A stretch of DNA of 64,000 nt from Paenibacillus larvae subsp. larvae (GTDB taxonomy: Bacteria; Bacillota; Bacilli; Paenibacillales; NBRC-103111), in NCBI RefSeq assembly GCF_002003265.1, contig NZ_CP019687.1, positions 3,787,501 through 3,851,500 on the forward strand, in the 5' to 3' direction. The translations under genes and the position numbers were made by a program. Positions 1 through 64,000 of this stretch are shown here, one piece after another; position 1 is the first letter of the stretch, and the number at the start of each line of letters is the position of its first letter. The notes under the pieces are model-generated. The model did no database searches, was not told the origin of the DNA, and saw only the letters and a list, made by a program, of their open reading frames with translations.

Positions 1-1
1 G

Positions 2-274
2 CGGATCTTGAATAATCGCGGAGAGATTCACCAAAAGTCAGATTCGCTGTCTTTATTTGAGTTTTCCCTAAATTCGTTTGCGGATGAAGGGATGAGATTG
101 CGGAATATTTCCCTGAATCTGCATGCGGAAGGGCCCCATCCTGATCACGTTATGACTGAATATGAGTCCAAGTTTCATGATAAAGGGATGAACATTTACC
201 GTACTGAGGTATTAATCGGCTCTGTCGTTTTACATGAACACGAACAAGCACTTCAAGAGAAAAAGCAGTCCTAG
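2..274 (+). CDS. Partial CDS: C-terminal part of an unrecognised protein
   Basis: The frame is open to the left edge of the window, so this is probably the end of a longer gene; a TTG at position 8 has no visible ribosome binding site. About 90 acidic, polar residues with no signal peptide, membrane segment or motif I recognise. The TAG stop at 272-274 overlaps, on the opposite strand, the TAG stop of the convergent glycosyltransferase, and both lie in one bidirectional hairpin terminator. No function proposed. Confidence 0.5.
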   Translation, partial: RILNNRGEIHQKSDSLSLFEFSLNSFADEGMRLRNISLNLHAEGPHPDHVMTEYESKFHDKGMNIYRTEVLIGSVVLHEHEQALQEKKQS

Positions 275-291
275 ATAGCAGGACTGCTTTT
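261..291. terminator. Bidirectional intrinsic terminator
   Basis: A perfect 12-bp stem, AAAAGCAGTCCT (261-272) and AGGACTGCTTTT (280-291), with a 7-nt loop. A-rich and T-rich flanks let it work in both directions. It contains the stop codons of both convergent genes. Confidence 0.85.
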
Positions 292-1412
292 GACTGGATC
301 CCCTAAAAGTTTCAGGACAATTTCCAACCACTGCAGGGGTGACTGCTTTAATGGCTTCATCCCGGATATTCTTGTTTGGCGTATCCATTCGCTGTTTTCG
401 GACAGGAGACGAAACCAATAATCAATCGTTGCTTCGGAGCGGATGATTTCTCCTAATCCCTGTTCTGCAAAATACCTCATATTCTCTTCTTCCTGTCCGG
501 GAATGGGTTCATAGAAAAGCATCGGCATTCCTTTTGCAAGGCCTTCGGTACAGGTTAACCCCCCGGGTTTGGTTAAAAGCAGGTCAGATACTTCCATTAG
601 CTTGTCCACCTCTTCGGTATAACCAAGGAGATGAATGTTTGCATGGTTAAAGCGGGTATCTTTTTTCATCTTGGCCAATGCTTTATGATTACTGCCGAGA
701 ACGAAAATAAGCTGAATCCGGTCTTTCCAGCTAAGCAGCCTGTTTAGCAAGGTTTCGTTTACGATAATTCCCCAGCCTCCTCCCATTATTAGAACGGTAG
801 GTTTTTCCTCAAGCCCGAATCTTCTTCTTATTTCGTTTTTATTTCCAGACTGGCTAAGGAAGGCAGGGCGAATCGGTATACCTGTTATTTCAATATTGTG
901 TTCCGGTACCCCCGGACTACCAGCTTATCTTTAACGTTTTGTGAAGATACCAGATATTTGTTAACTCCGGCGCTTATCCATGTGCCGTGGGCATCATAAT
1001 CCGTAATTACAGTGCACAGCGGTGTCTCCAAGCCGGACTGTTTCAGACGGGAAACTACCGCACTGGGAAAAGGATGGGTACAAATAATGGCGTCAGGATT
1101 CATTTCCTGAATAATTTTATTGGTTTGAGCATAGAAAATACGGTGTAATGCCAACTGCGTAAGCCCGCTCAGCGATTTTTTGTATAGCGAACGGTAAAGT
1201 GTTCCATACCATTTGGGCTGGGATGAAATGATTTTCCGGAATGCTGAAAAAACCCATCGGGCAAGGGTAGGGTGCAAACATGTCCCCAGTTCAAGCACTT
1301 TAGTCTGAATATCCGGGTGTGCTTGCATCAAATTTTCCGATAAAGCCTGGGCAGCTTGGGTATGCCCAGTTCCGAATCCTTCGGATAACAGCAATATTGT
1401 TCTTTTTTGCAA
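271..1412 (-). pseudogene. Frameshifted UgtP/MGDG-synthase-like glycosyltransferase (GT28 type)
   Basis: Two consecutive reading frames together give one protein of about 380 residues. The N-terminal part (1412-885) has the MGDG-synthase N-domain look, with SEGFGTGHTQAAQAL at the start and ICTHPFPSAVVSRL mid-way. The C-terminal part has the GGGWG loop and the sugar-nucleotide binding stretch LLLTKPGGLTCTEGLAKG followed by PIPGQEEENM. Relatives are membrane-associated processive diacylglycerol glucosyltransferases or related glycolipid enzymes. The frame breaks at a run of five G (plus-strand C 909-913): adding one G restores a continuous reading through VRGVPEHNIEITG. This is either a real loss-of-function allele or a homopolymer error. 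The gene is monocistronic; no promoter was identified with confidence. Confidence 0.8.
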
Positions 1413-2041
1413 CGAAACGTCACCTTACCTTTTAGAAGCGGAGATTCTTAATATGAAGTCCAACCATGCTCAACAAAGAAATCCGTGTGTAATAAATGGT
1501 TTTTACTATTTTACCATCTTTATCATCCTTTTTTCTAATACGGGTACACTATAGGACAAGCCGTTTCAGTTCGGGAAGGAGAAAAATTCTCCATTTGGAC
1601 ATAATTGATACGGTTCGAAATGTAGAAAAGTTTAACGAAGGGTTTTATAATGAACCTTTCCGGGTGAAATAGTTGATGATGATTTAAGAAAGACATTCGC
1701 AGCTTTCAAAAATTTGTATTCGCTTTTCACGTCGATTATAATAGACACGATGGAATTGCATGAATGCATAAGAGCTTCGTTGTAAAAAACAAGTATAGCA
1801 AACAGAAATCAAAATACGGATGCGCAATCTGGAATGAAATAAAGATTAGAGACAAAAAAGGTGCTTACTTTCCCTTATCCAGTCAAAAACGCTTCTTTTT
1901 TCAGGTAATGAGCGGTTTGACAAACAATTGGAAAGAAGGCAAAATCAACTACGATTGTGTCAAATTATCCGTAACGTTAAACATGCGCAAAAGGCTTAGA
2001 GAGAGAACTGCTTTTTTGTAAACATTAAAGGGGGGTTATGC
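1413..2041. other. Intergenic region, 630 bases, with one promoter and a weak ORF
   Basis: Separates divergent glycosyltransferase genes. The only clear signal is the promoter at 1714-1742. An open frame at 1764-2021 (85 codons, very basic, ATG start) begins just downstream of that promoter but has no convincing ribosome binding site and no family resemblance. I regard it as untranslated leader. Confidence 0.4.
1714..1742 (+). promoter_or_regulatory. SigA-type promoter for the GT2 glycosyltransferase
   Basis: TTGTAT (1714-1719), a 17-bp spacer and a perfect TATAAT (1737-1742). Transcription would start near 1749, giving a leader of about 290 nt before the glycosyltransferase start at 2042. 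Confidence 0.6.
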
Positions 2042-3280
2042 ATGCTGGATACAATTTTGCTTGTAATGCAAATTGTGTTGGCATCTGTGGGGGTGTACCA
2101 ACTAGTACTGACGTTTTTTGGCTGGTCACTACCCAAGAAAAAGAAGGAATATGAACCACAAAAGTCTTTTGCCATCCTCGTAGCTGCTCATAATGAAGAG
2201 CAGGTAGTGGGTGCCCTTCTTGAAAACTTAAAACATCTTGATTATCCAAAAGACCTGTACGATATCTTTGTCATTTGTGATAATTGTACAGATCGAACTG
2301 CAGATATTGCAAGAAACCATGGTGTTTACGCTTGTCAAAGACATAACCCGAAATTAAGGGGTAAAGGTTATGCCATAGAATGGATGTTGAAGGAACTTTG
2401 GAAGCGCCCGCGGCAATATGATGCTGTCGTTATGTTTGATGCAGATAACTTGGTGGCGGCTGACTATTTGAAGCATATGAACAATGATCTGTGCAGCGGA
2501 TCAAAAGTTATTCAGGCATACCTGGATACCAAAAATCCGGAAGACTCTTGGATTACGTCTTCGTATGCATTCACTTATTGGTACTGCAATCGTTTGTGGC
2601 AGCAACCGCGTGTTAATTTAAATCTGGCCAACTACTTAGGTGGTACAGGTATGTGCTTTGATGCCGCTTTACTTAAAGAAATGGGCTGGGGAGCCACGAG
2701 CCTGGTAGAGGACTTGGAATTCACCATGCGCTGCGTGAAAAACGGCATAAATCCGACTTTTAACTATGACGCTAAGGTGTATGACGAAAAACCGATTACC
2801 TTCAAGGCTTCGGCCAAACAGAGATTGCGCTGGATGCAAGGACATTTTAATGTGGCCAGACGTTACTTTTTCCCGTTGTTATGGCAGGGAATTAAAGAAA
2901 GAAGCTGGACCAAGATCGACTCGGCTATTTATGCGGTCAATGTATACACCATATTTTTGAACTCAGTTCTTACCGCAGCCATTTGGATCAATATTCTCCT
3001 TATGCCGGGAGAGAGCCAAGTGACATCCTTGTATGAGCAGGCACCGCTTTTGTTTATGCTTTTCACTATTCTGGGAATTGCCGTATTCCCGTTAGCATTA
3101 TTTATGGAAAAAGCACCAAAATCCATTTACAAACAGCTGATCACCTTTCCGATCTTTATGCTGTCATGGTGGCCGATCACTTTCTATGCTTTTTTCACTC
3201 AGAACAACAAGCAATGGAGCCATACCGAGCATACCCGTGTGATTCGTTTGGAAGAAGTACAAAGCAAACAGGTCAGCTAA
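2042..3280 (+). CDS. Membrane-bound family 2 glycosyltransferase
   Basis: 412 residues. It transfers a sugar from a nucleotide donor at the cytoplasmic face; product and acceptor are unknown. There is one N-terminal membrane segment, then a GT-A domain. FAILVAAHNEE opens the domain, CDNCTDRT and DADN (about residue 137) supply donor and metal-binding acidic residues, LVEDLEF carries the catalytic-base position, and QRLRWMQGH is the QxxRW motif typical of processive, BcsA/HasA-like enzymes. Three or four membrane helices follow. The start has an AAAGGGGGG ribosome binding site 5-6 nt upstream. It stands alone, with no PilZ domain or polysaccharide-export partner nearby, so a glycolipid or short-polysaccharide role is as likely as a secreted polymer. 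Confidence 0.85.
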   Translation: MLDTILLVMQIVLASVGVYQLVLTFFGWSLPKKKKEYEPQKSFAILVAAHNEEQVVGALLENLKHLDYPKDLYDIFVICDNCTDRTADIARNHGVYACQRHNPKLRGKGYAIEWMLKELWKRPRQYDAVVMFDADNLVAADYLKHMNNDLCSGSKVIQAYLDTKNPEDSWITSSYAFTYWYCNRLWQQPRVNLNLANYLGGTGMCFDAALLKEMGWGATSLVEDLEFTMRCVKNGINPTFNYDAKVYDEKPITFKASAKQRLRWMQGHFNVARRYFFPLLWQGIKERSWTKIDSAIYAVNVYTIFLNSVLTAAIWINILLMPGESQVTSLYEQAPLLFMLFTILGIAVFPLALFMEKAPKSIYKQLITFPIFMLSWWPITFYAFFTQNNKQWSHTEHTRVIRLEEVQSKQVS

Positions 3281-3299
3281 TTATAAGAGAACATTATGC

Positions 3300-3329
3300 T
3301 TGACTTTTATAAAAGTAGAATGATATACT
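3300..3329 (+). promoter_or_regulatory. Promoter of the infC-rpmI-rplT operon
   Basis: TTGACT (3300-3305), 18-bp spacer, TATACT (3324-3329), about 20 bases after the preceding gene. It starts a 190-nt leader ending in an attenuator. Confidence 0.75.
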
Positions 3330-3335
3330 GTTCAA

Positions 3336-3482
3336 GTGACTGAAAACTAAGCAGAAGCGCCCGCTTCTCACCTGACCGATTGAGGATCGGCTGGTTATAC
3401 GAGCTTGAATGAGAAGCATGCCTTATGGTATGTGAATTGGGATCGTTGAGGATGTGGGCTGTTTGCCTGCATCCTTTTTTGC
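3336..3482 (+). promoter_or_regulatory. L20-type ribosomal leader with attenuator terminator
   Basis: The long leader before infC ends in an intrinsic terminator: GGATGTGGGC (3450-3459), 5-nt loop, GCCTGCATCC (3465-3474), then T6. In Bacillus the corresponding leader binds ribosomal protein L20 and terminates transcription when L20 is in excess (known for the family). Here the position before infC-rpmI-rplT and the terminator are seen directly; the L20 binding fold is inferred. Confidence 0.75.
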
Positions 3483-3528
3483 TTCATATAGGTAAGTCAG
3501 AGTATCGTCATTAGCCTGGAGGTGGAGA

Positions 3529-4047
3529 ATTATTAGTAAGGACCATATGATTAACGGAGAGATTCGTGCAAGGGAAGTACGCCTGATCGGGGCGGACGGT
3601 GAGCAGCTTGGAATCAAGCCTACCCGCGAAGCTCTTCAAATTGCCGCTGATGCCAACTTGGATTTAGTCAACGTAGCTCCTACTGCTAAACCCCCGGTTT
3701 GCCGGATTATGGATTACGGTAAATACCGCTATGAAATGCAGAAGAAAGAGAAAGAAGCTCGGAAGAATCAGAAGGTTGTGGATCTCAAGGAGATCCGTCT
3801 GAGTGCTTCAATTGATGAGCATGATTTCCAAACCAAGCTGCGTAATGCGATTAAGTTCCTGAAGGATGGGGATAAGGTGAAAGCTTCCGTACGTTTCCGC
3901 GGACGGGAAATTGCCCATTCTGAAATTGGTAAAAAAGTACTTGAGCGCATGGCTGCTGAGACAGCAGAAATCGCTTCTGTAGAGCGTGCACCTAAACTTG
4001 AAGGCCGCAGCATGATTATGATTCTGGCCCCTAAGCCCAATAGCTGA
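3529..4047 (+). CDS. infC: Translation initiation factor IF-3
   Basis: 172 residues. It binds the 30S subunit, prevents premature 50S joining and proofreads the start codon. The N-domain ([22 protein letters not shown]), basic linker and C-domain ([15 protein letters not shown]...) are all present at family length. I place the start at ATT 3529: a GGAGGTGG ribosome binding site ends 3-6 nt upstream, and the next residues read I-S-K-D, matching the Bacillus subtilis IF-3 N-terminus. The first ATG (3547) has no ribosome binding site. ATT is the unusual infC start that allows IF-3 autoregulation. First gene of infC-rpmI-rplT, downstream of the L20-type leader. Confidence 0.95.
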
Positions 4048-4092
4048 CGGTTTGAAGTACCATGTATATTATTTTCTAGGAGGATTACTCAG

Positions 4093-4293
4093 ATGCCAAA
4101 AATGAAAACTCACAGCAGCCTTAAAGACCGTTTCAAAATTACCGGTACAGGCAAAGTGAAAAGATACAAAGCTTACAGAAACCACCTGCTTAGCCATAAA
4201 TCCGGACGTCAAAAACGCGTGCTTGAAGGTCAACCTATTATGGCTCCCGGCGACGTGAAACGCCTGAAACAAGGTTTGTCCAACCTGAAATAA
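4093..4293 (+). CDS. rpmI: 50S ribosomal protein L35
   Basis: 66 residues, of normal length and very basic, with the family pattern KMKTHSSLKDRFKITGTGKVKR near the N-terminus. It is a late-assembling protein of the large subunit. An AGGAGG sits 9 nt upstream of ATG. It lies 45 bases after infC and 39 before rplT, in the usual conserved order, and is co-transcribed from 3300. Confidence 0.97.
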   Translation: MPKMKTHSSLKDRFKITGTGKVKRYKAYRNHLLSHKSGRQKRVLEGQPIMAPGDVKRLKQGLSNLK

Positions 4294-4332
4294 AACCAGC
4301 ACATTTAATCATACCTTAGGAGGTTATTTATT

Positions 4333-4692
4333 ATGGCAAGAGTTAAGGGCGGGTTTATTACTCGTCGTCGTCATAAAAAAGTATTAAAACTGGCAAAAGG
4401 ATACTTCGGTTCCAAACACCGAATTTTTAAAACTGCGAATGCGCAAGTAATGAAATCCCTGCTGTATGCATACCGTGACCGTCGTCAACGGAAACGTGAT
4501 TTCCGCAAACTGTGGATCACTCGCATTAATGCTGCCGCTCGCATGAACGGTATTTCTTACAGCAAAATGATGCATGGCCTGAAGCTGGCAGGTATTGAAG
4601 TAAACCGTAAAATGCTGGCGGATCTGGCTGTAAATGACGCGAAAGCATTTGCAGATCTGGCTAACGCTGCAAAGCAAAAAGTGAATGCCTAA
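4333..4692 (+). CDS. rplT: 50S ribosomal protein L20
   Basis: 119 residues; N-terminal [16 protein letters not shown] with the long basic helix ([18 protein letters not shown]), then the globular RNA-binding domain. L20 binds 23S rRNA early in 50S assembly and represses its own operon through the leader at 3336-3482. AGGAGG ribosome binding site 9 nt upstream. Followed at once by a strong terminator. Confidence 0.97.
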
Positions 4693-4716
4693 TTGTTCCA
4701 TTTGGAACGATTTGAC

Positions 4717-4747
4717 CCGCTTTACCTTAGGGTAAGGCGGTTTTTTT
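4717..4747 (+). terminator. Terminator of the infC operon
   Basis: CCGCTTTACC (4717-4726), TTAG loop, GGTAAGGCGG (4731-4740) and T7. One T-A to G position is mismatched; otherwise a stable stem. Confidence 0.85.
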
Positions 4748-4759
4748 CAAGATTTTGTA

Positions 4760-4788
4760 TTGACTATTGGAAATGGCTTGCATATAAT
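4760..4788 (+). promoter_or_regulatory. Promoter of the ilv-leu operon
   Basis: TTGACT (4760-4765), exact 17-bp spacer, TATAAT (4783-4788). Transcription would start near 4795, just before the T-box leader. Confidence 0.85.
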
Positions 4789-4819
4789 AGTCTCTAAATC
4801 ATATTCTAAATTATCATAG

Positions 4820-5143
4820 TTATCTGACATCGGCTGTGATGAGGACGAAGTTGTTAGGGCTCTTATGAACAGAGAGCGGATGGAATTGCTGGAACCATCG
4901 CCTTAATCCCTTACGAACGAGCTCACCTCGGAGCTGTTTTTCTGAAAGGCAGGGGTGCGATTCCTTGCTTATTAGGGAAAAACGGATTGGCACACGTTAC
5001 CGTGCTATAGCGTTCAATCGTTGAAGTTGAACCTATAGAGGCTGATTACCGTAAGGTATTTGGCAAATGAGGGTGGTACCACGGAAAAGATAACCTTTTT
5101 CGTCCCGCGAACACTAGAAGTACGGGATGAAAAAGGTTTTTTT
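4820..5143 (+). promoter_or_regulatory. T-box leader (probably leucine tRNA) upstream of ilvB
   Basis: A T-box riboswitch binds an uncharged tRNA and lets transcription proceed when the amino acid is scarce. Visible parts: Stem I with GATGAGGACGAAG near its base; the antiterminator core TGGTACCACGG (5074-5084), whose GGTACC region meets the tRNA acceptor end; and a long terminator stem CCTTTTTCGTCCCG (5094-5107) with CGGGATGAAAAAGG (5123-5136) plus T7. A CTC leucine codon (4922-4924), followed by A as in other T-boxes, is the best specifier candidate, as known for the Bacillus subtilis ilv-leu operon. The specifier is inferred; the rest is seen. Confidence 0.9.
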
Positions 5144-5180
5144 ATTTTGCCGCACTTGATATTTCGGGAGGAGGATTCGC

Positions 5181-6926
5181 ATGAAAGTTGAAACAACACC
5201 ACAACGATCCAAAGAAGAACTGATGGAGAAATTTCAGAAGCCGGAACTGATTACTGGTTCGGAAATTCTGCTTCGAAGCCTGGTCCTCGAAGGTGTCGAA
5301 TGCGTCTTCGGGTACCCGGGAGGATCTGTGCTTTACATTTACGATGCCATGCACGGATTCAAAGATTTTGATCACCTGCTGACCCGTCACGAACAAGGAG
5401 CCATTCATGCTGCAGACGGATATGCCAGATCCACCGGAAAAGTAGGCGTGTGTATCGCTACCTCCGGTCCCGGGGCAACCAATCTGGTCACAGGTATTGC
5501 TACGGCTTATATGGATTCGGTGCCGCTTGTTGTCATAACCGGGAACGTGGCAACGAACTTTATCGGAACGGATGCCTTCCAGGAAGCGGATATTACGGGC
5601 ATTACGATGCCGATTACCAAGCATAATTATCTGGTCCGTGATGTAAATGATCTGCCTAGAATCATTCATGAAGCATTCCACATCGCTTCCACCGGACGTA
5701 AGGGGCCAGTTCTTATCGATATTCCCAAAGATGTATCGGCGCAGCAGGCAGTATTTCATCCGGCAGGCGGAATTAACATTCGTGGATACAATCCGACGGT
5801 ACACCCCAATAAGCTGCAAGTGGAGCGTCTGCTTAAAGCCATTGAGGAATCAGAACGTCCGGTTATCATCGCAGGCGGCGGTGTAGTTTATGCGGACGCG
5901 GCAGATCAGCTGATAGAATTTGTAGAGAAGACAAGGATTCCTGTTACGACAACTTTGCTCGGGCTTGGCGGTTTCCCAAGTGCTCATGACTTATGGATGG
6001 GCATGCCGGGAATGCATGGAACTTACACAGCCAATAATGCTATCCAAAACGCTGATCTTCTGATCTCTATAGGCTCGCGCTTTGACGATAGGGTGACAAT
6101 GAAACTGGATGGTTTTGCACCGAAAGCGAAAAAGATTGCCCACATTGATATTGATCCTGCCGAAATAGGAAAGAACGTAAAGACAGACATTCCTTGCGTC
6201 GGGGATATTAAAACAGTTTTAGAACACGCCAATCAGAAAGCCATGCCTGCCCGGTCCGACGTCTGGATCAAGCAAATACAGGAAAACAAGAAAAACTATC
6301 CCTTGAAATACAAGGATTCGGATAAAGAACTTAAACCTCAGTATGTGATCGGAATGATCAACGAAACCACGAAAGGTGAAGCCATCGTAACAACGGATGT
6401 CGGACAGCATCAAATGTGGGTGGCGCAGTTCTACAAATTCCAGCATCCGCGTTCCATGATTACTTCCGGGGGCCTTGGCACAATGGGATATGGCTTCCCG
6501 TCAGCTATAGGGGCGCAAATTGGAAATAAAGACAAAATGGTGATCTCGATCAATGGGGATGGCGGAATGCAGATGTGCTCCCAGGAGCTTGCAATATGTG
6601 CCATCAACAATATTCCCGTTAAGATTGTCGTAATCAATAACCGGGTGCTGGGTATGGTGAGACAGTGGCAGGAACTGATCTATGGCAGCCGGTACAGCCA
6701 CATTGATCTGGAAGGAAGCCCGGATTTCGTGAAACTGGCAGAGGCTTATGGAGTCAAGGGACTCCGTGCTGCGAACAAAGAAGAGGCGCACCAGGTTTGG
6801 CAAGAGGCAATGAATACACCCGGGCCGGTCCTTGTAGAGTTTGTAGTGAGCAAGCACGAAAATGTGTACCCGATGGTTACTCAAGGCTCTACGATTAGCG
6901 AAATGATGATGGGAGATTCGGAATAA
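5181..6926 (+). CDS. ilvB: Acetolactate synthase, large catalytic subunit
   Basis: 581 residues. A thiamine-diphosphate enzyme condensing two pyruvates (to valine and leucine) or pyruvate with 2-ketobutyrate (to isoleucine). It has the N-terminal pyrimidine-binding domain with catalytic Glu71 in RHEQGA, a central FAD-binding domain, and a C-terminal pyrophosphate domain with NGDGGMQMCSQEL ... INN binding Mg-ThDP. Length is normal plus a short N-terminal extension. GGGAGGAGG ribosome binding site upstream of ATG. Its TAA overlaps the ilvN ATG by one base, so the subunits are translationally coupled. First gene after the T-box. Confidence 0.97.
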   Translation: MKVETTPQRSKEELMEKFQKPELITGSEILLRSLVLEGVECVFGYPGGSVLYIYDAMHGFKDFDHLLTRHEQGAIHAADGYARSTGKVGVCIATSGPGATNLVTGIATAYMDSVPLVVITGNVATNFIGTDAFQEADITGITMPITKHNYLVRDVNDLPRIIHEAFHIASTGRKGPVLIDIPKDVSAQQAVFHPAGGINIRGYNPTVHPNKLQVERLLKAIEESERPVIIAGGGVVYADAADQLIEFVEKTRIPVTTTLLGLGGFPSAHDLWMGMPGMHGTYTANNAIQNADLLISIGSRFDDRVTMKLDGFAPKAKKIAHIDIDPAEIGKNVKTDIPCVGDIKTVLEHANQKAMPARSDVWIKQIQENKKNYPLKYKDSDKELKPQYVIGMINETTKGEAIVTTDVGQHQMWVAQFYKFQHPRSMITSGGLGTMGYGFPSAIGAQIGNKDKMVISINGDGGMQMCSQELAICAINNIPVKIVVINNRVLGMVRQWQELIYGSRYSHIDLEGSPDFVKLAEAYGVKGLRAANKEEAHQVWQEAMNTPGPVLVEFVVSKHENVYPMVTQGSTISEMMMGDSE

Positions 6927-7417
6927 TGATGAAACGGCATACGATCTCAATTTTAGTCAACAATCAGCCAGGAGTCCTGCAGCGAGTTTCCGGCCTGTTT
7001 GGCCGCCGGGGATTCAACATTGAAAGCATCACAGTGGGAGAATCTGAAGAAATCGGACTTTCCCGGATGGTTGTAGTGGCGAATGGCGATGATACTACCT
7101 TAGAACAGATCTCCAAGCAGCTTTATAAGCTGGTGGATGTTATCAAAGTAGTTGATCTCAGTTCCAATCCGATGGTCGCCAGGGAGCTTGCCCTCTTGAA
7201 GGTATATGCAGAGCCGGCTGCACGGCCGGAAATTCTGGGGGTTGTGGAAACGTTCCGTGCGGCTGTTGTAGATATAGGTCCTAATTCTATGATTATTCAG
7301 GTCGTTGGAGATTCGGAAAAAATTGATGCCATGGCGGAATTGCTTCGCCCTTACGGAATACGTGAATTAAGCCGTACCGGAGCTACAGCTATGATTCGCG
7401 GATTGGCCAAACATTAG
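6926..7417 (+). CDS. ilvN: Acetolactate synthase, small regulatory subunit
   Basis: 163 residues, the usual length. The N-terminal ACT domain (HTISILVNNQPGVLQRVSGLFGRRGFNIESITVG) binds valine for feedback inhibition, and the C-terminal half (ALLKVYAEPAARPEIL...VGDSEKIDAM) is the second conserved domain. Two ATG codons are adjacent; the first overlaps the ilvB stop. It forms the holoenzyme with IlvB. A 232-base gap without a clear terminator separates it from ilvC. Confidence 0.96.
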   Translation: MMKRHTISILVNNQPGVLQRVSGLFGRRGFNIESITVGESEEIGLSRMVVVANGDDTTLEQISKQLYKLVDVIKVVDLSSNPMVARELALLKVYAEPAARPEILGVVETFRAAVVDIGPNSMIIQVVGDSEKIDAMAELLRPYGIRELSRTGATAMIRGLAKH

Positions 7418-7586
7418 TCATTTCACGAAAAATGCACAGGTAAAAGATCCGGCTCGAAAGAAACGGTTCGAAATGTTCATTTTTACAGAGGTGAATATTT
7501 CCTAAAAGCAATATGTGAACATATGTACACCCTTGAGCGGGGATTTGAACGTTTCTCCTTCTTCCATGCAATATTGAAGACGCTGA

Positions 7587-8639
<1,053 letters not shown>

Positions 8640-8673
8640 GTGAAAACAGAACAATATAGAAGGAGGGGACAGG

Positions 8674-10221
8674 ATGAGGAAAATCTATGTATTTGATACC
8701 ACATTGCGGGATGGTGAACAATCACCCGGCGTTAACCTCAATACTCAGGAAAAGGTGGGAATCGGCCTCCAGCTCGAAAAGCTGGGCGTAGATCGGATCG
8801 AAGCAGGATTTCCTGCAGCTTCCCTAGGCGACCTGGAAGGTGTGGCAGCAGTGGCTAAAGCGGTCCGTAACGCTTCGATCATCGGACTGTCCCGTTCCAG
8901 GGAACAGGATATTGACACAGTAAGGGAAGCCCTGCGTGATGCACAGGACCCTTGCATACATGTATTTTTGGCCACTTCCCCCATTCATCGTCAGTATAAA
9001 TTGCGCATGGATAAGAAGCAGGTGTTGGAAACAGCTGAGGCGGCCATCCGTTATGCGAAGAAATATTTCAGCAAGATTGAGTTCTCTCCGGAGGATGCCG
9101 GACGGACTGAACTTGATTTTCTTTGTGAAGTTACGGAAATGGCGATTCGGGCAGGCGCGACGGTTGTGAATATTCCGGATACGGTTGGTTATATGAGCCC
9201 GGCAGAGTTCGGACATATATTCGCCACTCTGAGGGCACAGGTTTCGGGCATTGATAAGATCCAGCTTAGCGCACATTGCCATAACGATCTGGGTATGGCA
9301 ACGGCTAACGCCCTGGCAGCCATTATGAACGGGGCTGACCAGATCGAAGGAACGATCAATGGTATCGGCGAACGGGCGGGAAATACCTCACTGGAAGAAG
9401 TGGCCATGGCTCTGGAGACCCGGCAGGATCTGTATCAAGCCAAGACTTCCCTCGTGCTGAATGAAATTTACCGGACCAGCCGTCTAGTCAGCCGGTTGAC
9501 GGGTATGGCGGTACCCGGGAATAAAGCAATCGTGGGAGCCAACGCTTTCGCTCACGAATCAGGGATTCACCAGGACGGCATGCTAAAGGAAAAAACGACT
9601 TATGAAATCATGTCGCCTGAAACGATCGGGTTAAAAGAAAGCAAGCTTGTAATCGGTAAACATTCCGGCCGTCATGCGTTCCGCGAAAAACTCGTGGATC
9701 TGGGCTATGTACTGAACGAGGATCAGTTGAATACGGCATTTGCCAAATTTAAAAAGCTTGCCGATAAGAAGAAGAATGTACTGGATGAAGACATCCGGGC
9801 TATTATCGATGAGAAATTGATTCAGGTTCCCGAAGTGTTCGTTCTGGATACGATGCAAGTTTCCTATGGGAACCAGTCGGTGCCTACCGCTACAGTTCGT
9901 ATTCTGACGCAAGACGGCGGTAGACTAGAGGAAGCGGCAGTCGGGAACGGTTCGGTCGATGCTATTTATAATGCGATTGATAAGGCCACCCGGGAAGAAG
10001 TGGAGCTTGCCGATTACAAGATCCATTCTGTATCCCAGGGACAGGATGCGCTTGGAGAAGTGCATGTTATGCTGAAGCAATACGGCTATTCTGTTCTGGG
10101 GCGCGGGGTTAGCACTGATATTCTGGAAGCGAGTGCCAAAGCTTATATTGATGCAGTGAACCGGCTGTTTGATAAACGCAGTTCCCATAAAACGGATCGC
10201 AGCAACGTCACACTAATTTAA
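8674..10221 (+). CDS. leuA: 2-isopropylmalate synthase
   Basis: 515 residues, full length. First committed step of leucine synthesis: 2-ketoisovalerate plus acetyl-CoA. The TIM-barrel domain begins with [16 protein letters not shown] (residues 7-22). The metal-binding HCHNDLG is near residue 202, the HESGIHQDG loop follows, and the C-terminal leucine-sensing regulatory domain (after about 390) is intact. GAAGGAGGGG ribosome binding site. It ends the transcript with a strong terminator, so leuB, which usually follows directly, is cut off here by the bacteriocin cluster. Confidence 0.97.
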
Positions 10222-10243
10222 AATGATCCGTCTGTTCCCAATG

Positions 10244-10291
10244 AAAAACCTTTTGTTATCGGAGTGTAAATTCTGGGGCAAAAGGTTTTTT
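10244..10291 (+). terminator. Terminator after leuA
   Basis: AAAAACCTTTTG (10244-10255) pairs perfectly with CAAAAGGTTTTT (10279-10290) around a 23-nt loop, followed by T. It also faces the end of the convergent bacteriocin cluster. Confidence 0.8.
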
Positions 10292-10310
10292 GCTAAGTAG
10301 AAATGCTGTT

Positions 10311-10544
10311 TTAGATATTCAAATACAAGGCAATACTGCCTAAGAGATTAAGGATAAAGATCAGCAGAAAGAGAGACTTGGCGATTTTGTTTTGAACAGG
10401 TGCAAATACAAACAGATAAAGCCCTGCTAAACCAAACGTCAACAAAGGCAGTAAGAATTCACAAGTTAAAGAAATAAGGTAGCCAACGAAGAGAATAACA
10501 GGAATTCCTACAAGGTAAACATGATGTTTAAAATTGGATCCCAT
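10311..10544 (-). CDS. Small hydrophobic protein, probable circular-bacteriocin immunity (AcnF-like)
   Basis: 77 residues, strongly hydrophobic, with two to three membrane helices (GIPVILFVGYLISL, LLPLLTFGLAGLYLFVF, LFLLIFILNLLGSIAL) and basic residues at the ends. It is the last gene of the cluster. In amylocyclicin and related clusters (order acnBACDEF as I recall) the last small, cationic membrane protein is assigned to self-immunity. Position, size and character fit; no motif proves it. It starts 13 bases after the SpoIIM-like gene, with GGAGACAT acting as ribosome binding site. Confidence 0.75.
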   Translation of the reverse strand: MGSNFKHHVYLVGIPVILFVGYLISLTCEFLLPLLTFGLAGLYLFVFAPVQNKIAKSLFLLIFILNLLGSIALYLNI

Positions 10545-10556
10545 CGAAATGTCTCC

Positions 10557-11084
10557 TTATTTAAATAATGGAGTAACATAGATTTCTATTATGGATGCCG
10601 TCACTAACAAACAACCAATCAAAAGTGTCAATATCATCATATGTTTAAATAAGTCTAACAAGACTCCTTTTGTATTTGCAAAACATAATTTCCAAATCAT
10701 TTCTAAACTTATAAAACCGATAGAACCACTCAATAATAATGCTGGGATTTCAAAAATACCATGAGGCAAGAGAAGGAAACCGATTTGATACAAGGGCACT
10801 CCATTCTGGAGACTCTCTATAATAGACCCGCTTAAAATAAACCCGTTAGACATCAAGTAGAACATGGATAGGAGTCCGAAAGAAAAAAAACCGGAAGCCA
10901 TAAGAAGACAAACCGTGACGTTGTTTTTCAGCAGCTCCAGTACATTGGTTGATGATACATAAGGTGTAACGGAGAATCCCTCTTTCGAAAACAGGCCGAT
11001 AATAAAGCCGACAGCAAAAAAGATTATGGATGCCAGTATGGGTCCCTTACTCATTCTCAGTGAAACGGTTATAGTTTTAATCAT
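10557..11084 (-). CDS. SpoIIM/DUF95 family membrane protein of the circular bacteriocin cluster (AcnE-like)
   Basis: 175 residues, four to five membrane helices. It carries the SpoIIM/DUF95 signature LLPHGIFEIPALLLSGSIG in its second half. DUF95 proteins occur in essentially all circular bacteriocin clusters and are needed for maturation, export or immunity; the exact reaction is not settled. Its ATG overlaps the stop of the ABC ATPase gene by four bases (ATGA, 11081-11084), so the two are co-translated and probably act in one membrane complex. Confidence 0.85.
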   Translation of the reverse strand: MIKTITVSLRMSKGPILASIIFFAVGFIIGLFSKEGFSVTPYVSSTNVLELLKNNVTVCLLMASGFFSFGLLSMFYLMSNGFILSGSIIESLQNGVPLYQIGFLLLPHGIFEIPALLLSGSIGFISLEMIWKLCFANTKGVLLDLFKHMMILTLLIGCLLVTASIIEIYVTPLFK

Positions 11085-11782
11085 GAGTAAATGTTCTCAA
11101 TCAGCTGTTCCATATGGTTCAATGAGTATTCACAAGAACGAAACTCCCGAACAAATTCACCATCATGAATAACCCCGATTGTATCGCACAAAGAATGGGC
11201 AAGTTCCAACAAGTGAGTAGATAGAAGGACCGTATTTCCCCGGTCTACATACTCCTTTAATAATGTCCGGATTGCTTTACCGCTTATAAGGTCAACTCCT
11301 GTTAAAGGCTCGTCAAGAATCAAAACCTTCGGCTTATGAATTAAAGCGGACGCGATAGATAATTTTTGCTTCATTCCATGTGAATATGTTTTGATTAACT
11401 GATCGCCTTCATGAAATAAATGTAATTTTTGTAACATTTCATTAATATATACATTTGTATCTTTTGAGGGAACTTGAAACATTTCCCCTACAAAGCGCAA
11501 ATACTCCATACCTGTTAAGTATTCATAGAGAACAGCATGATCCGGAACAAATCCTATATTAGCAGATAGTTCATTTAACGAATGGCTTTGTTCATTTCCA
11601 TCAATGGATACGGTTCCTGCAGTAGGCTTAAGCAACCCCGAAATAATCTTCAAAGTTGTTGTCTTTCCCACACCATTTGTCCCAAGAAGCGCATAGGTGG
11701 ACCCTTTTTTTACTTCAAAAGAGATATCTTTCAAGACTACTTTGTGCCCATACGTTTTATGTAAATGTTTAATCTTAATCAT
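11081..11782 (-). CDS. ABC transporter ATP-binding protein of the circular bacteriocin cluster (AcnD-like)
   Basis: 233 residues from the chosen start. Walker A GTNGVGKTT, Q-loop, the signature region YSHGMKQKLSIASAL, Walker B VLILDEPLTG and the H-loop LLSTHLLEL are all present, so it is an active ATPase. The family exports or provides immunity to circular bacteriocins together with the SpoIIM-like and large membrane proteins. I take ATG 11782 rather than a frame start 18 bases upstream because GAAAGGAT lies at the right distance. This ATG overlaps the stop of the upstream gene by eight bases. Confidence 0.9.
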   Translation of the reverse strand: MIKIKHLHKTYGHKVVLKDISFEVKKGSTYALLGTNGVGKTTTLKIISGLLKPTAGTVSIDGNEQSHSLNELSANIGFVPDHAVLYEYLTGMEYLRFVGEMFQVPSKDTNVYINEMLQKLHLFHEGDQLIKTYSHGMKQKLSIASALIHKPKVLILDEPLTGVDLISGKAIRTLLKEYVDRGNTVLLSTHLLELAHSLCDTIGVIHDGEFVREFRSCEYSLNHMEQLIENIYS

Positions 11783-13439
11783 GATTGGCGATCCTTTCAA
11801 ACAAATTGATTTTCTTTAAATAAAAGAACATGATAACATAATTGAGCAATGTAAAAAGAATAAATCCAGCTGATGCGGTATTCAATACAGTTGTTTGTAT
11901 TTCAGATTTGGTATACATCATATAAGCCGTTACACCAGTGATTTGCAATGATACAATAAAAATAAATCCACTGTACAAATGAGTAAAGGTTTGGGCTTTC
12001 CCTGATTCTCCGATCTCATAGTCATGTTCCCAATTTTTCTTAGGATATAGGGCAGTGCTGGAAATATAGACGAGACCGTATAAGAAACCAGATGTTGCAA
12101 ACATAACAAACAGACAAATGATCAGTGGCACCGAACACTTAAAGAGAAAAGCCAACAATACAGACATGAACACAGAAAATAGCAGAACGATTAAATTATA
12201 AATAGAAATTTTCGGCATCACCATTTGCCATGCATTTTTTATATTCGGTTGAAAAAGATGCTGATTTTTCAGCTCACCGTCTACTGACAGAACCATTTTC
12301 AGTGCATCACCAACCAATAGATAGGTGAAATGGGCAATCAGTACAGAAAAAGAGACAATAGCAATTTCTGGATAAGTGGAAAATTGGTTTTGGATGAAGG
12401 GGATCCCAAAACCTAAAAATACCATTAGCGCATAAAGCATATTACCAAAATTTCTGGCAAAAAATCCATGAATTCTTAACAAAAATAGGATATCTTTTTG
12501 GAAAATAGCACGGAATATTTTGGATTGATCATTCAACCTAATCTTAGGTGCACGGGTAACATCACTAATACCGGTATACGGGATCAAATCTAGTCTTTTT
12601 AAGGTGGCAGACCAGATATAGAACAGGATCATGATCACAAAGATTCCCACTGTGAAAGATAGAAACCCTGTCAACATATCGTGCTCATGATTGGCTATCC
12701 ATACATATGGGGTGCAAGTAAATATTTGTTTGAAAAGCGGCGATGCAAGAAAGTATTTGATGTTCTGAACCATATTTCCGTCTGACAGTACATAATACAC
12801 CCCATACCCCATAAGTAGAGGAACCGTCAGACTGATGACAAACAGGACGGATGAAATAATTTTGGAATGTGAAAGCTGCCTCCAAACATGGTTCATTATG
12901 TAAGGAATATAAGAAAAGAGCATGGCAAATAAACAAGTAAAGGTGAAATAAATGAATCCTATAAGAAAGATAAACAATGGGTGAACAGTTGTCTGTTGAA
13001 TGGCAAAGAGTATTATAAAAACCGGAAACACAAAGAGGTACCATACACATATACTTTTGATAACAGATTTTAATACAAAGGCAGAAAAAAGTTGTAAAAA
13101 CCGGACTTCTTCTAATTGATGGATGAATTTCCGCGTATCCAGCAAGAAAATTTTTTTATTTTTTTTGAAAAAGTCCATCGTCCAGAGCAGCTGTTCGAGA
13201 AAGATCGCAATGAGTATAAACTGACTCCAGGTATTTAGCGGCAGCTCAATGAAACGTGTTCCCAACATAACAACAAGAGTTAACAAACATAAATAAACTA
13301 GTAAAAGGGCAATTCCAATACTATACCATGTTCTTCTTCCAACTGTTTCAAGATTCCAGTCATCTTTCATTTTACGAATGGATGATAACGAATTATGTTT
13401 AATAAGAGAAATGATCCGCTTTACTATTCTGTTCATCAT
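11775..13439 (-). CDS. Large multi-spanning membrane protein of the circular bacteriocin cluster (AcnC-like)
   Basis: 554 residues, with a basic N-terminus and about 12 hydrophobic segments spread along the length; no soluble catalytic domain. In this cluster class a membrane protein of this size directly follows the precursor gene and is thought to take part in circularisation and/or export. The function of the family is not biochemically defined. The start has AAGGAATG upstream. It is coupled to the ATPase gene by an eight-base overlap. AT-rich and clearly different in base composition from the flanking leu genes. Confidence 0.8.
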   Translation of the reverse strand: MMNRIVKRIISLIKHNSLSSIRKMKDDWNLETVGRRTWYSIGIALLLVYLCLLTLVVMLGTRFIELPLNTWSQFILIAIFLEQLLWTMDFFKKNKKIFLLDTRKFIHQLEEVRFLQLFSAFVLKSVIKSICVWYLFVFPVFIILFAIQQTTVHPLFIFLIGFIYFTFTCLFAMLFSYIPYIMNHVWRQLSHSKIISSVLFVISLTVPLLMGYGVYYVLSDGNMVQNIKYFLASPLFKQIFTCTPYVWIANHEHDMLTGFLSFTVGIFVIMILFYIWSATLKRLDLIPYTGISDVTRAPKIRLNDQSKIFRAIFQKDILFLLRIHGFFARNFGNMLYALMVFLGFGIPFIQNQFSTYPEIAIVSFSVLIAHFTYLLVGDALKMVLSVDGELKNQHLFQPNIKNAWQMVMPKISIYNLIVLLFSVFMSVLLAFLFKCSVPLIICLFVMFATSGFLYGLVYISSTALYPKKNWEHDYEIGESGKAQTFTHLYSGFIFIVSLQITGVTAYMMYTKSEIQTTVLNTASAGFILFTLLNYVIMFFYLKKINLFERIANHD

Positions 13440-13516
13440 TTACTTCATTCCTTGTTTGTAGTATGGGGGAGAGCCTTTTATGCTTTTATACAGAAAGTAT
13501 TACTTTATGTTTCAGT

Positions 13517-13852
13517 TTACCAAGCAGCAGCGTATTTTTTACCATATTTTTTGATCATTGTTTTAGCTGTTGCAACAATTGCATAAGAAACAGCACCGGC
13601 TCCTGTTACAATACCAATTAAAGAGATAATAGATGCAATTGTTGAAGCTGCATCAATGATATCAATTGCTTTTTTCGCTGCAGCAGTTGAGATGCCTAAA
13701 GTAGAGGCTAGCTCAGCATTGCCTGAAAAGCCCTGAACAGGTGTAACACCCAGATTTGTACCAGTTAATAGAAACATATATAACAATGAAGTGCTCACTA
13801 GGCCCAAACCAAGAAGTACAATGACTTTTTTGTTAGACTTTACCAAATTCAT
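13517..13852 (-). CDS. Circular bacteriocin precursor, amylocyclicin-like
   Basis: 111 residues: a 47-residue leader and a 64-residue mature part that starts with LASTLGISTAAAKKAID and ends with KKYGKKYAAAW. From memory this mature part equals amylocyclicin of Bacillus velezensis FZB42 except for V instead of I at mature position 41. In the family, leader removal is followed by a head-to-tail bond (here Leu1-Trp64). The product is a compact four-helix, cationic peptide that permeabilises Gram-positive membranes. The helical alanine/isoleucine-rich stretches and the C-terminal lysine cluster are visible. Start supported by GGAGATG. Preceded by an AcnB-like and followed by an AcnC-like gene. 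Confidence 0.93.
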   Translation of the reverse strand: MNLVKSNKKVIVLLGLGLVSTSLLYMFLLTGTNLGVTPVQGFSGNAELASTLGISTAAAKKAIDIIDAASTIASIISLIGIVTGAGAVSYAIVATAKTMIKKYGKKYAAAW

Positions 13853-13898
13853 TTCCCAACATCTCCAATCTCATAAATTTATAATAAAATCCAGTACC

Positions 13899-14459
13899 TT
13901 ACTCTCCCCCTGTACTGAATGTTATTAACAATATTTTGAGTATAAGAAAACTAAAGGCCAGGACAACTCTTTTATTTTTATTCAGATCCGTTAACTTGCC
14001 ACTTAAAAAATATAGAATAATAGTGGATAGAATAATAAATGGATCGAACAAATAGAGTCCGCTGCCTTTTAATGAATAGATTAAACTAGGATCATTCGTA
14101 AACACATTAACGGTTGCCATAACAAGCATTTTAAAAGAAGTAACTAAAGTGGTAAGCGTGTAAAGCAGGAGGTAAGTTTTTTTCGGTTTTTTTGAGCCCA
14201 AAAAAAAACCAATCAGATAAAGAAAAAAACCACCGATTAAAAGTTCAATGAAAATGGCAAGAACAGAGAATCCTTGGATGGCAATCACAACAATTTGGAT
14301 AATATCGCCATCTATATCTGGAAGGTCATGTTGTTTGGCAGAGGAGTGATAGATTTCGAGTACTTTTTCATAAATACTTACTTGAAATAGAATGGCAGAA
14401 AGCAAAATGGAGATAACAGCTAAGAAAACCAGTTTTTTGTTACTTATTTTCTCAATCAT
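13899..14459 (-). CDS. Membrane protein, first gene of the circular bacteriocin operon (AcnB-like)
   Basis: 186 residues from ATG 14459, with about five membrane helices (VFLAVISILLSAILF, VVIAIQGFSVLAIFIELLIGGFFLYLIGFFLG, and others). In amylocyclicin-type clusters a hydrophobic protein precedes the precursor gene; its role in maturation is not defined. I prefer this ATG because AAGGAGG (14474-14480) precedes it, though at a long 14-nt spacing. An ATG at 14504 would add 15 residues but has no ribosome binding site. Confidence 0.7.
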   Translation of the reverse strand: MIEKISNKKLVFLAVISILLSAILFQVSIYEKVLEIYHSSAKQHDLPDIDGDIIQIVVIAIQGFSVLAIFIELLIGGFFLYLIGFFLGSKKPKKTYLLLYTLTTLVTSFKMLVMATVNVFTNDPSLIYSLKGSGLYLFDPFIILSTIILYFLSGKLTDLNKNKRVVLAFSFLILKILLITFSTGGE

Positions 14460-14580
14460 ATCATTAAGTTTTACCTCCTTATTAAGGAAATCGATGTAAA
14501 ACATTTGCGGCTAAATCGTTAATTAAAGCGAAATGAGTTTCTGAATTTATATATTTTTACATTACAGGTATATATTTGTA

Positions 14581-14609
14581 ATTCTAAGGTGCTAAAACGG
14601 ATTAGTCAA
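14581..14609 (-). promoter_or_regulatory. Promoter of the circular bacteriocin operon
   Basis: Read on the minus strand: TTGACT (14609-14604), exact 17-bp spacer, TAGAAT (14586-14581). Transcription would start near 14574 and leave a leader of about 115 nt. The -35 box touches the palindrome at 14610-14649. Confidence 0.75.
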
Positions 14610-14649
14610 TATCCAGATGAAATATGTCTTAAGACATCTCATCAGGATA
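14610..14649. promoter_or_regulatory. 40-bp interrupted palindrome next to the bacteriocin promoter
   Basis: Outer arms TATCC (14610-14614) and GGATA (14645-14649), middle arms GATGA (14616-14620) and TCATC (14639-14643), and a perfect 14-bp centre ATGTCTTAAGACAT (14624-14637). It directly abuts the -35 box of the bacteriocin promoter, the usual place for an activator or repressor. It could also form a hairpin at the end of a transcript; no T-tract follows. Confidence 0.6.
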
Positions 14650-14810
14650 CTTAACCTTAATCTGGTCTTTAGGATATTCCGGGAGAAAAAGTTCTTTTAA
14701 AGGATTTATAGGTTTATCCTATAAAAGTAATAGCTTTTATATCTTAGTCAACTAATGGCAAATATGATACAACTAGATATAGCGAAGTAACAATGGGGAG
14801 TGAACGAGAG

Positions 14811-15899
14811 ATGGCAGACGCAAAAAAAATAGCAATCCTTGCAGGAGACGGTATTGGCCCTGAAGTGGTAGCAGAAGCCGAGAAAGTGCTAAAGCGTACC
14901 GAAGAACTATTCGGATACCGGTTTGAAACGGAACACGGCATTTTTGGTGGCATTGCCATTGACAAGAAAGGAACTCCGCTGCCTCAGGATACATTGAAGC
15001 TGTGTCAACAAGCGGATGCCGTGCTTCTGGGGGCGGTTGGCGGGACCAAATGGGACAACAATCCCAAAGATCTGCGACCCGAAACAGGACTGCTCGGAAT
15101 CCGTAAAGCCCTCGGTCTGTTTTCCAATATTCGACCGGCTGTTGTATTTGATTGCTTGAAGGAAGCCTCTACCTTAAAGCCTGAAGTGCTGGAGGGAACC
15201 GACCTGATCGTGGTCCGGGAACTTACAGGCGGAATATATTTCGGAGAGAAGCTCCGCCGCAATTCAGAGAACGGTCAGGAGGCTGTCGACACTTGCGTCT
15301 ACAACGTTCAGGAGGTTGAGCGCATCGTGCGCCAAGCCTTTAACATCGCACGCACTCGCCGGAAGAAGCTCGCTTCCGTAGATAAGGCCAATGTACTTGA
15401 AACCTCGCGCCTTTGGAGGGAGACCGTGAATCGGGTTTCAGCCGACTACCCGGATGTTGAACTTGAGCATGTACTCGTCGACAACTGCGCGATGCAGTTG
15501 CTTCGCCGCCCGGCCAGCTTTGATGTCATTGTTACCGAGAATATGTTTGGTGACATTTTGAGTGATGAAGCGGCCATGCTCACCGGTTCAATCGGAATGC
15601 TCTCCTCAGCCTCTCTCGGGGAAGGAAGCTTTGGCCTCTACGAACCCGTTCACGGATCGGCCCCCGATATCGCAGGGCAAGGTATTGCTAATCCGATTGC
15701 CACCATTTTATCGGTAGCTCTGATGTTCCGTCTGACCTTCGGGTATCACGAAGCAGCGGACTGCATCGAGCGCGCGGTTAAAGAAATACTCGATGCCGGA
15801 CACCGTACAGGCGATATTGCCATAGACCGCTCTAAAGCATTAGGAACGGCAAAGATGGGTGATCTGATTATCGGGGTGATGAAAAAACATAACAAATAG
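14811..15899 (+). CDS. leuB: 3-isopropylmalate dehydrogenase
   Basis: 362 residues. It oxidises and decarboxylates 3-isopropylmalate using NAD+. Markers are [12 protein letters not shown] near the N-terminus, the substrate-binding [14 protein letters not shown] and [10 protein letters not shown], the metal-binding aspartates in DNCAMQL and [12 protein letters not shown], and [16 protein letters not shown] choose ATG 14811, not the ATG at 14793, because the GGGGAGTGA between them is the ribosome binding site. It is separated from leuA by the bacteriocin cluster and must have its own promoter, of which I see no strong example. leuC and leuD do not follow. Confidence 0.95.
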
Positions 15900-15913
15900 G
15901 GGAAAGAAGAAGG

Positions 15914-15945
15914 CCTTAAAGTCTCCACCACTTTAAGGTCTTTTT
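15914..15945 (+). terminator. Terminator after leuB
   Basis: CCTTAAAGT (15914-15922) and ACTTTAAGG (15930-15938), 7-nt loop, then a T-rich tract. Confidence 0.85.
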
Positions 15946-16015
15946 CTTTTAAAACCCTTATACCAACTAGATTTAAATATTAGAATAACCATTTTCAACC
16001 AAAATTATGGACGAT

Positions 16016-16030
16016 TTATAATAATTATAA
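16016..16030. promoter_or_regulatory. Perfect Per box upstream of the peroxiredoxin
   Basis: TTATAATAATTATAA is an exact match to the 15-bp PerR consensus TTATAATNATTATAA known from Bacillus. It lies about 20 bp upstream of the -35 box of the peroxiredoxin promoter. PerR would repress here until metal-catalysed oxidation by peroxide releases it. Fur or Zur sites are related in sequence, but this one fits PerR best. Confidence 0.75.
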
Positions 16031-16049
16031 TATAATACTTGATTTAATA

Positions 16050-16078
16050 TTGACTTTCTTCTAGGCAAATGATACGAT
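16050..16078 (+). promoter_or_regulatory. Promoter of the peroxiredoxin gene
   Basis: TTGACT (16050-16055), 17-bp spacer, TACGAT (16073-16078); start of transcription near 16085, 39 bases before the coding region. Confidence 0.65.
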
Positions 16079-16123
16079 CGAAACAGATTGAAATGAACCA
16101 TTTTTGAAGGAGGAATTGTACAA

Positions 16124-16669
16124 ATGGCTGAACGTTTAGTAGGCAAAAAAGCTCCAGATTTTACTATGGAAACTGCACACGGTGATGCTACCGGCTTTGG
16201 TAAAGTATCCCTTTCCGACTATAAAGGCAAGTGGCTGGTATTCTTCTTCTACCCACTTGATTTCACTTTCGTTTGTCCGACTGAGATCACTGCACTCAGT
16301 GATGCGGCTGCTCAATTCAGAGATCTGAATACGGAAATTCTGGCTGTTTCAACAGACAGCATTCATTCCCATAAAGCTTGGATCAATGCTCCAAAGAATG
16401 ACGGGGGTCTTGGAAAAGTGAACTTCCCGATCGCTTCCGATATTACTAAGTCCGTAGCACGCGATTATGGTGTCCTGATTGAAGAGGAAGGCGTAGCCCT
16501 TCGCGGACTGTTCATCATCAACCCTGAAGGTGAGCTGAAATATCAAGTGGTGAACCATAATGATGTAGGCCGCAGTGTAGAAGAAACACTTCGCGTTCTG
16601 CAAGCCCTGCAATCTGGTGGTCTTTGCCCAATGAACTGGAAACCGGGGGACAAAAACCTGGAAGTCTAA
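16124..16669 (+). CDS. 2-Cys peroxiredoxin (AhpC/Prx1 class)
   Basis: 181 residues. A cytosolic thiol peroxidase reducing hydrogen peroxide and organic peroxides. The peroxidatic Cys51 is in FTFVCPTE with its conserved Pro/Thr environment, and the resolving Cys168 is in GGLCPMNW; the C-terminal tail ends KPGDKNLEV. AAGGAGGAATT ribosome binding site. No ahpF reductase follows, so thioredoxin is the likely electron donor. Single gene between its own promoter (with Per box) and a terminator. It could be called ahpC, but Paenibacillus often has more than one such protein, so I leave the symbol blank. Confidence 0.93.
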   Translation: MAERLVGKKAPDFTMETAHGDATGFGKVSLSDYKGKWLVFFFYPLDFTFVCPTEITALSDAAAQFRDLNTEILAVSTDSIHSHKAWINAPKNDGGLGKVNFPIASDITKSVARDYGVLIEEEGVALRGLFIINPEGELKYQVVNHNDVGRSVEETLRVLQALQSGGLCPMNWKPGDKNLEV

Positions 16670-16720
16670 GCTTGTAAGGGATAGGCTGATTTACGTACAG
16701 GACGTATCCTTCATTTCTAT

Positions 16721-16756
16721 AACCTTTTTTCTGCTGCGGCAGGGAAGAGGTTTTTT
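16721..16756 (+). terminator. Terminator after the peroxiredoxin gene
   Basis: AACCTTTTTTCTGC (16721-16734) pairs, with G-T wobbles, with GCAGGGAAGAGG (16739-16750); T6 follows. Confidence 0.75.
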
Positions 16757-16813
16757 CATCTTCTTCTTCCTGATATACTCAATATAAGAGGCAACTAGGA
16801 AGGGGAGTTCTTC

Positions 16814-17209
16814 ATGATGGATATGCCCGCGCATTTGCTTTATACTCCTGATCATTTATGGGTAAGAATCGACGGTAACCGGGCCATGATTGGTATTACG
16901 GAATACGCACAGGAAGAGTTGGGTATTGTGGTTTTTGCGGAGCTTCCTCCCCTTGGGGAGAAGGTTCGGACAGGCCTCTATATGAGCATGGTGGAATCCG
17001 CAAAACAGGATATGGATATTATCGCCCCGGTATCCGGTACGGTTGTACTGGTCAATCAGGCTTTGGCGTCCAATCCAATGCATATTAACACCTCTCCCTA
17101 CGAATATGGATGGATACTGGTAATTGAAATGAGCCGTCCGGAAGAGATGGAAAAATTATGGGATGCAAAAACCTACCAGGAAGCTTATGCGACCTGTAGA
17201 GGGGAATAA
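16814..17209 (+). CDS. GcvH-like lipoyl-domain protein (second copy)
   Basis: 131 residues, the size of glycine cleavage H protein. It has the H-protein start LLYTPDHLWVRIDG and a lipoyl hairpin, VESAKQDMDIIAPVSG, with the modifiable lysine at position 64. The canonical gcvH of this genome lies at 30654. This copy diverges after the lysine (QDMD instead of TVSD) and has a tail of different sequence. It is monocistronic, far from gcvT/gcvP. It could carry lipoate for the glycine system, act in lipoate relay to other complexes, or serve an unknown GcvH-like function. Confidence 0.8.
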   Translation: MMDMPAHLLYTPDHLWVRIDGNRAMIGITEYAQEELGIVVFAELPPLGEKVRTGLYMSMVESAKQDMDIIAPVSGTVVLVNQALASNPMHINTSPYEYGWILVIEMSRPEEMEKLWDAKTYQEAYATCRGE

Positions 17210-17210
17210 A

Positions 17211-17248
17211 AAAATCTGGCGAGGAAGAATCCTTTGCCAGATTTTTTT
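17211..17248. terminator. Bidirectional terminator between the gcvH-like and GH15 genes
   Basis: AAAATCTGGC (17211-17220) and GCCAGATTTT (17236-17245), with A- and T-rich flanks. It overlaps the stop codon of the convergent GH15 gene. Confidence 0.85.
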
Positions 17249-19217
17249 ATTTTCCTATAGCTTTCAGTTCTTTATATTTAGCTGCATATTTGTTTACGGT
17301 TAATACATAAGTAGCATGGGACCAGGTTAAAGGGGCTACTGAAACGGGGGCCCCGCTATAAGGGTCCAGCTGTTCAGGCAGGATGCCGCTTTGCATGGCA
17401 TTGCGGACTACCCATTCCAGAGTTTCTTTTGGTTTGTCTAACTCACTCAGATTTGAAGCCATTTCAGTCTGCCATTCCGCCATCCATAGAGTACAGATTA
17501 TCCACGGATTTCCGGGCACCTGCTGGATATCTGACGAACGCTGGAAGTAGTAATCGTTATAATAGCGGCTGATCCCCCCGATTGGAGTTTGAATAGAAAG
17601 TCCCCGCAGGTTAGCTTCCATCGTCCGAATTACACGATCATCATCTGGGGGAAGTACGCCAAAGGCAAAAATGCCGTATACCGAGCTTTCCAGTGTCCGA
17701 TCTTTATGCCATTTTCCATACTCCTTAAATAATCCACGTATAAATCTGCCTGTCTGAACATCCCAAAGATGCTCCAGAATTCCGCAGCGGATTTTTTCGG
17801 CTGTTCCGTGATAACGGGCCCTTCGTTCCTCATCCCCGAAAAGGCTGCAAAAGTTACCTGCAGCTATTAGCCCGCCATATACGGCTGAGGCCGTAAAAGT
17901 ATAAATCCCGTACCGTTCTTCCCATAAATCGTAACTTGGCTTGGGCAAATAAAGACTTTCTTCTATATAACTGCATAAAAAACGGGCGGCTGGCCGAATA
18001 AGGGTACTGTATAACGACTGGGCCAGTTCCAGATTCTCATGTTGAAGATAGTCTTGCCAAAGGGCGAACAAAACCAGTCCCGTTTCATCTTCCTGAATCG
18101 GAAGCTGTTCTTCCCCTCCGTGTACATAAGGATGCCAGCTGGAACCAACAGTTCCGTCCGGATTATACTTATGGAGTAAATAGCCCTCCCGGGAAAGCGC
18201 CCTGGCGCAGAACCGGTAGAACGGTTCCATCATGCCGGAATACCCTGCTTTGGACATGGCATGAGCTATAAGAGCACCATCTCTTGGCCACATGTAGCTG
18301 TAATGATCCCGGTTGCTTTGCATAATGTCGGAGTCATTGGCAGCTATGATAGCTCCGTTTACATCGGTTTGGGACCGTACGATCAGCAAACTTTGCTTAT
18401 AAAGACGGATTATGTCATCGGTCAAATCGGCAAAGTACCGGTCGGATTTATTAACCCATCGCTGCCAGTACACCTGCACCCGGTTCAAAAGTTTGTCCGG
18501 TCCGCTCTCACGGACATATTGATCCAGAGAGACGACCTCCTCCAGATTTTGGCCTGCTGTCATCCAATAATATAGTTTTCCTGATCCGTGAGAAGCCAAT
18601 TTTAAACGGAAACTGATGGTACTGTCTACAGAGCCTTGAGCTATGGGGTTCCCCATTAAGTATCCGTCCTCTGCATCCCTCCACGTGCCTTCCGCATGAT
18701 AAAACCGTTTAACTCCTGTTGTATATTGGTAAATGCCCTCGCATCCGGTTGTTCCGTTAAACATGAAATATCTGTTTTTTTTATAGTGGAAAATCGTGTG
18801 GTTGGAAGGATAGTAGGCTGCGGTGTCCCCGACTTCCGTTTCGTTAATTTGTAAATCCTGGTTAAAAAAGAAATGGATCTCTCTTTCCTGTTCCCGGTGG
18901 TTATAAAGAGCAACACGTTTAAAATAAATATGCTCTCTTTGATGAACAGCGTCATTCATCAGGACGGTAATTCCGAGGCCGTGATGTACGGCCTTTACTT
19001 CCGTAACCAGTGAATCCTCCAAATATCCGTTATGAATGTCCCAGGTATCATCGCTAAGCCAACTGAAGGTTTCGTCTACCCGCAGGCCGATCCGGCATTG
19101 GTACCCGCCTACATGGTTTAATTGTCCAACATAAGGATAGTACAGGTCCCGGATATAGGCATGCTGATCCAAATTAATTAGCATCTTACCATTACCAACC
19201 ACGAGATGTCTTGGCAT
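17247..19217 (-). CDS. Glycoside hydrolase family 15 protein (glucoamylase/trehalase-like)
   Basis: 656 residues from ATG 19217. An N-terminal beta-sandwich domain (MPRHLVVGNGKMLINLDQHAYIRDL onwards) precedes the (alpha/alpha)6 catalytic domain. SYMWPRDGALIAHAM is the substrate-site hallmark, and acidic residues in the segments around LWEERYGIY and WSHATYV are candidate catalytic sites. Family members release glucose from maltodextrins or split trehalose; the substrate here is not decidable. There is no signal peptide, so it acts in the cytoplasm. The start is set by AAGGAAG 9 nt upstream; an upstream TTG (19238) lacks a site. Single gene. Confidence 0.88.
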   Translation of the reverse strand: MPRHLVVGNGKMLINLDQHAYIRDLYYPYVGQLNHVGGYQCRIGLRVDETFSWLSDDTWDIHNGYLEDSLVTEVKAVHHGLGITVLMNDAVHQREHIYFKRVALYNHREQEREIHFFFNQDLQINETEVGDTAAYYPSNHTIFHYKKNRYFMFNGTTGCEGIYQYTTGVKRFYHAEGTWRDAEDGYLMGNPIAQGSVDSTISFRLKLASHGSGKLYYWMTAGQNLEEVVSLDQYVRESGPDKLLNRVQVYWQRWVNKSDRYFADLTDDIIRLYKQSLLIVRSQTDVNGAIIAANDSDIMQSNRDHYSYMWPRDGALIAHAMSKAGYSGMMEPFYRFCARALSREGYLLHKYNPDGTVGSSWHPYVHGGEEQLPIQEDETGLVLFALWQDYLQHENLELAQSLYSTLIRPAARFLCSYIEESLYLPKPSYDLWEERYGIYTFTASAVYGGLIAAGNFCSLFGDEERRARYHGTAEKIRCGILEHLWDVQTGRFIRGLFKEYGKWHKDRTLESSVYGIFAFGVLPPDDDRVIRTMEANLRGLSIQTPIGGISRYYNDYYFQRSSDIQQVPGNPWIICTLWMAEWQTEMASNLSELDKPKETLEWVVRNAMQSGILPEQLDPYSGAPVSVAPLTWSHATYVLTVNKYAAKYKELKAIGK

Positions 19218-19263
19218 AACCATCACTTCCTTAAGCAAAATTCATTGACTATTTTTATTGCCT

Positions 19264-19464
19264 TCATAGAGGACGGGAAGTTGTAAGCTGAACCAGCCTG
19301 TCATAAGGGTTGGTAGAGTGAAGAATAGCGACATAATCCTGTTTAGGGATACCGGAGTAATATTCAGTCCGTCCGGTATGATATTGCACCATCATCTCTT
19401 TGGTTTGCTCGTCATAAGAAATGAAAGCAATTTGTTTGGAGCAGATGGATATGATCTGGGACAA
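19264..19464 (-). CDS. KTSC-domain-like small protein
   Basis: 66 residues. The pattern I-x-x-I-x-Y-D then L/M-x-V-x-F/Y-x-x-G-x-x-Y-x-Y-x-x-V/I-P (here FISYDEQTKEMMVQYHTGRTEYYSGIP) is that of the KTSC domain, a small fold found alone or attached to RNA-related enzymes. Function unknown. The gene has an AGGAGG-type site upstream and lies just before the GH15 gene in the same direction, 46 bases apart, so the two may share a transcript. Confidence 0.65.
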   Translation of the reverse strand: MSQIISICSKQIAFISYDEQTKEMMVQYHTGRTEYYSGIPKQDYVAILHSTNPYDRLVQLTTSRPL

Positions 19465-19651
19465 ATCTGATACCTCCTGTCAATGTTAAATTACTTCAAT
19501 GTATGAAGAAAAAACAGGGGTTAGAAGGATTTACAGGAGGAATTTTCTTTTGTATTTCAGAATACATTTGGTGTAAAATAATCACATTCGAAACTATCGT
19601 GGCTATTTATCTAGTTGCAAGCCGTTTCTTTTTACATGGGAGGGGATAATA

Positions 19652-20077
19652 ATGAGTTTTTGCTGTGGAGCCAGTATGATTGGGACGAAAGGCACCCTTA
19701 AACATATCCGAACTAATATCCATAATGTCCCTATTTTGTTTTGCCCGGTTTGCCATCGTGTAGAAGTACATTATTTAGTAGAAAATGAATACGAGATTCT
19801 GGCGGAATATGCTCATGGTGATGGGGCGAGCGATGTGGATTTCGTACAATATATAGAAATGAAAGATGACGTTTTCTTATATGAAAATTGCGTCAATCAT
19901 GAACAGCAAGAGCCTTTGGAAGTGGTACAAACCCAAATCGATATGGCTTTGGACTTGCTCACGGTAAGTAAAGCGTTGGATGATGGTCAGTGGGAGGGTC
20001 AGCTCAAAAAGCGCCTTCAAACATTAAGTAACCGGAAAAGTAAGCTTCTAAAGAAAAAAGCTGCTAATGGATTTTAA
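19652..20077 (+). CDS. Small zinc-ribbon protein of unknown function
   Basis: 141 residues. Cys4-Cys5 near the N-terminus and CPVC (residues 32-35) make a likely zinc knuckle reminiscent of YgiT-type ribbons. The middle is acidic; the C-terminal 60 residues are helical and basic (LKKRLQTLSNRKSKLLKKK). GGGAGGGGAT ribosome binding site. It is followed by its own terminator. No partner toxin gene is adjacent, so a toxin-antitoxin role is not supported. Confidence 0.7.
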   Translation: MSFCCGASMIGTKGTLKHIRTNIHNVPILFCPVCHRVEVHYLVENEYEILAEYAHGDGASDVDFVQYIEMKDDVFLYENCVNHEQQEPLEVVQTQIDMALDLLTVSKALDDGQWEGQLKKRLQTLSNRKSKLLKKKAANGF

Positions 20078-20098
20078 GGATATAAGGATACTAAGAGT

Positions 20099-20135
20099 AA
20101 AAGCCTGCTGAGTGTACTTCAGCGGGCTTTTTTAT
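20099..20135 (+). terminator. Terminator after the zinc-ribbon gene
   Basis: AAAAGCCTGCTGA (20099-20111) and TCAGCGGGCTTTT (20119-20131), one wobble pair, with a T-tail. Confidence 0.85.
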
Positions 20136-20290
20136 GGTGAGAAAATTTCATGGAATGTGTTCAGGGGTCAGAGGTTGCCGTTGGTAACTATCACAGACGG
20201 GAGAGCGGTGGCTTGAAATGATTTATGCCGCATTACTTCCAAAAGTCTGCTTGATTCGCGGATTTGGCCGGATTCCTGCAGATGAAAACT

Positions 20291-20319
20291 AAAACAGCCT
20301 TTAGAAAGGCTGTTTTTTT
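20291..20319. terminator. Bidirectional terminator
   Basis: AAACAGCCTTT (20292-20302), 2-nt AG loop, AAAGGCTGTTT (20305-20315). It ends the minus-strand gene that begins at 21303. The 150 bases to its left hold nothing I recognise. Confidence 0.8.
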
Positions 20320-20322
20320 GGG

Positions 20323-21303
20323 CTAGACGGATTGGACTGCGTCTTCCTCTTCCTCAAGTAAGTGCAGTTTTTCTTGCAGAAGTTCTAAAAAGTCCTCCGG
20401 TGAAGACCATACCATAGGGCTGTTCCGGCGAACCCAGGAGGGGCTTTCCGCAAGCTCTCCCTCTCGTATACTGTACACGGTTTTACAACCAAGTCCCCTG
20501 GCGAGTCCTGCTGAATAGTAGGAATCCGGGGAAGGAAGAGTGAAATCAAACAGAACGAGTTCAGCCTGTTCCATCTGATCTTTGATGAAGGCACTTTCCG
20601 GTTCCTGCTCATTGATTTTTTCAAAGCTCCCGTTTGATTCGATCAGCAGGGAACTGGCTTTATAACCGCATTCTTGTAAAGTCATAGCAAGTTGACCGTG
20701 AAATCCTTGAGGGAAAGGACCGGTTTCCGCCATTACGACAAGGCAGGGAAGCAATCTTTTGCCCCCGTATAGTTCTTTAGCTTCCTGAATCCCTTCAGGG
20801 GTGAGCTGAAGACGGAATCCGAACCGTTCTATTAATTTCCGGGTCTTTAATTCTTCAAGAATATATATAAACTCCTGCTGATTTGGAGAATACGTGATGT
20901 TAAAAGAGGCCCCCCGGTGTTTTAACTCAAGGGTTTTACTGGTGCCGTTACAAGCACGGTACAAGTAATGAAGGCATTTATCCATTTTCTCATCCAGCGT
21001 AACTGGAACCATCGGAGAAACATGAATGCTGTCGACATTTTCTTCATCGATCCGCACCTCTGGAGTTTCTTCCGAACACTCTCTAATGTATCCGGAGATT
21101 AGATAGAACCGTCCCCTCTGCTCATGAATAGGAAGATCGGTTAAATATTCCAAGGCCTGCCTGGTGATAAGGTAGCTGCCTTCGGGACAACAAATGCACC
21201 GGGAGAATCGGATCTCCTCCTCAGTTACCTCAGCTTCTGCCGTTTGTTCGCAAAACAGACAACGTTTCGTTTGGGTTAACATAATCAGGCATTGAACCTC
21301 CAT
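20323..21303 (-). CDS. Zinc-ribbon protein with C-terminal deoxyribosyltransferase/TIR-like domain
   Basis: 326 residues, three parts. Residues 1-45 hold CLFC ... CICC, a probable zinc ribbon. Residues 100-180 look like a winged helix (LHYLYRACNG..., LEELKTRKLIERFGFRLQLTPEG). The C-terminal 140 residues (LLPCLVVMAETGPF to the end) carry ELVLFDFTLPSPDSYYSAGLARGLGCKTVYSI. That resembles the 'D-x-T ... N/D-x-Y-Y-E-x-G-x-A-x-x-L' site of nucleoside deoxyribosyltransferase-like and TIR-like domains. The general idea is a nucleotide-binding or NAD-handling sensor; no reaction is known. The start is uncertain between 21303 and ATG 21282. Single gene, divergent from sigI. Confidence 0.7.
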   Translation of the reverse strand: MEVQCLIMLTQTKRCLFCEQTAEAEVTEEEIRFSRCICCPEGSYLITRQALEYLTDLPIHEQRGRFYLISGYIRECSEETPEVRIDEENVDSIHVSPMVPVTLDEKMDKCLHYLYRACNGTSKTLELKHRGASFNITYSPNQQEFIYILEELKTRKLIERFGFRLQLTPEGIQEAKELYGGKRLLPCLVVMAETGPFPQGFHGQLAMTLQECGYKASSLLIESNGSFEKINEQEPESAFIKDQMEQAELVLFDFTLPSPDSYYSAGLARGLGCKTVYSIREGELAESPSWVRRNSPMVWSSPEDFLELLQEKLHLLEEEEDAVQSV

Positions 21304-21396
21304 TCTCTCCTGAAAGTACTTACCCCATACGATTTCGGTGAAAAAAGTCGGTTTTTGTCGGTTTTGCGTATGGTAAAAGAAGGAAACTTTTTTATT

Positions 21397-21423
21397 TTGA
21401 CAATGGACAGGGTGTGCTATAAT
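21397..21423 (+). promoter_or_regulatory. Candidate SigA promoter of sigI-rsgI
   Basis: TTGACA (21397-21402) and TATAAT (21418-21423) are both perfect, but the spacer is only 15 bp, which would weaken the promoter. It lies about 80 bases before the sigI start. Confidence 0.5.
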
Positions 21424-21445
21424 AAAGCATTATTAAATGAAAATT

Positions 21446-21474
21446 ACCCCCGTAATTATTTTCGGGATTTCGAA
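21446..21474 (+). promoter_or_regulatory. Candidate SigI-dependent autoregulatory promoter
   Basis: ACCCCC (21446-21451) and CGAA (21471-21474), the two elements described for SigI promoters in Bacillus subtilis, lie in the right order just upstream of sigI. The 19-bp spacing should be compared with confirmed SigI promoters. Positive autoregulation of sigI is known in the family. Confidence 0.45.
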
Positions 21475-21501
21475 ATTTATTGATAGTGATGAGGTGGAGC
21501 G

Positions 21502-22320
21502 GTGTTACTGGTGCCGTTAAAAAAGTTTCTAGGAAAACGTCAGACAACCCACCCCAATTCTGCCCAAACCCAGCAGCCTGAGCAGATCATACTTCGGATA
21601 CAACAAGGGGATTTAAAGCTGCGAAATCAATTTATCATTAATTATCAGCCATTTATTGCGAAGGTGGCCAGCCGTTTTTGCAAACGATATATCGATCCGA
21701 CAAGAGATGACGAGTACAGTATCGCTTTAGCCGCTTTTAATGAAGCGATCAATCAATTCTCAAGTGAGATGGGCCGTTCTTTTTTCGGATTCGCTGAAAC
21801 GGTAATGCGTCGGCGTTTGATTGATCATGTGAGAAAGGAACAGAAATTTAAGAACCAAATTCCATACAGTTCATTCGAACAAGAGGATGAGGAAGATCAC
21901 CTTATCAATCCTGTCGAAATTCACCAGGCTTTGGATTATTATGACTTGCAGAAAGGAACGGAAGAACGCAGAAATGAAATCATCGATTTCAACCGGTGTT
22001 TGTCAGAATACTCTATCCAATTCCTCGACCTGGTGGAAGTTTCACCTAAACATGAGGATTCCAGGAGAATGCTGTTTGCCATTGGAAAACAGCTTTCTGA
22101 AGATATTGAATTAATGCGCCTCTTAAAACAAAAGCGTCAACTGCCGATCAAAGAATTACTTGGACAAGTCAGCGTGTCGCGAAAAACGCTTGAGCGTAAC
22201 CGGAAATTTCTGATCGCTGTAGCGTTGATTTGTCACGGTCCTTATCCCTACTTGAAAGATTATCTTCAGCTTGAAGAGGATCATCATACCACGAAAGAAA
22301 GAAGAGAGGCGTATGAATAA
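21502..22320 (+). CDS. sigI: RNA polymerase sigma factor SigI
   Basis: 272 residues. The sigma-70 region 2 analogue is visible as RIQQGDLKLRNQFIINYQPFIAKVASRF followed by DEYSIALAAFNEAINQF, with the DNA-contacting FFGFAETVMRRRLIDHVRKE. The C-terminal SigI-specific helix-turn-helix is ELLGQVSVSRKTLERNRKFLIAVALI. SigI responds to heat or cell-envelope/polysaccharide cues in relatives. It starts with GTG, preceded by GAGGTGG. Its stop overlaps the rsgI start by eight bases, the standard sigma/anti-sigma coupling. Confidence 0.92.
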   Translation: MLLVPLKKFLGKRQTTHPNSAQTQQPEQIILRIQQGDLKLRNQFIINYQPFIAKVASRFCKRYIDPTRDDEYSIALAAFNEAINQFSSEMGRSFFGFAETVMRRRLIDHVRKEQKFKNQIPYSSFEQEDEEDHLINPVEIHQALDYYDLQKGTEERRNEIIDFNRCLSEYSIQFLDLVEVSPKHEDSRRMLFAIGKQLSEDIELMRLLKQKRQLPIKELLGQVSVSRKTLERNRKFLIAVALICHGPYPYLKDYLQLEEDHHTTKERREAYE

Positions 22321-23425
22321 AGGAATTGTCATGGAGATCAGTGGCAATACACTCATCGTGATGCAGCCAAACGGAATATTCAACCGAATTCCTCGGGGAA
22401 CTAGAGAAGTAGAGATTGGGGAAGAAGTAAGTTTCACTGAAGAAAGTCTTATTAAAAAGCGTACGTTCAATTGGAAACTGGTCTCAAGTTTAACTGCAGC
22501 TGTGTTTCTTTTCGTAATCCTGGCAACGGGTTTGATCGGCCTTGTCCCAGGACCCCAGGTTGTGGCCTATGTCTCCATGGATATCAATCCAAGTATAGAA
22601 GTGGGTATTGATAAAAAAGAGATTGTACTTGAAGCCACGGGTTTGAATAAAGACGGGGAAAAGCTGATTTCCATGATAACCTATAAGGGAAAGACACTCC
22701 AGGAAGTGGTAAGGGAAATTTTAGAAGTGGCTGATGATTCTAAAGGTGCTCTTGGCAAATCGGAAGGGGATATTATTATTTCCAGTACCCTGGTAGGGGA
22801 TAAAGAATCCTTGGACGATGACTTGCTGGCCAAAGACCTCAAGGATAGCGTAAACCGTTATTTGGAAACAGAGCATAAGGACCAGATGAACGGGTTCACG
22901 GTTACGGCTTTCTCTGTTCCTAATGAATTAAGGGAAGCCGCGGCTCTTAAGGGAATCTCTGCTGGTAAATATGCTATTTATTTGAATGCAAAAAACCAGG
23001 GAACCAACCTTTCTCTGGATGATTTCAAGGAGCAATCTGTTTATAAGCTGGCTGCCCAATACGGTGGAATTCAAAAATGGGTGAGCCAGGATGTAGCTTT
23101 AACCAAAACCGGGTTTCGGGAGCTTGTGGATGACGAGCGGACCGGCAAACTGGATAAACGGGTGAAGGAGAAGCAGGAGCAAGAAAAAGATCTGACAGAA
23201 GGCGGAATGGCCAAACCCGGGATGGAAGCAGGTCAGGATGGAAATCAAACGACAATTCCTGAACCCCAGAAAGACGATATAAATGAGGAAAAGGACAAAA
23301 CCGGGCAAACCCAAAAACCTACGCCGACCCCCTCTTCCGGGGAGGCCACAAAGCTGAAACCAAGGCAGCCTAATAAAACACCCACGGATTCAAAATCAAA
23401 GCCTTCTGAAGATTCGTTAAAATAA
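22313..23425 (+). CDS. rsgI: Anti-sigma-I factor RsgI
   Basis: 370 residues from ATG 22313. The N-terminal cytoplasmic RsgI domain (KGIVMEISGNTLIVMQPNGIFNRIP) binds SigI. One membrane helix (about 57-80) precedes the conserved extracellular segment VAYVSMDINPSIEVGIDKK, and the long external tail becomes rich in Lys/Gln/Pro/Thr (from about residue 280). The tail lacks a carbohydrate-binding module, as in the Bacillus subtilis type. The chosen start has GAGAGG upstream and overlaps the sigI stop; an ATG at 22271 would overlap sigI by 50 bases. Confidence 0.92.
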   Translation: MNKGIVMEISGNTLIVMQPNGIFNRIPRGTREVEIGEEVSFTEESLIKKRTFNWKLVSSLTAAVFLFVILATGLIGLVPGPQVVAYVSMDINPSIEVGIDKKEIVLEATGLNKDGEKLISMITYKGKTLQEVVREILEVADDSKGALGKSEGDIIISSTLVGDKESLDDDLLAKDLKDSVNRYLETEHKDQMNGFTVTAFSVPNELREAAALKGISAGKYAIYLNAKNQGTNLSLDDFKEQSVYKLAAQYGGIQKWVSQDVALTKTGFRELVDDERTGKLDKRVKEKQEQEKDLTEGGMAKPGMEAGQDGNQTTIPEPQKDDINEEKDKTGQTQKPTPTPSSGEATKLKPRQPNKTPTDSKSKPSEDSLK

Positions 23426-23434
23426 AATTTCGGG

Positions 23435-23459
23435 AAAAGCCCCCTTCCGGGGCTTTTTT
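23435..23459 (+). terminator. Terminator after rsgI
   Basis: AAAAGCCCC (23435-23443) and GGGGCTTTT (23449-23457) with T6. Confidence 0.88.
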
Positions 23460-23637
23460 GTCTTATTTTGTCTAGTCCTAGGGCATCTATCGTCTTCTGG
23501 AAAATAGTGTGATACAATCATTTCCATAATCATGTAATTGGATATATCAAGCGCTTGAATACATATGTTTTGAAAGGAAGAGCCTATCCTGTTCATACTC
23601 CCGCCTTATTCTAAATGTCAAAGCAAGGAGGAGCAAA

Positions 23638-25032
23638 ATGACTGATATTCGTCAGCTTTACCTTCAACATTTACACCAATTTGTGACGGGTGGAAGTGAA
23701 GACAGTATGGGTTACCGGTCTGTTTTAGGTCCCGTACTGACGGCGTACTTGCCGGAAGACCTCATTGCCATGCATGAAGAATGTATGCTGTCTATCATCC
23801 GTCATGCAGATGCAGAAGAAGCGCTTCGTATGTATCATAAATCTTTCCTGTTCCTTATGGAATTGATTGCTTATTGCCGGATAGGATCCAGAGAAGCTGC
23901 CGCCGCCACGGACTGGAGAGAGCTGCTGCTGCAAAGTGAACATTCAGCCCGGACGGTAAAAAGCAAATATGAAAATGTACTGCAACATATGGATAGCGGA
24001 ATCGCCTTGTTTGATCAAGATGGCTACCTGACTTTTGCGAATGTGAAACTTGGTCAATTTCTGGGGATTCCCAGACGAAGTATTTTAGGATATCATTTTT
24101 ACCATTTGATCCGTCATCCGGATCTGGGAAAAAGCACGAAAAGGCTTCTGTATAAGCTGTACAAAGAAATGATCGTGTTAGGGAACCCTTTTCAGGAAGT
24201 TACCAATTTACGGGGCAGGCACCTTCTGGTTACGGCTAAATTTGACGATGAATTGGACGGAGACATTCTGATAAGTGTTAAGGATGTAACAGAATTTAAG
24301 AAAATCGAGCAATCCGCATACTATAATGATAAGCTGGCCATGCTTGGCAAGATAGCTGCGGCTATTGCCCATGAAATCCGTAACCCGCTTACATCGATAC
24401 GGGGATTTATTCAACTTCTTCAGCCGGAACTAAGCAAACTGGGGAAGGAGGATTATGGGAAAATTATTATTGATGAAATTGACCGGGCTAATGATATCAT
24501 TTATGAGTTTTTAAATTCGTCGAAGCCTACCAAGCCCGTTAAGCAAAAAATTCTTATTTCTTCCTTGCTTAAAGAAGTGGTGATGCTGTTTGAAAGCGAA
24601 GCATTACTCCGGGGGTGCCAAATCAAAATTACAGAGGCGGATTCGGATTTATGGGTTAGGGTGGATACCAAGCAGTTGAAGCAAGTATTCTCGAACTTAG
24701 TCAAAAACGCGGTTGAAATCCTGACGGCATCAGGGGAAGGCCAGCAGGGAATGATTGAAATCAAAGCCAAGAAGAAAGAAAAGCAAGCCTTTATACAAGT
24801 GAGGGATAACGGACCAGGCATGGATGAACATACTCTTTCCAGGCTGTTTGATCCGTTTTTTACAACAAAAGAGGAAGGGACCGGGCTTGGGTTGTCTGTA
24901 AGCTATAACATTATCAAAAATCATGGAGGGACCATTGTAGCGGAAAGCGAGAAAGGCCGGGGAACGGTTTTTAACATTGAGCTGCCATTGGAAGGGGGCA
25001 TGGCTAACTGTGCAACCGGATTTCTGAAATGA
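23638..25032 (+). CDS. Soluble PAS-domain histidine kinase, sporulation-kinase-like
   Basis: 464 residues without membrane segments. Residues 1-90 resemble the RsbU N-terminal four-helix domain (YLPEDLIAMHEECMLSII). A PAS domain spans about 112-222 (VLQHMDSGIALFDQDGYLTFAN). The H-box has His245 in AAIAHEIRNPLTSIRGFIQLL, and the ATPase domain has N, G1 and G2 boxes (LVKNAVEIL, VRDNGPGMD, EEGTGLGLSVS). It autophosphorylates on histidine and donates to an unlinked regulator; no response regulator is adjacent. In Paenibacillus, orphan kinases of this build often feed Spo0F/Spo0A, which is an inference here. AAGGAGGAG ribosome binding site. Confidence 0.88.
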   Translation: MTDIRQLYLQHLHQFVTGGSEDSMGYRSVLGPVLTAYLPEDLIAMHEECMLSIIRHADAEEALRMYHKSFLFLMELIAYCRIGSREAAAATDWRELLLQSEHSARTVKSKYENVLQHMDSGIALFDQDGYLTFANVKLGQFLGIPRRSILGYHFYHLIRHPDLGKSTKRLLYKLYKEMIVLGNPFQEVTNLRGRHLLVTAKFDDELDGDILISVKDVTEFKKIEQSAYYNDKLAMLGKIAAAIAHEIRNPLTSIRGFIQLLQPELSKLGKEDYGKIIIDEIDRANDIIYEFLNSSKPTKPVKQKILISSLLKEVVMLFESEALLRGCQIKITEADSDLWVRVDTKQLKQVFSNLVKNAVEILTASGEGQQGMIEIKAKKKEKQAFIQVRDNGPGMDEHTLSRLFDPFFTTKEEGTGLGLSVSYNIIKNHGGTIVAESEKGRGTVFNIELPLEGGMANCATGFLK

Positions 25033-25085
25033 GCTGGAACCGCCCCTTGTATGCGCTTCCTTCTTCGTCCAATACATGATTAGCA

Positions 25086-25101
25086 CCTTAACCGGTTAAG
25101 G
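25086..25101. repeat. Perfect 16-bp palindrome
   Basis: CCTTAACCGGTTAAGG, located 54 bases after the kinase gene and just before the shared terminator. Possibly a protein-binding site or a small extra hairpin. Confidence 0.4.
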
Positions 25102-25122
25102 AGAATGCAGGGAATGCTTCAT

Positions 25123-25154
25123 AAAGAAAACCGCTCCAAGAAGCGGTTTTCTTT
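25123..25154. terminator. Bidirectional terminator
   Basis: AAAGAAAACCGCT (25123-25135) and AGCGGTTTTCTTT (25142-25154), perfect 13-bp stem, serving the kinase gene and the convergent membrane-protein gene. Confidence 0.85.
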
Positions 25155-25173
25155 ATGATATTCAAGCGGACCA

Positions 25174-25713
25174 TTACGCAGAAGTGTGATGTTTTTTTCT
25201 TGTGCGGATGATTTGTCCGGAGTTGATCCGTTCCAAATTCTCCAGGGGAATGGAAATGCGTATGGACTCCGGCTGTACCGAAGGGGAAGCTGCTGAGGAC
25301 AAACAGGCGGAAAGATCATGTATAGGGATACCAATCCAACTTTTATGTTTGCCATGCCTGCGCAGCTGTTCAGGAGCGATTTCTACCAGTAGAGTCTGGC
25401 GATAAGGGACATGAGGTTCATGGACCCATTCGGCATCCTCCAGCTTAATATACAGCGTGCTTTTCTTGCGATCAATGAGATCAGGATGGAAAGTAGCAAA
25501 CAGGAATCCCATAGGAGCAAGTTCCAAAGGGGGTGTCCGTTCCAACCTGATATTAAATTTCTTGGAATTGCTTTGCAGGAGCTGATTCTTCGACTTGCTT
25601 GGAAGAAGCAGAACAATAATAAGAGGAACAGCACTTGCCGCATATATGAAAAGGTGAGATTGAAACCAAAAAGCAAATCCGATCAAACTGCCGAATAGAA
25701 GGATAAAAAGCAA
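25174..25713 (-). CDS. Hypothetical membrane protein with two N-terminal helices
   Basis: About 180 residues. Two hydrophobic helices (LLFILLFGSLIGFAFWF and FIYAASAVPLIIVLLLP) are followed by a soluble, proline/histidine-rich domain that I do not recognise. The start shown is TTG 25713, without a good ribosome binding site. Upstream the frame reads L-I-K-K-R-A-V-Y-I-L-L, which looks like a normal N-terminus preceded by a CTT/ATT where ATG would be expected. The true start codon may therefore have been lost by mutation, or a rare start is used. Confidence 0.6.
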   Translation of the reverse strand: MLFILLFGSLIGFAFWFQSHLFIYAASAVPLIIVLLLPSKSKNQLLQSNSKKFNIRLERTPPLELAPMGFLFATFHPDLIDRKKSTLYIKLEDAEWVHEPHVPYRQTLLVEIAPEQLRRHGKHKSWIGIPIHDLSACLSSAASPSVQPESIRISIPLENLERINSGQIIRTRKKHHTSA

Positions 25714-26073
25714 GATATAAACAGCTCTTTTTTTAATAAGAGATCACCGCCAGTAGTCTTAGAATGAATGAATCAATTTCAAAACGCCTGCCAGTTGTTT
25801 TATGAAATTGATTCGAATAATAAAAACATTGTAGCACAGGACAACAAGGCAGGAAAGCTCGGACAAGGTGCTTAAAATTTGGATGGATTTCTGCCCGGTT
25901 CCAACATAGAGGCATCTAACGATGCCGTATTGCCCTCATCAATTGGTTGAGGCCCTTTGGAAACACCATTCCGGAGGAATTACGGAGATATAAAACGGAG
26001 CTATAAAAAACCACTCCTTTCAGGCGGGAATACACCCTTAAGGAGTGGTTTGCTTATAAGCAGCCCGGCATGA
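25714..26073. other. Intergenic region, 360 bases
   Basis: Lies upstream of the 25174 gene and downstream of gcvPB, both on the minus strand. Apart from the gcvPB terminator at 26008-26051 I see no gene, repeat or strong promoter. Confidence 0.5.
26008..26051 (-). terminator. Terminator of the gcvT-gcvPA-gcvPB operon
   Basis: AAACCACTCCTT (26008-26019) and AAGGAGTGGTTT (26040-26051), perfect 12-bp stem with a 20-nt loop. On the minus strand a T-rich tract follows. Confidence 0.85.
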
Positions 26074-27540
26074 TTACCCGCAGCTGCAGTTCAGTATGGG
26101 CTTGCGGGCTGCCCCAGCCTCATCCAGACGGCTTACGGTTGTTGTATACGGAGCATTGATGACGAGTTCCGGGTTTTCTTCGGATTCATTGGCGATTCTA
26201 ATCATGGTATCGATAAAGCCATCCAGCGTCTCTTTGCTTTCAGTTTCCGTAGGCTCGATCATGATGCATTCTTCCACATTAAGCAGGAAGTAAATGGTAG
26301 GCGGATGATAACCGAAGTCAAGCAGCCGTTTGGCCATGTCCAACGTTTTTACACCCAGCTTTTTTTGGCGGGTACCGGAAAGCACGAATTCATGTTTGCA
26401 GAAGCGGTTGAACGGTACATCAAAATAAGGGGCAAGCCGCTTTAACATGTAGTTGGCGTTCAATACGGCATATTCCGATACTTTACACAGTCCATCTGGC
26501 CCGTATGTCCGGATATAAGTATAGGCGCGCACCAGAATGCCAAAGTTTCCGTAAAAGCTTTTAACCCGTCCGATAGACTCGGGAAAATCGGAATTGAGAT
26601 AGAAAGTTCCGTCCTCTCTTTTATCTACGATTGGTGCGGGAAGATACGGAATCAGTCTGCTCTTTACCCCGACAGGACCGGCACCGGGCCCCCCGCCGCC
26701 GTGAGGGGTACTCATCGTTTTGTGCAGGTTCATGTGAACCACATCGAAGCCCATGTCTCCGGGACGGGTGATACCCATGATAGCGTTGGCGTTAGCCCCG
26801 TCATAGTACAGGAGGCCTCCGGCTTCATGGACTACTCGGGCAATCTCCGTTATATCTTCTTCAAACAGTCCCAGTGTATTCGGATTAGTCAACATCAGGG
26901 CTGCCGTATCCGGACCAACTACGATCTTAAGCTCATCCAGATTTACAAGTCCGCGTTCGTTTGATTTTACCGTCACCGTATCAAAGCCTGCGGAGGAAGC
27001 ACTGGCAGGATTCGTCCCGTGAGCGGAATCCGGAACGATGACTTTGGTCCGCTTTTCTCCACGGCTTTCATGATAAGCGCGGATCATCATCAATCCGGTC
27101 CATTCTCCGTGCGCCCCGGCAGCAGGCTGCAACGTAACCTGATCCATGCCCGTGATCTCGGCAAGATCCTGCTGCAGATTGTATAGAAGCTCAAGCGCTC
27201 CCTGTATGGATTCTTCAGGCTGATAAGGATGAATATGGGCAAATCCGGCAATGCGGGCTATATCCTCATTAATTTTAGGGTTATATTTCATCGTACAAGA
27301 GCCAAGCGGATAAAAACCGTTATCAATTCCGAAGTTACGACGGGACAAGGCAGTATAATGGCGGATGACATCCACTTCGTATACTTCAGGAAGCTCAGCA
27401 GGTTTCTCTCGCTGCAAAGCTTTCGGGATCAGGCTGTCCAAATCCTGTTCCGGAACATCGCAGTCAGGAAGGGAATATCCTACCCGGCCCGGGCTGCTCA
27501 TTTCAAAAATAAGCGCTTTGTCGTGTTTGTTCTCGCTCAT
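26074..27540 (-). CDS. gcvPB: Glycine dehydrogenase (decarboxylating), subunit 2
   Basis: 488 residues, the PLP-bearing half of the split P protein. It decarboxylates glycine and passes the methylamine to lipoyl-GcvH. The PLP lysine is Lys274 in [28 protein letters not shown] and the [10 protein letters not shown] region help bind the cofactor. Its ATG overlaps the gcvPA stop by four bases. Last gene of gcvT-gcvPA-gcvPB, controlled by the glycine riboswitch. Confidence 0.97.
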
Positions 27541-28892
27541 AACAGACCCTCCAATGCTTGCGTAAATTGATCGATATCTTCTTTTGTCCTTTGCTCAGTT
27601 ACGGCAATCAGCATGTGATGCTTCAGAGCGGGATCGTCCAGCCCCAGATCGTAGCCGCCGATGAAACCTTTTTCCAGCAGCTTCAGATTAAGGGCGGTTA
27701 AATCTGTTCCCTCCGGCAATTTGATCACGAATTCATTAAAGAAACTGTCTTCCTTGAAAGCAAGGCTGATACCAGTTACTTCTTCGAGTCTGGCGGCTGC
27801 ATAATGGGCCTTTTGTACATTCAGCCTGGCCACCTCTTGAATCCCCTGTTTGCCCATAGCGGACAGATAGACCGAGGCACAAAGGGCCAGAAGCGCCTGG
27901 TTTGAACAAATGTTACTTGTCGCTTTCTCACGGCGGATGTGCTGCTCCCTGGCTTGCAGGGTAAGCACGAAACCACGCTTTCCGTCGCGGTCCACGGTCT
28001 GGCCGACGATCCGGCCCGGCATACGGCGCATCCACTTGTTCGTGACGGCGAAGTAACCGCAGGTCGGACCGCCCAGTGAAGCGGCAATGCCAAGCGGCTG
28101 ACAATCTCCGACTACAATATCGGCTCCTAGCTTGCCCGGTGCTTCCAGAAGTCCGAGTGTAAGCGGGTTGGCGCTCACCACAAGCAGTCCCCCTGCCTGG
28201 TGGATCAGCGGTTCCACAGCCCTGATATCTTCGATACACCCGAAGAAATTCGGTGATTGTACGATTACGGCAGCAGTATCGCTGCTGATCGCGGAAGCGA
28301 GTGATTCCAGGTCGGTAACCCCGCCTTTGACCGGAATCTCGGCGATATCAAGATTCAACCCGGGGGCGGTAGTCCTTAGGATCTTTCTTGCTTCCGGATG
28401 AACGGAGCGGGAGATCACGACTCGGCCGCGTCCGGTTGCGGAGGCGGCGAGTGCACCCGCTTCCGTAAGTGCGGTCGGACCGTCATACATGGAAGCATTG
28501 GCAACAGCCATGCCGGTCAATTCACAAATGTAAGATTGAAATTCAAAGATGGCCTGAAGTTCTCCCTGGCTGATTTCAGGCTGATAAGGCGTATAGGCTG
28601 TATAAAATTCAGAACGGGAAATTACATGATTAATGATGACCGGAAGATGGTGATCATAAATACCGGCTCCAAGGAAAGAAGTATGCCGCTGAGTATCGGC
28701 GTTCTTCCCGGCAAGACGGTGCATATAGCGAAGGAGAGCCTGTTCGTCCATGGCTTCGGAAACCCGGAGTCGTCCTTTATAACGGATTTCCTCGGGGATA
28801 TCTGCGAATAATTCATCAATGGAAGTGATGCCGATTGTTTTCAGCATATCGGTCTGATCCTGCTCTGTCATCGGTAAATATCGGTGCAACAT
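27537..28892 (-). CDS. gcvPA: Glycine dehydrogenase (decarboxylating), subunit 1
   Basis: 451 residues, the non-PLP half of split P protein. [14 protein letters not shown] at the start and [42 protein letters not shown] are family hallmarks; [12 protein letters not shown] lies further on. It forms an alpha2-beta2 complex with GcvPB. It starts 40 bases after gcvT and is coupled to gcvPB by an ATGA overlap. Confidence 0.97.
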
Positions 28893-28932
28893 AATCGATT
28901 CGATCTCCTCTCTTCGGCTGTGTCCTGGAAGG

Positions 28933-30039
28933 TCACTTGCCTGCCCGTTTATAGAATGGGGTTTTGACTACTTTGGCTTTTATCTGCCTGCCGCGAATCT
29001 CTACATACAGCTCAGTATCCAGGGCCGAGTAAGCACTGTCGATTAAAGCAAGCCCTACACTTTTTTTCAGGGTTGGGGATTGGGTACCTGTAGTGATTTC
29101 CCCGATTTGTTTACCGTCTGCATATACCGGATAATGGCTCCGGGGAATACCCCGTTCCAGTAATTCCACACCTGCCAGCTTGCGGGGAACACCCTGCTCT
29201 TTTTGTAAGGAAAGCGCTTTCCGTCCGATAAAATCTCCTTTGTCAAGCTTGACGAAGAAAGATAAACCGGCTTCAAGTGGTGAAATATCAGCAGAGAGCT
29301 CTTGTCCATATAGGGGAAGCCGTGCTTCGAAACGAAGTGTATCGCGTGCACCCAGGCCCGCAGGAATCAGCCCTTCGGGTTCTCCGACCCGCAGCAGTTC
29401 GTTCCACAGGTAAACCGCATCACCGCTTTCCACATACAGCTCAAATCCGTCCTCTCCGGTATATCCGGTCCGGGAAAGAATGGCACGCTTCCCGCTAACG
29501 GCGACATCCTGGACGAAACGGAAGGGCTTCAGCTCACGGATTTTCTCATGTTGACCCGGTTCCACCAGCTTCATCAGTACAGTTTCGGCAAGCGGTCCTT
29601 GAAGAGCGAGAAGTGCGGTCCGGTCCGAAACGTTATCGAGTTTTACTCCCGACTTATTATGCTGCTGTATCCATTCAAGGTCTTTTTCAATATTGGAGGC
29701 GTTGATAACCGCCATATATTTGTGTTCACTAAGACGGTAAATTAAAAGATCATCGACCACTCCTCCGTCCGGATAGCACATAAGGGTATATTGACATTGT
29801 CCGTCTTGAATTTTGCTTAAATCGTTGGTAGTCAGATGTTGAAGGAAGGATAGAGAATCAGGGCCGGAAACAAACACTTCGCCCATGTGGGAAACGTCAA
29901 AAAGTCCGGCATGGCTGCGGACAGCCTCATGCTCCCTTTGAATGCCGGAGAATTGTACAGGCAGTTCCCAGCCGCCAAAATCAATCGGTTTTGCACCGTA
30001 CTGCTCGTAAACGGGGTAGAGGGGAGTTCGTTTTAACAT
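28933..30039 (-). CDS. gcvT: Aminomethyltransferase (glycine cleavage T protein)
   Basis: 368 residues. It moves the methylene group from aminomethyl-lipoyl-GcvH to tetrahydrofolate and releases ammonia. [13 protein letters not shown] near residue 45, the folate-site region [20 protein letters not shown] and the C-terminal barrel ([18 protein letters not shown]) are present. First gene of the operon; the product, methylene-THF, also feeds the nearby thymidylate synthase. Confidence 0.97.
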
Positions 30040-30156
30040 AAAATCATCCTTTGCTTTAGCGTATTTGAAAAAGATTCAACCGTTTCATCGTTCAGATATC
30101 CATCTGATTCGGGGAAAAAAGCACGTTCCAAACAAAAGAAGATAAATTCGATGCAC

Positions 30157-30207
30157 GCAAAAAAGAGCAGAAAGTATGCAGTCCAAATAAGACATACTTT
30201 TTGCTCT
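30157..30207 (-). terminator. Expression-platform terminator of the glycine riboswitch
   Basis: On the minus strand, AGAGCAAAAAGTATG pairs with CATACTTTCTGCTCT (arms 30193-30207 and 30164-30178 on the plus strand), followed by T6. The upstream arm overlaps the 3' end of the second aptamer, so ligand binding can compete with the terminator. Confidence 0.85.
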
Positions 30208-30470
30208 GTCCTTGTTACCTGAGAGTTACCTTCACCACAGGCAGGGGATGCCCGCGGTCAAGTTTCCCCGTTGGTGTCTGCTCCAGGCTTGCTGCTGTTA
30301 CTCTGCCCCTAGCTTTTTTTGTCTGCCGGGCAGGCGATTTTAGCGTATAAAAAGCGGCAGCAGAACTCTCCAGAGATGCGTCCGGTACAGGTCCTTTTGC
30401 CTGAGAGATTCACCCCGCTGGGCTTACTCCTTCGGCGTTACGTCCATGCGCAATCTCTCCCTGCACCTTC
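30195..30470 (-). promoter_or_regulatory. Tandem glycine riboswitch upstream of gcvT
   Basis: Two consecutive glycine aptamers on the minus strand. The first (about 30462-30365) has GGAGAGATTG, CCGAAGGAGTAA, TCTCAGGCAAAAGGACC and TCTGGAGAG. The second (about 30305-30203) has GGGGCAGAG, GGGGAAAC, CTCTCAGGTAACAAGGACAG. These are the conserved core elements of the family. In Bacillus this switch is ON with glycine, allowing glycine degradation only when it is plentiful. A hairpin terminator follows. Confidence 0.95.
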
Positions 30471-30515
30471 ATTCGCCCGATTTGTGATTGTGTAAGCAAT
30501 CATACTATCTTTATT

Positions 30516-30543
30516 ATTATGCTTTTCTGGGACCATTTGTCAA
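30516..30543 (-). promoter_or_regulatory. Promoter of the glycine cleavage operon
   Basis: On the minus strand TTGACA (30543-30538), 16-bp spacer, CATAAT (30521-30516). It starts the transcript about 45 bases before the first aptamer. Confidence 0.7.
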
Positions 30544-30653
30544 TAGAACTTTCTTTAACAGAGATCCGTAATATACAGTATGACTTGACTTTGGTCTTTT
30601 CGTTGGATTACTCTTAAATCAAACTTTGAACAAGCAGAGGGGAGATTAGTGCA

Positions 30654-31043
30654 GTGAGCCAAGTGTTACCTGATCTGTTATATACCAAAGAACATGAATG
30701 GGTGAAAGTACTTTCCGATAATCTGGTACGCATCGGAATTACCGATTTTGCCCAGGCACAGCTGGGAGATATCGTATTTGTGGAGCTTCCGCAGGAAGGG
30801 GCTAACGTGACTGCTGATGAGAGCATTGGAAGCGTAGAGTCTGTTAAAACCGTATCGGATATTTTCTGTCCCGTGAACGGTGTGGTAAAGAGTGTAAACA
30901 AGACTCTGGAAACTTCTCCGGAAGTGGCAAATACGAACCCTTATGAAGATGGCTGGCTTGCAGAGGTAGAAGTATCCGTTCCCGAAGCTTTGAAGGAACT
31001 GCTTACGGCTGAGCAATACCAGGCATTTACCGACGGAGAATAA
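30654..31043 (+). CDS. gcvH: Glycine cleavage system H protein
   Basis: 129 residues, normal length. It carries intermediates of the glycine cleavage complex on a lipoyl arm at Lys65 in GSVESVKTVSDI; LLYTKEHEWVKV and NTNPYEDGWLAEVEV are typical. It starts with GTG preceded by a GGGGAG site. It is divergent from gcvT, so it is not under the riboswitch. A candidate promoter is TTGACT at 30585-30590 with a weak -10 near 30609. Confidence 0.95.
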   Translation: MSQVLPDLLYTKEHEWVKVLSDNLVRIGITDFAQAQLGDIVFVELPQEGANVTADESIGSVESVKTVSDIFCPVNGVVKSVNKTLETSPEVANTNPYEDGWLAEVEVSVPEALKELLTAEQYQAFTDGE

Positions 31044-31076
31044 AACCCGCGGGCCAAAAGCCACATGTTGCTAGAG

Positions 31077-31140
31077 TCCCTTTAAGATTTGGAATAAGAC
31101 TGCTGCCAAAGCGTTTTTCCTGCTAAAGGGGCTTTTTTAT
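31077..31140 (+). terminator. Probable terminator after gcvH
   Basis: CCCTTTA near 31078 pairs with TAAAGGG near 31125, then GC and T6. The loop is long, so the structure is only moderately convincing. Confidence 0.5.
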
Positions 31141-31264
31141 TATCATTTTGAACTTCATAAAAAGTTCAAGGAATCCTTTCGGGAACGGAAGGAGATTATC
31201 AGGCCGCAGTCAAAGTTATTCAGTGAGAAACAGGGTCTTCTGTTACGAAGGGAGATGAAGAATA

Positions 31265-31699
31265 ATGTGTTTCCAACATGTCCTAGTAGCTTATGATGGG
31301 TCTAATCTTTCCAAAAAGGCTTTAAAAAAAGCGGCAGAGTATGCCAAAAGAGATCCGGATATTGCTCTTGAGGTCATTCATGTGCTGTATCTGCCTTCCT
31401 CCATTATGGGATCTGCTTTTGTAGTGGCTCCGCCGACTTATGAAGAAGAAATTGAACAAGAAACCAAACAAATGCTCCAGGAAATTAGGGAGGAGCTTAA
31501 AGAGCTTCCTAATCCGGTAAAAGTGGAACTGCTCAAAGGGAACCCGGCCGAGCAGATTCTGAAACATACGGAAGCAGGCAATTATGATTTGATTGTGATG
31601 GGAAGCCGCGGGCTCGGTCCTATCCGAGAATTTATTTTGGGAAGCGTCAGCCATAACGTTGTACAGCGGGCCAAGATTCCTGTTTTAATTGTGAAATAA
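31265..31699 (+). CDS. Universal stress protein, UspA family, ATP-binding type
   Basis: 144 residues, single USP domain. VLVAYDGSNLSKKALKKA at the start and the ATP-binding pattern G-x2-G-x9-G-S (GSRGLGPIREFILGSVS) show the nucleotide-binding subclass. Such proteins are cytosolic dimers induced in stress or starvation, with no defined reaction. AAGGGAGATG ribosome binding site. Monocistronic. Confidence 0.92.
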   Translation: MCFQHVLVAYDGSNLSKKALKKAAEYAKRDPDIALEVIHVLYLPSSIMGSAFVVAPPTYEEEIEQETKQMLQEIREELKELPNPVKVELLKGNPAEQILKHTEAGNYDLIVMGSRGLGPIREFILGSVSHNVVQRAKIPVLIVK

Positions 31700-32013
31700 G
31701 CCGAAATATCATAAAAACGTACGGAATCACAACAAGCGTCGAGAACCACGGGTTTTATCTTCAGGCAGTCCATAGAATTTGAAGGATTGGAAGAATGCAA
31801 GTACGCTACTAAACTTGCTTTGGATAATGTGATCCGGATCTTGAAGGAAAGCTGGTTTTCTTGTATGTCATAAAGAGTTTTGATCAAAGAAAGCTGCCGT
31901 GTGAAGGGTTTTAACCTTTTATCCGGCAGTTTTTTCATATTAGCTCAAAGCCCCTTTCAATGCTAAAATAAGAAGGACTTTTTATTCGAACGGGCAGTAT
32001 GGAGGTGAGAAAA
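31700..32013 (+). other. Intergenic region with possible gene debris and a terminator
   Basis: A stretch at about 31775-31875 reads as a short open frame (E-F-E-G-L-E-E-C-K-Y-A-T-K-L-A-L) that could be a remnant of a coding region; I do not recognise it. A good terminator closes the stretch: CTGCCG (31894-31899) with CGGCAG (31924-31929), an inner AAGGGTT/AACCTTT stem, and T7. Confidence 0.45.
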
Positions 32014-32283
32014 TTGGCGATAAGTGGGAAGATATCGGTGATTGGCAGCTTAAATATGGACTTGGTACAGCAGGTTCGGAACTTTCCAAAGCCTGGAGAG
32101 ACAACTCCGGCGATGAAGACAAGCTATTGCCCCGGAGGTAAGGGGGCCAATCAGGCGGTTGCGGTTTCCTTGTCCGGTACGGTAGTGAACATGCTGGGGG
32201 CTGTCGGTTCTGACGCATTTGGAGAGAAACTGGTTAACCAACATCAGATGATTTGCCAATATTGTAGACAACCAGTTAAGTAG
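32014..32283 (+). pseudogene. Truncated ribokinase-like (PfkB) gene
   Basis: Only the first ~75 residues of a PfkB sugar kinase remain: ISVIGSLNMDLV, PGETTPA and the substrate/dimer motif CPGGKGANQAVA, up to LGAVGSDAFGEKLV. The frame then runs into unrelated residues and stops; full kinases have about 290-310 residues including the GAGD catalytic loop, which is missing. The start is TTG with GGAGGTGAG upstream. The deletion end lies 30-60 bases before thyA. A complete ribokinase is at 56807. Confidence 0.8.
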
Positions 32284-32312
32284 CAAGAAGATGGAAGGAG
32301 CAGGAGACTTTT

Positions 32313-33269
32313 ATGAGTAAAAACGAACAGGCTTACTTGGAACTTTGCCGCCACGTACTGGAGCACGGAGAAATAAAAGAGGATCGCACCGGTACAGGAA
32401 CGGTCTCTCTTTTTGGGTATCAGATGAGATTTAACCTTCAGGAAGGGTTTCCGCTGCTCACGACCAAACGGATACCTTTCCGGCTGATTGTCAGTGAACT
32501 GCTTTGGTTTATCAAGGGAGATACCAATATACGATATTTACTTGAACATAATAACCACATTTGGGATGAGTGGGCTTTTAAACATTATGTGGAAAGCTCT
32601 AGCTACCAGGGGCCGGATATGACGGATTTCGGCCTCCGCTCTCAAAGGGATGAAGCCTTCCTGATTCAATATGAAGAGCAGATGAATAAGTTTACGGAAC
32701 GAATTCTGAAGGACCCGCAATTTGCCCTGGAATTCGGGGATTTGGGAAATGTATACGGGAAACAATGGAGGGCATGGAAAACCTCTAACGGCCAAACCAT
32801 CGACCAACTGCGGGATATCATAAATACCATCAAGATTAATCCTGATTCCCGGAGGCTGATTGTCTCTGCCTGGAATCCAGAAGATATTCCGTCCATGGTT
32901 CTCCCGCCCTGCCATACCCTGTTTCAGTTCTATGTGACACGGGGCAGGTTATCGTGTCAATTGTATCAGCGGAGTGCGGATATTTTCTTGGGGGTTCCTT
33001 TCAATATAGCCAGTTATGCTTTGCTCACCCATTTAATTGCCCACGAATGCGGGATTGAGGCGGGAGAATTCATTCATACGCTGGGTGACGCTCATGTTTA
33101 TTCCAATCATGTAGACCAGGTAAAGCTTCAGCTCAGCCGTGAACCTAAACAGCTGCCAAGCCTTTATATTAATCCGGAGGTTTCTTCTGTATTTGATGCT
33201 GTAGTGGGGGATATCCGCCTGGAAGGGTACGATCCGCATCCGTCTATTAAAGCTCCGGTAGCTGTATAA
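32313..33269 (+). CDS. thyA: Thymidylate synthase
   Basis: 318 residues, the longer Lactobacillus casei-like form with an extra insert around residues 90-140. It methylates dUMP using methylene-THF, producing dihydrofolate. [18 protein letters not shown], the nucleophile Cys200 in [11 protein letters not shown], and [22 protein letters not shown] are diagnostic. GAAGGAG ribosome binding site. Followed after 54 bases by dihydrofolate reductase, which recycles its product. Confidence 0.97.
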
Positions 33270-33323
33270 AGCCCGGAGGAATCGTGCAGAACAACCGGCG
33301 GGAAAATAAGGAGGGACAATCAC

Positions 33324-33809
33324 ATGCTTTCTTATATGTTAGCTATGGACAGACAGCGGGGGATCGGTGTCCGTAATCAGCTTCCCTGGCATTTGCCCGA
33401 AGATCTGAAATATTTTAAACGGGTCACGATGGGAAAAGATATTATCATGGGACGTAAGACTTATGAATCTATTGGTAAACCGCTGCCGGGAAGAAAAAAT
33501 ATAATTTTAACCCAAAATAAGGGGTACCGCGCAGAAGGATGTACGGTGGTTCATTCTCCCCGGGAAGCCCTTGCCGTTTCGTCTACGGAGGAAGTGTTTG
33601 TAATCGGAGGAGCGGAGATTTTTCGGCTTCTCTGGCCGCGTGCGGACCGGCTGTATATCACCCGGATTGAGGAAACGTTTGAGGCGGACACCTTTTTTCC
33701 GGACATTTCTCCTTCGGAATGGGTAAAAATCTCTTCCGAGCAGGGAATCAAGGATGAACGAAATCCTTATACGTATTACTTTGAAGTTTACGAAAGAAAA
33801 GACGGATAA
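33324..33809 (+). CDS. folA: Dihydrofolate reductase
   Basis: 161 residues. It reduces dihydrofolate to tetrahydrofolate with NADPH. The start MLSYMLAMDRQRGIG, the LPWHLPEDLKYFKRVT substrate loop, GRKTYESIGKPLPGR and VIGGAEIF for NADPH binding are all present, with normal length. AGGAGGGACAATCAC ribosome binding site. Co-transcribed with thyA. Also called dfrA in Bacillus. Confidence 0.97.
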   Translation: MLSYMLAMDRQRGIGVRNQLPWHLPEDLKYFKRVTMGKDIIMGRKTYESIGKPLPGRKNIILTQNKGYRAEGCTVVHSPREALAVSSTEEVFVIGGAEIFRLLWPRADRLYITRIEETFEADTFFPDISPSEWVKISSEQGIKDERNPYTYYFEVYERKDG

Positions 33810-33824
33810 TAGAAAAAGAATCTC

Positions 33825-33853
33825 TTTACATAGGGTATGGGGTATAGTACAAT
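33825..33853 (+). promoter_or_regulatory. Copper-regulated promoter of csoR-copZ
   Basis: TTTACA (33825-33830), 17-bp spacer, TACAAT (33848-33853). The whole spacer is the G-rich candidate CsoR operator. Confidence 0.65.
33830..33848 (+). promoter_or_regulatory. Candidate CsoR operator 1
   Basis: ATAGGGTATGGGGTATAGT. A near-identical element precedes copA (34468-34487). Both resemble the G-rich CsoR site of the Bacillus subtilis copZA promoter. Lying between -35 and -10, CsoR bound here would block transcription until it takes up Cu(I). Confidence 0.6.
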
Positions 33854-33876
33854 TGGAAACGAGGGAGGGATGAAGT

Positions 33877-34185
33877 ATGGAGCATGCGAATGAATCACCG
33901 ATGCTGGAACGCAAGAGCCATCATTCGGATAAGACAAAGAATAGCCTCGTAACCAGATTGAACCGGATTGAGGGACAGATCCGGGGTGTTAAAGGAATGA
34001 TTGAGAAAGATACTTATTGCGATGATGTACTCAACCAGCTCGCTGCCATCCAATCTGCCCTCAATGGCGTTGGAAAGCTGCTGCTGGAGCATCATATGAA
34101 AAGCTGCGTCATAAACCGGATTCAAAATGGGGAGCCTGAAGTGATTGACGAACTCCTCATTACCGTAAACAAACTGATAAAATAA
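33877..34185 (+). CDS. csoR: Copper-sensing transcriptional repressor CsoR
   Basis: 102 residues, all-helical DUF156 family. The Cu(I) ligands are Cys48, His73 and Cys77, with the spacing (25 and 4) found in Bacillus subtilis CsoR (C45-H70-C74). LNRIEGQIRGVKGMI is the DNA-facing helix. Upon Cu(I) binding it leaves DNA. It is followed after 20 bases by copZ, and both should be co-transcribed from 33825. GGAGGGATGAAGT serves as ribosome binding site. Confidence 0.95.
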   Translation: MEHANESPMLERKSHHSDKTKNSLVTRLNRIEGQIRGVKGMIEKDTYCDDVLNQLAAIQSALNGVGKLLLEHHMKSCVINRIQNGEPEVIDELLITVNKLIK

Positions 34186-34205
34186 CTGTAAAAGGAGAGA
34201 TAAAC

Positions 34206-34406
34206 ATGGAAAAAGTAACTTTGCAAGTGGAAGGCATGTCTTGCGGGCATTGTGTCAAATCAGTCGAGGGAGCGGTCAAGGAAGCGGGTGGCAAGGCCAA
34301 AGTGAGCCTCGAAACCAAGTCTGTTGAAGTGGAATATGATGCCGGGAAAGCAAATCTTGAAGCGATCAAAGAAGCCATTGAAGAACAAGGTTACGACGTG
34401 AAATAA
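34206..34406 (+). CDS. copZ: Copper chaperone CopZ
   Basis: 66 residues, single heavy-metal-associated domain. GMSCGHC gives Cys13 and Cys16 for Cu(I). It shuttles Cu(I) in the cytosol to CopA and CsoR. AAAGGAGAG ribosome binding site. A terminator separates it from copA, so copA is also expressed from its own G-rich promoter region. Confidence 0.95.
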   Translation: MEKVTLQVEGMSCGHCVKSVEGAVKEAGGKAKVSLETKSVEVEYDAGKANLEAIKEAIEEQGYDVK

Positions 34407-34422
34407 AGAGATCCTTACACTA

Positions 34423-34456
34423 CCGGAAGCCCTGAACAGGGCATGCCGGATTTTTT
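34423..34456 (+). terminator. Terminator after copZ
   Basis: CCGG (34423-34426) pairs with CCGG (34446-34449) around an inner GCCCTG/CAGGGC stem, with T6. Confidence 0.8.
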
Positions 34457-34467
34457 ACCCCTTCAAT

Positions 34468-34487
34468 ATAGGGTAGGGGGGTATAAT
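34468..34487 (+). promoter_or_regulatory. Candidate CsoR operator 2 upstream of copA
   Basis: ATAGGGTAGGGGGGTATAAT, ending in a perfect -10 TATAAT (34482-34487). It shares nearly all positions with the csoR-copZ element. No good -35 at 17 bp is seen. The -10 lies only 13 bases before the copA ATG, so either the leader is extremely short or transcription starts elsewhere. Confidence 0.5.
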
Positions 34488-34500
34488 GGGAGGTAGTGCC

Positions 34501-36927
34501 ATGAGCGACAAACAAATTACGCTGGAAGTAACGGGGATGACTTGTGCCGCGTGTGCAGTCCGTATTGAGAAGTCCGTAAGTAAAATGCCGGGGGTAAAGG
34601 AGGCAAATGTGAACCTGGCTTTAGAGAAAGCAACCGTCATTTATGATCCCGGACAGATTAAAGTGGAGGAAGTGGAACAAAAAATCCATAACCTGGGGTA
34701 CGGAGTGGTTAAGAAAAAAGCGGAATTCAATATATCCGGCATGACCTGTGCCGCGTGTGCAAACCGGATAGAAAAAGGCCTGAACCGGATGCCCGGCATT
34801 GCCGGGGCAAATGTGAACCTGGCCCTTGAAACAGCTGCTGTCGAATACTATGAAGGAGTGGTTACGGAAAAGGACATCCTGGATAAGGTCAGTCAGCTTG
34901 GTTATCAAGCCGAACCGAAAGCCGGAGAAGAGGGCAAGACGGATCATAAAATGCAAGAGATCCGCCGCAAACAAATGAAGCTGCTTTTTTCGGCGCTGTT
35001 CTCCGTTCCTTTGCTGTGGACCATGGTTGGCCATTTTCAGTGGACTTCCTGGATATGGACACCAGATATATTAATGAACCCCTGGATTCAGCTTATTCTG
35101 GCAACGCCTGTTCAGTTTATTATTGGAGCACAGTTTTATGTGGGGGCCTACAAAGCACTCCGAAATAAAAGCGCGAATATGGATGTTCTGGTAGCACTGG
35201 GGACATCCTCCGCCTATTTTTATAGTCTTTACCAAACGATTCTATCAGCCGGATCAAACAGTCATCACGCTCCGGAATTATATTTTGAAACAAGTGCGAT
35301 TCTGATTACATTAATCCCCCTGGGCAAATTGTTCGAGGCCTTAGCCAAAGGCAGAACCTCGGAAGCCATTCAATCCTTGCTTGGCCTACAGGCTAAGACG
35401 GCTGTAGTGATCAGAGACGGTAAGGAAATCGAGATTCCCGTTCAAGAAGTAGTTACCGGTGATGAAATTATGGTTCGGCCGGGTGAAAAAATTCCTGTAG
35501 ACGGGGAAGTTATTAGCGGTTCATCCAGTGTAGATGAATCCATGCTCACAGGAGAGAGTATTCCGGTGGAAAAAGAAGCGGGCGATACGGTCATTGGAGC
35601 TACCATCAACAGGAACGGTTCCTTGCGGATGAAAGCTACAAAAGTAGGAAAAGACACGGCACTGGCTCAAATCGTAAAAGTGGTAGAACAGGCTCAGGGG
35701 GCTAAAGCTCCTATCCAGCGGATTGCCGATACCATTTCAGGTATTTTTGTGCCGATTGTAGTAGGGATTGCTATCCTCACGTTTCTCATCTGGTATATCT
35801 TTGTCTCCCCTGGGGATTTTGCCGTTGCTTTGGAAAAAGCTATTGCTGTTCTTGTTATTGCCTGTCCTTGCGCATTAGGGCTCGCAACCCCGACTTCCAT
35901 TATGGCCGGATCCGGCCGTGCAGCTGAATGGGGAGTCCTGTTTAAAGGAGGAGACGTTCTCGAAACGGCGCAGGCAGTCGATACGATTGTGCTGGATAAG
36001 ACAGGAACTGTGACCAAAGGGAAACCCGAACTGACAGACGTCATCCCTATTGACGGCTTCAACGAGGGAACATTTCTGGAACTTGTCGGATCTGCCGAAA
36101 AACGTTCAGAGCATCCTCTTGCGCAGGCTATTGTTACCGGAATTGAGGAGAGGGGTATTTGTCTGATTGAACCGGAAACGTTTGAAGCAGTGCCGGGAGA
36201 CGGTATTCTCGCCACCGTCAACGGACATAAGGTAGCGGTAGGTACCCGCCGTTTAATGAAACAACTAGGGGCCGATATTCAACAGGCAGAGGATACATTG
36301 CGCAAGCTGGAAGAAGCGGGGAAAACAGCCATGCTGGGAGCAGTGGACGGTACGTTCGCCGGGATAATCGCTGCCGCTGATACAGTGAAGGAAACCTCAG
36401 CTTCCGCTATCCGAAGGCTTTATGGGATGGGACTTCGTCTCATGATGATAACCGGAGATAATGTACGGACGGCCACAGCTATTGCCCGCCAGGTTGGGAT
36501 TGAAGAAGTACGAGCGGAAGTGCTTCCCGAAGGTAAAGCAGATGAGGTGAAGCGGCTTCAGGAACAAGGCTTTCGTGTAGCGATGGTGGGGGACGGCATC
36601 AATGATGCTCCTGCTCTTGCGGCCGCCGATATCGGGATGGCCGTGGGAACCGGAGCGGATGTGGCCATCGAAGCCGCAGATATTACACTGATGCGGGGTG
36701 ATCTCCATGCAATTGCGGATTCACTGTTCATGAGCCGCCGTACGATGGTTAATATCAGGCAGAACCTGTTCTGGGCCTTGGCCTACAATACGGTTGGCAT
36801 TCCGGTTGCCGCTGCAGGCTTTCTGGCTCCATGGCTGGCAGGGGCGGCCATGGCTCTCAGTTCCGTGAGCGTTGTACTTAACGCGCTAAGGCTGCAAAAA
36901 GTGAAACAGCCTTATAAAAGTACTTGA
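34501..36927 (+). CDS. copA: Cu(I)-exporting P-type ATPase
   Basis: 808 residues. Two N-terminal metal-binding domains, each with GMTCAAC (Cys15/18 and Cys83/86), precede eight membrane helices. The ion-pore motif is CPC (455-457) and the phosphorylated Asp499 lies in [14 protein letters not shown] holds the ATP-site His and [10 protein letters not shown] the hinge. It pumps Cu(I) out of the cytosol. I choose ATG 34501 because GGGAGGTAG lies 5-6 nt upstream; the ATG at 34486 is part of the promoter region. Confidence 0.97.
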
Positions 36928-36937
36928 GGCTTAACAA

Positions 36938-36969
36938 AAAACCGGCTGCTCCAGCCAGCCGGTTTTTTC
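36938..36969 (+). terminator. Terminator after copA
   Basis: ACCGGCTG (36941-36948) and CAGCCGGT (36956-36963), with T-tail. It also lies at the 3' side of the convergent ycnI-like gene. Confidence 0.85.
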
Positions 36970-36983
36970 ATGTGAAGAGAAGA

Positions 36984-37607
36984 TCAGGCCTTCTTTTTAA
37001 ATATAGAGATCAAAAGGGCGAGTACGCTTACGACAAGGGCTGCTATGGAAAGATACAGCGGAGTATTCGTAGCGCTGTCTGCGGCTTGTTCAGGAGCTGA
37101 AAGCTGAGTGTTTCCGTGGCTATCCTTCGTTGCTCCTGCGGGCTTAGGCTGTACTTTCGTGATAGAAGCAGGTTTATCCGAGCCTTCAGCTCCGGTCCAT
37201 TCTACAATACTTCCATCCGAATATGTCTGATAGGCTTTCCAAGTGATGGAGGCCGCATTGTCGGCAATTTTTCCCTGCATGCTGAATTCCGCAAATTCAT
37301 TTTTTTTAATACCGTCTCCCCGGGCCTTCCAGGTGACACCCGTAATATTTCCTTGTTCGTCCTTGGCTGTTTCGTAGGTCCATCCCGGCTTTGGCTCAAA
37401 GGAAGATACCTTCACATTGGATATATCGAATTTAACTTTCACCTGGGTGGTAGGGATTCCTTTTTCAGTTGGAACCTTGACTACAAACTTTTGATAGGAA
37501 CCCTGTATGGCTTCGTTTGGCGAAACCGTCACATGGGCACTGGCGGTACCGGCAAAAAGAAAGGCGCTCATAAGTAAAGCGCAAAGATACATTGTGATTT
37601 TTTTCAT
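36984..37607 (-). CDS. ycnI: YcnI-like copper-binding membrane-anchored protein (DUF1775)
   Basis: 207 residues. A signal peptide ends at ASA, so the mature chain would start HVTVSP; an N-terminal His is the Cu(II) ligand in this family, together with a conserved Trp. The DUF1775 domain spans about residues 30-150, then a spacer and one C-terminal membrane helix (LYLSIAALVVSVLALLISIF) with KKK. It works outside the membrane and may hand copper to the CopC/CopD protein. ATG 37607 gives a normal signal peptide, but its ribosome binding site is not obvious. Confidence 0.88.
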   Translation of the reverse strand: MKKITMYLCALLMSAFLFAGTASAHVTVSPNEAIQGSYQKFVVKVPTEKGIPTTQVKVKFDISNVKVSSFEPKPGWTYETAKDEQGNITGVTWKARGDGIKKNEFAEFSMQGKIADNAASITWKAYQTYSDGSIVEWTGAEGSDKPASITKVQPKPAGATKDSHGNTQLSAPEQAADSATNTPLYLSIAALVVSVLALLISIFKKKA

Positions 37608-37696
37608 TGCAATATACACAGTCCTTTCAATTTGGCTTCTATTTACTCACTTTACACGAAGTGAAGAGAGGGATGTATGGCTCAATCGGGCTATTT

Positions 37697-38374
37697 TTAC
37701 TCGGAAATATGCCCATAATGTGTCAGTTGATGTTTAACTGCATAGGCTGTCAACTGGACCCTGTTTTCCAGATTAAGTTTATCCAAAATATTCTTCATAT
37801 GATTCTTTACGGTATTTTCGGATATGGAAAGGCGGAGGGCGATTTGTTTGTTGTTATACCCTTTAGATACATGGGCGACGATCTCGGTTTCCCTGGCTGT
37901 CAGTACAGAAGGACTCGGGTCCTGTTCCGTTCCTTTAACCGGTGATCTGAACTGGCTCATAATACGGTCCGCCATCTTCCGGGCTACCTCGGAGTTATCA
38001 TCCAGGAGGGCATGCAGGTATAGCAGCCATTCATCGGGATCCATGTTTTTTAACAGATAGCCTTGGGCCCCAAATTGGACTGCGATAAACAAATCTGCGA
38101 CATTATCTGATACCGTAAGCATGACGACCTTAATGTGGGGCTGCTTCTGTTTGATCAGACGGAGGGCATCCAGGCCGTTCATTGGAGACATGTTAATATC
38201 CAACAGCACCAAATCCGGCTTGAGCTGAGAAGATAAGAGGACAGCTTCTTCCCCGTGACGGGCTTCCCCTACAACCGTAAATATCGCATCCTCTTCCAGC
38301 AGGCTAAGCACGGCCTGCCGGGCCAGCGGATGGTCATCCGCAAGCAGTACCCGGTAAGGTTCACAGTAATTCAT
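37697..38374 (-). CDS. Response regulator, NarL/LuxR family
   Basis: 225 residues. The receiver domain has Asp12/13 and the phospho-acceptor Asp59 (LVLLDINM) with the Lys of YLLKN. The LuxR-type helix-turn-helix is LTARETEIVAHVSKGYNNKQIALRLSISENTVKNHM. It acts with the kinase immediately upstream: its ATG overlaps the kinase stop by four bases. The start is set by AAAGGAGTG. Signal and targets are unknown; the copper neighbourhood suggests, but does not prove, an envelope or metal signal. Confidence 0.92.
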   Translation of the reverse strand: MNYCEPYRVLLADDHPLARQAVLSLLEEDAIFTVVGEARHGEEAVLLSSQLKPDLVLLDINMSPMNGLDALRLIKQKQPHIKVVMLTVSDNVADLFIAVQFGAQGYLLKNMDPDEWLLYLHALLDDNSEVARKMADRIMSQFRSPVKGTEQDPSPSVLTARETEIVAHVSKGYNNKQIALRLSISENTVKNHMKNILDKLNLENRVQLTAYAVKHQLTHYGHISE

Positions 38375-39177
38375 AACCAGCACTCCTTTTCTCGATAAAG
38401 ATGCAGGCGGGTTCCCTTCTCCCCGTCCGGGGCTGTAAGGGTAAAGCAGGCACCTAATTTATTTGCTTTTTTTTGCATCATCGGGATTCCATAATGCTTA
38501 TGGGAACTCTGAATATTCAGCAATCCTTTCCCATTATCCCGGATTTCTAGAGACCAGTTGTCTTTCCCTCCTTGAAGAGAAAGGCAGGCTTTTGTTGCTT
38601 CGGAATGTTTACGGATATTTGTGAAAGCTTCCTGAACAATACCAAACAATAGCACTTCTTCAGCCGGGGCAAATACCCTTTCAGGGAGGCCGATCCTTGT
38701 CTCTACATCAATGCCGGACAAGGTTTCCCAGTCCGTGAGCCATTTGCTTAACCGGTCTTTTAGGGAAGTGCCTTCTTCCGGAAGTGTACGCAAATTAAAA
38801 ATGGCTTGTCTTAAATGGTTATCGATTTCCGAAACAGCGGCCCTGGCCTCCTCAATTTTACCCTGTTTAAGCTTTACATTGAGAAAAAACAGCGTCTGGG
38901 CCAGATTATTATGAAGCTCGTTGGCAAAACGTTCTCTTTCCTCGTATACCGCCCGTTTTGTTTTTTCCTCGGCGAGGCTCTGGTTGCTTCTCTCAATCTG
39001 TTCAAACATCCACGCAGTAAAGAAATAGGAGAGAAGCAGGGTCATTAGTGTTATGTAGACATTACCCGTTTCCATGGACAACAGATTCAGCATAAATTCA
39101 TGCCGGATATATTCAAATCCGCCAATAACTGCAGCCGGCAAAAATATGCACAGCAGCTTCAGTTTTCGCAAATTCAT
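38371..39177 (-). CDS. Sensor histidine kinase, HisKA_3 (NarX/LiaS-like) type
   Basis: 268 residues from ATG 39177, preceded by GAGGAGGA. Two membrane helices (8-20 and 41-57) enclose a very short external loop, as in intramembrane-sensing kinases. The dimerisation domain has His89 in RFANELHNNLAQT, and the ATPase domain has VQEAFTNIRKHS and IRDNGKGL. An open frame continues 34 codons upstream without start signals. Forms an operon with the response regulator. Confidence 0.9.
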   Translation of the reverse strand: MNLRKLKLLCIFLPAAVIGGFEYIRHEFMLNLLSMETGNVYITLMTLLLSYFFTAWMFEQIERSNQSLAEEKTKRAVYEERERFANELHNNLAQTLFFLNVKLKQGKIEEARAAVSEIDNHLRQAIFNLRTLPEEGTSLKDRLSKWLTDWETLSGIDVETRIGLPERVFAPAEEVLLFGIVQEAFTNIRKHSEATKACLSLQGGKDNWSLEIRDNGKGLLNIQSSHKHYGIPMMQKKANKLGACFTLTAPDGEKGTRLHLYREKECWL

Positions 39178-39281
39178 GGCAGATCCTCCTCTCGGTTCTT
39201 TTGTCCGGATAAGTACAAGCTTTTTCTCTTGTGTATCGTACAAAACGGCTGTATGAAATTCAAACGTTTTCCTTTTCAACG

Positions 39282-39336
39282 AAAAACACTCCCTGGACCG
39301 AACACAGCAAGAGCCGAAGTTCTTCAGAGAGTGTTT
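39282..39336 (-). terminator. Probable terminator after the DUF2642-like gene
   Basis: On the minus strand AAACACTC and GAGTGTTT close a long hairpin followed by T-rich sequence. It separates the DUF2642-like gene from the two-component genes. Confidence 0.55.
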
Positions 39337-39420
39337 CGCTTCTTTTTTAATGGGACACTCACCGGAAAGCGACCACTATCTTTTATAAGAAAGGTGAAGT
39401 CGTTTTCCTTTACAGGACTC

Positions 39421-39708
39421 TCATCTCGGGGAAGCAGGTTTGCCCGTTCTTTCTTGGTTGACCAGGTTATAGGGGGGCAAACAATTGACCAACCGGGCGC
39501 AGGTTTGGAAAGGGGGGTTGTTCATAGGAGTGCATTCAAGGTCTTCATCCAGCACTTCGATCCAATGAATGTGTTCAATGGGGAGCAGCACGTTGTTTAC
39601 TTTGATTAACTGAAACTGTTCATAATAGGAGGATATAATTCCCACCATGATGTCCGCGCCGCAAGCGACTTTCACTTTGTTTTTCTGGCAGATCAGCATC
39701 TCAAACAT
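39421..39708 (-). CDS. Small YuzF/DUF2642-like protein
   Basis: 95 residues. The middle part (VKVACGADIMVGIISSYYEQFQLIKVNNVLLPIEHIHWIEVL) has the 'short beta-barrel ... I-P-I-x-H-I-x-W-I' pattern seen in DUF2642 proteins, often spore-associated in Bacillaceae. The C-terminal 35 residues are proline-rich without pattern. GAGGTGAG ribosome binding site 5 nt before ATG. Function unknown; the family assignment is moderate. Confidence 0.6.
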   Translation of the reverse strand: MFEMLICQKNKVKVACGADIMVGIISSYYEQFQLIKVNNVLLPIEHIHWIEVLDEDLECTPMNNPPFQTCARLVNCLPPYNLVNQERTGKPASPR

Positions 39709-40017
39709 CGTATCTCACCTCTTCATAATAAAGACAGAACCTGAAAAGCGGATGTTATCCTTTTGAAACAAAAATATTTACTATTATTTATTCTTCTGGG
39801 AAAAATCGAAAAATCCTGCTTTCTTTAAATAAGCTGCAGAAAAATATCCCATTACCGGATATCATACCTGACATAAACCAAAACAAACATGATGTATTCC
39901 TGTCCGGAGCCTGTTTCTTCCGGAGAGAATAGTTATAGTTGTTCTTTCACTTGATGAAGGGAGGAGGCATAAGTAAAATAAAAGTGCAAGCCGGCTTAAT
40001 CCTTTTGAAAGGAGGCG
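39709..40017. other. Intergenic region before the micro-ORFs
   Basis: AT-rich; no gene, repeat or strong promoter recognised in 39709-39980. It ends with two purine-rich Shine-Dalgarno-like tracts (GGGAGGAGG at 39959 and AAAGGAGG at 40008). Confidence 0.4.
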
Positions 40018-40056
40018 ATGGCATTGATCATCCAACACGAGGTGATTTCCGTTTAA
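40018..40056 (+). CDS. Micro-ORF 1: MALIIQHEVISV
   Basis: Twelve codons with a strong AAAGGAGG just upstream (2 nt from ATG; 8 nt from an in-frame TTG two codons later, which would be the better start). The segment TCCAACACGAGGTG (40031-40044) recurs at 12 of 14 positions in micro-ORF 2. Its end lies within a hairpin (TGATTTCCG and CGGAAATCA), and a terminator-like hairpin follows. It looks like a leader peptide or a translated regulatory element. No homologue known to me. Confidence 0.4.
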   Translation: MALIIQHEVISV

Positions 40057-40066
40057 CCTGCGGAAA

Positions 40067-40118
40067 TCATTGGATGCAGGGAGGCTGAAAGGCCTCTCCC
40101 TTAGTTTTCTTCTAGACA
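40067..40118 (+). terminator. Terminator-like hairpin after micro-ORF 1
   Basis: GGGAGGC and GCCTCTCCC (about 40079-40102) form a stem with a small bulge, then TTAGTTTTCTT. It would end a short transcript containing micro-ORF 1. Confidence 0.5.
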
Positions 40119-40141
40119 GTTTGTTTTATTGCCCATATAAT
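40113..40141 (+). promoter_or_regulatory. Promoter upstream of micro-ORF 2
   Basis: TAGACA (40113-40118), 17-bp spacer, TATAAT (40136-40141). Start of transcription near 40148. Confidence 0.6.
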
Positions 40142-40178
40142 GGAAGTATCTAAATTTGAACGAAAGGAGAGTTTTACA

Positions 40179-40232
40179 ATGAGAATGACACCCAATTCCG
40201 TATTTTTCCAATCCGAGGTGTTTCATCCCTAG
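40179..40232 (+). CDS. Micro-ORF 2: MRMTPNSVFFQSEVFHP
   Basis: Seventeen codons with AAAGGAGAG at ideal distance from ATG, downstream of a good promoter and upstream of an intrinsic terminator. The codons for F-Q-S-E-V contain TCCAATCCGAGGTG (40207-40220), related to micro-ORF 1. Together these suggest a small transcript in which translation of a short peptide may control read-through into the downstream regulator gene. Confidence 0.45.
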   Translation: MRMTPNSVFFQSEVFHP

Positions 40233-40299
40233 CCGAATATCTGATCTGGAATAACCGTATACCTGTCTGTATAGGTTTTCTATACATACAACGTTCAGG

Positions 40300-40331
40300 C
40301 ACGATCCAGATTTGGCTATCGTGTTTTTTTA
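40300..40331 (+). terminator. Terminator/attenuator between micro-ORF 2 and the downstream regulator
   Basis: CACGAT (40300-40305), loop, ATCGTG (40318-40323), T7. The loop contains CCAGAT, which can pair with ATCTGG upstream (near 40240), giving a possible alternative structure. Confidence 0.65.
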
Positions 40332-40357
40332 TTTCCTTTTGAAATAAAAAGTAGGGA

Positions 40358-40430
40358 GATGAAACCCCTCGGCAAAGTTGCTCAGTACCTGATTGAAACG
40401 AGCTATTGCTACAATGAGGAGGGTTTCATC
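40358..40430 (+). promoter_or_regulatory. Stem that hides the ribosome binding site of the next gene
   Basis: GATGAAACCC (40358-40367) pairs perfectly with GGGTTTCATC (40421-40430), extended by CTC/GAG with a 2-nt bulge. The right arm includes part of the GAGGAGGG Shine-Dalgarno sequence (40416-40423) of the gene starting at 40432. Translation should be low unless the stem is opened. Confidence 0.5.
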
Positions 40431-40431
40431 C

Positions 40432-40716
40432 ATGAGTTATAAGAACGGTAAAGATATCCTGCCGCCCAGTCTGTTAAAGCAACTGCAAGACTATATACAG
40501 GGCGAAATTATTTATATTCCTAAAAAAGAAAACCGCAGAGCCGGGTGGGGAGAGAATAATGGGACCCGCCTAGTGATCGAACGAAGAAACAGAGAGATTT
40601 ACCAGATGTATCAGAATGGCTCCACTGTGGTGGAATTAATTCATAAATACCATTTATCGGAAGACAGTATACGGAAAATCATTGCCAAAACAAGAGAAAA
40701 AGTAAAGCAGGCATAA
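40432..40716 (+). CDS. Mor-like/CD3324-family helix-turn-helix protein
   Basis: 94 residues. The start MSYKNGKDILPPSLLKQLQDYIQGEIIYIPKK, the GWGENNGT motif and the C-terminal helix-turn-helix (EIYQMYQNGSTVVELIHKYHLSEDSIRKII) identify the small CD3324/Mor-transcription-activator-like family, common in Firmicutes and of unknown target. The start is set by GAGGAGGG 9 nt upstream, which is partly buried in a hairpin. A terminator (40714-40749) follows. Confidence 0.8.
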   Translation: MSYKNGKDILPPSLLKQLQDYIQGEIIYIPKKENRRAGWGENNGTRLVIERRNREIYQMYQNGSTVVELIHKYHLSEDSIRKIIAKTREKVKQA

Positions 40717-40749
40717 AGAACAGTGGCAGCTGTCGCTGTTTCTTTTTTT
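40714..40749 (+). terminator. Terminator after the Mor-like gene
   Basis: AAAGAACAG...CTGTTTCTTT stem with an inner CAG/CTG pair and T-tail. Confidence 0.7.
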
Positions 40750-40824
40750 GTTTCCTTGTAAGAAAGGAACCGTTTTACTTCTGGCTTTTTTTATATTTTT
40801 TTCATAGAATTGTCATGTCTGTCC

Positions 40825-40854
40825 TTGTTGTGAAAAATGTTATTGACTTATACT
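40825..40854 (+). promoter_or_regulatory. Candidate promoter of the copC/copD fusion gene
   Basis: TTGTTG (40825-40830), 18-bp spacer, TATACT (40849-40854). A TTGACT at 40843 has no suitable -10. Confidence 0.4.
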
Positions 40855-40888
40855 TGATGGATAACGATTGTAAGATCCGGAGGTTGGA

Positions 40889-42577
40889 ATGAACAGAAAC
40901 AAAAAGCTGATAAAGCGTTTGCATGCCTGGATGCTTATTTTGTTCGCAGGGATACTGCTTTGGAACTGGTCCCCGCAAATGACATATGGCCATGCTTCTT
41001 TGCTGAAAGCCGAACCTGAACAGAACAGCGTGATCAAGGAACCGCCCGGGCGGATATCCTTAACCTTTAACGAAAGATTGGAAGATGGCCTTTACTATAT
41101 CAAAGTACTGGACCAGAACGGGAAGTCCGCCACAGATAATCAGGCGGTTTTGTCTAGTGACCGGACCGGTCTGGAACTGCAGCTGCCTAAACTGAAAGAC
41201 GGAATTTATGTTGTGTCGTATCATATTATTTCTGCTGACGGGCATCCGGTAAGCGGAAGTTACCCCATTACGATCGGAGAGACTGCACAAAATAATGCTC
41301 CGCCATCCGGCCAGCAGGGGAATACCCCCAATTCGGGCGGTCATCATCATGGAGGCGGAACTTCCGGCCAGCTAATTCAAAATCTGTCAAGAGGACTCTG
41401 GTATTTTACGCTTCTTTCCTTGGCCGGATGGCTGATCTGGCTGAGAATGTCCGGGGTAGAACCGGGGTCCTTTAGGAAAGAATTATCTTTCTGGACGCTA
41501 AATCTCCAGCGGGCTCATTTGGTTGCCCTGCTTCTGGTAATATCCACCCATTTAGAGACTTTGCTGGGAGAAGGAGGGCTTGCCGATCTGGGTACTCTAA
41601 TAGTCCGTACAAGCGTAGGACTCAGCTGGCTGATCACCTTTATCCTGTCCCTTACCGGATTTGTTCTGCTGGGCCGCAACAAGTGGACGGATATTGCCTG
41701 GGTTCTGGCCCTTCTCATTACAAAAGGGTCAACCGGCCATGCGGCTGTGTATACTCCGCGCCCGGTAACCATCGCAAGCGATTGTATCCATTTGATCGCT
41801 GCTTCGTTCTGGACGGGGGGCCTGCTGCTTGCTTTTGTGCTCTGGCGCAAACAAAAAGAACTGGTCCTGCCCTATTTGTCCCGCTTTTCTAAAACGGCCT
41901 TCATCAGTATTTTGATTTTGGCAGCTACAGGTATTCTTTCTACTTTTTTATTTCTGCCAAGTTTTCGTTACTTGCTTTATACTACTTGGGGAGTGCTGCT
42001 TTTAGTCAAATCTGGACTTGTCCTAATTGTCATTATCGTTGCGGCCTTCATCCGCATGTATATGAAGAACAAAGGGGAACGCTCCCTGAAGCAGTGGTTG
42101 AGAGTGGATTTTACACTTATGCTGGGGATAATCGGGATTGTTGGATTTCTGACATACACTTCTCCTACACCATCCAACGAACCTTTATACTGGCATGAGA
42201 TGGGGGAACAGATTCATATGACCGCTTCCATCACCCCAAATGTCCCTGGAGTCAACAAGTTTATGACAAAAGTCTGGCTGCCTGAGTCCATGGGTGAACC
42301 GAAACGGGTTCAATTTATTCTGAAATATAAAGAAAAAAGGAACGTGACCGGTGACGGGGAAGAAGGGCTTGCCCCTATTGAGGTTCCTCTCAACAGGACG
42401 GAACAGTCCGAAAAGGATATTTCTTTCCCCGGATTCAAGCTGTACAGCTATAAAGCCGAAGGGGCTTTCCTGCCTTTCGATGGAAAGTGGGAAGTGGAGA
42501 TCCGGGTAATGAATCCTCATGACGACGAAACAGTCTACCGTAAAGAAATACAGTTGTACGAACAACTGCCTAAATAA
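40889..42577 (+). CDS. ycnJ: CopC-CopD fusion copper protein, YcnJ-like
   Basis: 562 residues. The signal peptide ends near YG, giving an N-terminal HASLLKAEP as in CopC, where the first His binds copper. The CopC domain runs to about residue 130 (SADGHPVSGSYPI). A Gly/His-rich linker (GGHHHGGG) leads to the CopD part with eight membrane helices. A final extracytoplasmic domain of about 120 residues follows (YtkA-like position). In Bacillus subtilis YcnJ is a copper-uptake protein induced in copper limitation. GGAGGTTGG ribosome binding site. Together with ycnI, csoR, copZ and copA this makes the region a copper locus. Confidence 0.9.
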   Translation: MNRNKKLIKRLHAWMLILFAGILLWNWSPQMTYGHASLLKAEPEQNSVIKEPPGRISLTFNERLEDGLYYIKVLDQNGKSATDNQAVLSSDRTGLELQLPKLKDGIYVVSYHIISADGHPVSGSYPITIGETAQNNAPPSGQQGNTPNSGGHHHGGGTSGQLIQNLSRGLWYFTLLSLAGWLIWLRMSGVEPGSFRKELSFWTLNLQRAHLVALLLVISTHLETLLGEGGLADLGTLIVRTSVGLSWLITFILSLTGFVLLGRNKWTDIAWVLALLITKGSTGHAAVYTPRPVTIASDCIHLIAASFWTGGLLLAFVLWRKQKELVLPYLSRFSKTAFISILILAATGILSTFLFLPSFRYLLYTTWGVLLLVKSGLVLIVIIVAAFIRMYMKNKGERSLKQWLRVDFTLMLGIIGIVGFLTYTSPTPSNEPLYWHEMGEQIHMTASITPNVPGVNKFMTKVWLPESMGEPKRVQFILKYKEKRNVTGDGEEGLAPIEVPLNRTEQSEKDISFPGFKLYSYKAEGAFLPFDGKWEVEIRVMNPHDDETVYRKEIQLYEQLPK

Positions 42578-42794
42578 AACTTGAACGTTCAAAAATATGC
42601 ACCCCTAAAGTACACCCCTAAAGCGGACATTGGAAACGCCTTGTGTGAAGCCGATGCTACCCCTTAGGGGTGTGTTCTTTTTGGTAAGGTTGTCCCCGAA
42701 TGATGCCTGGTGTAAAGGTAACTTGACAAATTGAAAAGGAATCATTTATAATTAGTATATATCCAATGAATGGGAAAAATGGTTTGTTTTTGTT
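42578..42794. other. Intergenic region with terminator and promoter
   Basis: ACACCCCTAA (42612-42621) and TTAGGGGTGT (42664-42673) form a long-loop hairpin with a T-rich tail, probably the ycnJ terminator. TTGACA (42723-42728), 18-bp spacer, TATAAT (42747-42752) is a strong promoter reading into the decayed XRE gene and the membrane gene after it. Confidence 0.6.
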
Positions 42795-42968
42795 AACGGG
42801 GTGAGGAACTAAGTCAAGAGGTCACAAGGAAAATTAGCTCACATATTAGATAGGGGGCTGGTCAATCGATCATATCTATGAGAATGGAAATTAAACCCCC
42901 CCACTCATTTTAATCTGCCAATTTCCTAGTACTTTAATGAAAGTACACTATATTTTGGGAGGAATAAA
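42795..42968 (+). pseudogene. Decayed XRE regulator, copy 1
   Basis: DNA similarity to the intact XRE gene at 44508 is visible in blocks (CAATC-ATCATATCTAT-GAGAA, CACTCATTTT, TAGTACTTTAAT, TTTTGGGAGGAATAAAT), but stops and frameshifts destroy the frame. Position and spacing relative to the downstream membrane gene match copy 2. Confidence 0.75.
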
Positions 42969-42970
42969 TC

Positions 42971-43327
42971 ATGCAGAAGACGAAAGGAGAAATTTTTCAT
43001 TTAGCAGTCGGCATCATCATTACCCTATTTGGAATTATAGATATCTTCAAACAGGTGAATTATGAGAATATATTTACACTATTTATTGGGATATCGGCAA
43101 TTCTCACAGGAATCACCTATAAAGATGGAGAATATGACGAGAGAATTCGTTATGTGAAAGAAAAAGCAGGCTACTATTCCTATGCGATATCCGTTGTAAG
43201 TTTGTTTGTATTATTACTGTTGTATAGAAATGGGCTTATTTCTGGTGATGCTGCAGTGTATACGATGTTTTTCTTCCCGGCACTATTATTTTATGTAATT
43301 GGTTTTGTTGTTCATAAGAGGACATAG
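42971..43327 (+). CDS. DUF2178-like four-helix membrane protein
   Basis: 118 residues, four membrane helices, with the DERIRYVKEKAGYYSY motif between helices 2 and 3 typical of DUF2178-type small membrane proteins. In relatives these genes follow a small XRE repressor, as here originally; function unknown. GGGAGG ribosome binding site 9 nt upstream. This copy is intact while its XRE partner is dead; the reverse is true of the copy at 44508-44786. Confidence 0.75.
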   Translation: MQKTKGEIFHLAVGIIITLFGIIDIFKQVNYENIFTLFIGISAILTGITYKDGEYDERIRYVKEKAGYYSYAISVVSLFVLLLLYRNGLISGDAAVYTMFFFPALLFYVIGFVVHKRT

Positions 43328-43398
43328 CCGGTAAATGTCATTGGGAGTGAAAAGGTCTTACTTTGAAACTTCTTTTCTTTTGTCATTCTACAAAAAAT

Positions 43399-43462
43399 CC
43401 CCTCCAGGTCGAGTGTAACATCCTTCTGTACACCTTTTACTTAAAAAGGAGGGGCATTTTTT
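43399..43462 (+). terminator. Terminator after the DUF2178-like gene
   Basis: CCCCTCC (43399-43405) and GGAGGGG (43448-43454), T6 after CA. Confidence 0.65.
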
Positions 43463-43538
43463 AAAATAAAAAAAGTCCAGTTCCTATGAACAGAACTCTT
43501 TTGAAAAACTAAATAGTAGTTTTAAAATTACCATAACC

Positions 43539-44196
43539 TTATTTTTGAGGATCTATACTTGTAGGTACACTTGGCCAAACAAGTGTAATATAAATTCCAT
43601 ACCCCCAATCGTTATCATTGAGTATTTCGGCTCCCTTGTTGTATAGAAAATAACCTGCGGTTGCTATGCCTTCAATGATTCTTCCTGGGGCACCGGGCAT
43701 TTAGTAAGTATCAGTCCTATACATTCCCATTAGCACCCGATTTTAGAGAACGAACTATAGATTGTGTATCACTATGATTAAAATACAACATATAGCCCCA
43801 CCAAAAAATAAAATAATCGGTTGTATTGAGAGCGACGGTAGGGTTGCTCCTATCTGTTTGGCCGTTGTAGGTAACGGATAAATCAGAATGAATGATTGCG
43901 TTTCCATTTCTAACATCTTCATTGAGTAAATTCATCCAGGAGCTAATAGAATGAATAATTTCATCAGGTACAGATACATTTTTCTTATAGCTTTCATCCA
44001 ATAATAATGTGCCATCTGTTTGTAAATGTACATAAGGCTCCAGTTTCTTGCTGTATTGATAGACTATGTTATTTTCAAATAATGTGTCTGTTGATTGTTC
44101 TAAGTTTTCAGCAGTAGAAGCCAAGGAAGTGGTTGGGACTATTACTCCAGTAAGCAGGGAAGCAGAAAGAGCAATAACACACAGGCTCTTTTTCAT
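43539..44196 (-). pseudogene. Frameshifted copy of a secreted protein
   Basis: Close paralogue of the intact gene at 48936. The first 155 residues (signal peptide, VHLQTDGTLLLDESYKKNV, HSDLSVTYNGQTDR, FIFWWGYMLYFNHSDTQ) are open. After GANG the alignment needs at least two frame changes and a small deletion to continue into PGRIIEGIATAGYFLYNKGAE and ends DPQK with a TAA at 43539. AGGAGAGG ribosome binding site kept. It is followed (in its own direction upstream) by the relics of a DUF418 gene, just as the intact copy is. Confidence 0.85.
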
Positions 44197-44330
44197 AGAA
44201 ATCCTCTCCTTAAATAATTAATAAAATACAATTACCATTATAAGTCAATTGGAAATATGTAAACGAAAAAAATGATTTGAGGAAATATTGTATACCTACT
44301 TTGTGCGTTATGGTCGATTATACTGATTTT

Positions 44331-44443
44331 CCTAGGGTATCCATAAGTAAACAAACCCAGGCCTATTTTACGGAATTAAATTGGAAATGATGTTATATCA
44401 AGCCATCCGAAATGTGGTCTTTTCCTGTTGTTGGTCTAAGCAA
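44331..44443 (-). pseudogene. Internally deleted DUF418 gene remnant
   Basis: The start (AAAGGAGATATT, TTG, then L-R-P-T-T-G-K-D) matches the start of the DUF418 gene at 50886, and the end (CCAATTTAATTCCGT... to TTACTTATGG) matches its last 20 codons. About 1.1 kb in between is missing. It therefore carries both ends of a second DUF418 copy in the same orientation next to the secreted-protein pseudogene. Confidence 0.75.
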
Positions 44444-44507
44444 AAATATCTCCTTTTTTAGTGGGGACGATCGATAAACGACTTATTGGAAATGGTGGTG
44501 TGTCTTT

Positions 44508-44702
44508 TTGAAGAACAGGGTGAGAGAGTTGCGTGAAGAGAGGGGGATATCACAAGAGAAACTGGCACAAATATTAGGGGTTTCACGCCAATCAATCATA
44601 TCTATTGAGAACGGCAGATATAATCCGTCACTCATTTTGGCTTATCAAATACCTAAGTACTTTAATAAAAGCATTGAATATGTATTTTTTTGGGAGGAAT
44701 AA
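44508..44702 (+). CDS. XRE-family helix-turn-helix regulator, copy 2
   Basis: 64 residues: RVRELREERGISQEKLAQILGVSRQSIISIENGRYNPSLILAYQIPKYFNKSIEYVF, a complete Cro/C1-type domain of the small YgzD-like class that usually controls a neighbouring membrane protein gene. It starts with TTG. The following membrane gene is only a 26-codon stub, so its normal target at this site is gone; it could still act on the promoter at 42723. Confidence 0.85.
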   Translation: MKNRVRELREERGISQEKLAQILGVSRQSIISIENGRYNPSLILAYQIPKYFNKSIEYVFFWEE

Positions 44703-44705
44703 ATT

Positions 44706-44786
44706 ATGCAGAAAACGAAAGGAGACATTTTCCATTTGGCAGTCGGCATCATCATTACCCTATTTGGAATTATAGATATCATTTAA
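44706..44786 (+). pseudogene. Stub of the DUF2178-like membrane gene
   Basis: The first 23 codons are almost identical to the intact gene at 42971 (MQKTKGDIFHLAVGIIITLF), then homology ends abruptly after ATAGATATC and the frame stops. Sequence after the break (to about 44899) is unrelated and encodes nothing recognised. Confidence 0.8.
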
Positions 44787-44928
44787 CAAAGAAAGTATGG
44801 AAACAAATTCTTGCCAACTGCATCTCTCCCACACTGGGACTGTCTACTTATCATGTAATTATAGGTAATTATTTTGAATACATCGAGAATGATTATTAAT
44901 ATCCATACTGCAAACAAGTTAAACCAGC

Positions 44929-44970
44929 CTTAATCCGGGTGAAAGTTCGAACTAAGGCTTTATAATAGAT
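44929..44970 (+). terminator. Weak terminator-like hairpin
   Basis: AGCCTTA and TAAGGCT enclose a 20-nt loop, then TTATAATAG. Moderate. Confidence 0.35.
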
Positions 44971-44982
44971 GTTATTTTATTT

Positions 44983-45002
44983 CTGTCTACTTGACGGGGG
45001 TA
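44983..45002 (+). repeat. Relic of an IS end
   Basis: CTGTCTACTTGACGGGGGTA is the exact inverse of 51653-51672 in the terminal inverted repeat of the IS3-family element. Nothing else of the IS is present here, so it marks a past insertion or recombination. Confidence 0.6.
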
Positions 45003-45102
45003 CTTCAATAACTTTTAGGACAGCCACTTTTTAAAGTGACATTCTTGCAGGTCACAGTCACCGTTCTCCGGTGGGCTTTCCTTTGTATTTGTCTCATCGA
45101 AT

Positions 45103-45805
45103 TCACCGATACTCAGTATACCGTGGAAAAAGAATATTATTCTCTAAATGCACATGCTCAAAAGTCATAGATTCCAATTCCTCTAGACGGTGGTAAGTGA
45201 TCTGGTAAGTCGTGCAGGCGCCTTCAGGTAATGTAAAGTCGGAAGTTACGCGGCGGATTTCTTTAAGCAAGTGGCCCGCTTCATCATTGCTCTTTCTCCA
45301 GTTCCCTGATCGTGTCAGCAAGCAGGTTTCTACTTTCTTCCGACGGTTTATTTTCGTAGGCTTGAATCTGTGGAAAAGAAATAGTCTCCTCCTTAAGGGT
45401 ATGCTGCTCCAGTTCGGTTCGTAAAGCACGAAATAAACGGAAAACTTCCTGCAGATGAACATGATTTTCTCCGTGAACATGAAACACCTTGGTTACATAA
45501 GTATCTAACTGGGGAAGCTCCTCGCGCAAGTAAGCGTGGTGTTTGTCCACAATTAAATCAATAAGGTCAGTAGAAGACAGATGTGCAGGATCAGGCGTAC
45601 CGGACCGATTTTCAACGTTCTTCATCTGAAGGTGCTGGATATCACGTAGAAGGTCATTAACATCCAATCCATGCTGTTTTGCTACTTCCTCCAAAGGCTT
45701 GTTTCCTCCACAGCAAAAGTCAATTTTATGGGTTTTAAAATAATCACTTGCTTTGGGAAACTGTATGACAATGTCTCGGATTTTGCTTTGAGCAGTAAAG
45801 GTCAT
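45103..45805 (-). pseudogene. Frameshifted Ric/ScdA iron-sulfur repair gene
   Basis: The N-terminal ScdA domain with DFCCGGNKPLEEVAKQHGLDV is followed by hemerythrin-like H-rich helices (DKHHAYLREELPQLDTYV, HGENHVHLQEVF, LRTELEQHTLKEE) that bind a di-iron centre. Near 45285 the frame shifts by one base; the continuation NDEAGHLLKEIRRVTSDF ... HVHLENNILFPRY completes the normal protein of about 234 residues. Ric repairs Fe-S clusters after NO or oxidative damage. AAAGGAGG ribosome binding site kept. Divergent from the flavodiiron gene. Confidence 0.88.
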
Positions 45806-45889
45806 TATAGGTCCTCCTTTATTTAATTCAAGTACAAGGCTATTATAATACGGTATTCTTGGTAAAAAGGTGATTAGGATCAATGCAAA

Positions 45890-46162
45890 TCAAACTATTA
45901 CAGTTTTTCGCTTGTGACTTCGTTTGTTTCGCCAAACCTTGGTAAATCTCGGATTTATTGCTCCTGTTCTTCCTGATAATACGTTTAGTGAATTTGTTCT
46001 TCTGATATTCTTGAACTTGAGAAGGTTATTTTTCGGATCAGATCTCACTCCGCTAAGGAACCATTTTGTTATTTCGTAAAATTTGATTTGAATCCTCTTT
46101 TTTTCCAGCAAGTAGGCGTAGAATTAGGGTGCCGTTAAAATGATCAGCAGGAGGTTATTCCA
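45890..46162. other. Divergent intergenic region between ric and flavodiiron genes
   Basis: About 270 bases; no clear SigA promoter or Fnr-type palindrome found by eye, although joint control by the nearby Crp/Fnr regulator would be expected. Confidence 0.4.
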
Positions 46163-47395
46163 GTGCAAACTGAAATTAAGTTGTCCAAAGATATTTACTG
46201 GGTAGGAAAGATTGATTGCCGCGAGGTTCCCTTCCACCGTCTTCTTTTAACAAAAGGTACAACCTATAATTCGTATTTGCTTAAAACCAGCAAACCAACG
46301 GTAATTGATACGGTAGACATAGAGTTTGGAAGAGAGTTCGCTGAAAAAATATCCGAATGAATAGATCCGCTTGATATCCAATATATTGTCATTAACCATA
46401 CCGAACCTGATCATTCAGGTGGTCTGGCGGCACTGGCCTCAAAGGCAACCAATGCCACGATTGTCTGTACGGAAATTGCTGTACCGGAAATTCAACAAAT
46501 GTACAAGCTTCACCACCGCAATTATCTTGTGGTCAAAGATGGAGACCAGCTTGATATTGGAGGCAAGACGCTTCTCTTCAAAGAAACTCCTTATCTACAC
46601 ACAGAAGAAACAATGATTACTTACTGTATAGAGGATAAAATATTGTTTCCCTGCGATATTTTCAGCACACACGTAGCCGTGGAACATTTCTTTGCAGATG
46701 AAGCGGGATATGATATCACCGGGGATTTCATCGGATATTACCGAGCAATTATCCATCCGGACAGAAGATATGTCCGGACACTTTTGGAAGCTATCCGGGA
46801 TTTAGAGATCGAAACCATTGCCCCTTCCCATGGTTTTATACTACGGCGTGATATTGCCAAATACATCGGCTTGTATGCTGAACTCAGTGCGGATACAAAG
46901 GACGACAAGAAAGTAACCATTGTATATGGAACGCTTAGAAATAATACCAAAAAAATGGCCCATATCCTGAGAGATTGTTTTCAAGAAAACAATATCAGTG
47001 TGGATTTGTGGGATGTAGATAAGAATGACGAGACTCAAATCTTAACCAGCATCGGGGCTGCTGATGCCGTCTTTATTGGCAGCTCAACTAAATATGCAGA
47101 TATGGCCGGTAAATTGGAGATCTTTTTGCAGAAGATGCAGAACATGGAACTGGAAGGGAAGCTTGCAGCAGCATTTGGCTCTTACGGTTGGAGCGGCGAA
47201 GCCATTGAAGTAGTTCAGGATTATTTGAATAAGACGAATATGACTGTGCTAAGCACCTCAAACGTAATCAAGTCAACCGGAATGACCCATGTGGAATTCC
47301 CTGTGCGTGTACGCTTTTCACCAAAAGAGGAAGACAAAATCAAAAAAATCAAAAATGCTGCCGAATTCGTCTCAGACCTGCTGCTTAGTATTTAA
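46163..47395 (+). pseudogene. Flavodiiron protein (A-type flavoprotein) gene with in-frame TGA
   Basis: A frame of about 410 codons interrupted once, by TGA at 46358-46360 (codon 66), with perfect in-frame homology on both sides. The metallo-beta-lactamase-like di-iron domain has ligands in NHTEPDHSG, PYLH, FPCD and PSHG. The flavodoxin domain starts TIVYGTLRNNTKKMA and has GSYGWSGEA. Such enzymes reduce NO or O2, usually with rubredoxin as donor. GTG start with CAGGAGG. A TGG-to-TGA change is the simplest explanation. No product of full length is expected unless the stop is read through. Confidence 0.88.
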
Positions 47396-47581
47396 CGAAA
47401 TCAGGAGAGGAACTCTCTTTGCGGAGCTATTGTATTCGAAAACGCTGCTGCTTCCTTACCGTATAAAGCCGCTATTGAACAAAAAATGAATCTCGAAAAA
47501 ATAGATTATGCAACCTGCAGTATAGAGGAAGTAATGAACGAAGTCACAAGAAACTGCAATAACCCCGCCATAAATTTATGA
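47396..47581 (+). pseudogene. Small unrecognised ORF remnant after the flavodiiron gene
   Basis: From 47420 to TGA 47581 the frame encodes 53 residues (CGAIVFENAAASLPYKAAIE ... and IDYATCSIEEVMNEV) with coding character but no start codon; it is in frame with the flavodiiron stop. A CAGGAGAGG sequence lies just upstream, so it may be a small gene with a damaged start. I do not recognise the family. Confidence 0.4.
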
Positions 47582-47718
47582 CAAGAAATCAATTTTATAA
47601 AACAACGGGCGAGCATTTACGAGAAGACGTAAATGACTGCGATCCAGATTTATCTATATCTTGTACCCGTTCATATGGGAATCTAAGTTTTGAAATTAAT
47701 TCATAAGGAGAAAAAATT

Positions 47719-47882
47719 ATGAAAAATATATATGTCAGCCTTGCGGGTATATTTATGATCCGAAGATTGGTGATCCTGATGAAGATATTTTACCCGGTAC
47801 AGCTTTTGAGGATCTTCCCGAGGATTGGGTTTGTCCGGTCTGTGGTGAAGACAAAAGCCAATTTGCACCTATTGAAGGTTAA
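47719..47882 (+). pseudogene. Frameshifted rubredoxin gene
   Basis: After ATG AAA the sequence reads in the +1 frame as [12 protein letters not shown] ... [17 protein letters not shown], a complete rubredoxin (about 54 residues) with both CxxC iron knuckles. One A is missing from the A-run next to the start codon. AAGGAGAAAA ribosome binding site kept. Rubredoxin would be the electron donor for the flavodiiron protein. Confidence 0.85.
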
Positions 47883-47953
47883 CAGTAATGAAATGTTGTG
47901 CAGTCCTAAAGCATGATTGCACATGAGCAGAAAGAGTGAAAGGAGTGGATAAG

Positions 47954-48661
47954 ATGACAGAAATTTCTTGCCAATACGCCGAGGAACTGTGTACTCGCAA
48001 AGTACCTATTTTCGCCTCTCTTTCTGAGGAGGATTTGGCCAAAGTTAGCGTGATGATTAAACACAGAAAGTATGAGAAAGGGGAAGCGCTGATTCTGGAG
48101 GAACAACCTTCGGACACATTATTCATTATTAAGCAAGGCCATGTCAAACTGTTGAAAACAACGCCTCAAGGAAAAGAACAAATCCTGCATATACTGTCTA
48201 ATGAAGATTTTTTTGGTGAGTTGAATATCTTCAGCAGTGATGAATTAAGTAATTTTAGTGCCTATGCACTGAAAAAGACTGAAATTTGCATGTTCACCAA
48301 AGAAGATATGGAACATCTTGTCCGAAACAACCCTGACATTTCGTTAAAGCTGCTCAAAACGGTTACGAAAAGATTGGCGCACGCGGAAAACCTGGCCCAA
48401 AGTCTGGCGACAAAGGATCCTGAAATACGTATTGTCCATATGATCCTGGAACTCGTGGATAAATACGGAAAAACAGTCCAGGGACAGATTAAGGTTGAGC
48501 TCCCTCTTTCACGCGAAGAATTGGCCAACTATGTCGGAGTTACGCGGGAAACCATCAGCCGCAAATTCAGCAAGTTTGAACGACTAGGTATGATTGAAAT
48601 CAAAGGCACCCGGGAAATCACGATACGAAATATGCAAAAGCTAAACGAATATATTGATTAA
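47954..48661 (+). CDS. Crp/Fnr-family transcriptional regulator
   Basis: 235 residues. A cyclic-nucleotide-binding-like beta-barrel (VPIFASLSEEDLAKV ... KGEALILEEQPSDTLFIIKQGHVKLLK ... FFGELNIF) precedes a long dimer helix and a Crp-type helix-turn-helix (LSREELANYVGVTRETISRKFSKFERLGMI). Cys6 and Cys14 near the N-terminus are the only cysteines in that part, too few for an Fnr [4Fe-4S] cluster but possible thiol or haem ligands. The start is set by AAAGGAGTGG. Its neighbours suggest control of NO/O2 defence genes. It is the only intact gene of that group. Confidence 0.9.
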   Translation: MTEISCQYAEELCTRKVPIFASLSEEDLAKVSVMIKHRKYEKGEALILEEQPSDTLFIIKQGHVKLLKTTPQGKEQILHILSNEDFFGELNIFSSDELSNFSAYALKKTEICMFTKEDMEHLVRNNPDISLKLLKTVTKRLAHAENLAQSLATKDPEIRIVHMILELVDKYGKTVQGQIKVELPLSREELANYVGVTRETISRKFSKFERLGMIEIKGTREITIRNMQKLNEYID

Positions 48662-48683
48662 GTCTGAATTACGACCCGCAGAA

Positions 48684-48795
48684 GGACACTTAAAAAAGTG
48701 TCCCTCTTAGAGGGTCCTGCAAAAGTACCTGGTTGTTTTTCCCAAACAAAATCCCGTTTTTAGCGTATGAAAAGGTTTTAATGGGATTTTTGTTA
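48684..48795 (+). terminator. Two hairpins after the Crp/Fnr gene
   Basis: GGACACTT/AAGTGTCC (48684-48703) without a good T-tract, and AAAATCCC (48748-48755) with GGGATTTT (48783-48790) plus T-rich sequence. The second is the likelier terminator. Confidence 0.55.
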
Positions 48796-48935
48796 TTTTT
48801 TTGCCGATTTCACAAGGTCAATCACAGGTCCGCAGATAAAAAGTGGCTCTTGCGGGTCATATGTTTTATTCAGAGTACGGTAAGGGAGCGTGAAAAGACA
48901 ATGGGAGATTAAATCGTACATTATTCATCGCATGC

Positions 48936-49589
48936 TTACTTTTGAGAATATATGCTTCCAGGTGTACCTTGTAAAGGAAGTGAAATATAAATTCCATTTC
49001 CCCAATCAAGAGTACGAAGTTGTTTGGCTCCCATATTGTATAAAAAGCTGCCAGCCGAAGCTATAATATTTTCTGGGGCACCGTGCAGCAGTCTGGAAAT
49101 GATTACTCCTACAGTTTGTCCATTAGCGCCGGCATCTAAAGCACGGGCTATATATTGAGTATCGCTATGACTGAAATAGAGCATACAGCCCCACCAAAAG
49201 ATAGAATAATGGGTTGTATTAAGAGCAACGGCAGATTTAACCCTATCTGTTTGGCCGTTGTAGGTAACGGATAAATCAGAATGAATGACGGCATCTCCAT
49301 TTTTAACATCTTGATTAAGTAAATTCATCCAAAAGCTAATAGAATGAATAACTGCGTTCGGTACATAGACATTTTTCTTGTAGCTTTCATCCAGTAACAA
49401 TGTGCCATCTGATTGCAAATGTACATAAGGCTCCAGTTTCTTGCTGTATGGATAGACTATGTTACTGTCAGATACTATGTTGGTTGATTGTTCTGAGTTG
49501 GCGGGAGTAGAAGCCAGGGAAGCGGTTGGGGCCATTATTCCGGCGAACAGGGAAGCGGAAAGAGCGATAACAAAAAAATTTTTTTTCAT
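48936..49589 (-). CDS. Secreted protein of unknown function, intact copy
   Basis: 217 residues. The signal peptide is MKKNFFVIALSASLFAGIMA...SLA. The mature protein has VHLQSDGTLLLDESYKKNV, HSDLSVTYNGQTDR, FWWGCMLYFSHSDTQ, a hydrophobic glycine/alanine-rich segment (from VGVIISRLLHGAP to AGSFLYNMGA) and a C-terminus DWGNGIYISLPLQGTPGSIYSQ. Proteins with this layout are common in Bacillus and Paenibacillus but have no assigned role. AGGAGAGG ribosome binding site. It is followed upstream by a DUF418 membrane gene in the same direction, a pairing that is repeated in the degraded copy at 43539-44443. Confidence 0.75.
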   Translation of the reverse strand: MKKNFFVIALSASLFAGIMAPTASLASTPANSEQSTNIVSDSNIVYPYSKKLEPYVHLQSDGTLLLDESYKKNVYVPNAVIHSISFWMNLLNQDVKNGDAVIHSDLSVTYNGQTDRVKSAVALNTTHYSIFWWGCMLYFSHSDTQYIARALDAGANGQTVGVIISRLLHGAPENIIASAGSFLYNMGAKQLRTLDWGNGIYISLPLQGTPGSIYSQK

Positions 49590-49704
49590 AGAAATTCCTC
49601 TCCTATTATAAATTTATAAAATACAATTACCATTATAAACCAATTTTAGTAACATTTAAATAGTATAATTTAAATTTATAATCAAGAAAAATGCAGGCCG
49701 CCAT

Positions 49705-50886
49705 TTATCCCGATTTTTTCAGCGGCTGAAGTTGACCATAGGTAAAACAACGCCAGGCCCATTCGGCGGGGCCGAACCGGAAATGACAAAGCCACCAATT
49801 GGACAGAGTTATTTGAATAACCGTCAGGAACACGCTGATCAGTACTCCTTGCCGCAAACCAATTTTCCTGTACAGGTGGCCGGGGACAAAGAGTGAAACG
49901 CTGATAACCGTATGCAGCAGATAATTCGTGAGAGCCATCTGACCATAGGCAGACAAAGGCTTTAACCAGCGTTTCACACCAGAGTTTTGCAGAAGCAGGA
50001 TGAGCGTCACGATGTACCCTATCCCCAAAGTAAACCCGCTCACTGTTACAAAAGTTTGATTATATAGGGCAGCATGTTCCCCAGCCGCATATAAAAGAAT
50101 TATGGCAGTTAAGGAAGGGAGAGAAAGGGCGGCCATCCATATTTGAATTCGGTGAAGCGGCTGACGATAGGAAGCTGCATTGGAGAAAAGTCCGATTTTC
50201 CCCGCATAAAGTCCCAGCAAAAATAACCCCAGAATATTGGGGATTACAACTAACTGATTGACGAATGAATCCAAAACTTCGTATTGAAACCGCCATTTTA
50301 CCCACTCCCAGAGTGAAAGCTGCTGAAACGCGCGGATGGTTTGCTCGGCTTTCTCCGGATCAAATGCACGCATAAGCTCAGGATCTGTCTTACCCGACGA
50401 TGGCTGCATAGTCCATGCCATAAGGCTTGGAAGAATGACAAAAACAATGAGGAATACCCCGATTAGGACGAACCCCCAATTTCGTATTTCGTATGGTTCC
50501 TTCCGGAAAAAAGGGACAGCCAAAAAACCGCTAACCGCATAGATAGCCAGAATATCCCCTTTCCAGAAAAAAATAAGATGGACCAGCCCGATCAGAAGCA
50601 GTCCGGTAATTCTCTTTTTATATAAATTCAGGCTATACCCCTTAACCAATGCCCTGGAGACAAATAAATAAAAACCTACCCCGAACAAAAAAGAAAATAT
50701 AGTATAAAATTTGGCCTGCACAAACAAATCAAATATTAGCCGGATCACACGGTCAGCTCCTGTATAAGTCTGATATTCAGCTCCACTGAACAGGGGCATA
50801 TTCACGAGCAGAATCCCGATTAGGGCGAAGCCGCGAATATAGTCAAGATCCGCAATGCGTTCTTTTCCGGCTGTTGGTTTAAGCAA
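49705..50886 (-). CDS. DUF418/YeiB-like membrane protein
   Basis: 393 residues from TTG 50886, with about nine membrane helices. RIADLDYIRGFALIGILLVNM at the start and the C-terminal DUF418 domain (LSAYGQMALTNYLLHTVISVSLF ... CHFRFGPAEWAWRCFTYGQ) are diagnostic. Function is unknown; relatives resemble acyltransferase-like membrane proteins. The TTG start has AAGGAGGAG at proper distance, and the same start and ribosome binding site are preserved in the deleted copy at 44443, which supports it. Runs in the same direction as the secreted-protein gene, with about 115 bases between. Confidence 0.85.
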   Translation of the reverse strand: MLKPTAGKERIADLDYIRGFALIGILLVNMPLFSGAEYQTYTGADRVIRLIFDLFVQAKFYTIFSFLFGVGFYLFVSRALVKGYSLNLYKKRITGLLLIGLVHLIFFWKGDILAIYAVSGFLAVPFFRKEPYEIRNWGFVLIGVFLIVFVILPSLMAWTMQPSSGKTDPELMRAFDPEKAEQTIRAFQQLSLWEWVKWRFQYEVLDSFVNQLVVIPNILGLFLLGLYAGKIGLFSNAASYRQPLHRIQIWMAALSLPSLTAIILLYAAGEHAALYNQTFVTVSGFTLGIGYIVTLILLLQNSGVKRWLKPLSAYGQMALTNYLLHTVISVSLFVPGHLYRKIGLRQGVLISVFLTVIQITLSNWWLCHFRFGPAEWAWRCFTYGQLQPLKKSG

Positions 50887-51072
50887 AAATATCTCCTCCT
50901 TCGCCTGTCTCGATTTTATCGGATATGGAAATGAAAACAAACAGAGATTTGGCCAAACATAAGAATTAAATGCCTTTACGTATCGTTTTTCCTCCGGAAA
51001 GCAGGTTTTAACCGCTATATGGTTGGAAATAACTGGAAAAAGTTATATGGATGAGTGATGGAGGAGACCAGA

Positions 51073-51320
51073 TGCGTAATCCGGATACGAGAGAGGGGCA
51101 GCACAATCAGCTGCTTACTTTCAATTTTGACGAAAATATTGGTTTTTTGAGGGCTTTAGGTGTGGAACAAAGCTTTGATGTGATTCACAGGAAGTTGGGA
51201 TTCGCGGGGGTCAGATTCGGACTTTTTTTGTAGACGGTTTCGCCAAAGATGACATCATGATGATTTTGACAAACCGCCTATCCAAATTGCAGCGGGGAGA
51301 ACTTGTCTTGACGAATAGGA
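51073..51320 (+). pseudogene. Remnant of a GerA/SpoVAF-family spore germination gene
   Basis: After a GGAGGAG ribosome binding site and ATG, the frame reads NFDENIGFLRALGVEQSFDVIHRKLGFAG, then shifts and continues FFVDGFAKDDIMMILTNRLSKLQRGEL. This matches the N-terminal region of GerA-type/SpoVAF membrane proteins (typically about 490 residues); the rest is missing. Family call by pattern, moderate certainty. Confidence 0.55.
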
Positions 51321-51581
51321 AAAAAATCATTATATTAATAATAGTAATGATAATCATTCTCATCAGGGTTGAGCCGGTTGGTGCTTGAAAGAGATTATGC
51401 AGAAATCCTCTGGTCGAATATTATCTGGAATATGGCTGGCATATACTAGCGGTAAACCTGCTGGTTGATCAGCTTCATGATGTGTATGGAAAATAAAAAT
51501 AGAAAGAGACTGCACATCTTATATATTTTTAATCCTTTGAATATCCTCAAATATTCTCAAAGGGAAATCCCCGCCGGATAT
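51321..51581. other. Non-coding debris before the IS element
   Basis: No gene recognised; short meaningless frames only. Probably the decayed continuation of the spore-germination gene and its flank. Confidence 0.4.
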
Positions 51582-51690
51582 TGGTCAAGACCCCATTTTG
51601 TAGACATTGAAAAAAGACCCTGGGCGGCAAGCTGGCGTCGGTACTCTGATCTTACCCCCGTCAAGTAGACAGCATTAAAACTGATAGGTC

Positions 51691-52579
51691 CTAAGCAACC
51701 TTAGTACGGTATTCCACCGGACTAAAGTTGCTTAATTTTGCCTGGAACCTGTCGTAATTATAAAACCGTATGTATTTATCTATAGCGGTTTTGAGTGCCT
51801 CTTCAGATTCAAAAGATTGTATGTATAGACACTCTGATTTGAAATGCCCAAAAAAACTCTCCGTACAGGCGTTATCCAAACAGTTCCCTTTCGAGACATA
51901 CTTGTTTTCATCTTGTATTGTTTCAGAAGTTTGCTAAAATGCCTGGAAGTATACTGATACCCCTGGTCACTATGGAGGAGGACACCTTTTGTTTTACGTA
52001 CTTTTCGGGCTTTCTCCAATGTATCAATCACTAGTTGTAAGTCATTTCTGGTACTTAGGTGGAAAGCAATGATTTCGTTGTTGAATAGATCGCATATAGC
52101 GGACAGGTATAGGTTTTTCTGTTTATATGGAATGTAAGTAATATCGGTGACCCATTTTTCATTTGGCCGGGTTGCATGGAAATCTCGGTTTAATACATTA
52201 TCGGAAACCACACATACTTCTTTTTTTCATAATACCTTTTCTTTTTGCGAATCTGAGCTTGTATCCCCATTTGTTTCATTAAACGATAAACCCTTTTGTG
52301 GTTTACGTGTATACCATACGTCTTCTTCAACCAAATTCGCATCCGTGGATATCCTAAGATGCCACGTAGGCGTTGATGTCTTCTACTATCTTTTCCTTTA
52401 AGAATTGATCCTCCAGTTGTTTACAAGAAGACGTACCACGTCTTCGCTGCCATTTGTAAAACCCACTTCTGGATACATGAGCGATTTCACAAAGCATTAA
52501 GATACTATAACCCTTGAATGAGAGTTGATCCACCACGGCATATTGAGCGATTTTGCTTACGTTTTTCTTCCCCTCCTTT
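51691..52579 (-). pseudogene. IS3-family transposase orfB, multiply frameshifted
   Basis: Pieces in different frames together give the rve/DDE transposase: GYSILMLCEIAHVSRSGFYKW, then the catalytic Asp in WVTDITYI, the second Asp in LLHSDQGYQYTS, and the Glu in NACTESFFGHFKSE, ending NFSPVEYRTKVA. At least three frame changes (near 52385, 52205 and 51885) inactivate it. Confidence 0.88.
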
Positions 52580-52874
52580 GTAGCGCCCAAAGCTTTTTTA
52601 AATATTCATTCTCCGCGCGCAATCTAATTAATTCCTCCTCAGGGCTCAGAGGGTTCTTTCTCGGCCTGCCTTTGTTCAAACCTTTTGATTTCCCACGTTT
52701 CTCTTCTAGCCCAGCCATACCTTCATTTTCATAATATTTAACCCAGCGTCTTATTGAAGCCTCTGGAATATTTAACTCTTTAGCAACGCGTTTATACCCT
52801 AAACCACATTCAAGATACATCTGAACTGCTTTATATTTCGATTCAGCTGAGTGAGTGCGTTGTATTCTTTTCAT
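52557..52874 (-). CDS. IS3-family transposase orfA
   Basis: About 105 residues from ATG 52874: helix-turn-helix KYKAVQMYLECGLGYKRVAKELNIPEASIRRWVKYYENEG and a leucine-zipper-like end (LSPEEELIRLRAENEYLKKLWAL). It binds the IS ends and normally continues by -1 frameshift into orfB, which is dead here. Confidence 0.85.
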   Translation of the reverse strand: MKRIQRTHSAESKYKAVQMYLECGLGYKRVAKELNIPEASIRRWVKYYENEGMAGLEEKRGKSKGLNKGRPRKNPLSPEEELIRLRAENEYLKKLWALQRRGRKT

Positions 52875-53032
52875 TAAAAAAATCCCCTCCAAGTTAACAG
52901 TAAGAGTCATTCTCTTAACTGTCTACCTAAAGGGGATAATATCAGAGTACCGACGCCAGCTTGCTGCCTAGGGTCTTTTTTAATGTCTACAAAATGGGGT
53001 CTTGACCAGCCAGCTACTGATGCTTTTTAATT

Positions 53033-53173
53033 TTATTCTCCTACTCCATTTTCAGCATAAGCAATAACTGATTGTTTGGCTGCTTCGTGGGTTTTATCTG
53101 GATTAATCCCATTTACCACATATAATAATGAAAACGTTAAGATAAGGAAAACCAAGTATTTTTTAATCTTCAC
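53033..53173 (-). CDS. Exported signalling propeptide (Phr/AloP-like)
   Basis: 46 residues starting with GTG: MKIKKYLVFLILTFSLLYVV, a typical short signal peptide, then a polar stretch NGINPDKTHEAAKQSVIA and the C-terminus YAENGVGE. AAAGGAGG (53184-53191) lies 10 nt upstream and inside the last codons of the receptor gene, so the two are coupled. Propeptides of this size, with an export signal and a C-terminal pheromone of 5-10 residues, accompany RRNPP receptors (Rap/Phr, NprR/NprX, AimR/AimP and, in Paenibacillus, AloR/AloP). The pheromone borders are not known. Confidence 0.75.
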   Translation of the reverse strand: MKIKKYLVFLILTFSLLYVVNGINPDKTHEAAKQSVIAYAENGVGE

Positions 53174-53176
53174 GGG

Positions 53177-54526
53177 TTAAATACCTCCTTTCAAAATATC
53201 CTTAAATTTGACTTTCTGGGAATCTGAAGCATACTCATCAAATTTGTTGAACTCCATGACGCACATTAATGATTCGCGATATTTATGGGCCCGAATGGAT
53301 AATGAAAGACAATATAAAATGGTTTCCAACCCTTCTGCAAAGCGCTTCCGATTAAATGCATAAATTGCTTTTTGATAATAAAACCTATAGTGTCTTTGGG
53401 CAAACACTACATTCTGCTGGGGTATTGAAGGATAGGCATCAGCGAAAAGTTCTAAGATGTGGTCTATATTTAATCTGTATGTATTCGCAGCCTCTAAAAT
53501 AACTAATAAACTACTTGGAATTCGTTTAGGATGTTCAACGAGGAAATTTACGAATTCGTCAAGAACACCAGTATTCCCTAACCATAATTCTATACAATAT
53601 CTATTGGCTTTAGCAAATAGGGAAAATTTATCGACCTCTTTTTTTCCTAAGTTGTCCAACAGTTTAAACCAGCTGAGGTCTTCATATCCTTCTATACATG
53701 CTTTTGCCTCTTCAAATCGACCTTGTTTAGATAAGGACATACCTTTCAATAAATATGCTTGTCCATAGTAAACAACAAGATGTCGTTCAGTTTCTACTGG
53801 TGGTTCCGATATTCTTTGACTATCGAGCTTTCTCACCACCTGTTGATATACAATATTCGATAGTATCCTTAGCTCTTCTGCAAATTGCTGAACCGTGGAC
53901 CATAATTGCAAACTATAACAAACATTTGCTAATTGCAACAAGGCATCTAGTTGAAAACCTTCAGGCAGTTTTTTTCGAAAGCCTCCAAAACGAACTACTG
54001 CTTTTAAGTTTTTATCAGCATCAGATCCAATACTAGCCCTAAAGACTCGATAGTGACTAATGACTAATCGGTCAGAGTGGTTGTACTTTTCTCCCTCGAT
54101 GACTTCTTCGTAAAAGGAAATGGATTCTTTAACATGACCACTTAGGTATAAATTCTCAGCTACAGAAAACAACAGTTCTGTATACTTGGGGTGATCTGCT
54201 AAGATATTGATACCCTCCATGACCAATTCCGTTTTTCCAAGTTCCGCGCAGCGGAATAAAAAAGATTCCATTCGGGGTCTGGCCACTCTACCTTTATAAA
54301 AACACTCCGCAAGATAATGCTCATAGTAGTATCCTTCAGGTAAGCCAAGTATTTCTGTTAGCGTATCTAATTGTTTCATGGTGATAGGCCGGAGCGATTT
54401 GCCTCGAAGGCAGGCGCTTAAATTCCCAATTTGAGGGCCACCCTTTTCTTCCAAGTGAGAAAGTGTACATCCGGTTTCAGCTATTGCCTTTTCAAGTTCA
54501 ACACGCAGCGAAATCCTGTTATCCAT
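53177..54526 (-). CDS. HTH-TPR peptide receptor/regulator of the RRNPP superfamily (AloR-like)
   Basis: 449 residues. Residues 1-65 form a helix-turn-helix (LEKAIAETGCTLSHLEEKGGPQIGNLSACLRGKSLRPITMKQLDTLTEILGLPEGYYYEHY). The rest is a chain of TPR-like helical pairs (LLFSVAENLYLSGHVKESISFYEEVI, ALLQLANVCYSLQLWSTVQQFAEEL, GQAYLLKGMSLSKQGRFEEAKACI, RFYYQKAIYAFNRKRFAEGLETIL). Such receptors bind a re-imported peptide and change DNA binding. Upstream are TTGTAT (54586-54581), 16 bp, TATTAT (54564-54559). No phage genes are near. Regulated genes are unknown. Confidence 0.8.
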   Translation of the reverse strand: MDNRISLRVELEKAIAETGCTLSHLEEKGGPQIGNLSACLRGKSLRPITMKQLDTLTEILGLPEGYYYEHYLAECFYKGRVARPRMESFLFRCAELGKTELVMEGINILADHPKYTELLFSVAENLYLSGHVKESISFYEEVIEGEKYNHSDRLVISHYRVFRASIGSDADKNLKAVVRFGGFRKKLPEGFQLDALLQLANVCYSLQLWSTVQQFAEELRILSNIVYQQVVRKLDSQRISEPPVETERHLVVYYGQAYLLKGMSLSKQGRFEEAKACIEGYEDLSWFKLLDNLGKKEVDKFSLFAKANRYCIELWLGNTGVLDEFVNFLVEHPKRIPSSLLVILEAANTYRLNIDHILELFADAYPSIPQQNVVFAQRHYRFYYQKAIYAFNRKRFAEGLETILYCLSLSIRAHKYRESLMCVMEFNKFDEYASDSQKVKFKDILKGGI

Positions 54527-54539
54527 TTTTTACTCCCCT

Positions 54540-54551
54540 TATGGTACCATA
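54540..54551. promoter_or_regulatory. Palindrome at the receptor transcription start
   Basis: TATGGTACCATA, a perfect 12-bp palindrome 8 bases downstream of the -10 element and 14 bases before the receptor ATG. A second TATGG half lies nearby. Suitable for autoregulation by the receptor. Confidence 0.5.
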
Positions 54552-54621
54552 TAATTCCATAATACCGCATTTAGGTTTTTATACAAAACCGTACAAAAAG
54601 AAACAGTAAAAATAGCCCAAT

Positions 54622-54817
54622 GGCATCTACGTCAAATCCTGCTTGAAGAAAAATCTCCATAGGTGTCTGTCCATCCTCATACGTTTTCAAGGCAGCCAAC
54701 TTAAACGCTGGCGCATATGCGGTGATTCTGTCCGTTATGCTGAACATTCGGGTTAGCCTCTAGTTGTTTTATTTCATTTTCTGTGAAAACCCTGGAACTC
54801 CTCCTTGATTTCCCCAT
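54622..54817 (-). pseudogene. Remnant of an IS3-type orfA (HTH) gene
   Basis: GKSRRSSRVFTENEIKQLEANPNVQH, then after a one-base shift TDRITAYAPAFKLAALKTY ... MEIFLQAGFDVDAIG. This matches the N-terminal part of small helix-turn-helix proteins encoded before IS transposases in Paenibacillus. The rest is missing. GGGAGAAAT ribosome binding site before ATG 54817. Confidence 0.65.
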
Positions 54818-55755
54818 TATTTCTCCCCTGTTCTTTTCTAGTACATTGATTAAAACACAAATAACCCGTAAGAGGGCTTTTTTCAAAGGTCCATCTTACG
54901 GGTCACAGTTCACAGTTCATTTGAGTAGCAAGTAGTCTTTTTTGTTGTTTGATGTTTCATTTATTGTTTAAAAGTGTCCTTCGGAAAAACCAAGCGCAAA
55001 AAGAGAAATTTAGGCCTATGAAAACCAAATTTACGACTTTATTGACTTCGGTATCCAACCGCTAGAAAAAAGGGAAATTCACGAGAACGCTGCCGCAAAC
55101 CCAAAGAGGTGGATAGCAACGATAAGCTTTCGGCTGCAATTTCATCAGCAGGGGAAGCATTCGGGAAAACCTTGGTTTCCTTTCCAAAGTTAAAATTCCC
55201 GATGCATTCCAGCAAGAAAAATCAAGAATGCAATGAAATAAACCAGTTTTTCTATGGTTTAAGTGGGCTTTCTTTCGTAGTACCTAAGTAAATACCGCGA
55301 ACCTGCGATGGAGCAAATACCTACAATCAACATGATAGATATCCTAAATGGAAATAACTTTTATGCCACGATTACTATATAGAGAATCAGGCAAGAGCAT
55401 CCGGATGAAGAGTTCTATTTCGGTTCTATTTCAAAGACTATCAACATGAGAGAATTTGGCGGGATATTTTTGTTGGTATAGAGGTAGTTGTAGGAACGGT
55501 AGTTGGAATTGTATATCACCTTGCAATTCCTGCCATACTTTCAGTCAATGTTAGAATTAGGCTCATCGGCAGAAAAGAGATCCAGCATCAAATGGACCAG
55601 ATGAACAAACGGCTCGAAACAGCGATCTGGAAGGAATTAGCCGGATACGCTAGATCAAGAAAGCAGCAGAAGAGGCAACAAAAAGAAAGTTCTCAAAGGC
55701 TTGAAAAATGTGAAACCAGTAGTCACACGAACAGATTGTGAGTTAAAACTTAAAC
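54818..55755. other. Gene debris between the signalling locus and the ribose operon
   Basis: Two stretches retain coding character without a complete gene. A GTG frame of 60 codons (55109-55291; SAAISSAGEAFGKTLVSF) is preceded by AGAGGTGG. A frame at about 55446-55741 encodes a membrane helix (VGIEVVVGTVVGIVYHLAI) followed by a long charged helix (EIQHQMDQMNKRLETAIWKEL) and a Gln/Lys-rich tail. I recognise neither. Small repeat-like CACAGTTCACAGTTCA at 54904. Confidence 0.4.
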
Positions 55756-55804
55756 TTGTCAAACAAAAAATGATGTGCTATTTTATAGTTGTAACCGGTT
55801 CCAC
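55756..55804 (+). promoter_or_regulatory. Promoter and operator region of the ribose operon
   Basis: TTGTCA (55756-55761), 17 bp, TATTTT (55779-55784) is a weak promoter. It is followed by TGTAACCGGTTCCA (55790-55803), a near-palindrome with the central CG and AACC/GGTT arms of LacI-family operators. Probable binding site of RbsR, possibly also CcpA-like. Confidence 0.55.
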
Positions 55805-55824
55805 ATTGAGGAGAGAATAAGATT

Positions 55825-56814
55825 ATGGCAACCATTAGAGACGTAGCGAAACACGCGGGCGTTTCGGTAGCTACTGTGTCGCGGGTGATCAACGAGACGG
55901 GTTATGTTCATAAAGATACCCGTAAGAAGGTTGAAACTGCTATCAGAGAGCTGCATTATACGCCGAATGAGGTAGCAAGATCTTTATATAAGCGAAAATC
56001 CAGACTGATCGGTCTGCTTCTCCCGGATATCACCAACCCCTTTTTTCCAGAGCTTGCGCGCGGGGTGGAGGACGAGATGCAGGAGAATGATTTTCGGATC
56101 ATTTTTGGCAACAGCGATGAAAATATAAATAAAGAAAAGGAATACATCCAGACTTTCGTGCAAAATAACGTGGTTGGCGTGATTGCCTCCACGAATCATC
56201 CGGATACCGATACATATCGGAACCTGGGAATTCCGGTAGTATTTCTCGACCGAACGGCGGATAACCGCCCGGCGGTATATGCGGATGGCCGTGAGGGCGG
56301 AAGAATTGCTGCCCATGAAATGATTGCCCGCGGCAGCCGGCAGATAACGGTGATGCAAGGTCCCGATTCGATCCGGCCAGCGCAGGATCGTTATCAAAGT
56401 GCGGCTGGCGTGCTGGGCAGTCAAGGAATCGCATTTAATATGATCCAGACTACATCGTTTTCATTCACGGAGGCTGGAATCTGGGCGAAGGAACTGTTCG
56501 AGCGGTATCCCGACACCGACGGCGTTATCGCCAGCAACGACATCGTAGCGACAGCAGTGCTTCATGAAGCGCTCAGACTTGGCAAAAAGGTGCCGGAAGA
56601 CGTGCAGATTATCGGCTTTGACGATATTCCGCTCAGTAGCCTTCTGACCCCGGCGCTGACGACGATCCGGCAGCCTGCCTATGATATGGGAAGAGCATCG
56701 GCCGGCCTCTTGATTCAATTGCTGGAAAATGAAAATGTTAATCACAAAATCATTAAGATGCCCGTGACGTTTACGGAGCGGGAAACGACGAGGAAGGTGG
56801 AGCAGCATGGCTAA
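55825..56814 (+). CDS. rbsR: LacI-family ribose operon repressor
   Basis: 329 residues. The N-terminal helix-turn-helix ATIRDVAKHAGVSVATVSRVINETGYVHKDTRKKVE has a hinge YTPNEVARSLYKRKS, then a periplasmic-binding-protein-like sensor domain (RLIGLLLPDITNPFFPELARGVE ... IIGFDDIPLSSLLTPALTTI). It should repress the operon until ribose is present. Its end overlaps rbsK by eight bases. GGAGAGAATAAG acts as ribosome binding site. Confidence 0.92.
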   Translation: MATIRDVAKHAGVSVATVSRVINETGYVHKDTRKKVETAIRELHYTPNEVARSLYKRKSRLIGLLLPDITNPFFPELARGVEDEMQENDFRIIFGNSDENINKEKEYIQTFVQNNVVGVIASTNHPDTDTYRNLGIPVVFLDRTADNRPAVYADGREGGRIAAHEMIARGSRQITVMQGPDSIRPAQDRYQSAAGVLGSQGIAFNMIQTTSFSFTEAGIWAKELFERYPDTDGVIASNDIVATAVLHEALRLGKKVPEDVQIIGFDDIPLSSLLTPALTTIRQPAYDMGRASAGLLIQLLENENVNHKIIKMPVTFTERETTRKVEQHG

Positions 56815-57685
56815 AATTATAGTAGTGGGTAGCTCATCAATCGATTTGGTTGTCACATCATCCAAACGTCCGGGAGCCGGTGAAACGGTTCTCGGCGAAA
56901 GTTTCAAAACCGTTCCCGGAGGCAAGGGAGCTAATCAGGCCGTCGCCGCAGCGCGACTCGGTGCCAACGTGACCATGATTGGGCGCGTGGGAAGCGATGC
57001 TTTTGCTGAGCAAATTTTGGACAACTTTAAACAAAACGAAGTTTGTATCGACTATGTGGAACCGGTTACACATATGAAAAGCGGAACTGCGCACATCGTA
57101 TTGGCTGAGGGGGATAACAGTATTGTTGTTGTTAAAGCGGCCAATAATGAAGTAACGCCGGAATATATCGACCGCTGTATGGGAGCTTTTAACGGGGCGG
57201 ATATGGTGATGCTCCAACAGGAAATCCCGGTGGAAACCGTGACCCATGTCAGCAGGGTGTGCAAACGGCTTGGCATTCCTTTGTTGCTGAACCCGGCGCC
57301 GGCCCACCCCCTTGATGAAGAAGTGATCGAAAACGCCGCATACATTACGCCAAATGAACATGAAGCGAAAACTTTGTTTGCATCCCTAAGCGTTTCCGGG
57401 GGGCTGCGCAAATATCCGAACAAGCTGTTTATCACTGAAGGCTGCAGAGGTGTCCGTTATTTTGATGGTTTAAACGAAGTGCTTGTTCCTTCTTATAAGG
57501 TAGAAACAATCGATACAACAGGCGCGGGAGACACATTTAACGCCGCTTTCGCTGTTGCGCTCGCTGAGGGCAAACCGATTTTCGAGAGCGTCCGTTTCGC
57601 TAACTGCGCAGCTTCCTTGTCCGTGACGAAGTTTGGAGCGCAGGGCGGCATGCCGTATCGTCAAGAAGTGGAGGCGCAAATGTAA
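56807..57685 (+). CDS. rbsK: Ribokinase
   Basis: 292 residues, PfkB family. It phosphorylates ribose to ribose 5-phosphate. VVGSSSIDLVV, PGGKGANQAVAAARLG (substrate/dimer motif), the NPAPAHPL region, and TIDTTGAGDTFNAAFA with the catalytic Asp are complete. GGAGCAGC-type ribosome binding site; translation coupled to rbsR. Confidence 0.95.
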   Translation: MAKIIVVGSSSIDLVVTSSKRPGAGETVLGESFKTVPGGKGANQAVAAARLGANVTMIGRVGSDAFAEQILDNFKQNEVCIDYVEPVTHMKSGTAHIVLAEGDNSIVVVKAANNEVTPEYIDRCMGAFNGADMVMLQQEIPVETVTHVSRVCKRLGIPLLLNPAPAHPLDEEVIENAAYITPNEHEAKTLFASLSVSGGLRKYPNKLFITEGCRGVRYFDGLNEVLVPSYKVETIDTTGAGDTFNAAFAVALAEGKPIFESVRFANCAASLSVTKFGAQGGMPYRQEVEAQM

Positions 57686-57686
57686 A

Positions 57687-58085
57687 ATGAAAAAACAAGG
57701 CATCTTGAACAGTCATATTTCGAAAGTTTTGGCCGATTTGGGTCACACGGACACGATCGTCGTCGCCGACGTCGGACTTCCGATCCCGGATGGGGTTAAG
57801 AAAATCGATCTGGCTTTAACGCTGGGCTCGCCAAGTTTTGAAGAAACCGTTAATGCTATCGCATCCGATATGGAAATCGAGAAGGTCATCATTGCGGAAG
57901 AAATGAAAACCCAAAATACGGAAGCGTTCCATTTTGTTGAAGATAAATTTACAGGGTGCGCGATTGAAAATTGCCCTCATGAAGAGTTCAAGCAACTGAC
58001 CCGCAAGGCCAAAGCCGTGATCCGTACGGGCGAGGCCAAGCCGTTTGCAAATATCATTTTACAGGCAGGCGTCTATTTTGGTTAA
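57687..58085 (+). CDS. rbsD: D-ribose pyranase
   Basis: 132 residues. It interconverts pyranose and furanose forms of ribose. MKKQGILNSHISKVLADLGHTD contains the catalytic His, and AVIRTGEAKPFANIILQAGVYF is the conserved C-terminus. The start at 57687, one base after the rbsK stop, gives the usual length; an upstream frame extension lies inside rbsK. Confidence 0.95.
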   Translation: MKKQGILNSHISKVLADLGHTDTIVVADVGLPIPDGVKKIDLALTLGSPSFEETVNAIASDMEIEKVIIAEEMKTQNTEAFHFVEDKFTGCAIENCPHEEFKQLTRKAKAVIRTGEAKPFANIILQAGVYFG

Positions 58086-58099
58086 AGGGAGGAGCCGTT

Positions 58100-59581
58100 A
58101 TGCAGATTCAAATGAAAGGAATCCACAAAGCCTTCGGCAGCAACCAGGTATTATCCGGTGTTGATTTTGACCTGCGCGAAGGCGAAGTTCACGCCTTAAT
58201 GGGGGAAAACGGTGCCGGCAAGTCAACCTTGATGAACATTCTTACAGGCCTGCACCCAAGGGACGAAGGAACCATCCTCATCGACGGTAAGGAAACGTAT
58301 TTTGCCAATCCGAAAGAGGCGGAGTGTCAAGGCATCGCTTTTATCCACCAGGAGTTGAATATTTGGCCCGACATGACCGTGGTGGAGAACCTGTTCATCG
58401 GAAAGGAGGTATCCTCGCCATGGGGACTTCTGAAGTCGAAGGAAATGAAGACGCTCGCAAAACAGCAGTTCAAAAAGCTTTCCGTCGACATTCCGCTGAA
58501 CATCGAATCAGGGCAATGTTCGGTTGGGCAGCAGCAAATGATTGAGATCGCCAAGGCGCTGCTCACGAATACCAAAGTCATCATCATGGATGAACCGACG
58601 TCGGCGTTGACTGAAAGAGAAATTCAAAAGCTGTTTGAAGTAATCGAGTCCTTGAAGCAAGAAGGCGTATCCATCGTTTATATCTCGCACCGAATGGAGG
58701 AGATATTCGAGATCTGCGACCGAATTACGGTTATGCGGGACGGCCGAACGGTAGACACAAAGGATATTCCGAAGACCAATTTTAATGAAGTCGTCAAGAA
58801 CATGGTCGGCAGAGAGCTGACTGAACGTTTCCCGACACGCAACCCTTCACCAGGCGAGGTTGTTTTGGAAGTTGAGCATGCATCCTGCAAGGGATTGTTT
58901 GAAGATGTAAGCTTCAAGGTCCGTGAAGGCGAAATCGTCGGCTTCTCCGGTTTGATGGGTTCCGGCCGCACTGAGATTATGAGAGCGCTGTTCGGACTGG
59001 ATCGAATGGATCAAGGAGAAATCCGTATGTTCGGTAAAAAGGCAGTGATCAGAAAGCCGGTCGATGCAGTTAAAAATGGAATCGGTTTCATTACCGAAGA
59101 CCGCAAAGACGAAGGATTGATCCTGGACTTTTCCGTTCGGGAAAACATGGTTCTACCAAGCCTTAGCGAGTTTATAACCAAGGGCATCATCTCATCGCAA
59201 AAAGAAAAGTTGTTCGTTTATGCTCTGGTCAAGCGCTTGCAAATTAAAACACATTCATCGGAAACAAAAGCCGGCAATTTGTCCGGCGGAAATCAGCAGA
59301 AGGTGGTTATTGCCAAGTGGGTAGGCATCAGTCCGAAGCTGCTGATCCTCGATGAACCAACCCGGGGCGTGGATGTTGGCGCCAAGCGCGAAATATATCA
59401 GCTGATGAACGAGCTGACAGGCCATGGCGTTGCCATTATTATGGTTTCCTCCGAATTGCCGGAAGTTCTCGGCATGAGCGACCGCATCGTTGTTGTTCAC
59501 GAAGGTCGAATCACGGGAGAATTAAGTAAAGAAGAAGCGACACAGGAAAAAATAATGACGCTGGCGACAGGGGAACAGTAA
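58100..59581 (+). CDS. rbsA: Ribose ABC transporter, ATP-binding protein
   Basis: 493 residues with two ATPase domains. The first has Walker A GENGAGKSTL, CSVGQQQMIEIAKAL and Walker B VIIMDEPTSAL. The second has a degenerate P-loop (GLMGSGRTE) but a good signature LSGGNQQKVV and LLILDEPTRGVD. This asymmetry is normal for sugar ABC proteins of this class. AGGGAGGAG ribosome binding site, 14 bases after rbsD. Confidence 0.96.
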   Translation: MQIQMKGIHKAFGSNQVLSGVDFDLREGEVHALMGENGAGKSTLMNILTGLHPRDEGTILIDGKETYFANPKEAECQGIAFIHQELNIWPDMTVVENLFIGKEVSSPWGLLKSKEMKTLAKQQFKKLSVDIPLNIESGQCSVGQQQMIEIAKALLTNTKVIIMDEPTSALTEREIQKLFEVIESLKQEGVSIVYISHRMEEIFEICDRITVMRDGRTVDTKDIPKTNFNEVVKNMVGRELTERFPTRNPSPGEVVLEVEHASCKGLFEDVSFKVREGEIVGFSGLMGSGRTEIMRALFGLDRMDQGEIRMFGKKAVIRKPVDAVKNGIGFITEDRKDEGLILDFSVRENMVLPSLSEFITKGIISSQKEKLFVYALVKRLQIKTHSSETKAGNLSGGNQQKVVIAKWVGISPKLLILDEPTRGVDVGAKREIYQLMNELTGHGVAIIMVSSELPEVLGMSDRIVVVHEGRITGELSKEEATQEKIMTLATGEQ

Positions 59582-59582
59582 T

Positions 59583-60551
59583 ATGAAAATAATCAATGAT
59601 GCAAAAACAACCAAAGGCTTTCAATTATCGCAAATCACACAAAAGCTGGGACCGCTTCTTGGTCTGATTATTCTGATTATTATTGTATCAGTCCTCAATC
59701 CAAGTTTTCTGGAACCGCTTAATATTTTGAACCTGCTGCGGCAGGTATCTATAAACGCACTCATTGCGTTCGGTATGACCTTCGTTATTTTAACAGGCGG
59801 CATCGACTTGTCCGTCGGCTCTATCCTGGCGTTATCAAGCGCCTTTATCGCCAATATGCTTGTATCCGGTTTTGAACCAATTCTGGCGATCATCATTGGC
59901 TGTTTTCTCGGTGGTATGATGGGCATGATCAACGGTCTCATGATTACCCAAGGAAAAATGGCACCGTTTATCGCGACATTGGCAACAATAACGATTTTCA
60001 GAGGGCTTACGCTCGTTTATACCGACGGTAACCCGATCACCGGACTCGGCGACAGCATGACATTCCAGTTGCTCGGCCGCGGTTATCAATTCGGCATTCC
60101 GGTTCCTGCTATTACGATGATCATTACCTTTGCGGTTCTGTGGGTGATTTTGCACAAAACTTCCTTCGGACGCAAAACTTATGCGATCGGCGGCAACGAA
60201 AAAGCGGCTATCGTTTCCGGTATTAAAGTTTCACGCTTCAAAATCATGATTTATTCTTTGGCAGGTTTGTTCTCCGCTTTAGCCGGAGCGATTTTGACCT
60301 CGCGTCTGAATTCGGCGCAGCCGACTGCAGGCACATCCTATGAGCTGGACGCCATCGCTGCGGTTGTTTTGGGCGGTACAAGCCTTTCCGGCGGACGCGG
60401 ACGTATTGTCGGTACGCTGATTGGCGCACTGATTATCGGTACCCTAAACAACGGGCTCAACTTGCTCGGTGTATCTTCCTTCTATCAAATGGTTGTCAAA
60501 GGTATCGTCATTCTGATCGCCGTGCTCATCGACCGGAAGAAATCCGCATAA
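59583..60551 (+). CDS. rbsC: Ribose ABC transporter, permease
   Basis: 322 residues, about eight to ten membrane helices, with the family sequences FVILTGGIDLSVGSILALSS and ARLNSAQPTAG-type segment (here TSRLNSAQPTAGTSYELDAIAAVVLGGTSLSGGRG). It forms the membrane channel with RbsA. It starts one base after the rbsA stop. Confidence 0.96.
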   Translation: MKIINDAKTTKGFQLSQITQKLGPLLGLIILIIIVSVLNPSFLEPLNILNLLRQVSINALIAFGMTFVILTGGIDLSVGSILALSSAFIANMLVSGFEPILAIIIGCFLGGMMGMINGLMITQGKMAPFIATLATITIFRGLTLVYTDGNPITGLGDSMTFQLLGRGYQFGIPVPAITMIITFAVLWVILHKTSFGRKTYAIGGNEKAAIVSGIKVSRFKIMIYSLAGLFSALAGAILTSRLNSAQPTAGTSYELDAIAAVVLGGTSLSGGRGRIVGTLIGALIIGTLNNGLNLLGVSSFYQMVVKGIVILIAVLIDRKKSA

Positions 60552-60569
60552 GGGAGAGGAGAAAATCAC

Positions 60570-61487
60570 ATGAAAAAGCTAACGTTTATTTTAATAGCGT
60601 TTCTGCTCATTTTAACGACAGGATGTTCCTTGGAACCTCCAGGTTGGGCCAAACCCAAGACGGGCGGAGACCTGAAAGATATAAAAATCGGTTTATCCGT
60701 CTCCACGTTGAATAATCCGTTTTTCGTTTCCTTAAAAGATGGTGTGGTTGAGGAAGCCAGAAAGCATGGTATGGAAACGATCGTCGTCGACGCTCAAAAC
60801 GATTCCGCTAAACAAAGCAATGACGTCGATGACCTGATGCAAAAAGGCGTCAATGTGCTGCTGATTAACCCTACCGATTCCGCATCCATTTCTACCGTCG
60901 TGCAATCGGCGAACAGTCTTGGCATCCCTGTTATTACTCTTGACCGCTCAGCAGATCAGGGTGATGTCAAAGCGCTTGTTGCTTCAGACAACGTAAAGGG
61001 AGGCAAAATGGCGGCAGAATTCATCGAGAAAATTGTGGGCAAAGGCGCGAAGGTAGTTGAGCTTGAAGGCGTAGCGGGCGCATCGGCAACCCGTGAACGC
61101 GGCAAAGGTTTCCATGAAGTAGCAGACCAGAATTTGAAGGTCATCGCCAAACAAACTGCAGATTTTGACCGTACGAAAGGTTTGAACGTCATGGAAAATC
61201 TACTGCAGGCAAATCCTGATGTGCAAGCCGTGTTTGCACACAACGACGAAATGGCACTGGGTGCTATCGAGGCTATTAAAAGCTCCGGCAAAGACATCCC
61301 GGTCGTCGGTTTTGACGGCAACGATGATGCAATGAAATCGATCAAGGAAGGCAAGTTGACGGCAACCGTTGCTCAGCAGCCTGAATGGATTGGACAGCTA
61401 GCGGTTCAAGCCGTATATGATGTTCTCCAAGGCAGGACGGTGGAAAAAACCATCCCTGCACCTCTCAAGCTGGTGACGAATGAGTAA
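60570..61487 (+). CDS. rbsB: Ribose-binding lipoprotein
   Basis: 305 residues. The signal peptide ends in a lipobox LTTGC (lipidated Cys19). The type I periplasmic-binding fold has IGLSVSTLNNPFFVSLKDG, VDAQNDSAKQSNDVDDLMQKGV, ITLDRSADQ and VVGFDGNDDAM, the ribose-contacting positions. It is anchored outside the membrane and delivers ribose to RbsC. GGGAGAGGAG ribosome binding site. Last gene of the operon. Confidence 0.96.
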   Translation: MKKLTFILIAFLLILTTGCSLEPPGWAKPKTGGDLKDIKIGLSVSTLNNPFFVSLKDGVVEEARKHGMETIVVDAQNDSAKQSNDVDDLMQKGVNVLLINPTDSASISTVVQSANSLGIPVITLDRSADQGDVKALVASDNVKGGKMAAEFIEKIVGKGAKVVELEGVAGASATRERGKGFHEVADQNLKVIAKQTADFDRTKGLNVMENLLQANPDVQAVFAHNDEMALGAIEAIKSSGKDIPVVGFDGNDDAMKSIKEGKLTATVAQQPEWIGQLAVQAVYDVLQGRTVEKTIPAPLKLVTNE

Positions 61488-62068
61488 GATCAGGTTATAC
61501 AGGAGTTGAAACATGAAGTAACTACTACATGAGAAATTACCGGTTGAACTTTTGTACTTACAAGATACGAATGGAAAATACTATTGGGATCAAGTTGATG
61601 AGAAAAACCTTAAATATGTCAACTAGCGATGAATTGGACATGTATGGGCAAATCATTTTGCACTCGCAATAATGTGCTTAACTGATCGAAATCTTACTCC
61701 TCAATCTATCATGAATATTACGAGTTCGTTAAATGCCCGTTTCAGAGATATCTTTGAATGCTTCAACTTATCGTCTGTTGATGGAGCCGGGTCATATAGA
61801 AAAATATGTTACAGGACAAGTGTTGCAGGATCATTCAGATCGACAAAGACAATCTATATTAATTGGTTATAACACCTTTACATTTAACCTAAAAAAATGG
61901 ATTAGACAACAATAATCTTTATCAAAATTTATGCTTCCACATTTACCGTATGATAACCGTGACTTTAACATACGGACAAAAGCAATAACTAGCCAAAGAA
62001 TAAACGTAAAGAAGACACATCTGCTATAACCCCCTTATTGCCTGAAATAAGGGCAGAAGGGCATTTAG
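61488..62068. other. Gene debris after the ribose operon
   Basis: Short open frames with coding character but no family I recognise: 61520-61626 (reading H-E-K-L-P-V-E-L-L-Y-L-Q-D-T-N-G) and 61733-61915 (60 codons, LMEPGHIEKYVTGQVLQDHS, ending in a basic KKWIRQQ). A small hairpin CCCTTATT/AATAAGGG lies near 62035. Probably decayed accessory genes. Confidence 0.4.
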
Positions 62069-62227
62069 ATGGAATCAGGTAAGCAGACTACGAGAAGCAA
62101 AATGCATTGGGGTTTCAATGACCCCGCTAAAGCAACAGGATGCGAAGAAGAGATGATGACCGCGTTCCGACAAGTTCGTGATGATATTAAGGTTCGCATT
62201 GAACAGTTTCTGAATGAAGGAAAATAA
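62069..62227 (+). pseudogene. C-terminal fragment of arsenate reductase (arsC)
   Basis: From about 62102 the frame reads HWGFNDPAKATGCEEEMMTAFRQVRDDIKVRIEQFLNEGK, the C-terminal 40 residues of thioredoxin-linked, phosphatase-type ArsC. The catalytic N-terminal CxxxxxR loop and the redox cysteines are absent. The 11 codons before it are unrelated. It marks a once larger arsenic resistance locus. Confidence 0.75.
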
Positions 62228-62434
62228 GCTTATTAGGGTCGGCATCCATTGTCGACCTTAAAGGTTCGAATTGGCGTCTTAGTGTTTTCCTATACTCGCC
62301 ACTAGTACTTGATGGGTGGTACCGGCAGAGCTGATACTACCCGCAGTAATACCTTCACCTGCAGCTTTTCAAATGTCAGATGCGAGTGAATGTTGCAATC
62401 ATTTGCGAGGTCTATTTTGAAATACAGCTCATTA
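62228..62434. other. Intergenic region before the MarR regulator
   Basis: No gene recognised. A GGGTGGTACCGG sequence (62314-62325) looks like a T-box core but has no Stem I or terminator around it. On the minus strand a short frame has coding-like sequence of unknown origin. Confidence 0.35.
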
Positions 62435-62456
62435 TTATACTTGCAAAATGCAAATA
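62435..62456. promoter_or_regulatory. MarR-type operator 1
   Basis: Contains the inverted repeat TTGCA-AAA-TGCAA (62441-62453) preceded by TTATAC and followed by ATA. It matches the site before arsM at 21 of 22 positions. It overlaps the -35 box of the regulator promoter. Confidence 0.75.
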
Positions 62457-62469
62457 ATTGTTGTATAAC
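62441..62469 (+). promoter_or_regulatory. Promoter of the MarR regulator gene
   Basis: TTGCAA (62441-62446), 17-bp spacer, TATAAC (62464-62469), 21 bases before the GTG start. Confidence 0.65.
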
Positions 62470-62490
62470 TGTTTCATGAGGTGAAGAAAC

Positions 62491-62934
62491 GTGGAAAATG
62501 TACGCGAACTATTTCAAATCATGACTAGACGTTTCGGTTTTCTGAATAAAAATTGTTGTACTGCCGGTGGATGCGATATCTCCTTAATTCAAAGTCATAT
62601 TCTTTACGAAATTGATCACCAGCATAAACCATCCATACAGCAAGTAGCAGAGGCATTAGGTATAGATATCACAACGTTTAGCCGTCAAGTTCAATCGTTA
62701 ATCAAGATGAAATTAGTGAAAAAAACGCCCGATCCAGACGACCGAAGGGTAAATCTGCTTTCTCTAACGACGGAAGGTAAGTATGTTGCGACGTCAATAG
62801 ACCAACAAATGAATTCCTATTTAAACGAAATCTTCTCGCACATGAACGATTTTGAAAAAGATACTGTCATTCGCTCGATTAAACTATTGAATGAAGCGAT
62901 GTCGAAATCAGGGCAGTGCTGCTCAACCTCTTGA
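62491..62934 (+). CDS. MarR-family regulator with cysteine clusters, probable arsenic sensor
   Basis: 147 residues. The winged helix-turn-helix is SIQQVAEALGIDITTFSRQVQSLIKMKLVKKTPDPDDRRVNLLSLT, including the DDRR wing. Unusual for MarR are Cys22, Cys23 and Cys28 in NCCTAGGCD and Cys143-Cys144 near the end. These could bind As(III) or another thiol-reactive metal. Starts with GTG after GAGGTGAAG. It shares an operator with arsM directly downstream, so it probably represses itself and arsM. Metal identity is inferred. Confidence 0.88.
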   Translation: MENVRELFQIMTRRFGFLNKNCCTAGGCDISLIQSHILYEIDHQHKPSIQQVAEALGIDITTFSRQVQSLIKMKLVKKTPDPDDRRVNLLSLTTEGKYVATSIDQQMNSYLNEIFSHMNDFEKDTVIRSIKLLNEAMSKSGQCCSTS

Positions 62935-62951
62935 GGGGGAGCTTTTTACTC

Positions 62952-62973
62952 TTATACTTGCAAATTGCAAATA
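62952..62973. promoter_or_regulatory. MarR-type operator 2, before arsM
   Basis: Contains TTGCA-AAT-TGCAA (62958-62970) in the same context as operator 1. A promoter TTGCAA (62958-62963), 17 bp, TAAAAA (62981-62986) would overlap it. Confidence 0.75.
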
Positions 62974-63007
62974 TAAGACATAAAAAATATTTAAGGAGTG
63001 ATGATTC

Positions 63008-63802
63008 ATGAATCATGTAAGTAATGATCAAATTCGTCAAAATGTGCGCAGCCGTTATAAGGAAATCGCATTGCAAGAAGTGGAGACAGGTTCATGTTGT
63101 TCGCCAGCGTCAAGTTGTTTTGGATCGGCAGATAATGTGTCTTCCAAATTGGGCTATTCATCGGAAGAATTATCCTCTGTTCCGGATGGTGTAAATCTTG
63201 GTCTTGGTTGTGGTAATCCACAAGCTATAGCTGAGCTTAAACCGGGAGAAGTTGTTTTGGATCTCGGCAGCGGCGGTGGTTTCGATTGTTTTCTTGCCTC
63301 CCGCCAAGTAGGGGAAACCGGTCGAGTCATCGGAGTAGATATGACGCCAGAAATGTTGAGCCGTGCCCGTCGTAACGCCGTCAAAGGAGGATACACTAAT
63401 ACAGACTTTCGACTAGGGGAAATCGAGCATTTACCTGTTGCGGATCAAACGGTAGACGTCATCATTTCCAACTGTGTTATCAATCTTTCTCCAGATAAAC
63501 AGCAAGTATTCCATGAAGCGTTCCGCGTTATGCACCATGGTGGTCGCCTGGCAATTTCTGATGTTGTGATGACAGCAGAGCTACCAGTGGAAATCAAAAA
63601 TGACTTAGATGTTATATACTCGGGTTGCATATCCGGAGCTTCATCCGTTGAAGAGCTTAAAAAGATGTTAACGCAAAGTGGATTTAAGGATGTAACCATC
63701 GAACTAAAAGAGGAGTCTAGAGCGTTTATCAAAGAATGGGTACCTGGTTCGAAGGCAGAGGATTATATCGTCTCAGCTGTTATAAAAGGGATCAAGCCGT
63801 AA
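63008..63802 (+). CDS. arsM: Arsenite S-adenosylmethionine methyltransferase
   Basis: 264 residues. It methylates As(III) with SAM to mono-, di- and trimethylated forms. The SAM-binding motif is VVLDLGSGGGFDCFLASRQVG. The As(III)-binding cysteines correspond to Cys68 (GLGCGNP), Cys156 (SNCVINL) and Cys207 (YSGCISG). The N-terminus has a further cysteine group (GSCCS, SSCFGSADN). YSSEELSSVPDG is the family-typical segment. AAGGAGTG ribosome binding site. It forms a two-gene unit with the MarR regulator. Confidence 0.95.
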   Translation: MNHVSNDQIRQNVRSRYKEIALQEVETGSCCSPASSCFGSADNVSSKLGYSSEELSSVPDGVNLGLGCGNPQAIAELKPGEVVLDLGSGGGFDCFLASRQVGETGRVIGVDMTPEMLSRARRNAVKGGYTNTDFRLGEIEHLPVADQTVDVIISNCVINLSPDKQQVFHEAFRVMHHGGRLAISDVVMTAELPVEIKNDLDVIYSGCISGASSVEELKKMLTQSGFKDVTIELKEESRAFIKEWVPGSKAEDYIVSAVIKGIKP

Positions 63803-64000
63803 TGAAAAAAGTATAGACAGAGATTCGAACTTTCGGGTATACTGAAAGCAAAATCCGAAAGCATCGGTCAAGCAGCTCTGGATAACATGTCTGGAGCTGT
63901 TTTTGTTTTTCATAATTCTTTTTAGGTTGGAAGATCAGCTCCGATCGTTCTATAAAATGTGACACATCTTATGCGAATCCTTTACGGGTAAGGGCTGAAG
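63803..64000. other. Region after arsM with a terminator
   Basis: CAGCTC (63873-63878) and GAGCTG (63894-63899) with a T-rich tail form a terminator. Nothing else recognised before the window ends. Confidence 0.6.

Follow-up and report, generated by a model that had tools for sequence, protein, structure and literature searches.

The chromosome of Paenibacillus larvae subsp. larvae carries, with a probability that we put at about 0.9, a complete operon of the acnBACDEF type, which places its product in the amylocyclicin subfamily of the class IId (head-to-tail cyclized) bacteriocins. The operon lies within the 64,000-nucleotide stretch analyzed here (positions 3,787,501 to 3,851,500 of contig NZ_CP019687.1), referred to below as the window. 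The cluster itself is ordinary and its product class, gene set, and presence in this species are on record, since an amylocyclicin-like cluster in P. larvae has already been reported (PMC7132975) and the genes have counterparts in the Bacillus acn operon. What is unusual, more than this cluster, is the number and the decay of its sister loci in one chromosome. The operon also presents a case of a bacteriocin product that stayed fixed across a divergence that nearly saturated synonymous sites, so that the identity of the product is not to be read as a sign of recent transfer.

Gene content and predicted product

Six intact open reading frames (ORFs) were called at window positions 10311 to 14459 on the minus strand, in the transcription order acnB-A-C-D-E-F, with the following features.

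13899..14459, minus strand: acnB-like first gene of the operon, encoding a 186-aa membrane protein of the Yip1 family (PF04893, 28.7 bits, just above the cutoff), 47% identical to the Bacillus velezensis homologue in the same position
13517..13852, minus strand: acnA-like gene for the 111-aa precursor (PF09221, 74.4 bits; TIGR03651, 70 bits), 80% identical to Bacillus precursors
13712..13852, minus strand: 47-aa leader of the precursor, with the C-terminal residues SGNAE, identical at 26/47 positions in the B. velezensis alignment
13520..13711, minus strand: 64-aa core peptide (LAST...AAAW) with predicted joining of Leu1 and Trp64, identical to the amylocyclicin core at 63/64 positions
11775..13439, minus strand: acnC-like gene for a 554-aa multipass membrane protein, a putative maturation/cyclization factor, 52% identical to B. 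velezensis AcnC
11081..11782, minus strand: acnD-like gene for an ABC transporter ATPase (PF00005, 7.6e-33), 73.5% identical to B. velezensis AcnD
10557..11084, minus strand: acnE-like gene for a SpoIIM/DUF95 protein (PF01944, 1.7e-20), 54% identical to B. velezensis AcnE
10311..10544, minus strand: acnF-like gene for a 77-aa cationic hydrophobic protein (DUF5970; PF19395, 8.7e-42), a putative immunity protein, 55% identical to B. velezensis AcnF

The first-pass annotation of this DNA had proposed a complete amylocyclicin-like cluster in Paenibacillus, arranged in the order acnBACDEF. Both proposals were borne out: all six ORFs are in place, family matches were obtained, and tblastn searches found the six proteins to be collinear with the Bacillus acn operon, with collinear homologues of all six in five Bacillaceae loci. 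The genes had also been described as overlapping, which holds for acnC/acnD (8 nt) and acnD/acnE (4 nt, the ATG of acnE lying over the stop codon of acnD as ATGA), and is limited to these two junctions because E/F, B/A, and A/C are separated by gaps of 12, 46, and 77 nt, respectively. The precursor covers the full profiles of PF09221 (1 to 67 of 67) and TIGR03651 (1 to 73 of 73), for which the cutoffs are 23.6 and 30.7 bits, and these matches are far beyond chance. The 554-aa AcnC-like protein gave no family match in Pfam or NCBIfam. The minimal set for a circular bacteriocin is a precursor with a SpoIIM/DUF95 protein and an ABC transporter (PMC8659200), and here the precursor gene is found in one operon with genes matching PF01944 (SpoIIM/DUF95) and PF00005 (ABC), as in class IId.

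Alignment of the 111-aa precursor to that of B. velezensis reproduced the previously proposed division into a 47-residue leader and a 64-residue mature part, and the sole difference between the two cores is Val41 in place of Ile41, the single substitution that had been named beforehand. The predicted average mass of the cyclic P. larvae peptide is 6367.5 Da, with a monoisotopic value of 6363.59, which is 18 Da below the average mass of the linear form (6385.5 Da) and 14 Da below that of amylocyclicin; the same computation gave 6381.5 Da for the Bacillus core, in agreement with the mass of 6382 Da published for amylocyclicin (PMC7132975). Among solved structures, the best sequence match is the circular enterocin NKR-5-3B (2mp8; E value, 1e-15). 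Class IId peptides are expected to form a saposin-like bundle of four or five helices; an AlphaFold model of the core gave four helices, at a confidence too low for the model to serve as support (pLDDT of 49).

Gene content, order, homology, divergence, conservation pattern, and copy number are observed here, and for cleavage, cyclization, export, immunity, and activity we draw on amylocyclicin, leucocyclicin Q, and AS-48. By analogy with these systems, the 111-aa precursor would be cleaved after Glu47, and Leu1 and Trp64 of the core would be linked by a peptide bond, with AcnC as the likely maturation factor. The roles assigned to AcnB and AcnC are conjectural in the reference system as well. 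When the SpoIIM protein of the leucocyclicin Q system is removed, the cyclized product stays in the cell (PMC7132975), which puts cyclization ahead of export. The AcnD ATPase, together with AcnE (SpoIIM/DUF95), would export the ring of about 6367.5 Da on average, the producer may be protected by AcnF together with AcnE, and the cationic ring (net charge of +5) would permeabilize the membranes of competing Gram-positive bacteria.

Divergence of the cluster and its setting at leuA-leuB

The near-identity of the product had been taken in the first-pass annotation as a sign of recent horizontal transfer, and this part of the annotation did not hold. A recent transfer from Bacillus, with the product near-identical for that reason, would be in keeping with the 63 of 64 identical core residues and with a cluster that is AT-rich and missing from relatives, but we consider it barely credible. 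Such an event should leave high DNA identity to the donor from one end of the cluster to the other, at synonymous sites as well, whereas the nucleotide identity of the six genes to those of B. velezensis is 56 to 73% per gene. Identity of the five accessory proteins to their B. velezensis counterparts is 47% (AcnB), 52% (AcnC), 74% (AcnD), 54% (AcnE), and 55% (AcnF), and that of the leader is 26/47. We further compared the third bases of codons that specify the same four-fold-degenerate residue in both species. These differ at 48% of sites in the core and at 64 to 83% in the other genes, which is close to saturation, and comparisons with three species revealed no significant difference in four-fold divergence between the core and the rest (Fisher p values of 0.06, 1.0, and 0.17). 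In addition, a search of 84,980 species, one genome per species, recovered seven precursor loci, in B. velezensis, Bacillus siamensis, Bacillus nakamurai, Bacillus sp. ISL-51, Heyndrickxia coagulans, a Clostridium, and a Ruminococcus metagenome-assembled genome, and no precursor closer than 80% identity; a recent transfer is refuted for every donor in the set that was searched.

Since synonymous sites are near saturation in the core and in the rest of the cluster alike, the near-identity of the product is best read as the result of purifying selection and not of a short time, with only the core having stayed fixed. The values for the core are a pN of 0.021 and a pS of 0.54, and those for acnB, acnC, acnE, and acnF are a pN of about 0.3. 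The same pattern is seen with H. coagulans, where 59/64 residues of the core and 11/47 of the leader are kept and the machinery is 33 to 56% identical.

An older horizontal transfer, either old in itself or from an unsampled donor, is well supported as the probable origin of the operon by its absence from relatives, its AT-richness, and its antisense position between leuA and leuB. The precursor had no match in 59 relatives. The GC content of the cluster is 35.3%, versus 43.9% for the window, and GC3 is 0.24 to 0.39, versus 0.52 to 0.54 in leuA and leuB; hardly any 4.15-kb stretch of the window is richer in AT than the cluster (among 240 sliding stretches, a single one has a lower GC content, and this one shares sequence with the cluster), a composition that is partly expected for genes of membrane proteins. 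The source of the operon, which probably entered the P. larvae lineage at the leuA-leuB junction, would be Bacillaceae-like, with the transfer either long past or from a donor that has not been sampled. Carriage on a plasmid or phage was considered and rejected, there being no match in a plasmid collection (DNA and protein) and no phage match (protein). At the ends of the cluster, no flanking direct repeats or inserted element were found, only short matches of the kind expected by chance. The features of this junction are as follows.

8674..10221, plus strand: leuA (2-isopropylmalate synthase), flanking ORF on the opposite strand, with orthologues in relatives that are 72 to 83% identical
10243..10292, both strands: long hairpin located between leuA and the cluster and carrying U-tracts on either strand, a probable bidirectional terminator (plus strand, -22.8 kcal/mol, z -4.7; minus strand, -12.9, z -2.0)
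14581..14609, minus strand: candidate promoter TTGACT-17-TAGAAT upstream of acnB, the best site of the scan (10/12 matches)
14823..15899, plus strand: leuB (3-isopropylmalate dehydrogenase), flanking ORF on the opposite strand, with orthologues in relatives that are 83 to 88% identical

The leuA-leuB junction varies in length among relatives, from 80 bp to 5.8 kb, and an aminotransferase gene is often found there. This variability marks it as a tolerant site, and the notion of a strict leu operon split by an insertion was rejected as a general statement. The hairpin would separate the leuA and acn transcription units. The candidate acnB promoter comes from a scan whose total of 15 sites, against 19 expected, is not above chance, and a perfect 14-bp palindrome, ATGTCTTAAGACAT, lies just upstream of it at window positions 14624 to 14637 as a possible operator. 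We also noticed that the hairpin resembling a terminator, along with 4.6 kb of genes in antisense, parts leuB from leuA (window 10221-10311 and 14460-14822), and leuB should therefore need its own promoter; none was prominent in the scan. No Rfam family of riboswitch or leader RNA was found in window positions 1 to 20000.

Sister loci and the function of the operon

Six PF09221 loci above the cutoff are present on the chromosome, a single contig of 4,289,950 bases, and the total of circular-bacteriocin-type loci is about ten. Elsewhere, PF09221 counts were 0 to 3, mostly 0 or 1, over some 1,200 genome searches (overlapping sets of 399 genomes of the class, 398 of the phylum, and 395 of the order). 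An independent count of SpoIIM gave ten strong matches here, versus 1 to 5 in the other members of the family that were searched (97 genomes). Two of these ten matches resemble housekeeping genes, and the remainder map to bacteriocin-like loci. The loci, by chromosome position, are as follows.

C1, the window cluster: appears intact
C2, 2793 kb (2793413): PF09221 precursor above the cutoff; appears intact
C3, 3383 kb (3383395): PF09221 precursor above the cutoff; large membrane protein apparently split, SpoIIM gene with an in-frame stop
C4, 1245 kb (1244983): PF09221 precursor above the cutoff; SpoIIM gene frameshifted
C5, 3512 kb (3512161): PF09221 precursor above the cutoff; large membrane protein frameshifted
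C6, 3686 kb (3685902): PF09221 precursor above the cutoff, with an AS-48-like core; appears intact
C7, 3973 kb: leader-poor 64-aa precursor (MFELIA.GIS...TIIDW) below the cutoff; ATPase frameshifted
C8, 3326.5 to 3330.2 kb: order B-A-C-E-D, with 182-aa, 108-aa, and 506-aa proteins, SpoIIM, and ABC; appears intact
C9, 1195 kb: degraded near-copy of C7, with a 64-aa precursor below the cutoff; a remnant beside a CRISPR array
C10, 3365 to 3368 kb: 63-aa precursor (MSIAGLTAS...QAAIQF; PF09221, 16 bits); SpoIIM gene truncated

Each of the five further PF09221 precursors is accompanied by a large membrane protein, an ABC ATPase, and SpoIIM, with frameshifts or stops in three of the five sets. Of the large membrane proteins encoded at these other loci, only that of C4 is clearly homologous to AcnC (hhalign, 96%), and that of C6 weakly so (38%); the others are AcnC-like in size and position, and no sequence similarity was detected. 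The 108-aa precursor-like ORF of C8, ending in NNLDTLSKW, has weak matches to the precursors of Bacillus and of the window (E values of 3e-4 and 6e-4) and does not match the circular-bacteriocin profiles of Pfam or NCBIfam. A further broken circular-bacteriocin-like set, with a broken ATPase, adjoins C10. The CRISPR array near C9 has a spacer that matches seven P. larvae phage records over 37/37 bases, in the region of a recombination/single-stranded DNA-binding gene; Harrison, Paisley, and Bert are among these phages.

Roughly half of the loci carry frameshifts, stops, or truncations (should the assembly derive from PacBio reads alone, sequencing errors could account for some of the frameshifts, and less likely for the in-frame stop and the truncations), and every recognizable gene is open in about four loci, the window cluster included. 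On balance, we favor the reading that the P. larvae lineage hoards circular bacteriocins, with about ten loci and at least seven unlike precursors repeatedly gained and later decaying, the amylocyclicin operon being among the few kept whole and C8 perhaps representing a new precursor family. A honeybee pathogen with such an outlying count, many of the loci broken, would allow the role of these peptides in monopolizing the dead larva to be tested, as well as the gain and loss of bacteriocin repertoires.

In light of this, the operon might itself be intact and yet silent or nonfunctional, ageing toward decay like its neighbors in the same genome. At least five other circular-bacteriocin-type loci here have frameshifts, stops, or truncations, and the candidate acnB promoter has no backing from the scan statistics. 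Set against this, the six genes are open with their overlaps conserved, 98% of the core is conserved while synonymous sites are nearly saturated, and transcripts of sister loci have been reported for P. larvae (PMC3930689), and we regard a silent operon as unlikely. It is also conceivable that the operon is kept mainly as protection from the amylocyclicin of competing Bacillus and less for killing, as the core is shared with the Bacillus product and AcnE and AcnF could then shield against Bacillus competitors in the hive; a nearly invariant core would, however, be needless for immunity alone, which makes this very improbable. A functional antibiotic is plausible, judging from genes that are all open and a core pN far below pS.

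Comparison with known systems

A search of the literature found no paper testing an amylocyclicin of P. larvae. Previous work credited P. larvae SAG 10367 with clusters of the amylocyclicin-like and uberolysin-like types and P. larvae ERIC_I with AS-48-like and uberolysin-like ones (PMC7132975, 2020), and two AS-48 peptides and circularin A/uberolysin were among the differentially expressed antibiotic-related genes in a P. larvae transcriptome (PMC3930689). By its published description, the SAG 10367 amylocyclicin-like cluster is of the same species and subfamily as the window cluster.

The window cluster resembles the amylocyclicin locus (acnBACDEF) of B. velezensis/amyloliquefaciens FZB42 in its six genes, their order and overlaps, the 64-aa core with Leu1 and Trp64 ends, and the DUF5970 protein. 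It differs in having Val41 for Ile41, a leader identical at 26/47 positions, and other proteins that are 47 to 74% identical, and, unlike the FZB42 locus, it lies antisense between leuA and leuB. The amylocyclicin-like cluster of Heyndrickxia (Bacillus) coagulans has the same gene set and a core identical to that of P. larvae at 59/64 positions, but it differs in its leader (11/47) and machinery (33 to 56% identity); the P. larvae operon is nearer to the Bacillus subtilis group than that of H. coagulans is (AcnC, 52% versus 36%). Enterocin NKR-5-3B is likewise a 64-residue circular bacteriocin of the same family, from another genus and with a core clearly diverged from that of P. larvae. Enterocin AS-48, which has 70 residues, shares the PF09221 family with the window precursor, but it is the core of locus C6 on the same chromosome, and not the window cluster, that AS-48 resembles.

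Follow-up and report, generated by a model that had tools for sequence, protein, structure and literature searches.

The gene pair described here, an aloR-type receptor gene followed by an aloP-type propeptide gene, adds a new member to the known AloR/AloP family (Voichek 2020). We put at roughly 88% the probability that in Paenibacillus larvae it serves as a quorum-sensing operon of the AloR/AloP kind and works as proposed below. The AloR/AloP reading holds because the sequence, the fold, the order of the genes and the pheromone motif agree, and the same agreement bears out the original prediction of an RRNPP-type, AloR/AloP-like pair. The pair lies in a 64,000-nucleotide stretch of the P. 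larvae genome that was analysed as a whole (the window; Table 1). In line with this species, an IS256 element located elsewhere in the genome is at least 99% identical to copies in all 9 matching plasmid records, which are all from Paenibacillus, the 8 listed being P. larvae, and in all 6 matching phage records, whose hosts are P. larvae. P. larvae is a honeybee pathogen and the cause of American foulbrood. In the open-licence part of PMC, no account of peptide quorum sensing in this species came up, and passages of PMC10075063, PMC9765709, PMC9341999, PMC3930689 and PMC13220807 do not describe this Alo system for P. larvae. Receptors of the species may be listed in the supplementary tables of PMC7425212. 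The system seems ordinary in mechanism and undescribed in this species. New here are a repertoire of about 17 alo loci with five intact receptors, a terminator cut by an IS3-type element, a promoter element confined to alo genes, and the lack of an adjoining spo0E.

Table 1. Features of the alo operon and of related loci (window positions unless marked otherwise).
Feature	Position	Strand	Remarks
IS3-family element in the terminator, outside the signalling system	51582..53008	minus	Bounded by 33-nt inverted repeats (97%)
Truncated Rho-independent terminator of the operon (left arm and loop)	53009..53028	minus	
aloP-type propeptide gene	53033..53173	minus	GTG-started ORF, 46 aa; homologues follow the paralogues and the plasmid copy
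Predicted mature pheromone ENGVGE, last six residues	53036..53053	minus	From the [HN]G position and the AloP13 SHGRGG precedent (passages of PMC7425212)
aloR-type receptor gene	53177..54526	minus	ATG-started ORF, 449 aa
XRE-like HTH of the receptor	residues ~5-60		
TPR superhelix of the receptor	residues ~83-449		
Shine-Dalgarno AAAGGAGG of the propeptide	53184..53191	minus	In the final codons of the receptor, 10 nt upstream of the GTG
Conserved promoter/operator element (putative) GGTATTATGGAATTATATGGTA	54545..54566	minus	19 nt before the receptor start
Broken receptors with an intact propeptide	genome 196285-197624, 212717-214048, 214944-216275, 2394367-2394900, 3675760-3677096		

The N-terminal helix-turn-helix and TPR-like repeats originally assigned to the receptor are supported by three lines of evidence. 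A family profile, built from 53 receptor relatives and run against PDB chains, matches the HTH chains of SinR and of restriction-modification C-proteins (E 0.0015-0.02, profile positions 5-74), while a single-sequence PDB search with the receptor gave nothing relevant. Pfam returns weak TPR matches (TPR_2, E 7.3e-6, below its cut-off). The AlphaFold2 model is confident and all-helical, with a mean pLDDT of 90.1 and a pTM of 0.83. Structural matches of this model include NprR, Rap, PlcR and AimR. However, the top ranks are held by LGN and designed TPR proteins, and many unrelated TPR proteins stand above the RRNPP structures; the fold therefore supports a TPR protein and not a particular function. 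Simple Nei-Gojobori estimates of dN/dS for the receptor are 0.204 against sister copy L002, 0.235 against the copy on the P. larvae plasmid pPLP3 and 0.141 against L004, indicating that the receptor is under purifying selection.

The propeptide has a basic N-terminus, followed by a hydrophobic signal region and a short tail, with hydrophobicity scored by a simple script rather than by a dedicated signal-peptide predictor. Its GTG start lies 3 nt past the receptor stop in the same reading frame. Since TAA CCC separates the two, the propeptide follows the receptor and does not overlap it. The original prediction was thus right in placing a GTG-started ORF at the 3' end of the receptor, with its ribosome-binding site in the last receptor codons, but the ORF is not hidden inside the receptor gene. 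The octamer YAENGVGE had been suggested as the pheromone. The family motif described below and the AloP13 precedent, the hexamer SHGRGG, which passages of PMC7425212 show to act on transcription, favour the hexamer ENGVGE instead, and this is likely to be the mature peptide. By the same method, propeptide dN/dS is 0.90 against L002, 0.65 against pPLP3 and 0.72 against L003 (45-46 codons), values that fit a fast-changing signal and give no demonstration of constraint. Three of the four tails of the window's own subclade carry EIG in place of [HN]G. In a model of a receptor-propeptide fusion, with the receptor TAA read as Q, the end of the tail has a pLDDT of about 38 and does not dock with confidence, which speaks neither for nor against its binding to the TPR groove.

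Receptor matches were found in 16 of the 104 genomes of the GTDB family, the window's own included. Named genomes hold 72 receptor-relative loci, mostly in Paenibacillus, Brevibacillus, Saccharibacillus, Fontibacillus and Gorillibacterium, with best identities of 43-44%. Passages of PMC10075063 define AloR13-type receptors by at least 30% identity over at least 80% of the length. The window receptor is 39% identical over residues 1-446 of its 449 to the receptor of P. brasilensis L090, an SHGRGG- and spo0E-linked stand-in for AloR13 itself, so that the comparison is with this relative. SHGRGG ends the propeptides of both L090 and Paenibacillus sp. BJ-4 L115, and in both a Spo0E-like gene lies just downstream (Pfam PF09388, E 7e-13 and 8e-14). 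Further features of AloR/AloP membership are also present in the window: an N-terminal HTH with a C-terminal TPR domain, a short downstream ORF with a hydrophobic signal sequence (46 aa, within the family range of 32-50 aa), and an SHGRGG-like C-terminal tail, ENGVGE.

Propeptide candidates were sought around receptor stops by position, charge and hydrophobicity, with the tail sequence left out of the selection. The 98 distinct receptor frames searched outside this genome comprise at least 430 codons each and come from other records; some may hold internal stops. A candidate was found at 60 of them, yielding 58 distinct propeptides. [HN]G occurs within the last 8 residues in 50 of the 58, compared with 7.5 on average and 17 at most when the last 20 residues are shuffled (2000 trials), and in 40 it starts five residues from the end. 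The excess is real, although its size is inflated because related propeptides are not independent. Among the eight propeptides without the motif, several look like false ORFs and one is the pPLP3 peptide, ending in EIGIGE. The motif can serve as a working rule when Alo pheromones are to be predicted. That homologous receptors keep a small ORF next to them, a point on which the original prediction had staked itself, is observed at these 60 frames; since the pairing of a receptor with a signal-peptide ORF also recurs at the paralogues and on the P. larvae plasmid, it is more than chance. Several relatives carry the motif twice within one propeptide (L006, L009/L013, L055/L123, L069, L071, L089 and L113; e.g. 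IHGSGQ, SHGDGY, SNGSGG).

The closest characterised system is Alo13 of P. polymyxa, as described in passages of PMC7425212. Both are operons in which a receptor with HTH and TPR domains precedes a propeptide with a signal peptide, and both propeptides end in a hexamer of the form x[HN]GxGx. Unlike Alo13, the window pair lacks a downstream spo0E, ends in ENGVGE and has a terminator cut by an IS element. The P. larvae receptors also stand apart: in a tree of 58 receptors the six from this species (five from this genome, one from pPLP3) group in a single clade (100/100 support), as would follow from an expansion within the lineage. Another close system is the copy on pPLP3 (NZ_CP020558, WP_083041778 and WP_158530606). 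Its receptor is 82% identical to the window's. The homologous block, 85.6% identical across window positions 53010-54612, takes in the promoter, both genes and part of the terminator and leaves out the neighbouring genes. It differs from the window copy in its tail, EIGIGE, its intact terminator and its plasmid location.

As we propose it, the pair would work as follows. Receptor and propeptide would be encoded, in this order, on one transcript; the propeptide would be exported by way of its signal peptide and then cleaved, and an oligopeptide permease would take the C-terminal hexamer ENGVGE back up (the genome encodes three OppA-type binding proteins). Bound in the TPR groove of AloR, the hexamer would alter whether the HTH binds DNA. 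If the sign of regulation is that of Alo13, AloR without peptide would activate its targets and the peptide would switch this activation off. The likeliest direct targets are the alo promoters, both that of the pair and those of its sister copies, since a conserved element is confined to them. Should the pair prove functional, a laboratory reporter strain would allow the synthetic peptide to be tried directly.

This element, GGTATTATGGAATTATATGGTA, has seven copies in the genome at up to three mismatches, all located 19-30 nt upstream of aloR paralogues, whereas a reversed-pattern control has none. A second element, that of the other paralogue group, has three copies, all 25-26 nt before aloR. 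Extended by two bases, the first element forms an imperfect palindrome (16 of 24 positions), a weak one in that 1.2% of random 75%-AT 24-mers do as well. A generic promoter scan did not list the aloR promoter, finding 6 sites where 11.3 were expected from shuffles. Upstream palindromes of relatives' receptors, judged by eye at 20 loci, have no element in common, and we therefore take the promoter element to be a feature of the P. larvae subclade. We read both elements as promoter-operators through which Alo receptors may regulate alo genes, which fits the lowering of other alo genes by AloP13 reported in passages of PMC7425212. Common descent could also account for the presence of the element at several paralogues; against this, the window and L004 keep 21 of its 22 bases while 69% of their synonymous sites differ.

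A census of the 4.29-Mb single-contig genome, in which 29 match rows were grouped by hand, gave about 17 alo loci. An uninterrupted full-length receptor is present at five of them (the window and genome positions 41921, 897336, 3130482 and 3734429), with predicted tails ENGVGE, EIGIGS, IHGFGE, VHGTGD and IHGSGQ, the last occurring twice in one propeptide. The other 12 are broken or fragmentary; as one assembly is the sole source, copies with a single lesion might be sequencing errors. Five loci, at 196 kb, 212.7 kb, 214.9 kb, 2394 kb and 3676 kb, combine a broken receptor with an intact propeptide, and these propeptides are possible orphan signals. No Spo0E-like gene adjoins any alo locus of this genome, which has four such genes in all, and Spo0E was rejected as a target for this reason. 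In P. polymyxa, according to passages of PMC7425212, six Alo systems are followed by a spo0E-like gene. The Alo output that has been studied best is thus missing here. A spo0E gene is optional and not defining for the family, so the assignment to AloR/AloP stands.

A broader scheme, which we consider rather doubtful, is that of a closed and decaying network, in which the receptors of the expanded alo loci would bind the alo-only element and so control each other instead of spo0E, while at least five loci with an intact propeptide and a broken receptor would send out signals that this receptor can no longer sense. The partly ruined repertoire and the alo-only element lend the system additional interest. 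Candidate targets elsewhere were also considered. Three of the secreted proteins encoded near some alo loci were scanned, and no family was found for them. Within the window, the regions 43717-44196 and 48936-49589 encode related proteins with signal-peptide-like starts (72% over the first 160 residues); the former holds a stop and the latter is intact, without a family match. The protein of 48936-49589 was rejected as an alo target, its only other genomic match being the one at about 43.7 kb, with none at other alo loci.

The downstream end of the operon has been rearranged. Sister copies L002 and L057 have complete terminator hairpins (-21.6 and -27.7 kcal/mol), while the window stretch shows no folding beyond that of shuffles, the place of the right arm being occupied by the IS3-family element. 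This element has rve/IS3 transposase matches in split reading frames. Because these frames run in the direction of the operon, readthrough into the element is possible. Four further matches of at least 570 bases (97-100%) are present in the genome, and none was found on plasmids. The ends of the element lack a target duplication and the matching flank is absent on the far side, so what remains is not a plain insertion with target duplication.

Such damage raises the question of whether the pair is a decaying remnant, once an Alo system, that has had its terminator cut, has lost its original target gene and no longer signals. The IS element within the terminator, the 12 broken or fragmentary loci among the 17 and the lack of an adjacent spo0E would agree with this. 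We nevertheless judge it unlikely, as no lesion affects either gene, the ribosome-binding site or the promoter element, and the receptor dN/dS is 0.14-0.24. With intact loci next to broken ones, and signals kept where receptors are lost, the genome offers a natural example of how a bacterium restricted to its host may lose part of its quorum-sensing repertoire.

PlcR/PapR, NprR/NprX, Rap/Phr and AimR/AimP share the architecture of the pair, appear among its structural matches and inform its mode of action by analogy; the solved chains of the PlcR, NprR, Rap and AimR families give no sequence match at the limits used. The presence of Rap and NprR among these structures would allow the receptor to be a Rap-like phosphatase-type or protein-binding sensor instead of a DNA-binding regulator. 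This is very unlikely, given the HTH with its profile matches to SinR-type DNA-binding chains and the action of the characterised AloR13 on transcription (passages of PMC7425212). Even less credible is that the small ORF, short, hydrophobic and 3' of an HTH gene as it is, encodes a toxin or leader peptide regulated by the HTH-TPR protein with no signalling involved: its C-terminal motif is common to the relatives, the proven pheromone SHGRGG among them, and the occurrence of the motif twice per propeptide in L055, L069, L071, L089 and L006 suits a released peptide better than a membrane toxin.

That the pair represents phage arbitrium (AimR/AimP), or a part of it that has been domesticated, is very improbable. 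AimR is among the structural matches (Z 13.7 and 13.3 at an rmsd of about 17 Å), and relatives occur on two Brevibacillus phages. Sequence, however, groups the receptor with AloR, the best PHROGs match has an E of 0.23, the PDB set, searched with the receptor and with the family profile, gives no AimR sequence match, and the pair is surrounded by IS elements, a gene for a DUF418 protein and a ribose operon. No phage genes were recognised around the pair, and a PADLOC search for anti-phage defence had no match. The absence of phage genes, originally advanced against arbitrium, does not set Alo apart from mobile elements, since Alo relatives occur on plasmids and phages (pPLP3, Brevibacillus plasmids and the two phages).

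Several relatives differ from the standard arrangement. Receptors for which no propeptide candidate was seen, many of them arranged in tandem with a complete pair, are found at L031, L032, L033, L038, L046, L053 and their relatives in the P. elgii/P. tyrfis group and related genomes, and are likely orphan receptors. In Brevibacillus phage SecTim467 (L058, 3682-5413) a relative of AloR (36%) directly follows a Spo0E gene, with no recognisable propeptide at this locus, making it a phage orphan receptor. Brevibacillus phage Emery (L059, 2971-4454) has a distant AloR-like gene (24-26%) about 1.2 kb after an agrB-like gene; next to it comes a signal-peptide ORF in which HGGIGW occurs two times, making this a phage-borne Alo-like system. 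Passages of PMC7425212 place Alo essentially all within the Paenibacillaceae; a pair with a 43% identical receptor and the tail EHGSTG is found outside this family in Caldalkalibacillus mannanilyticus (L068, labelled Bacillaceae).

The pheromone had been described as apparently new. It is not wholly so: in P. barengoltzii, P. timonensis, P. rubinfantis and P. phocaensis the propeptides end in ENGVGG, which has five of six residues in common with ENGVGE. The receptors of these systems are only about 38-41% identical to the window's and form a separate supported clade; the shared peptide is therefore likely convergent or an old retained state. Cross-talk between species is possible at these loci (L076, L105, L108 and L121).
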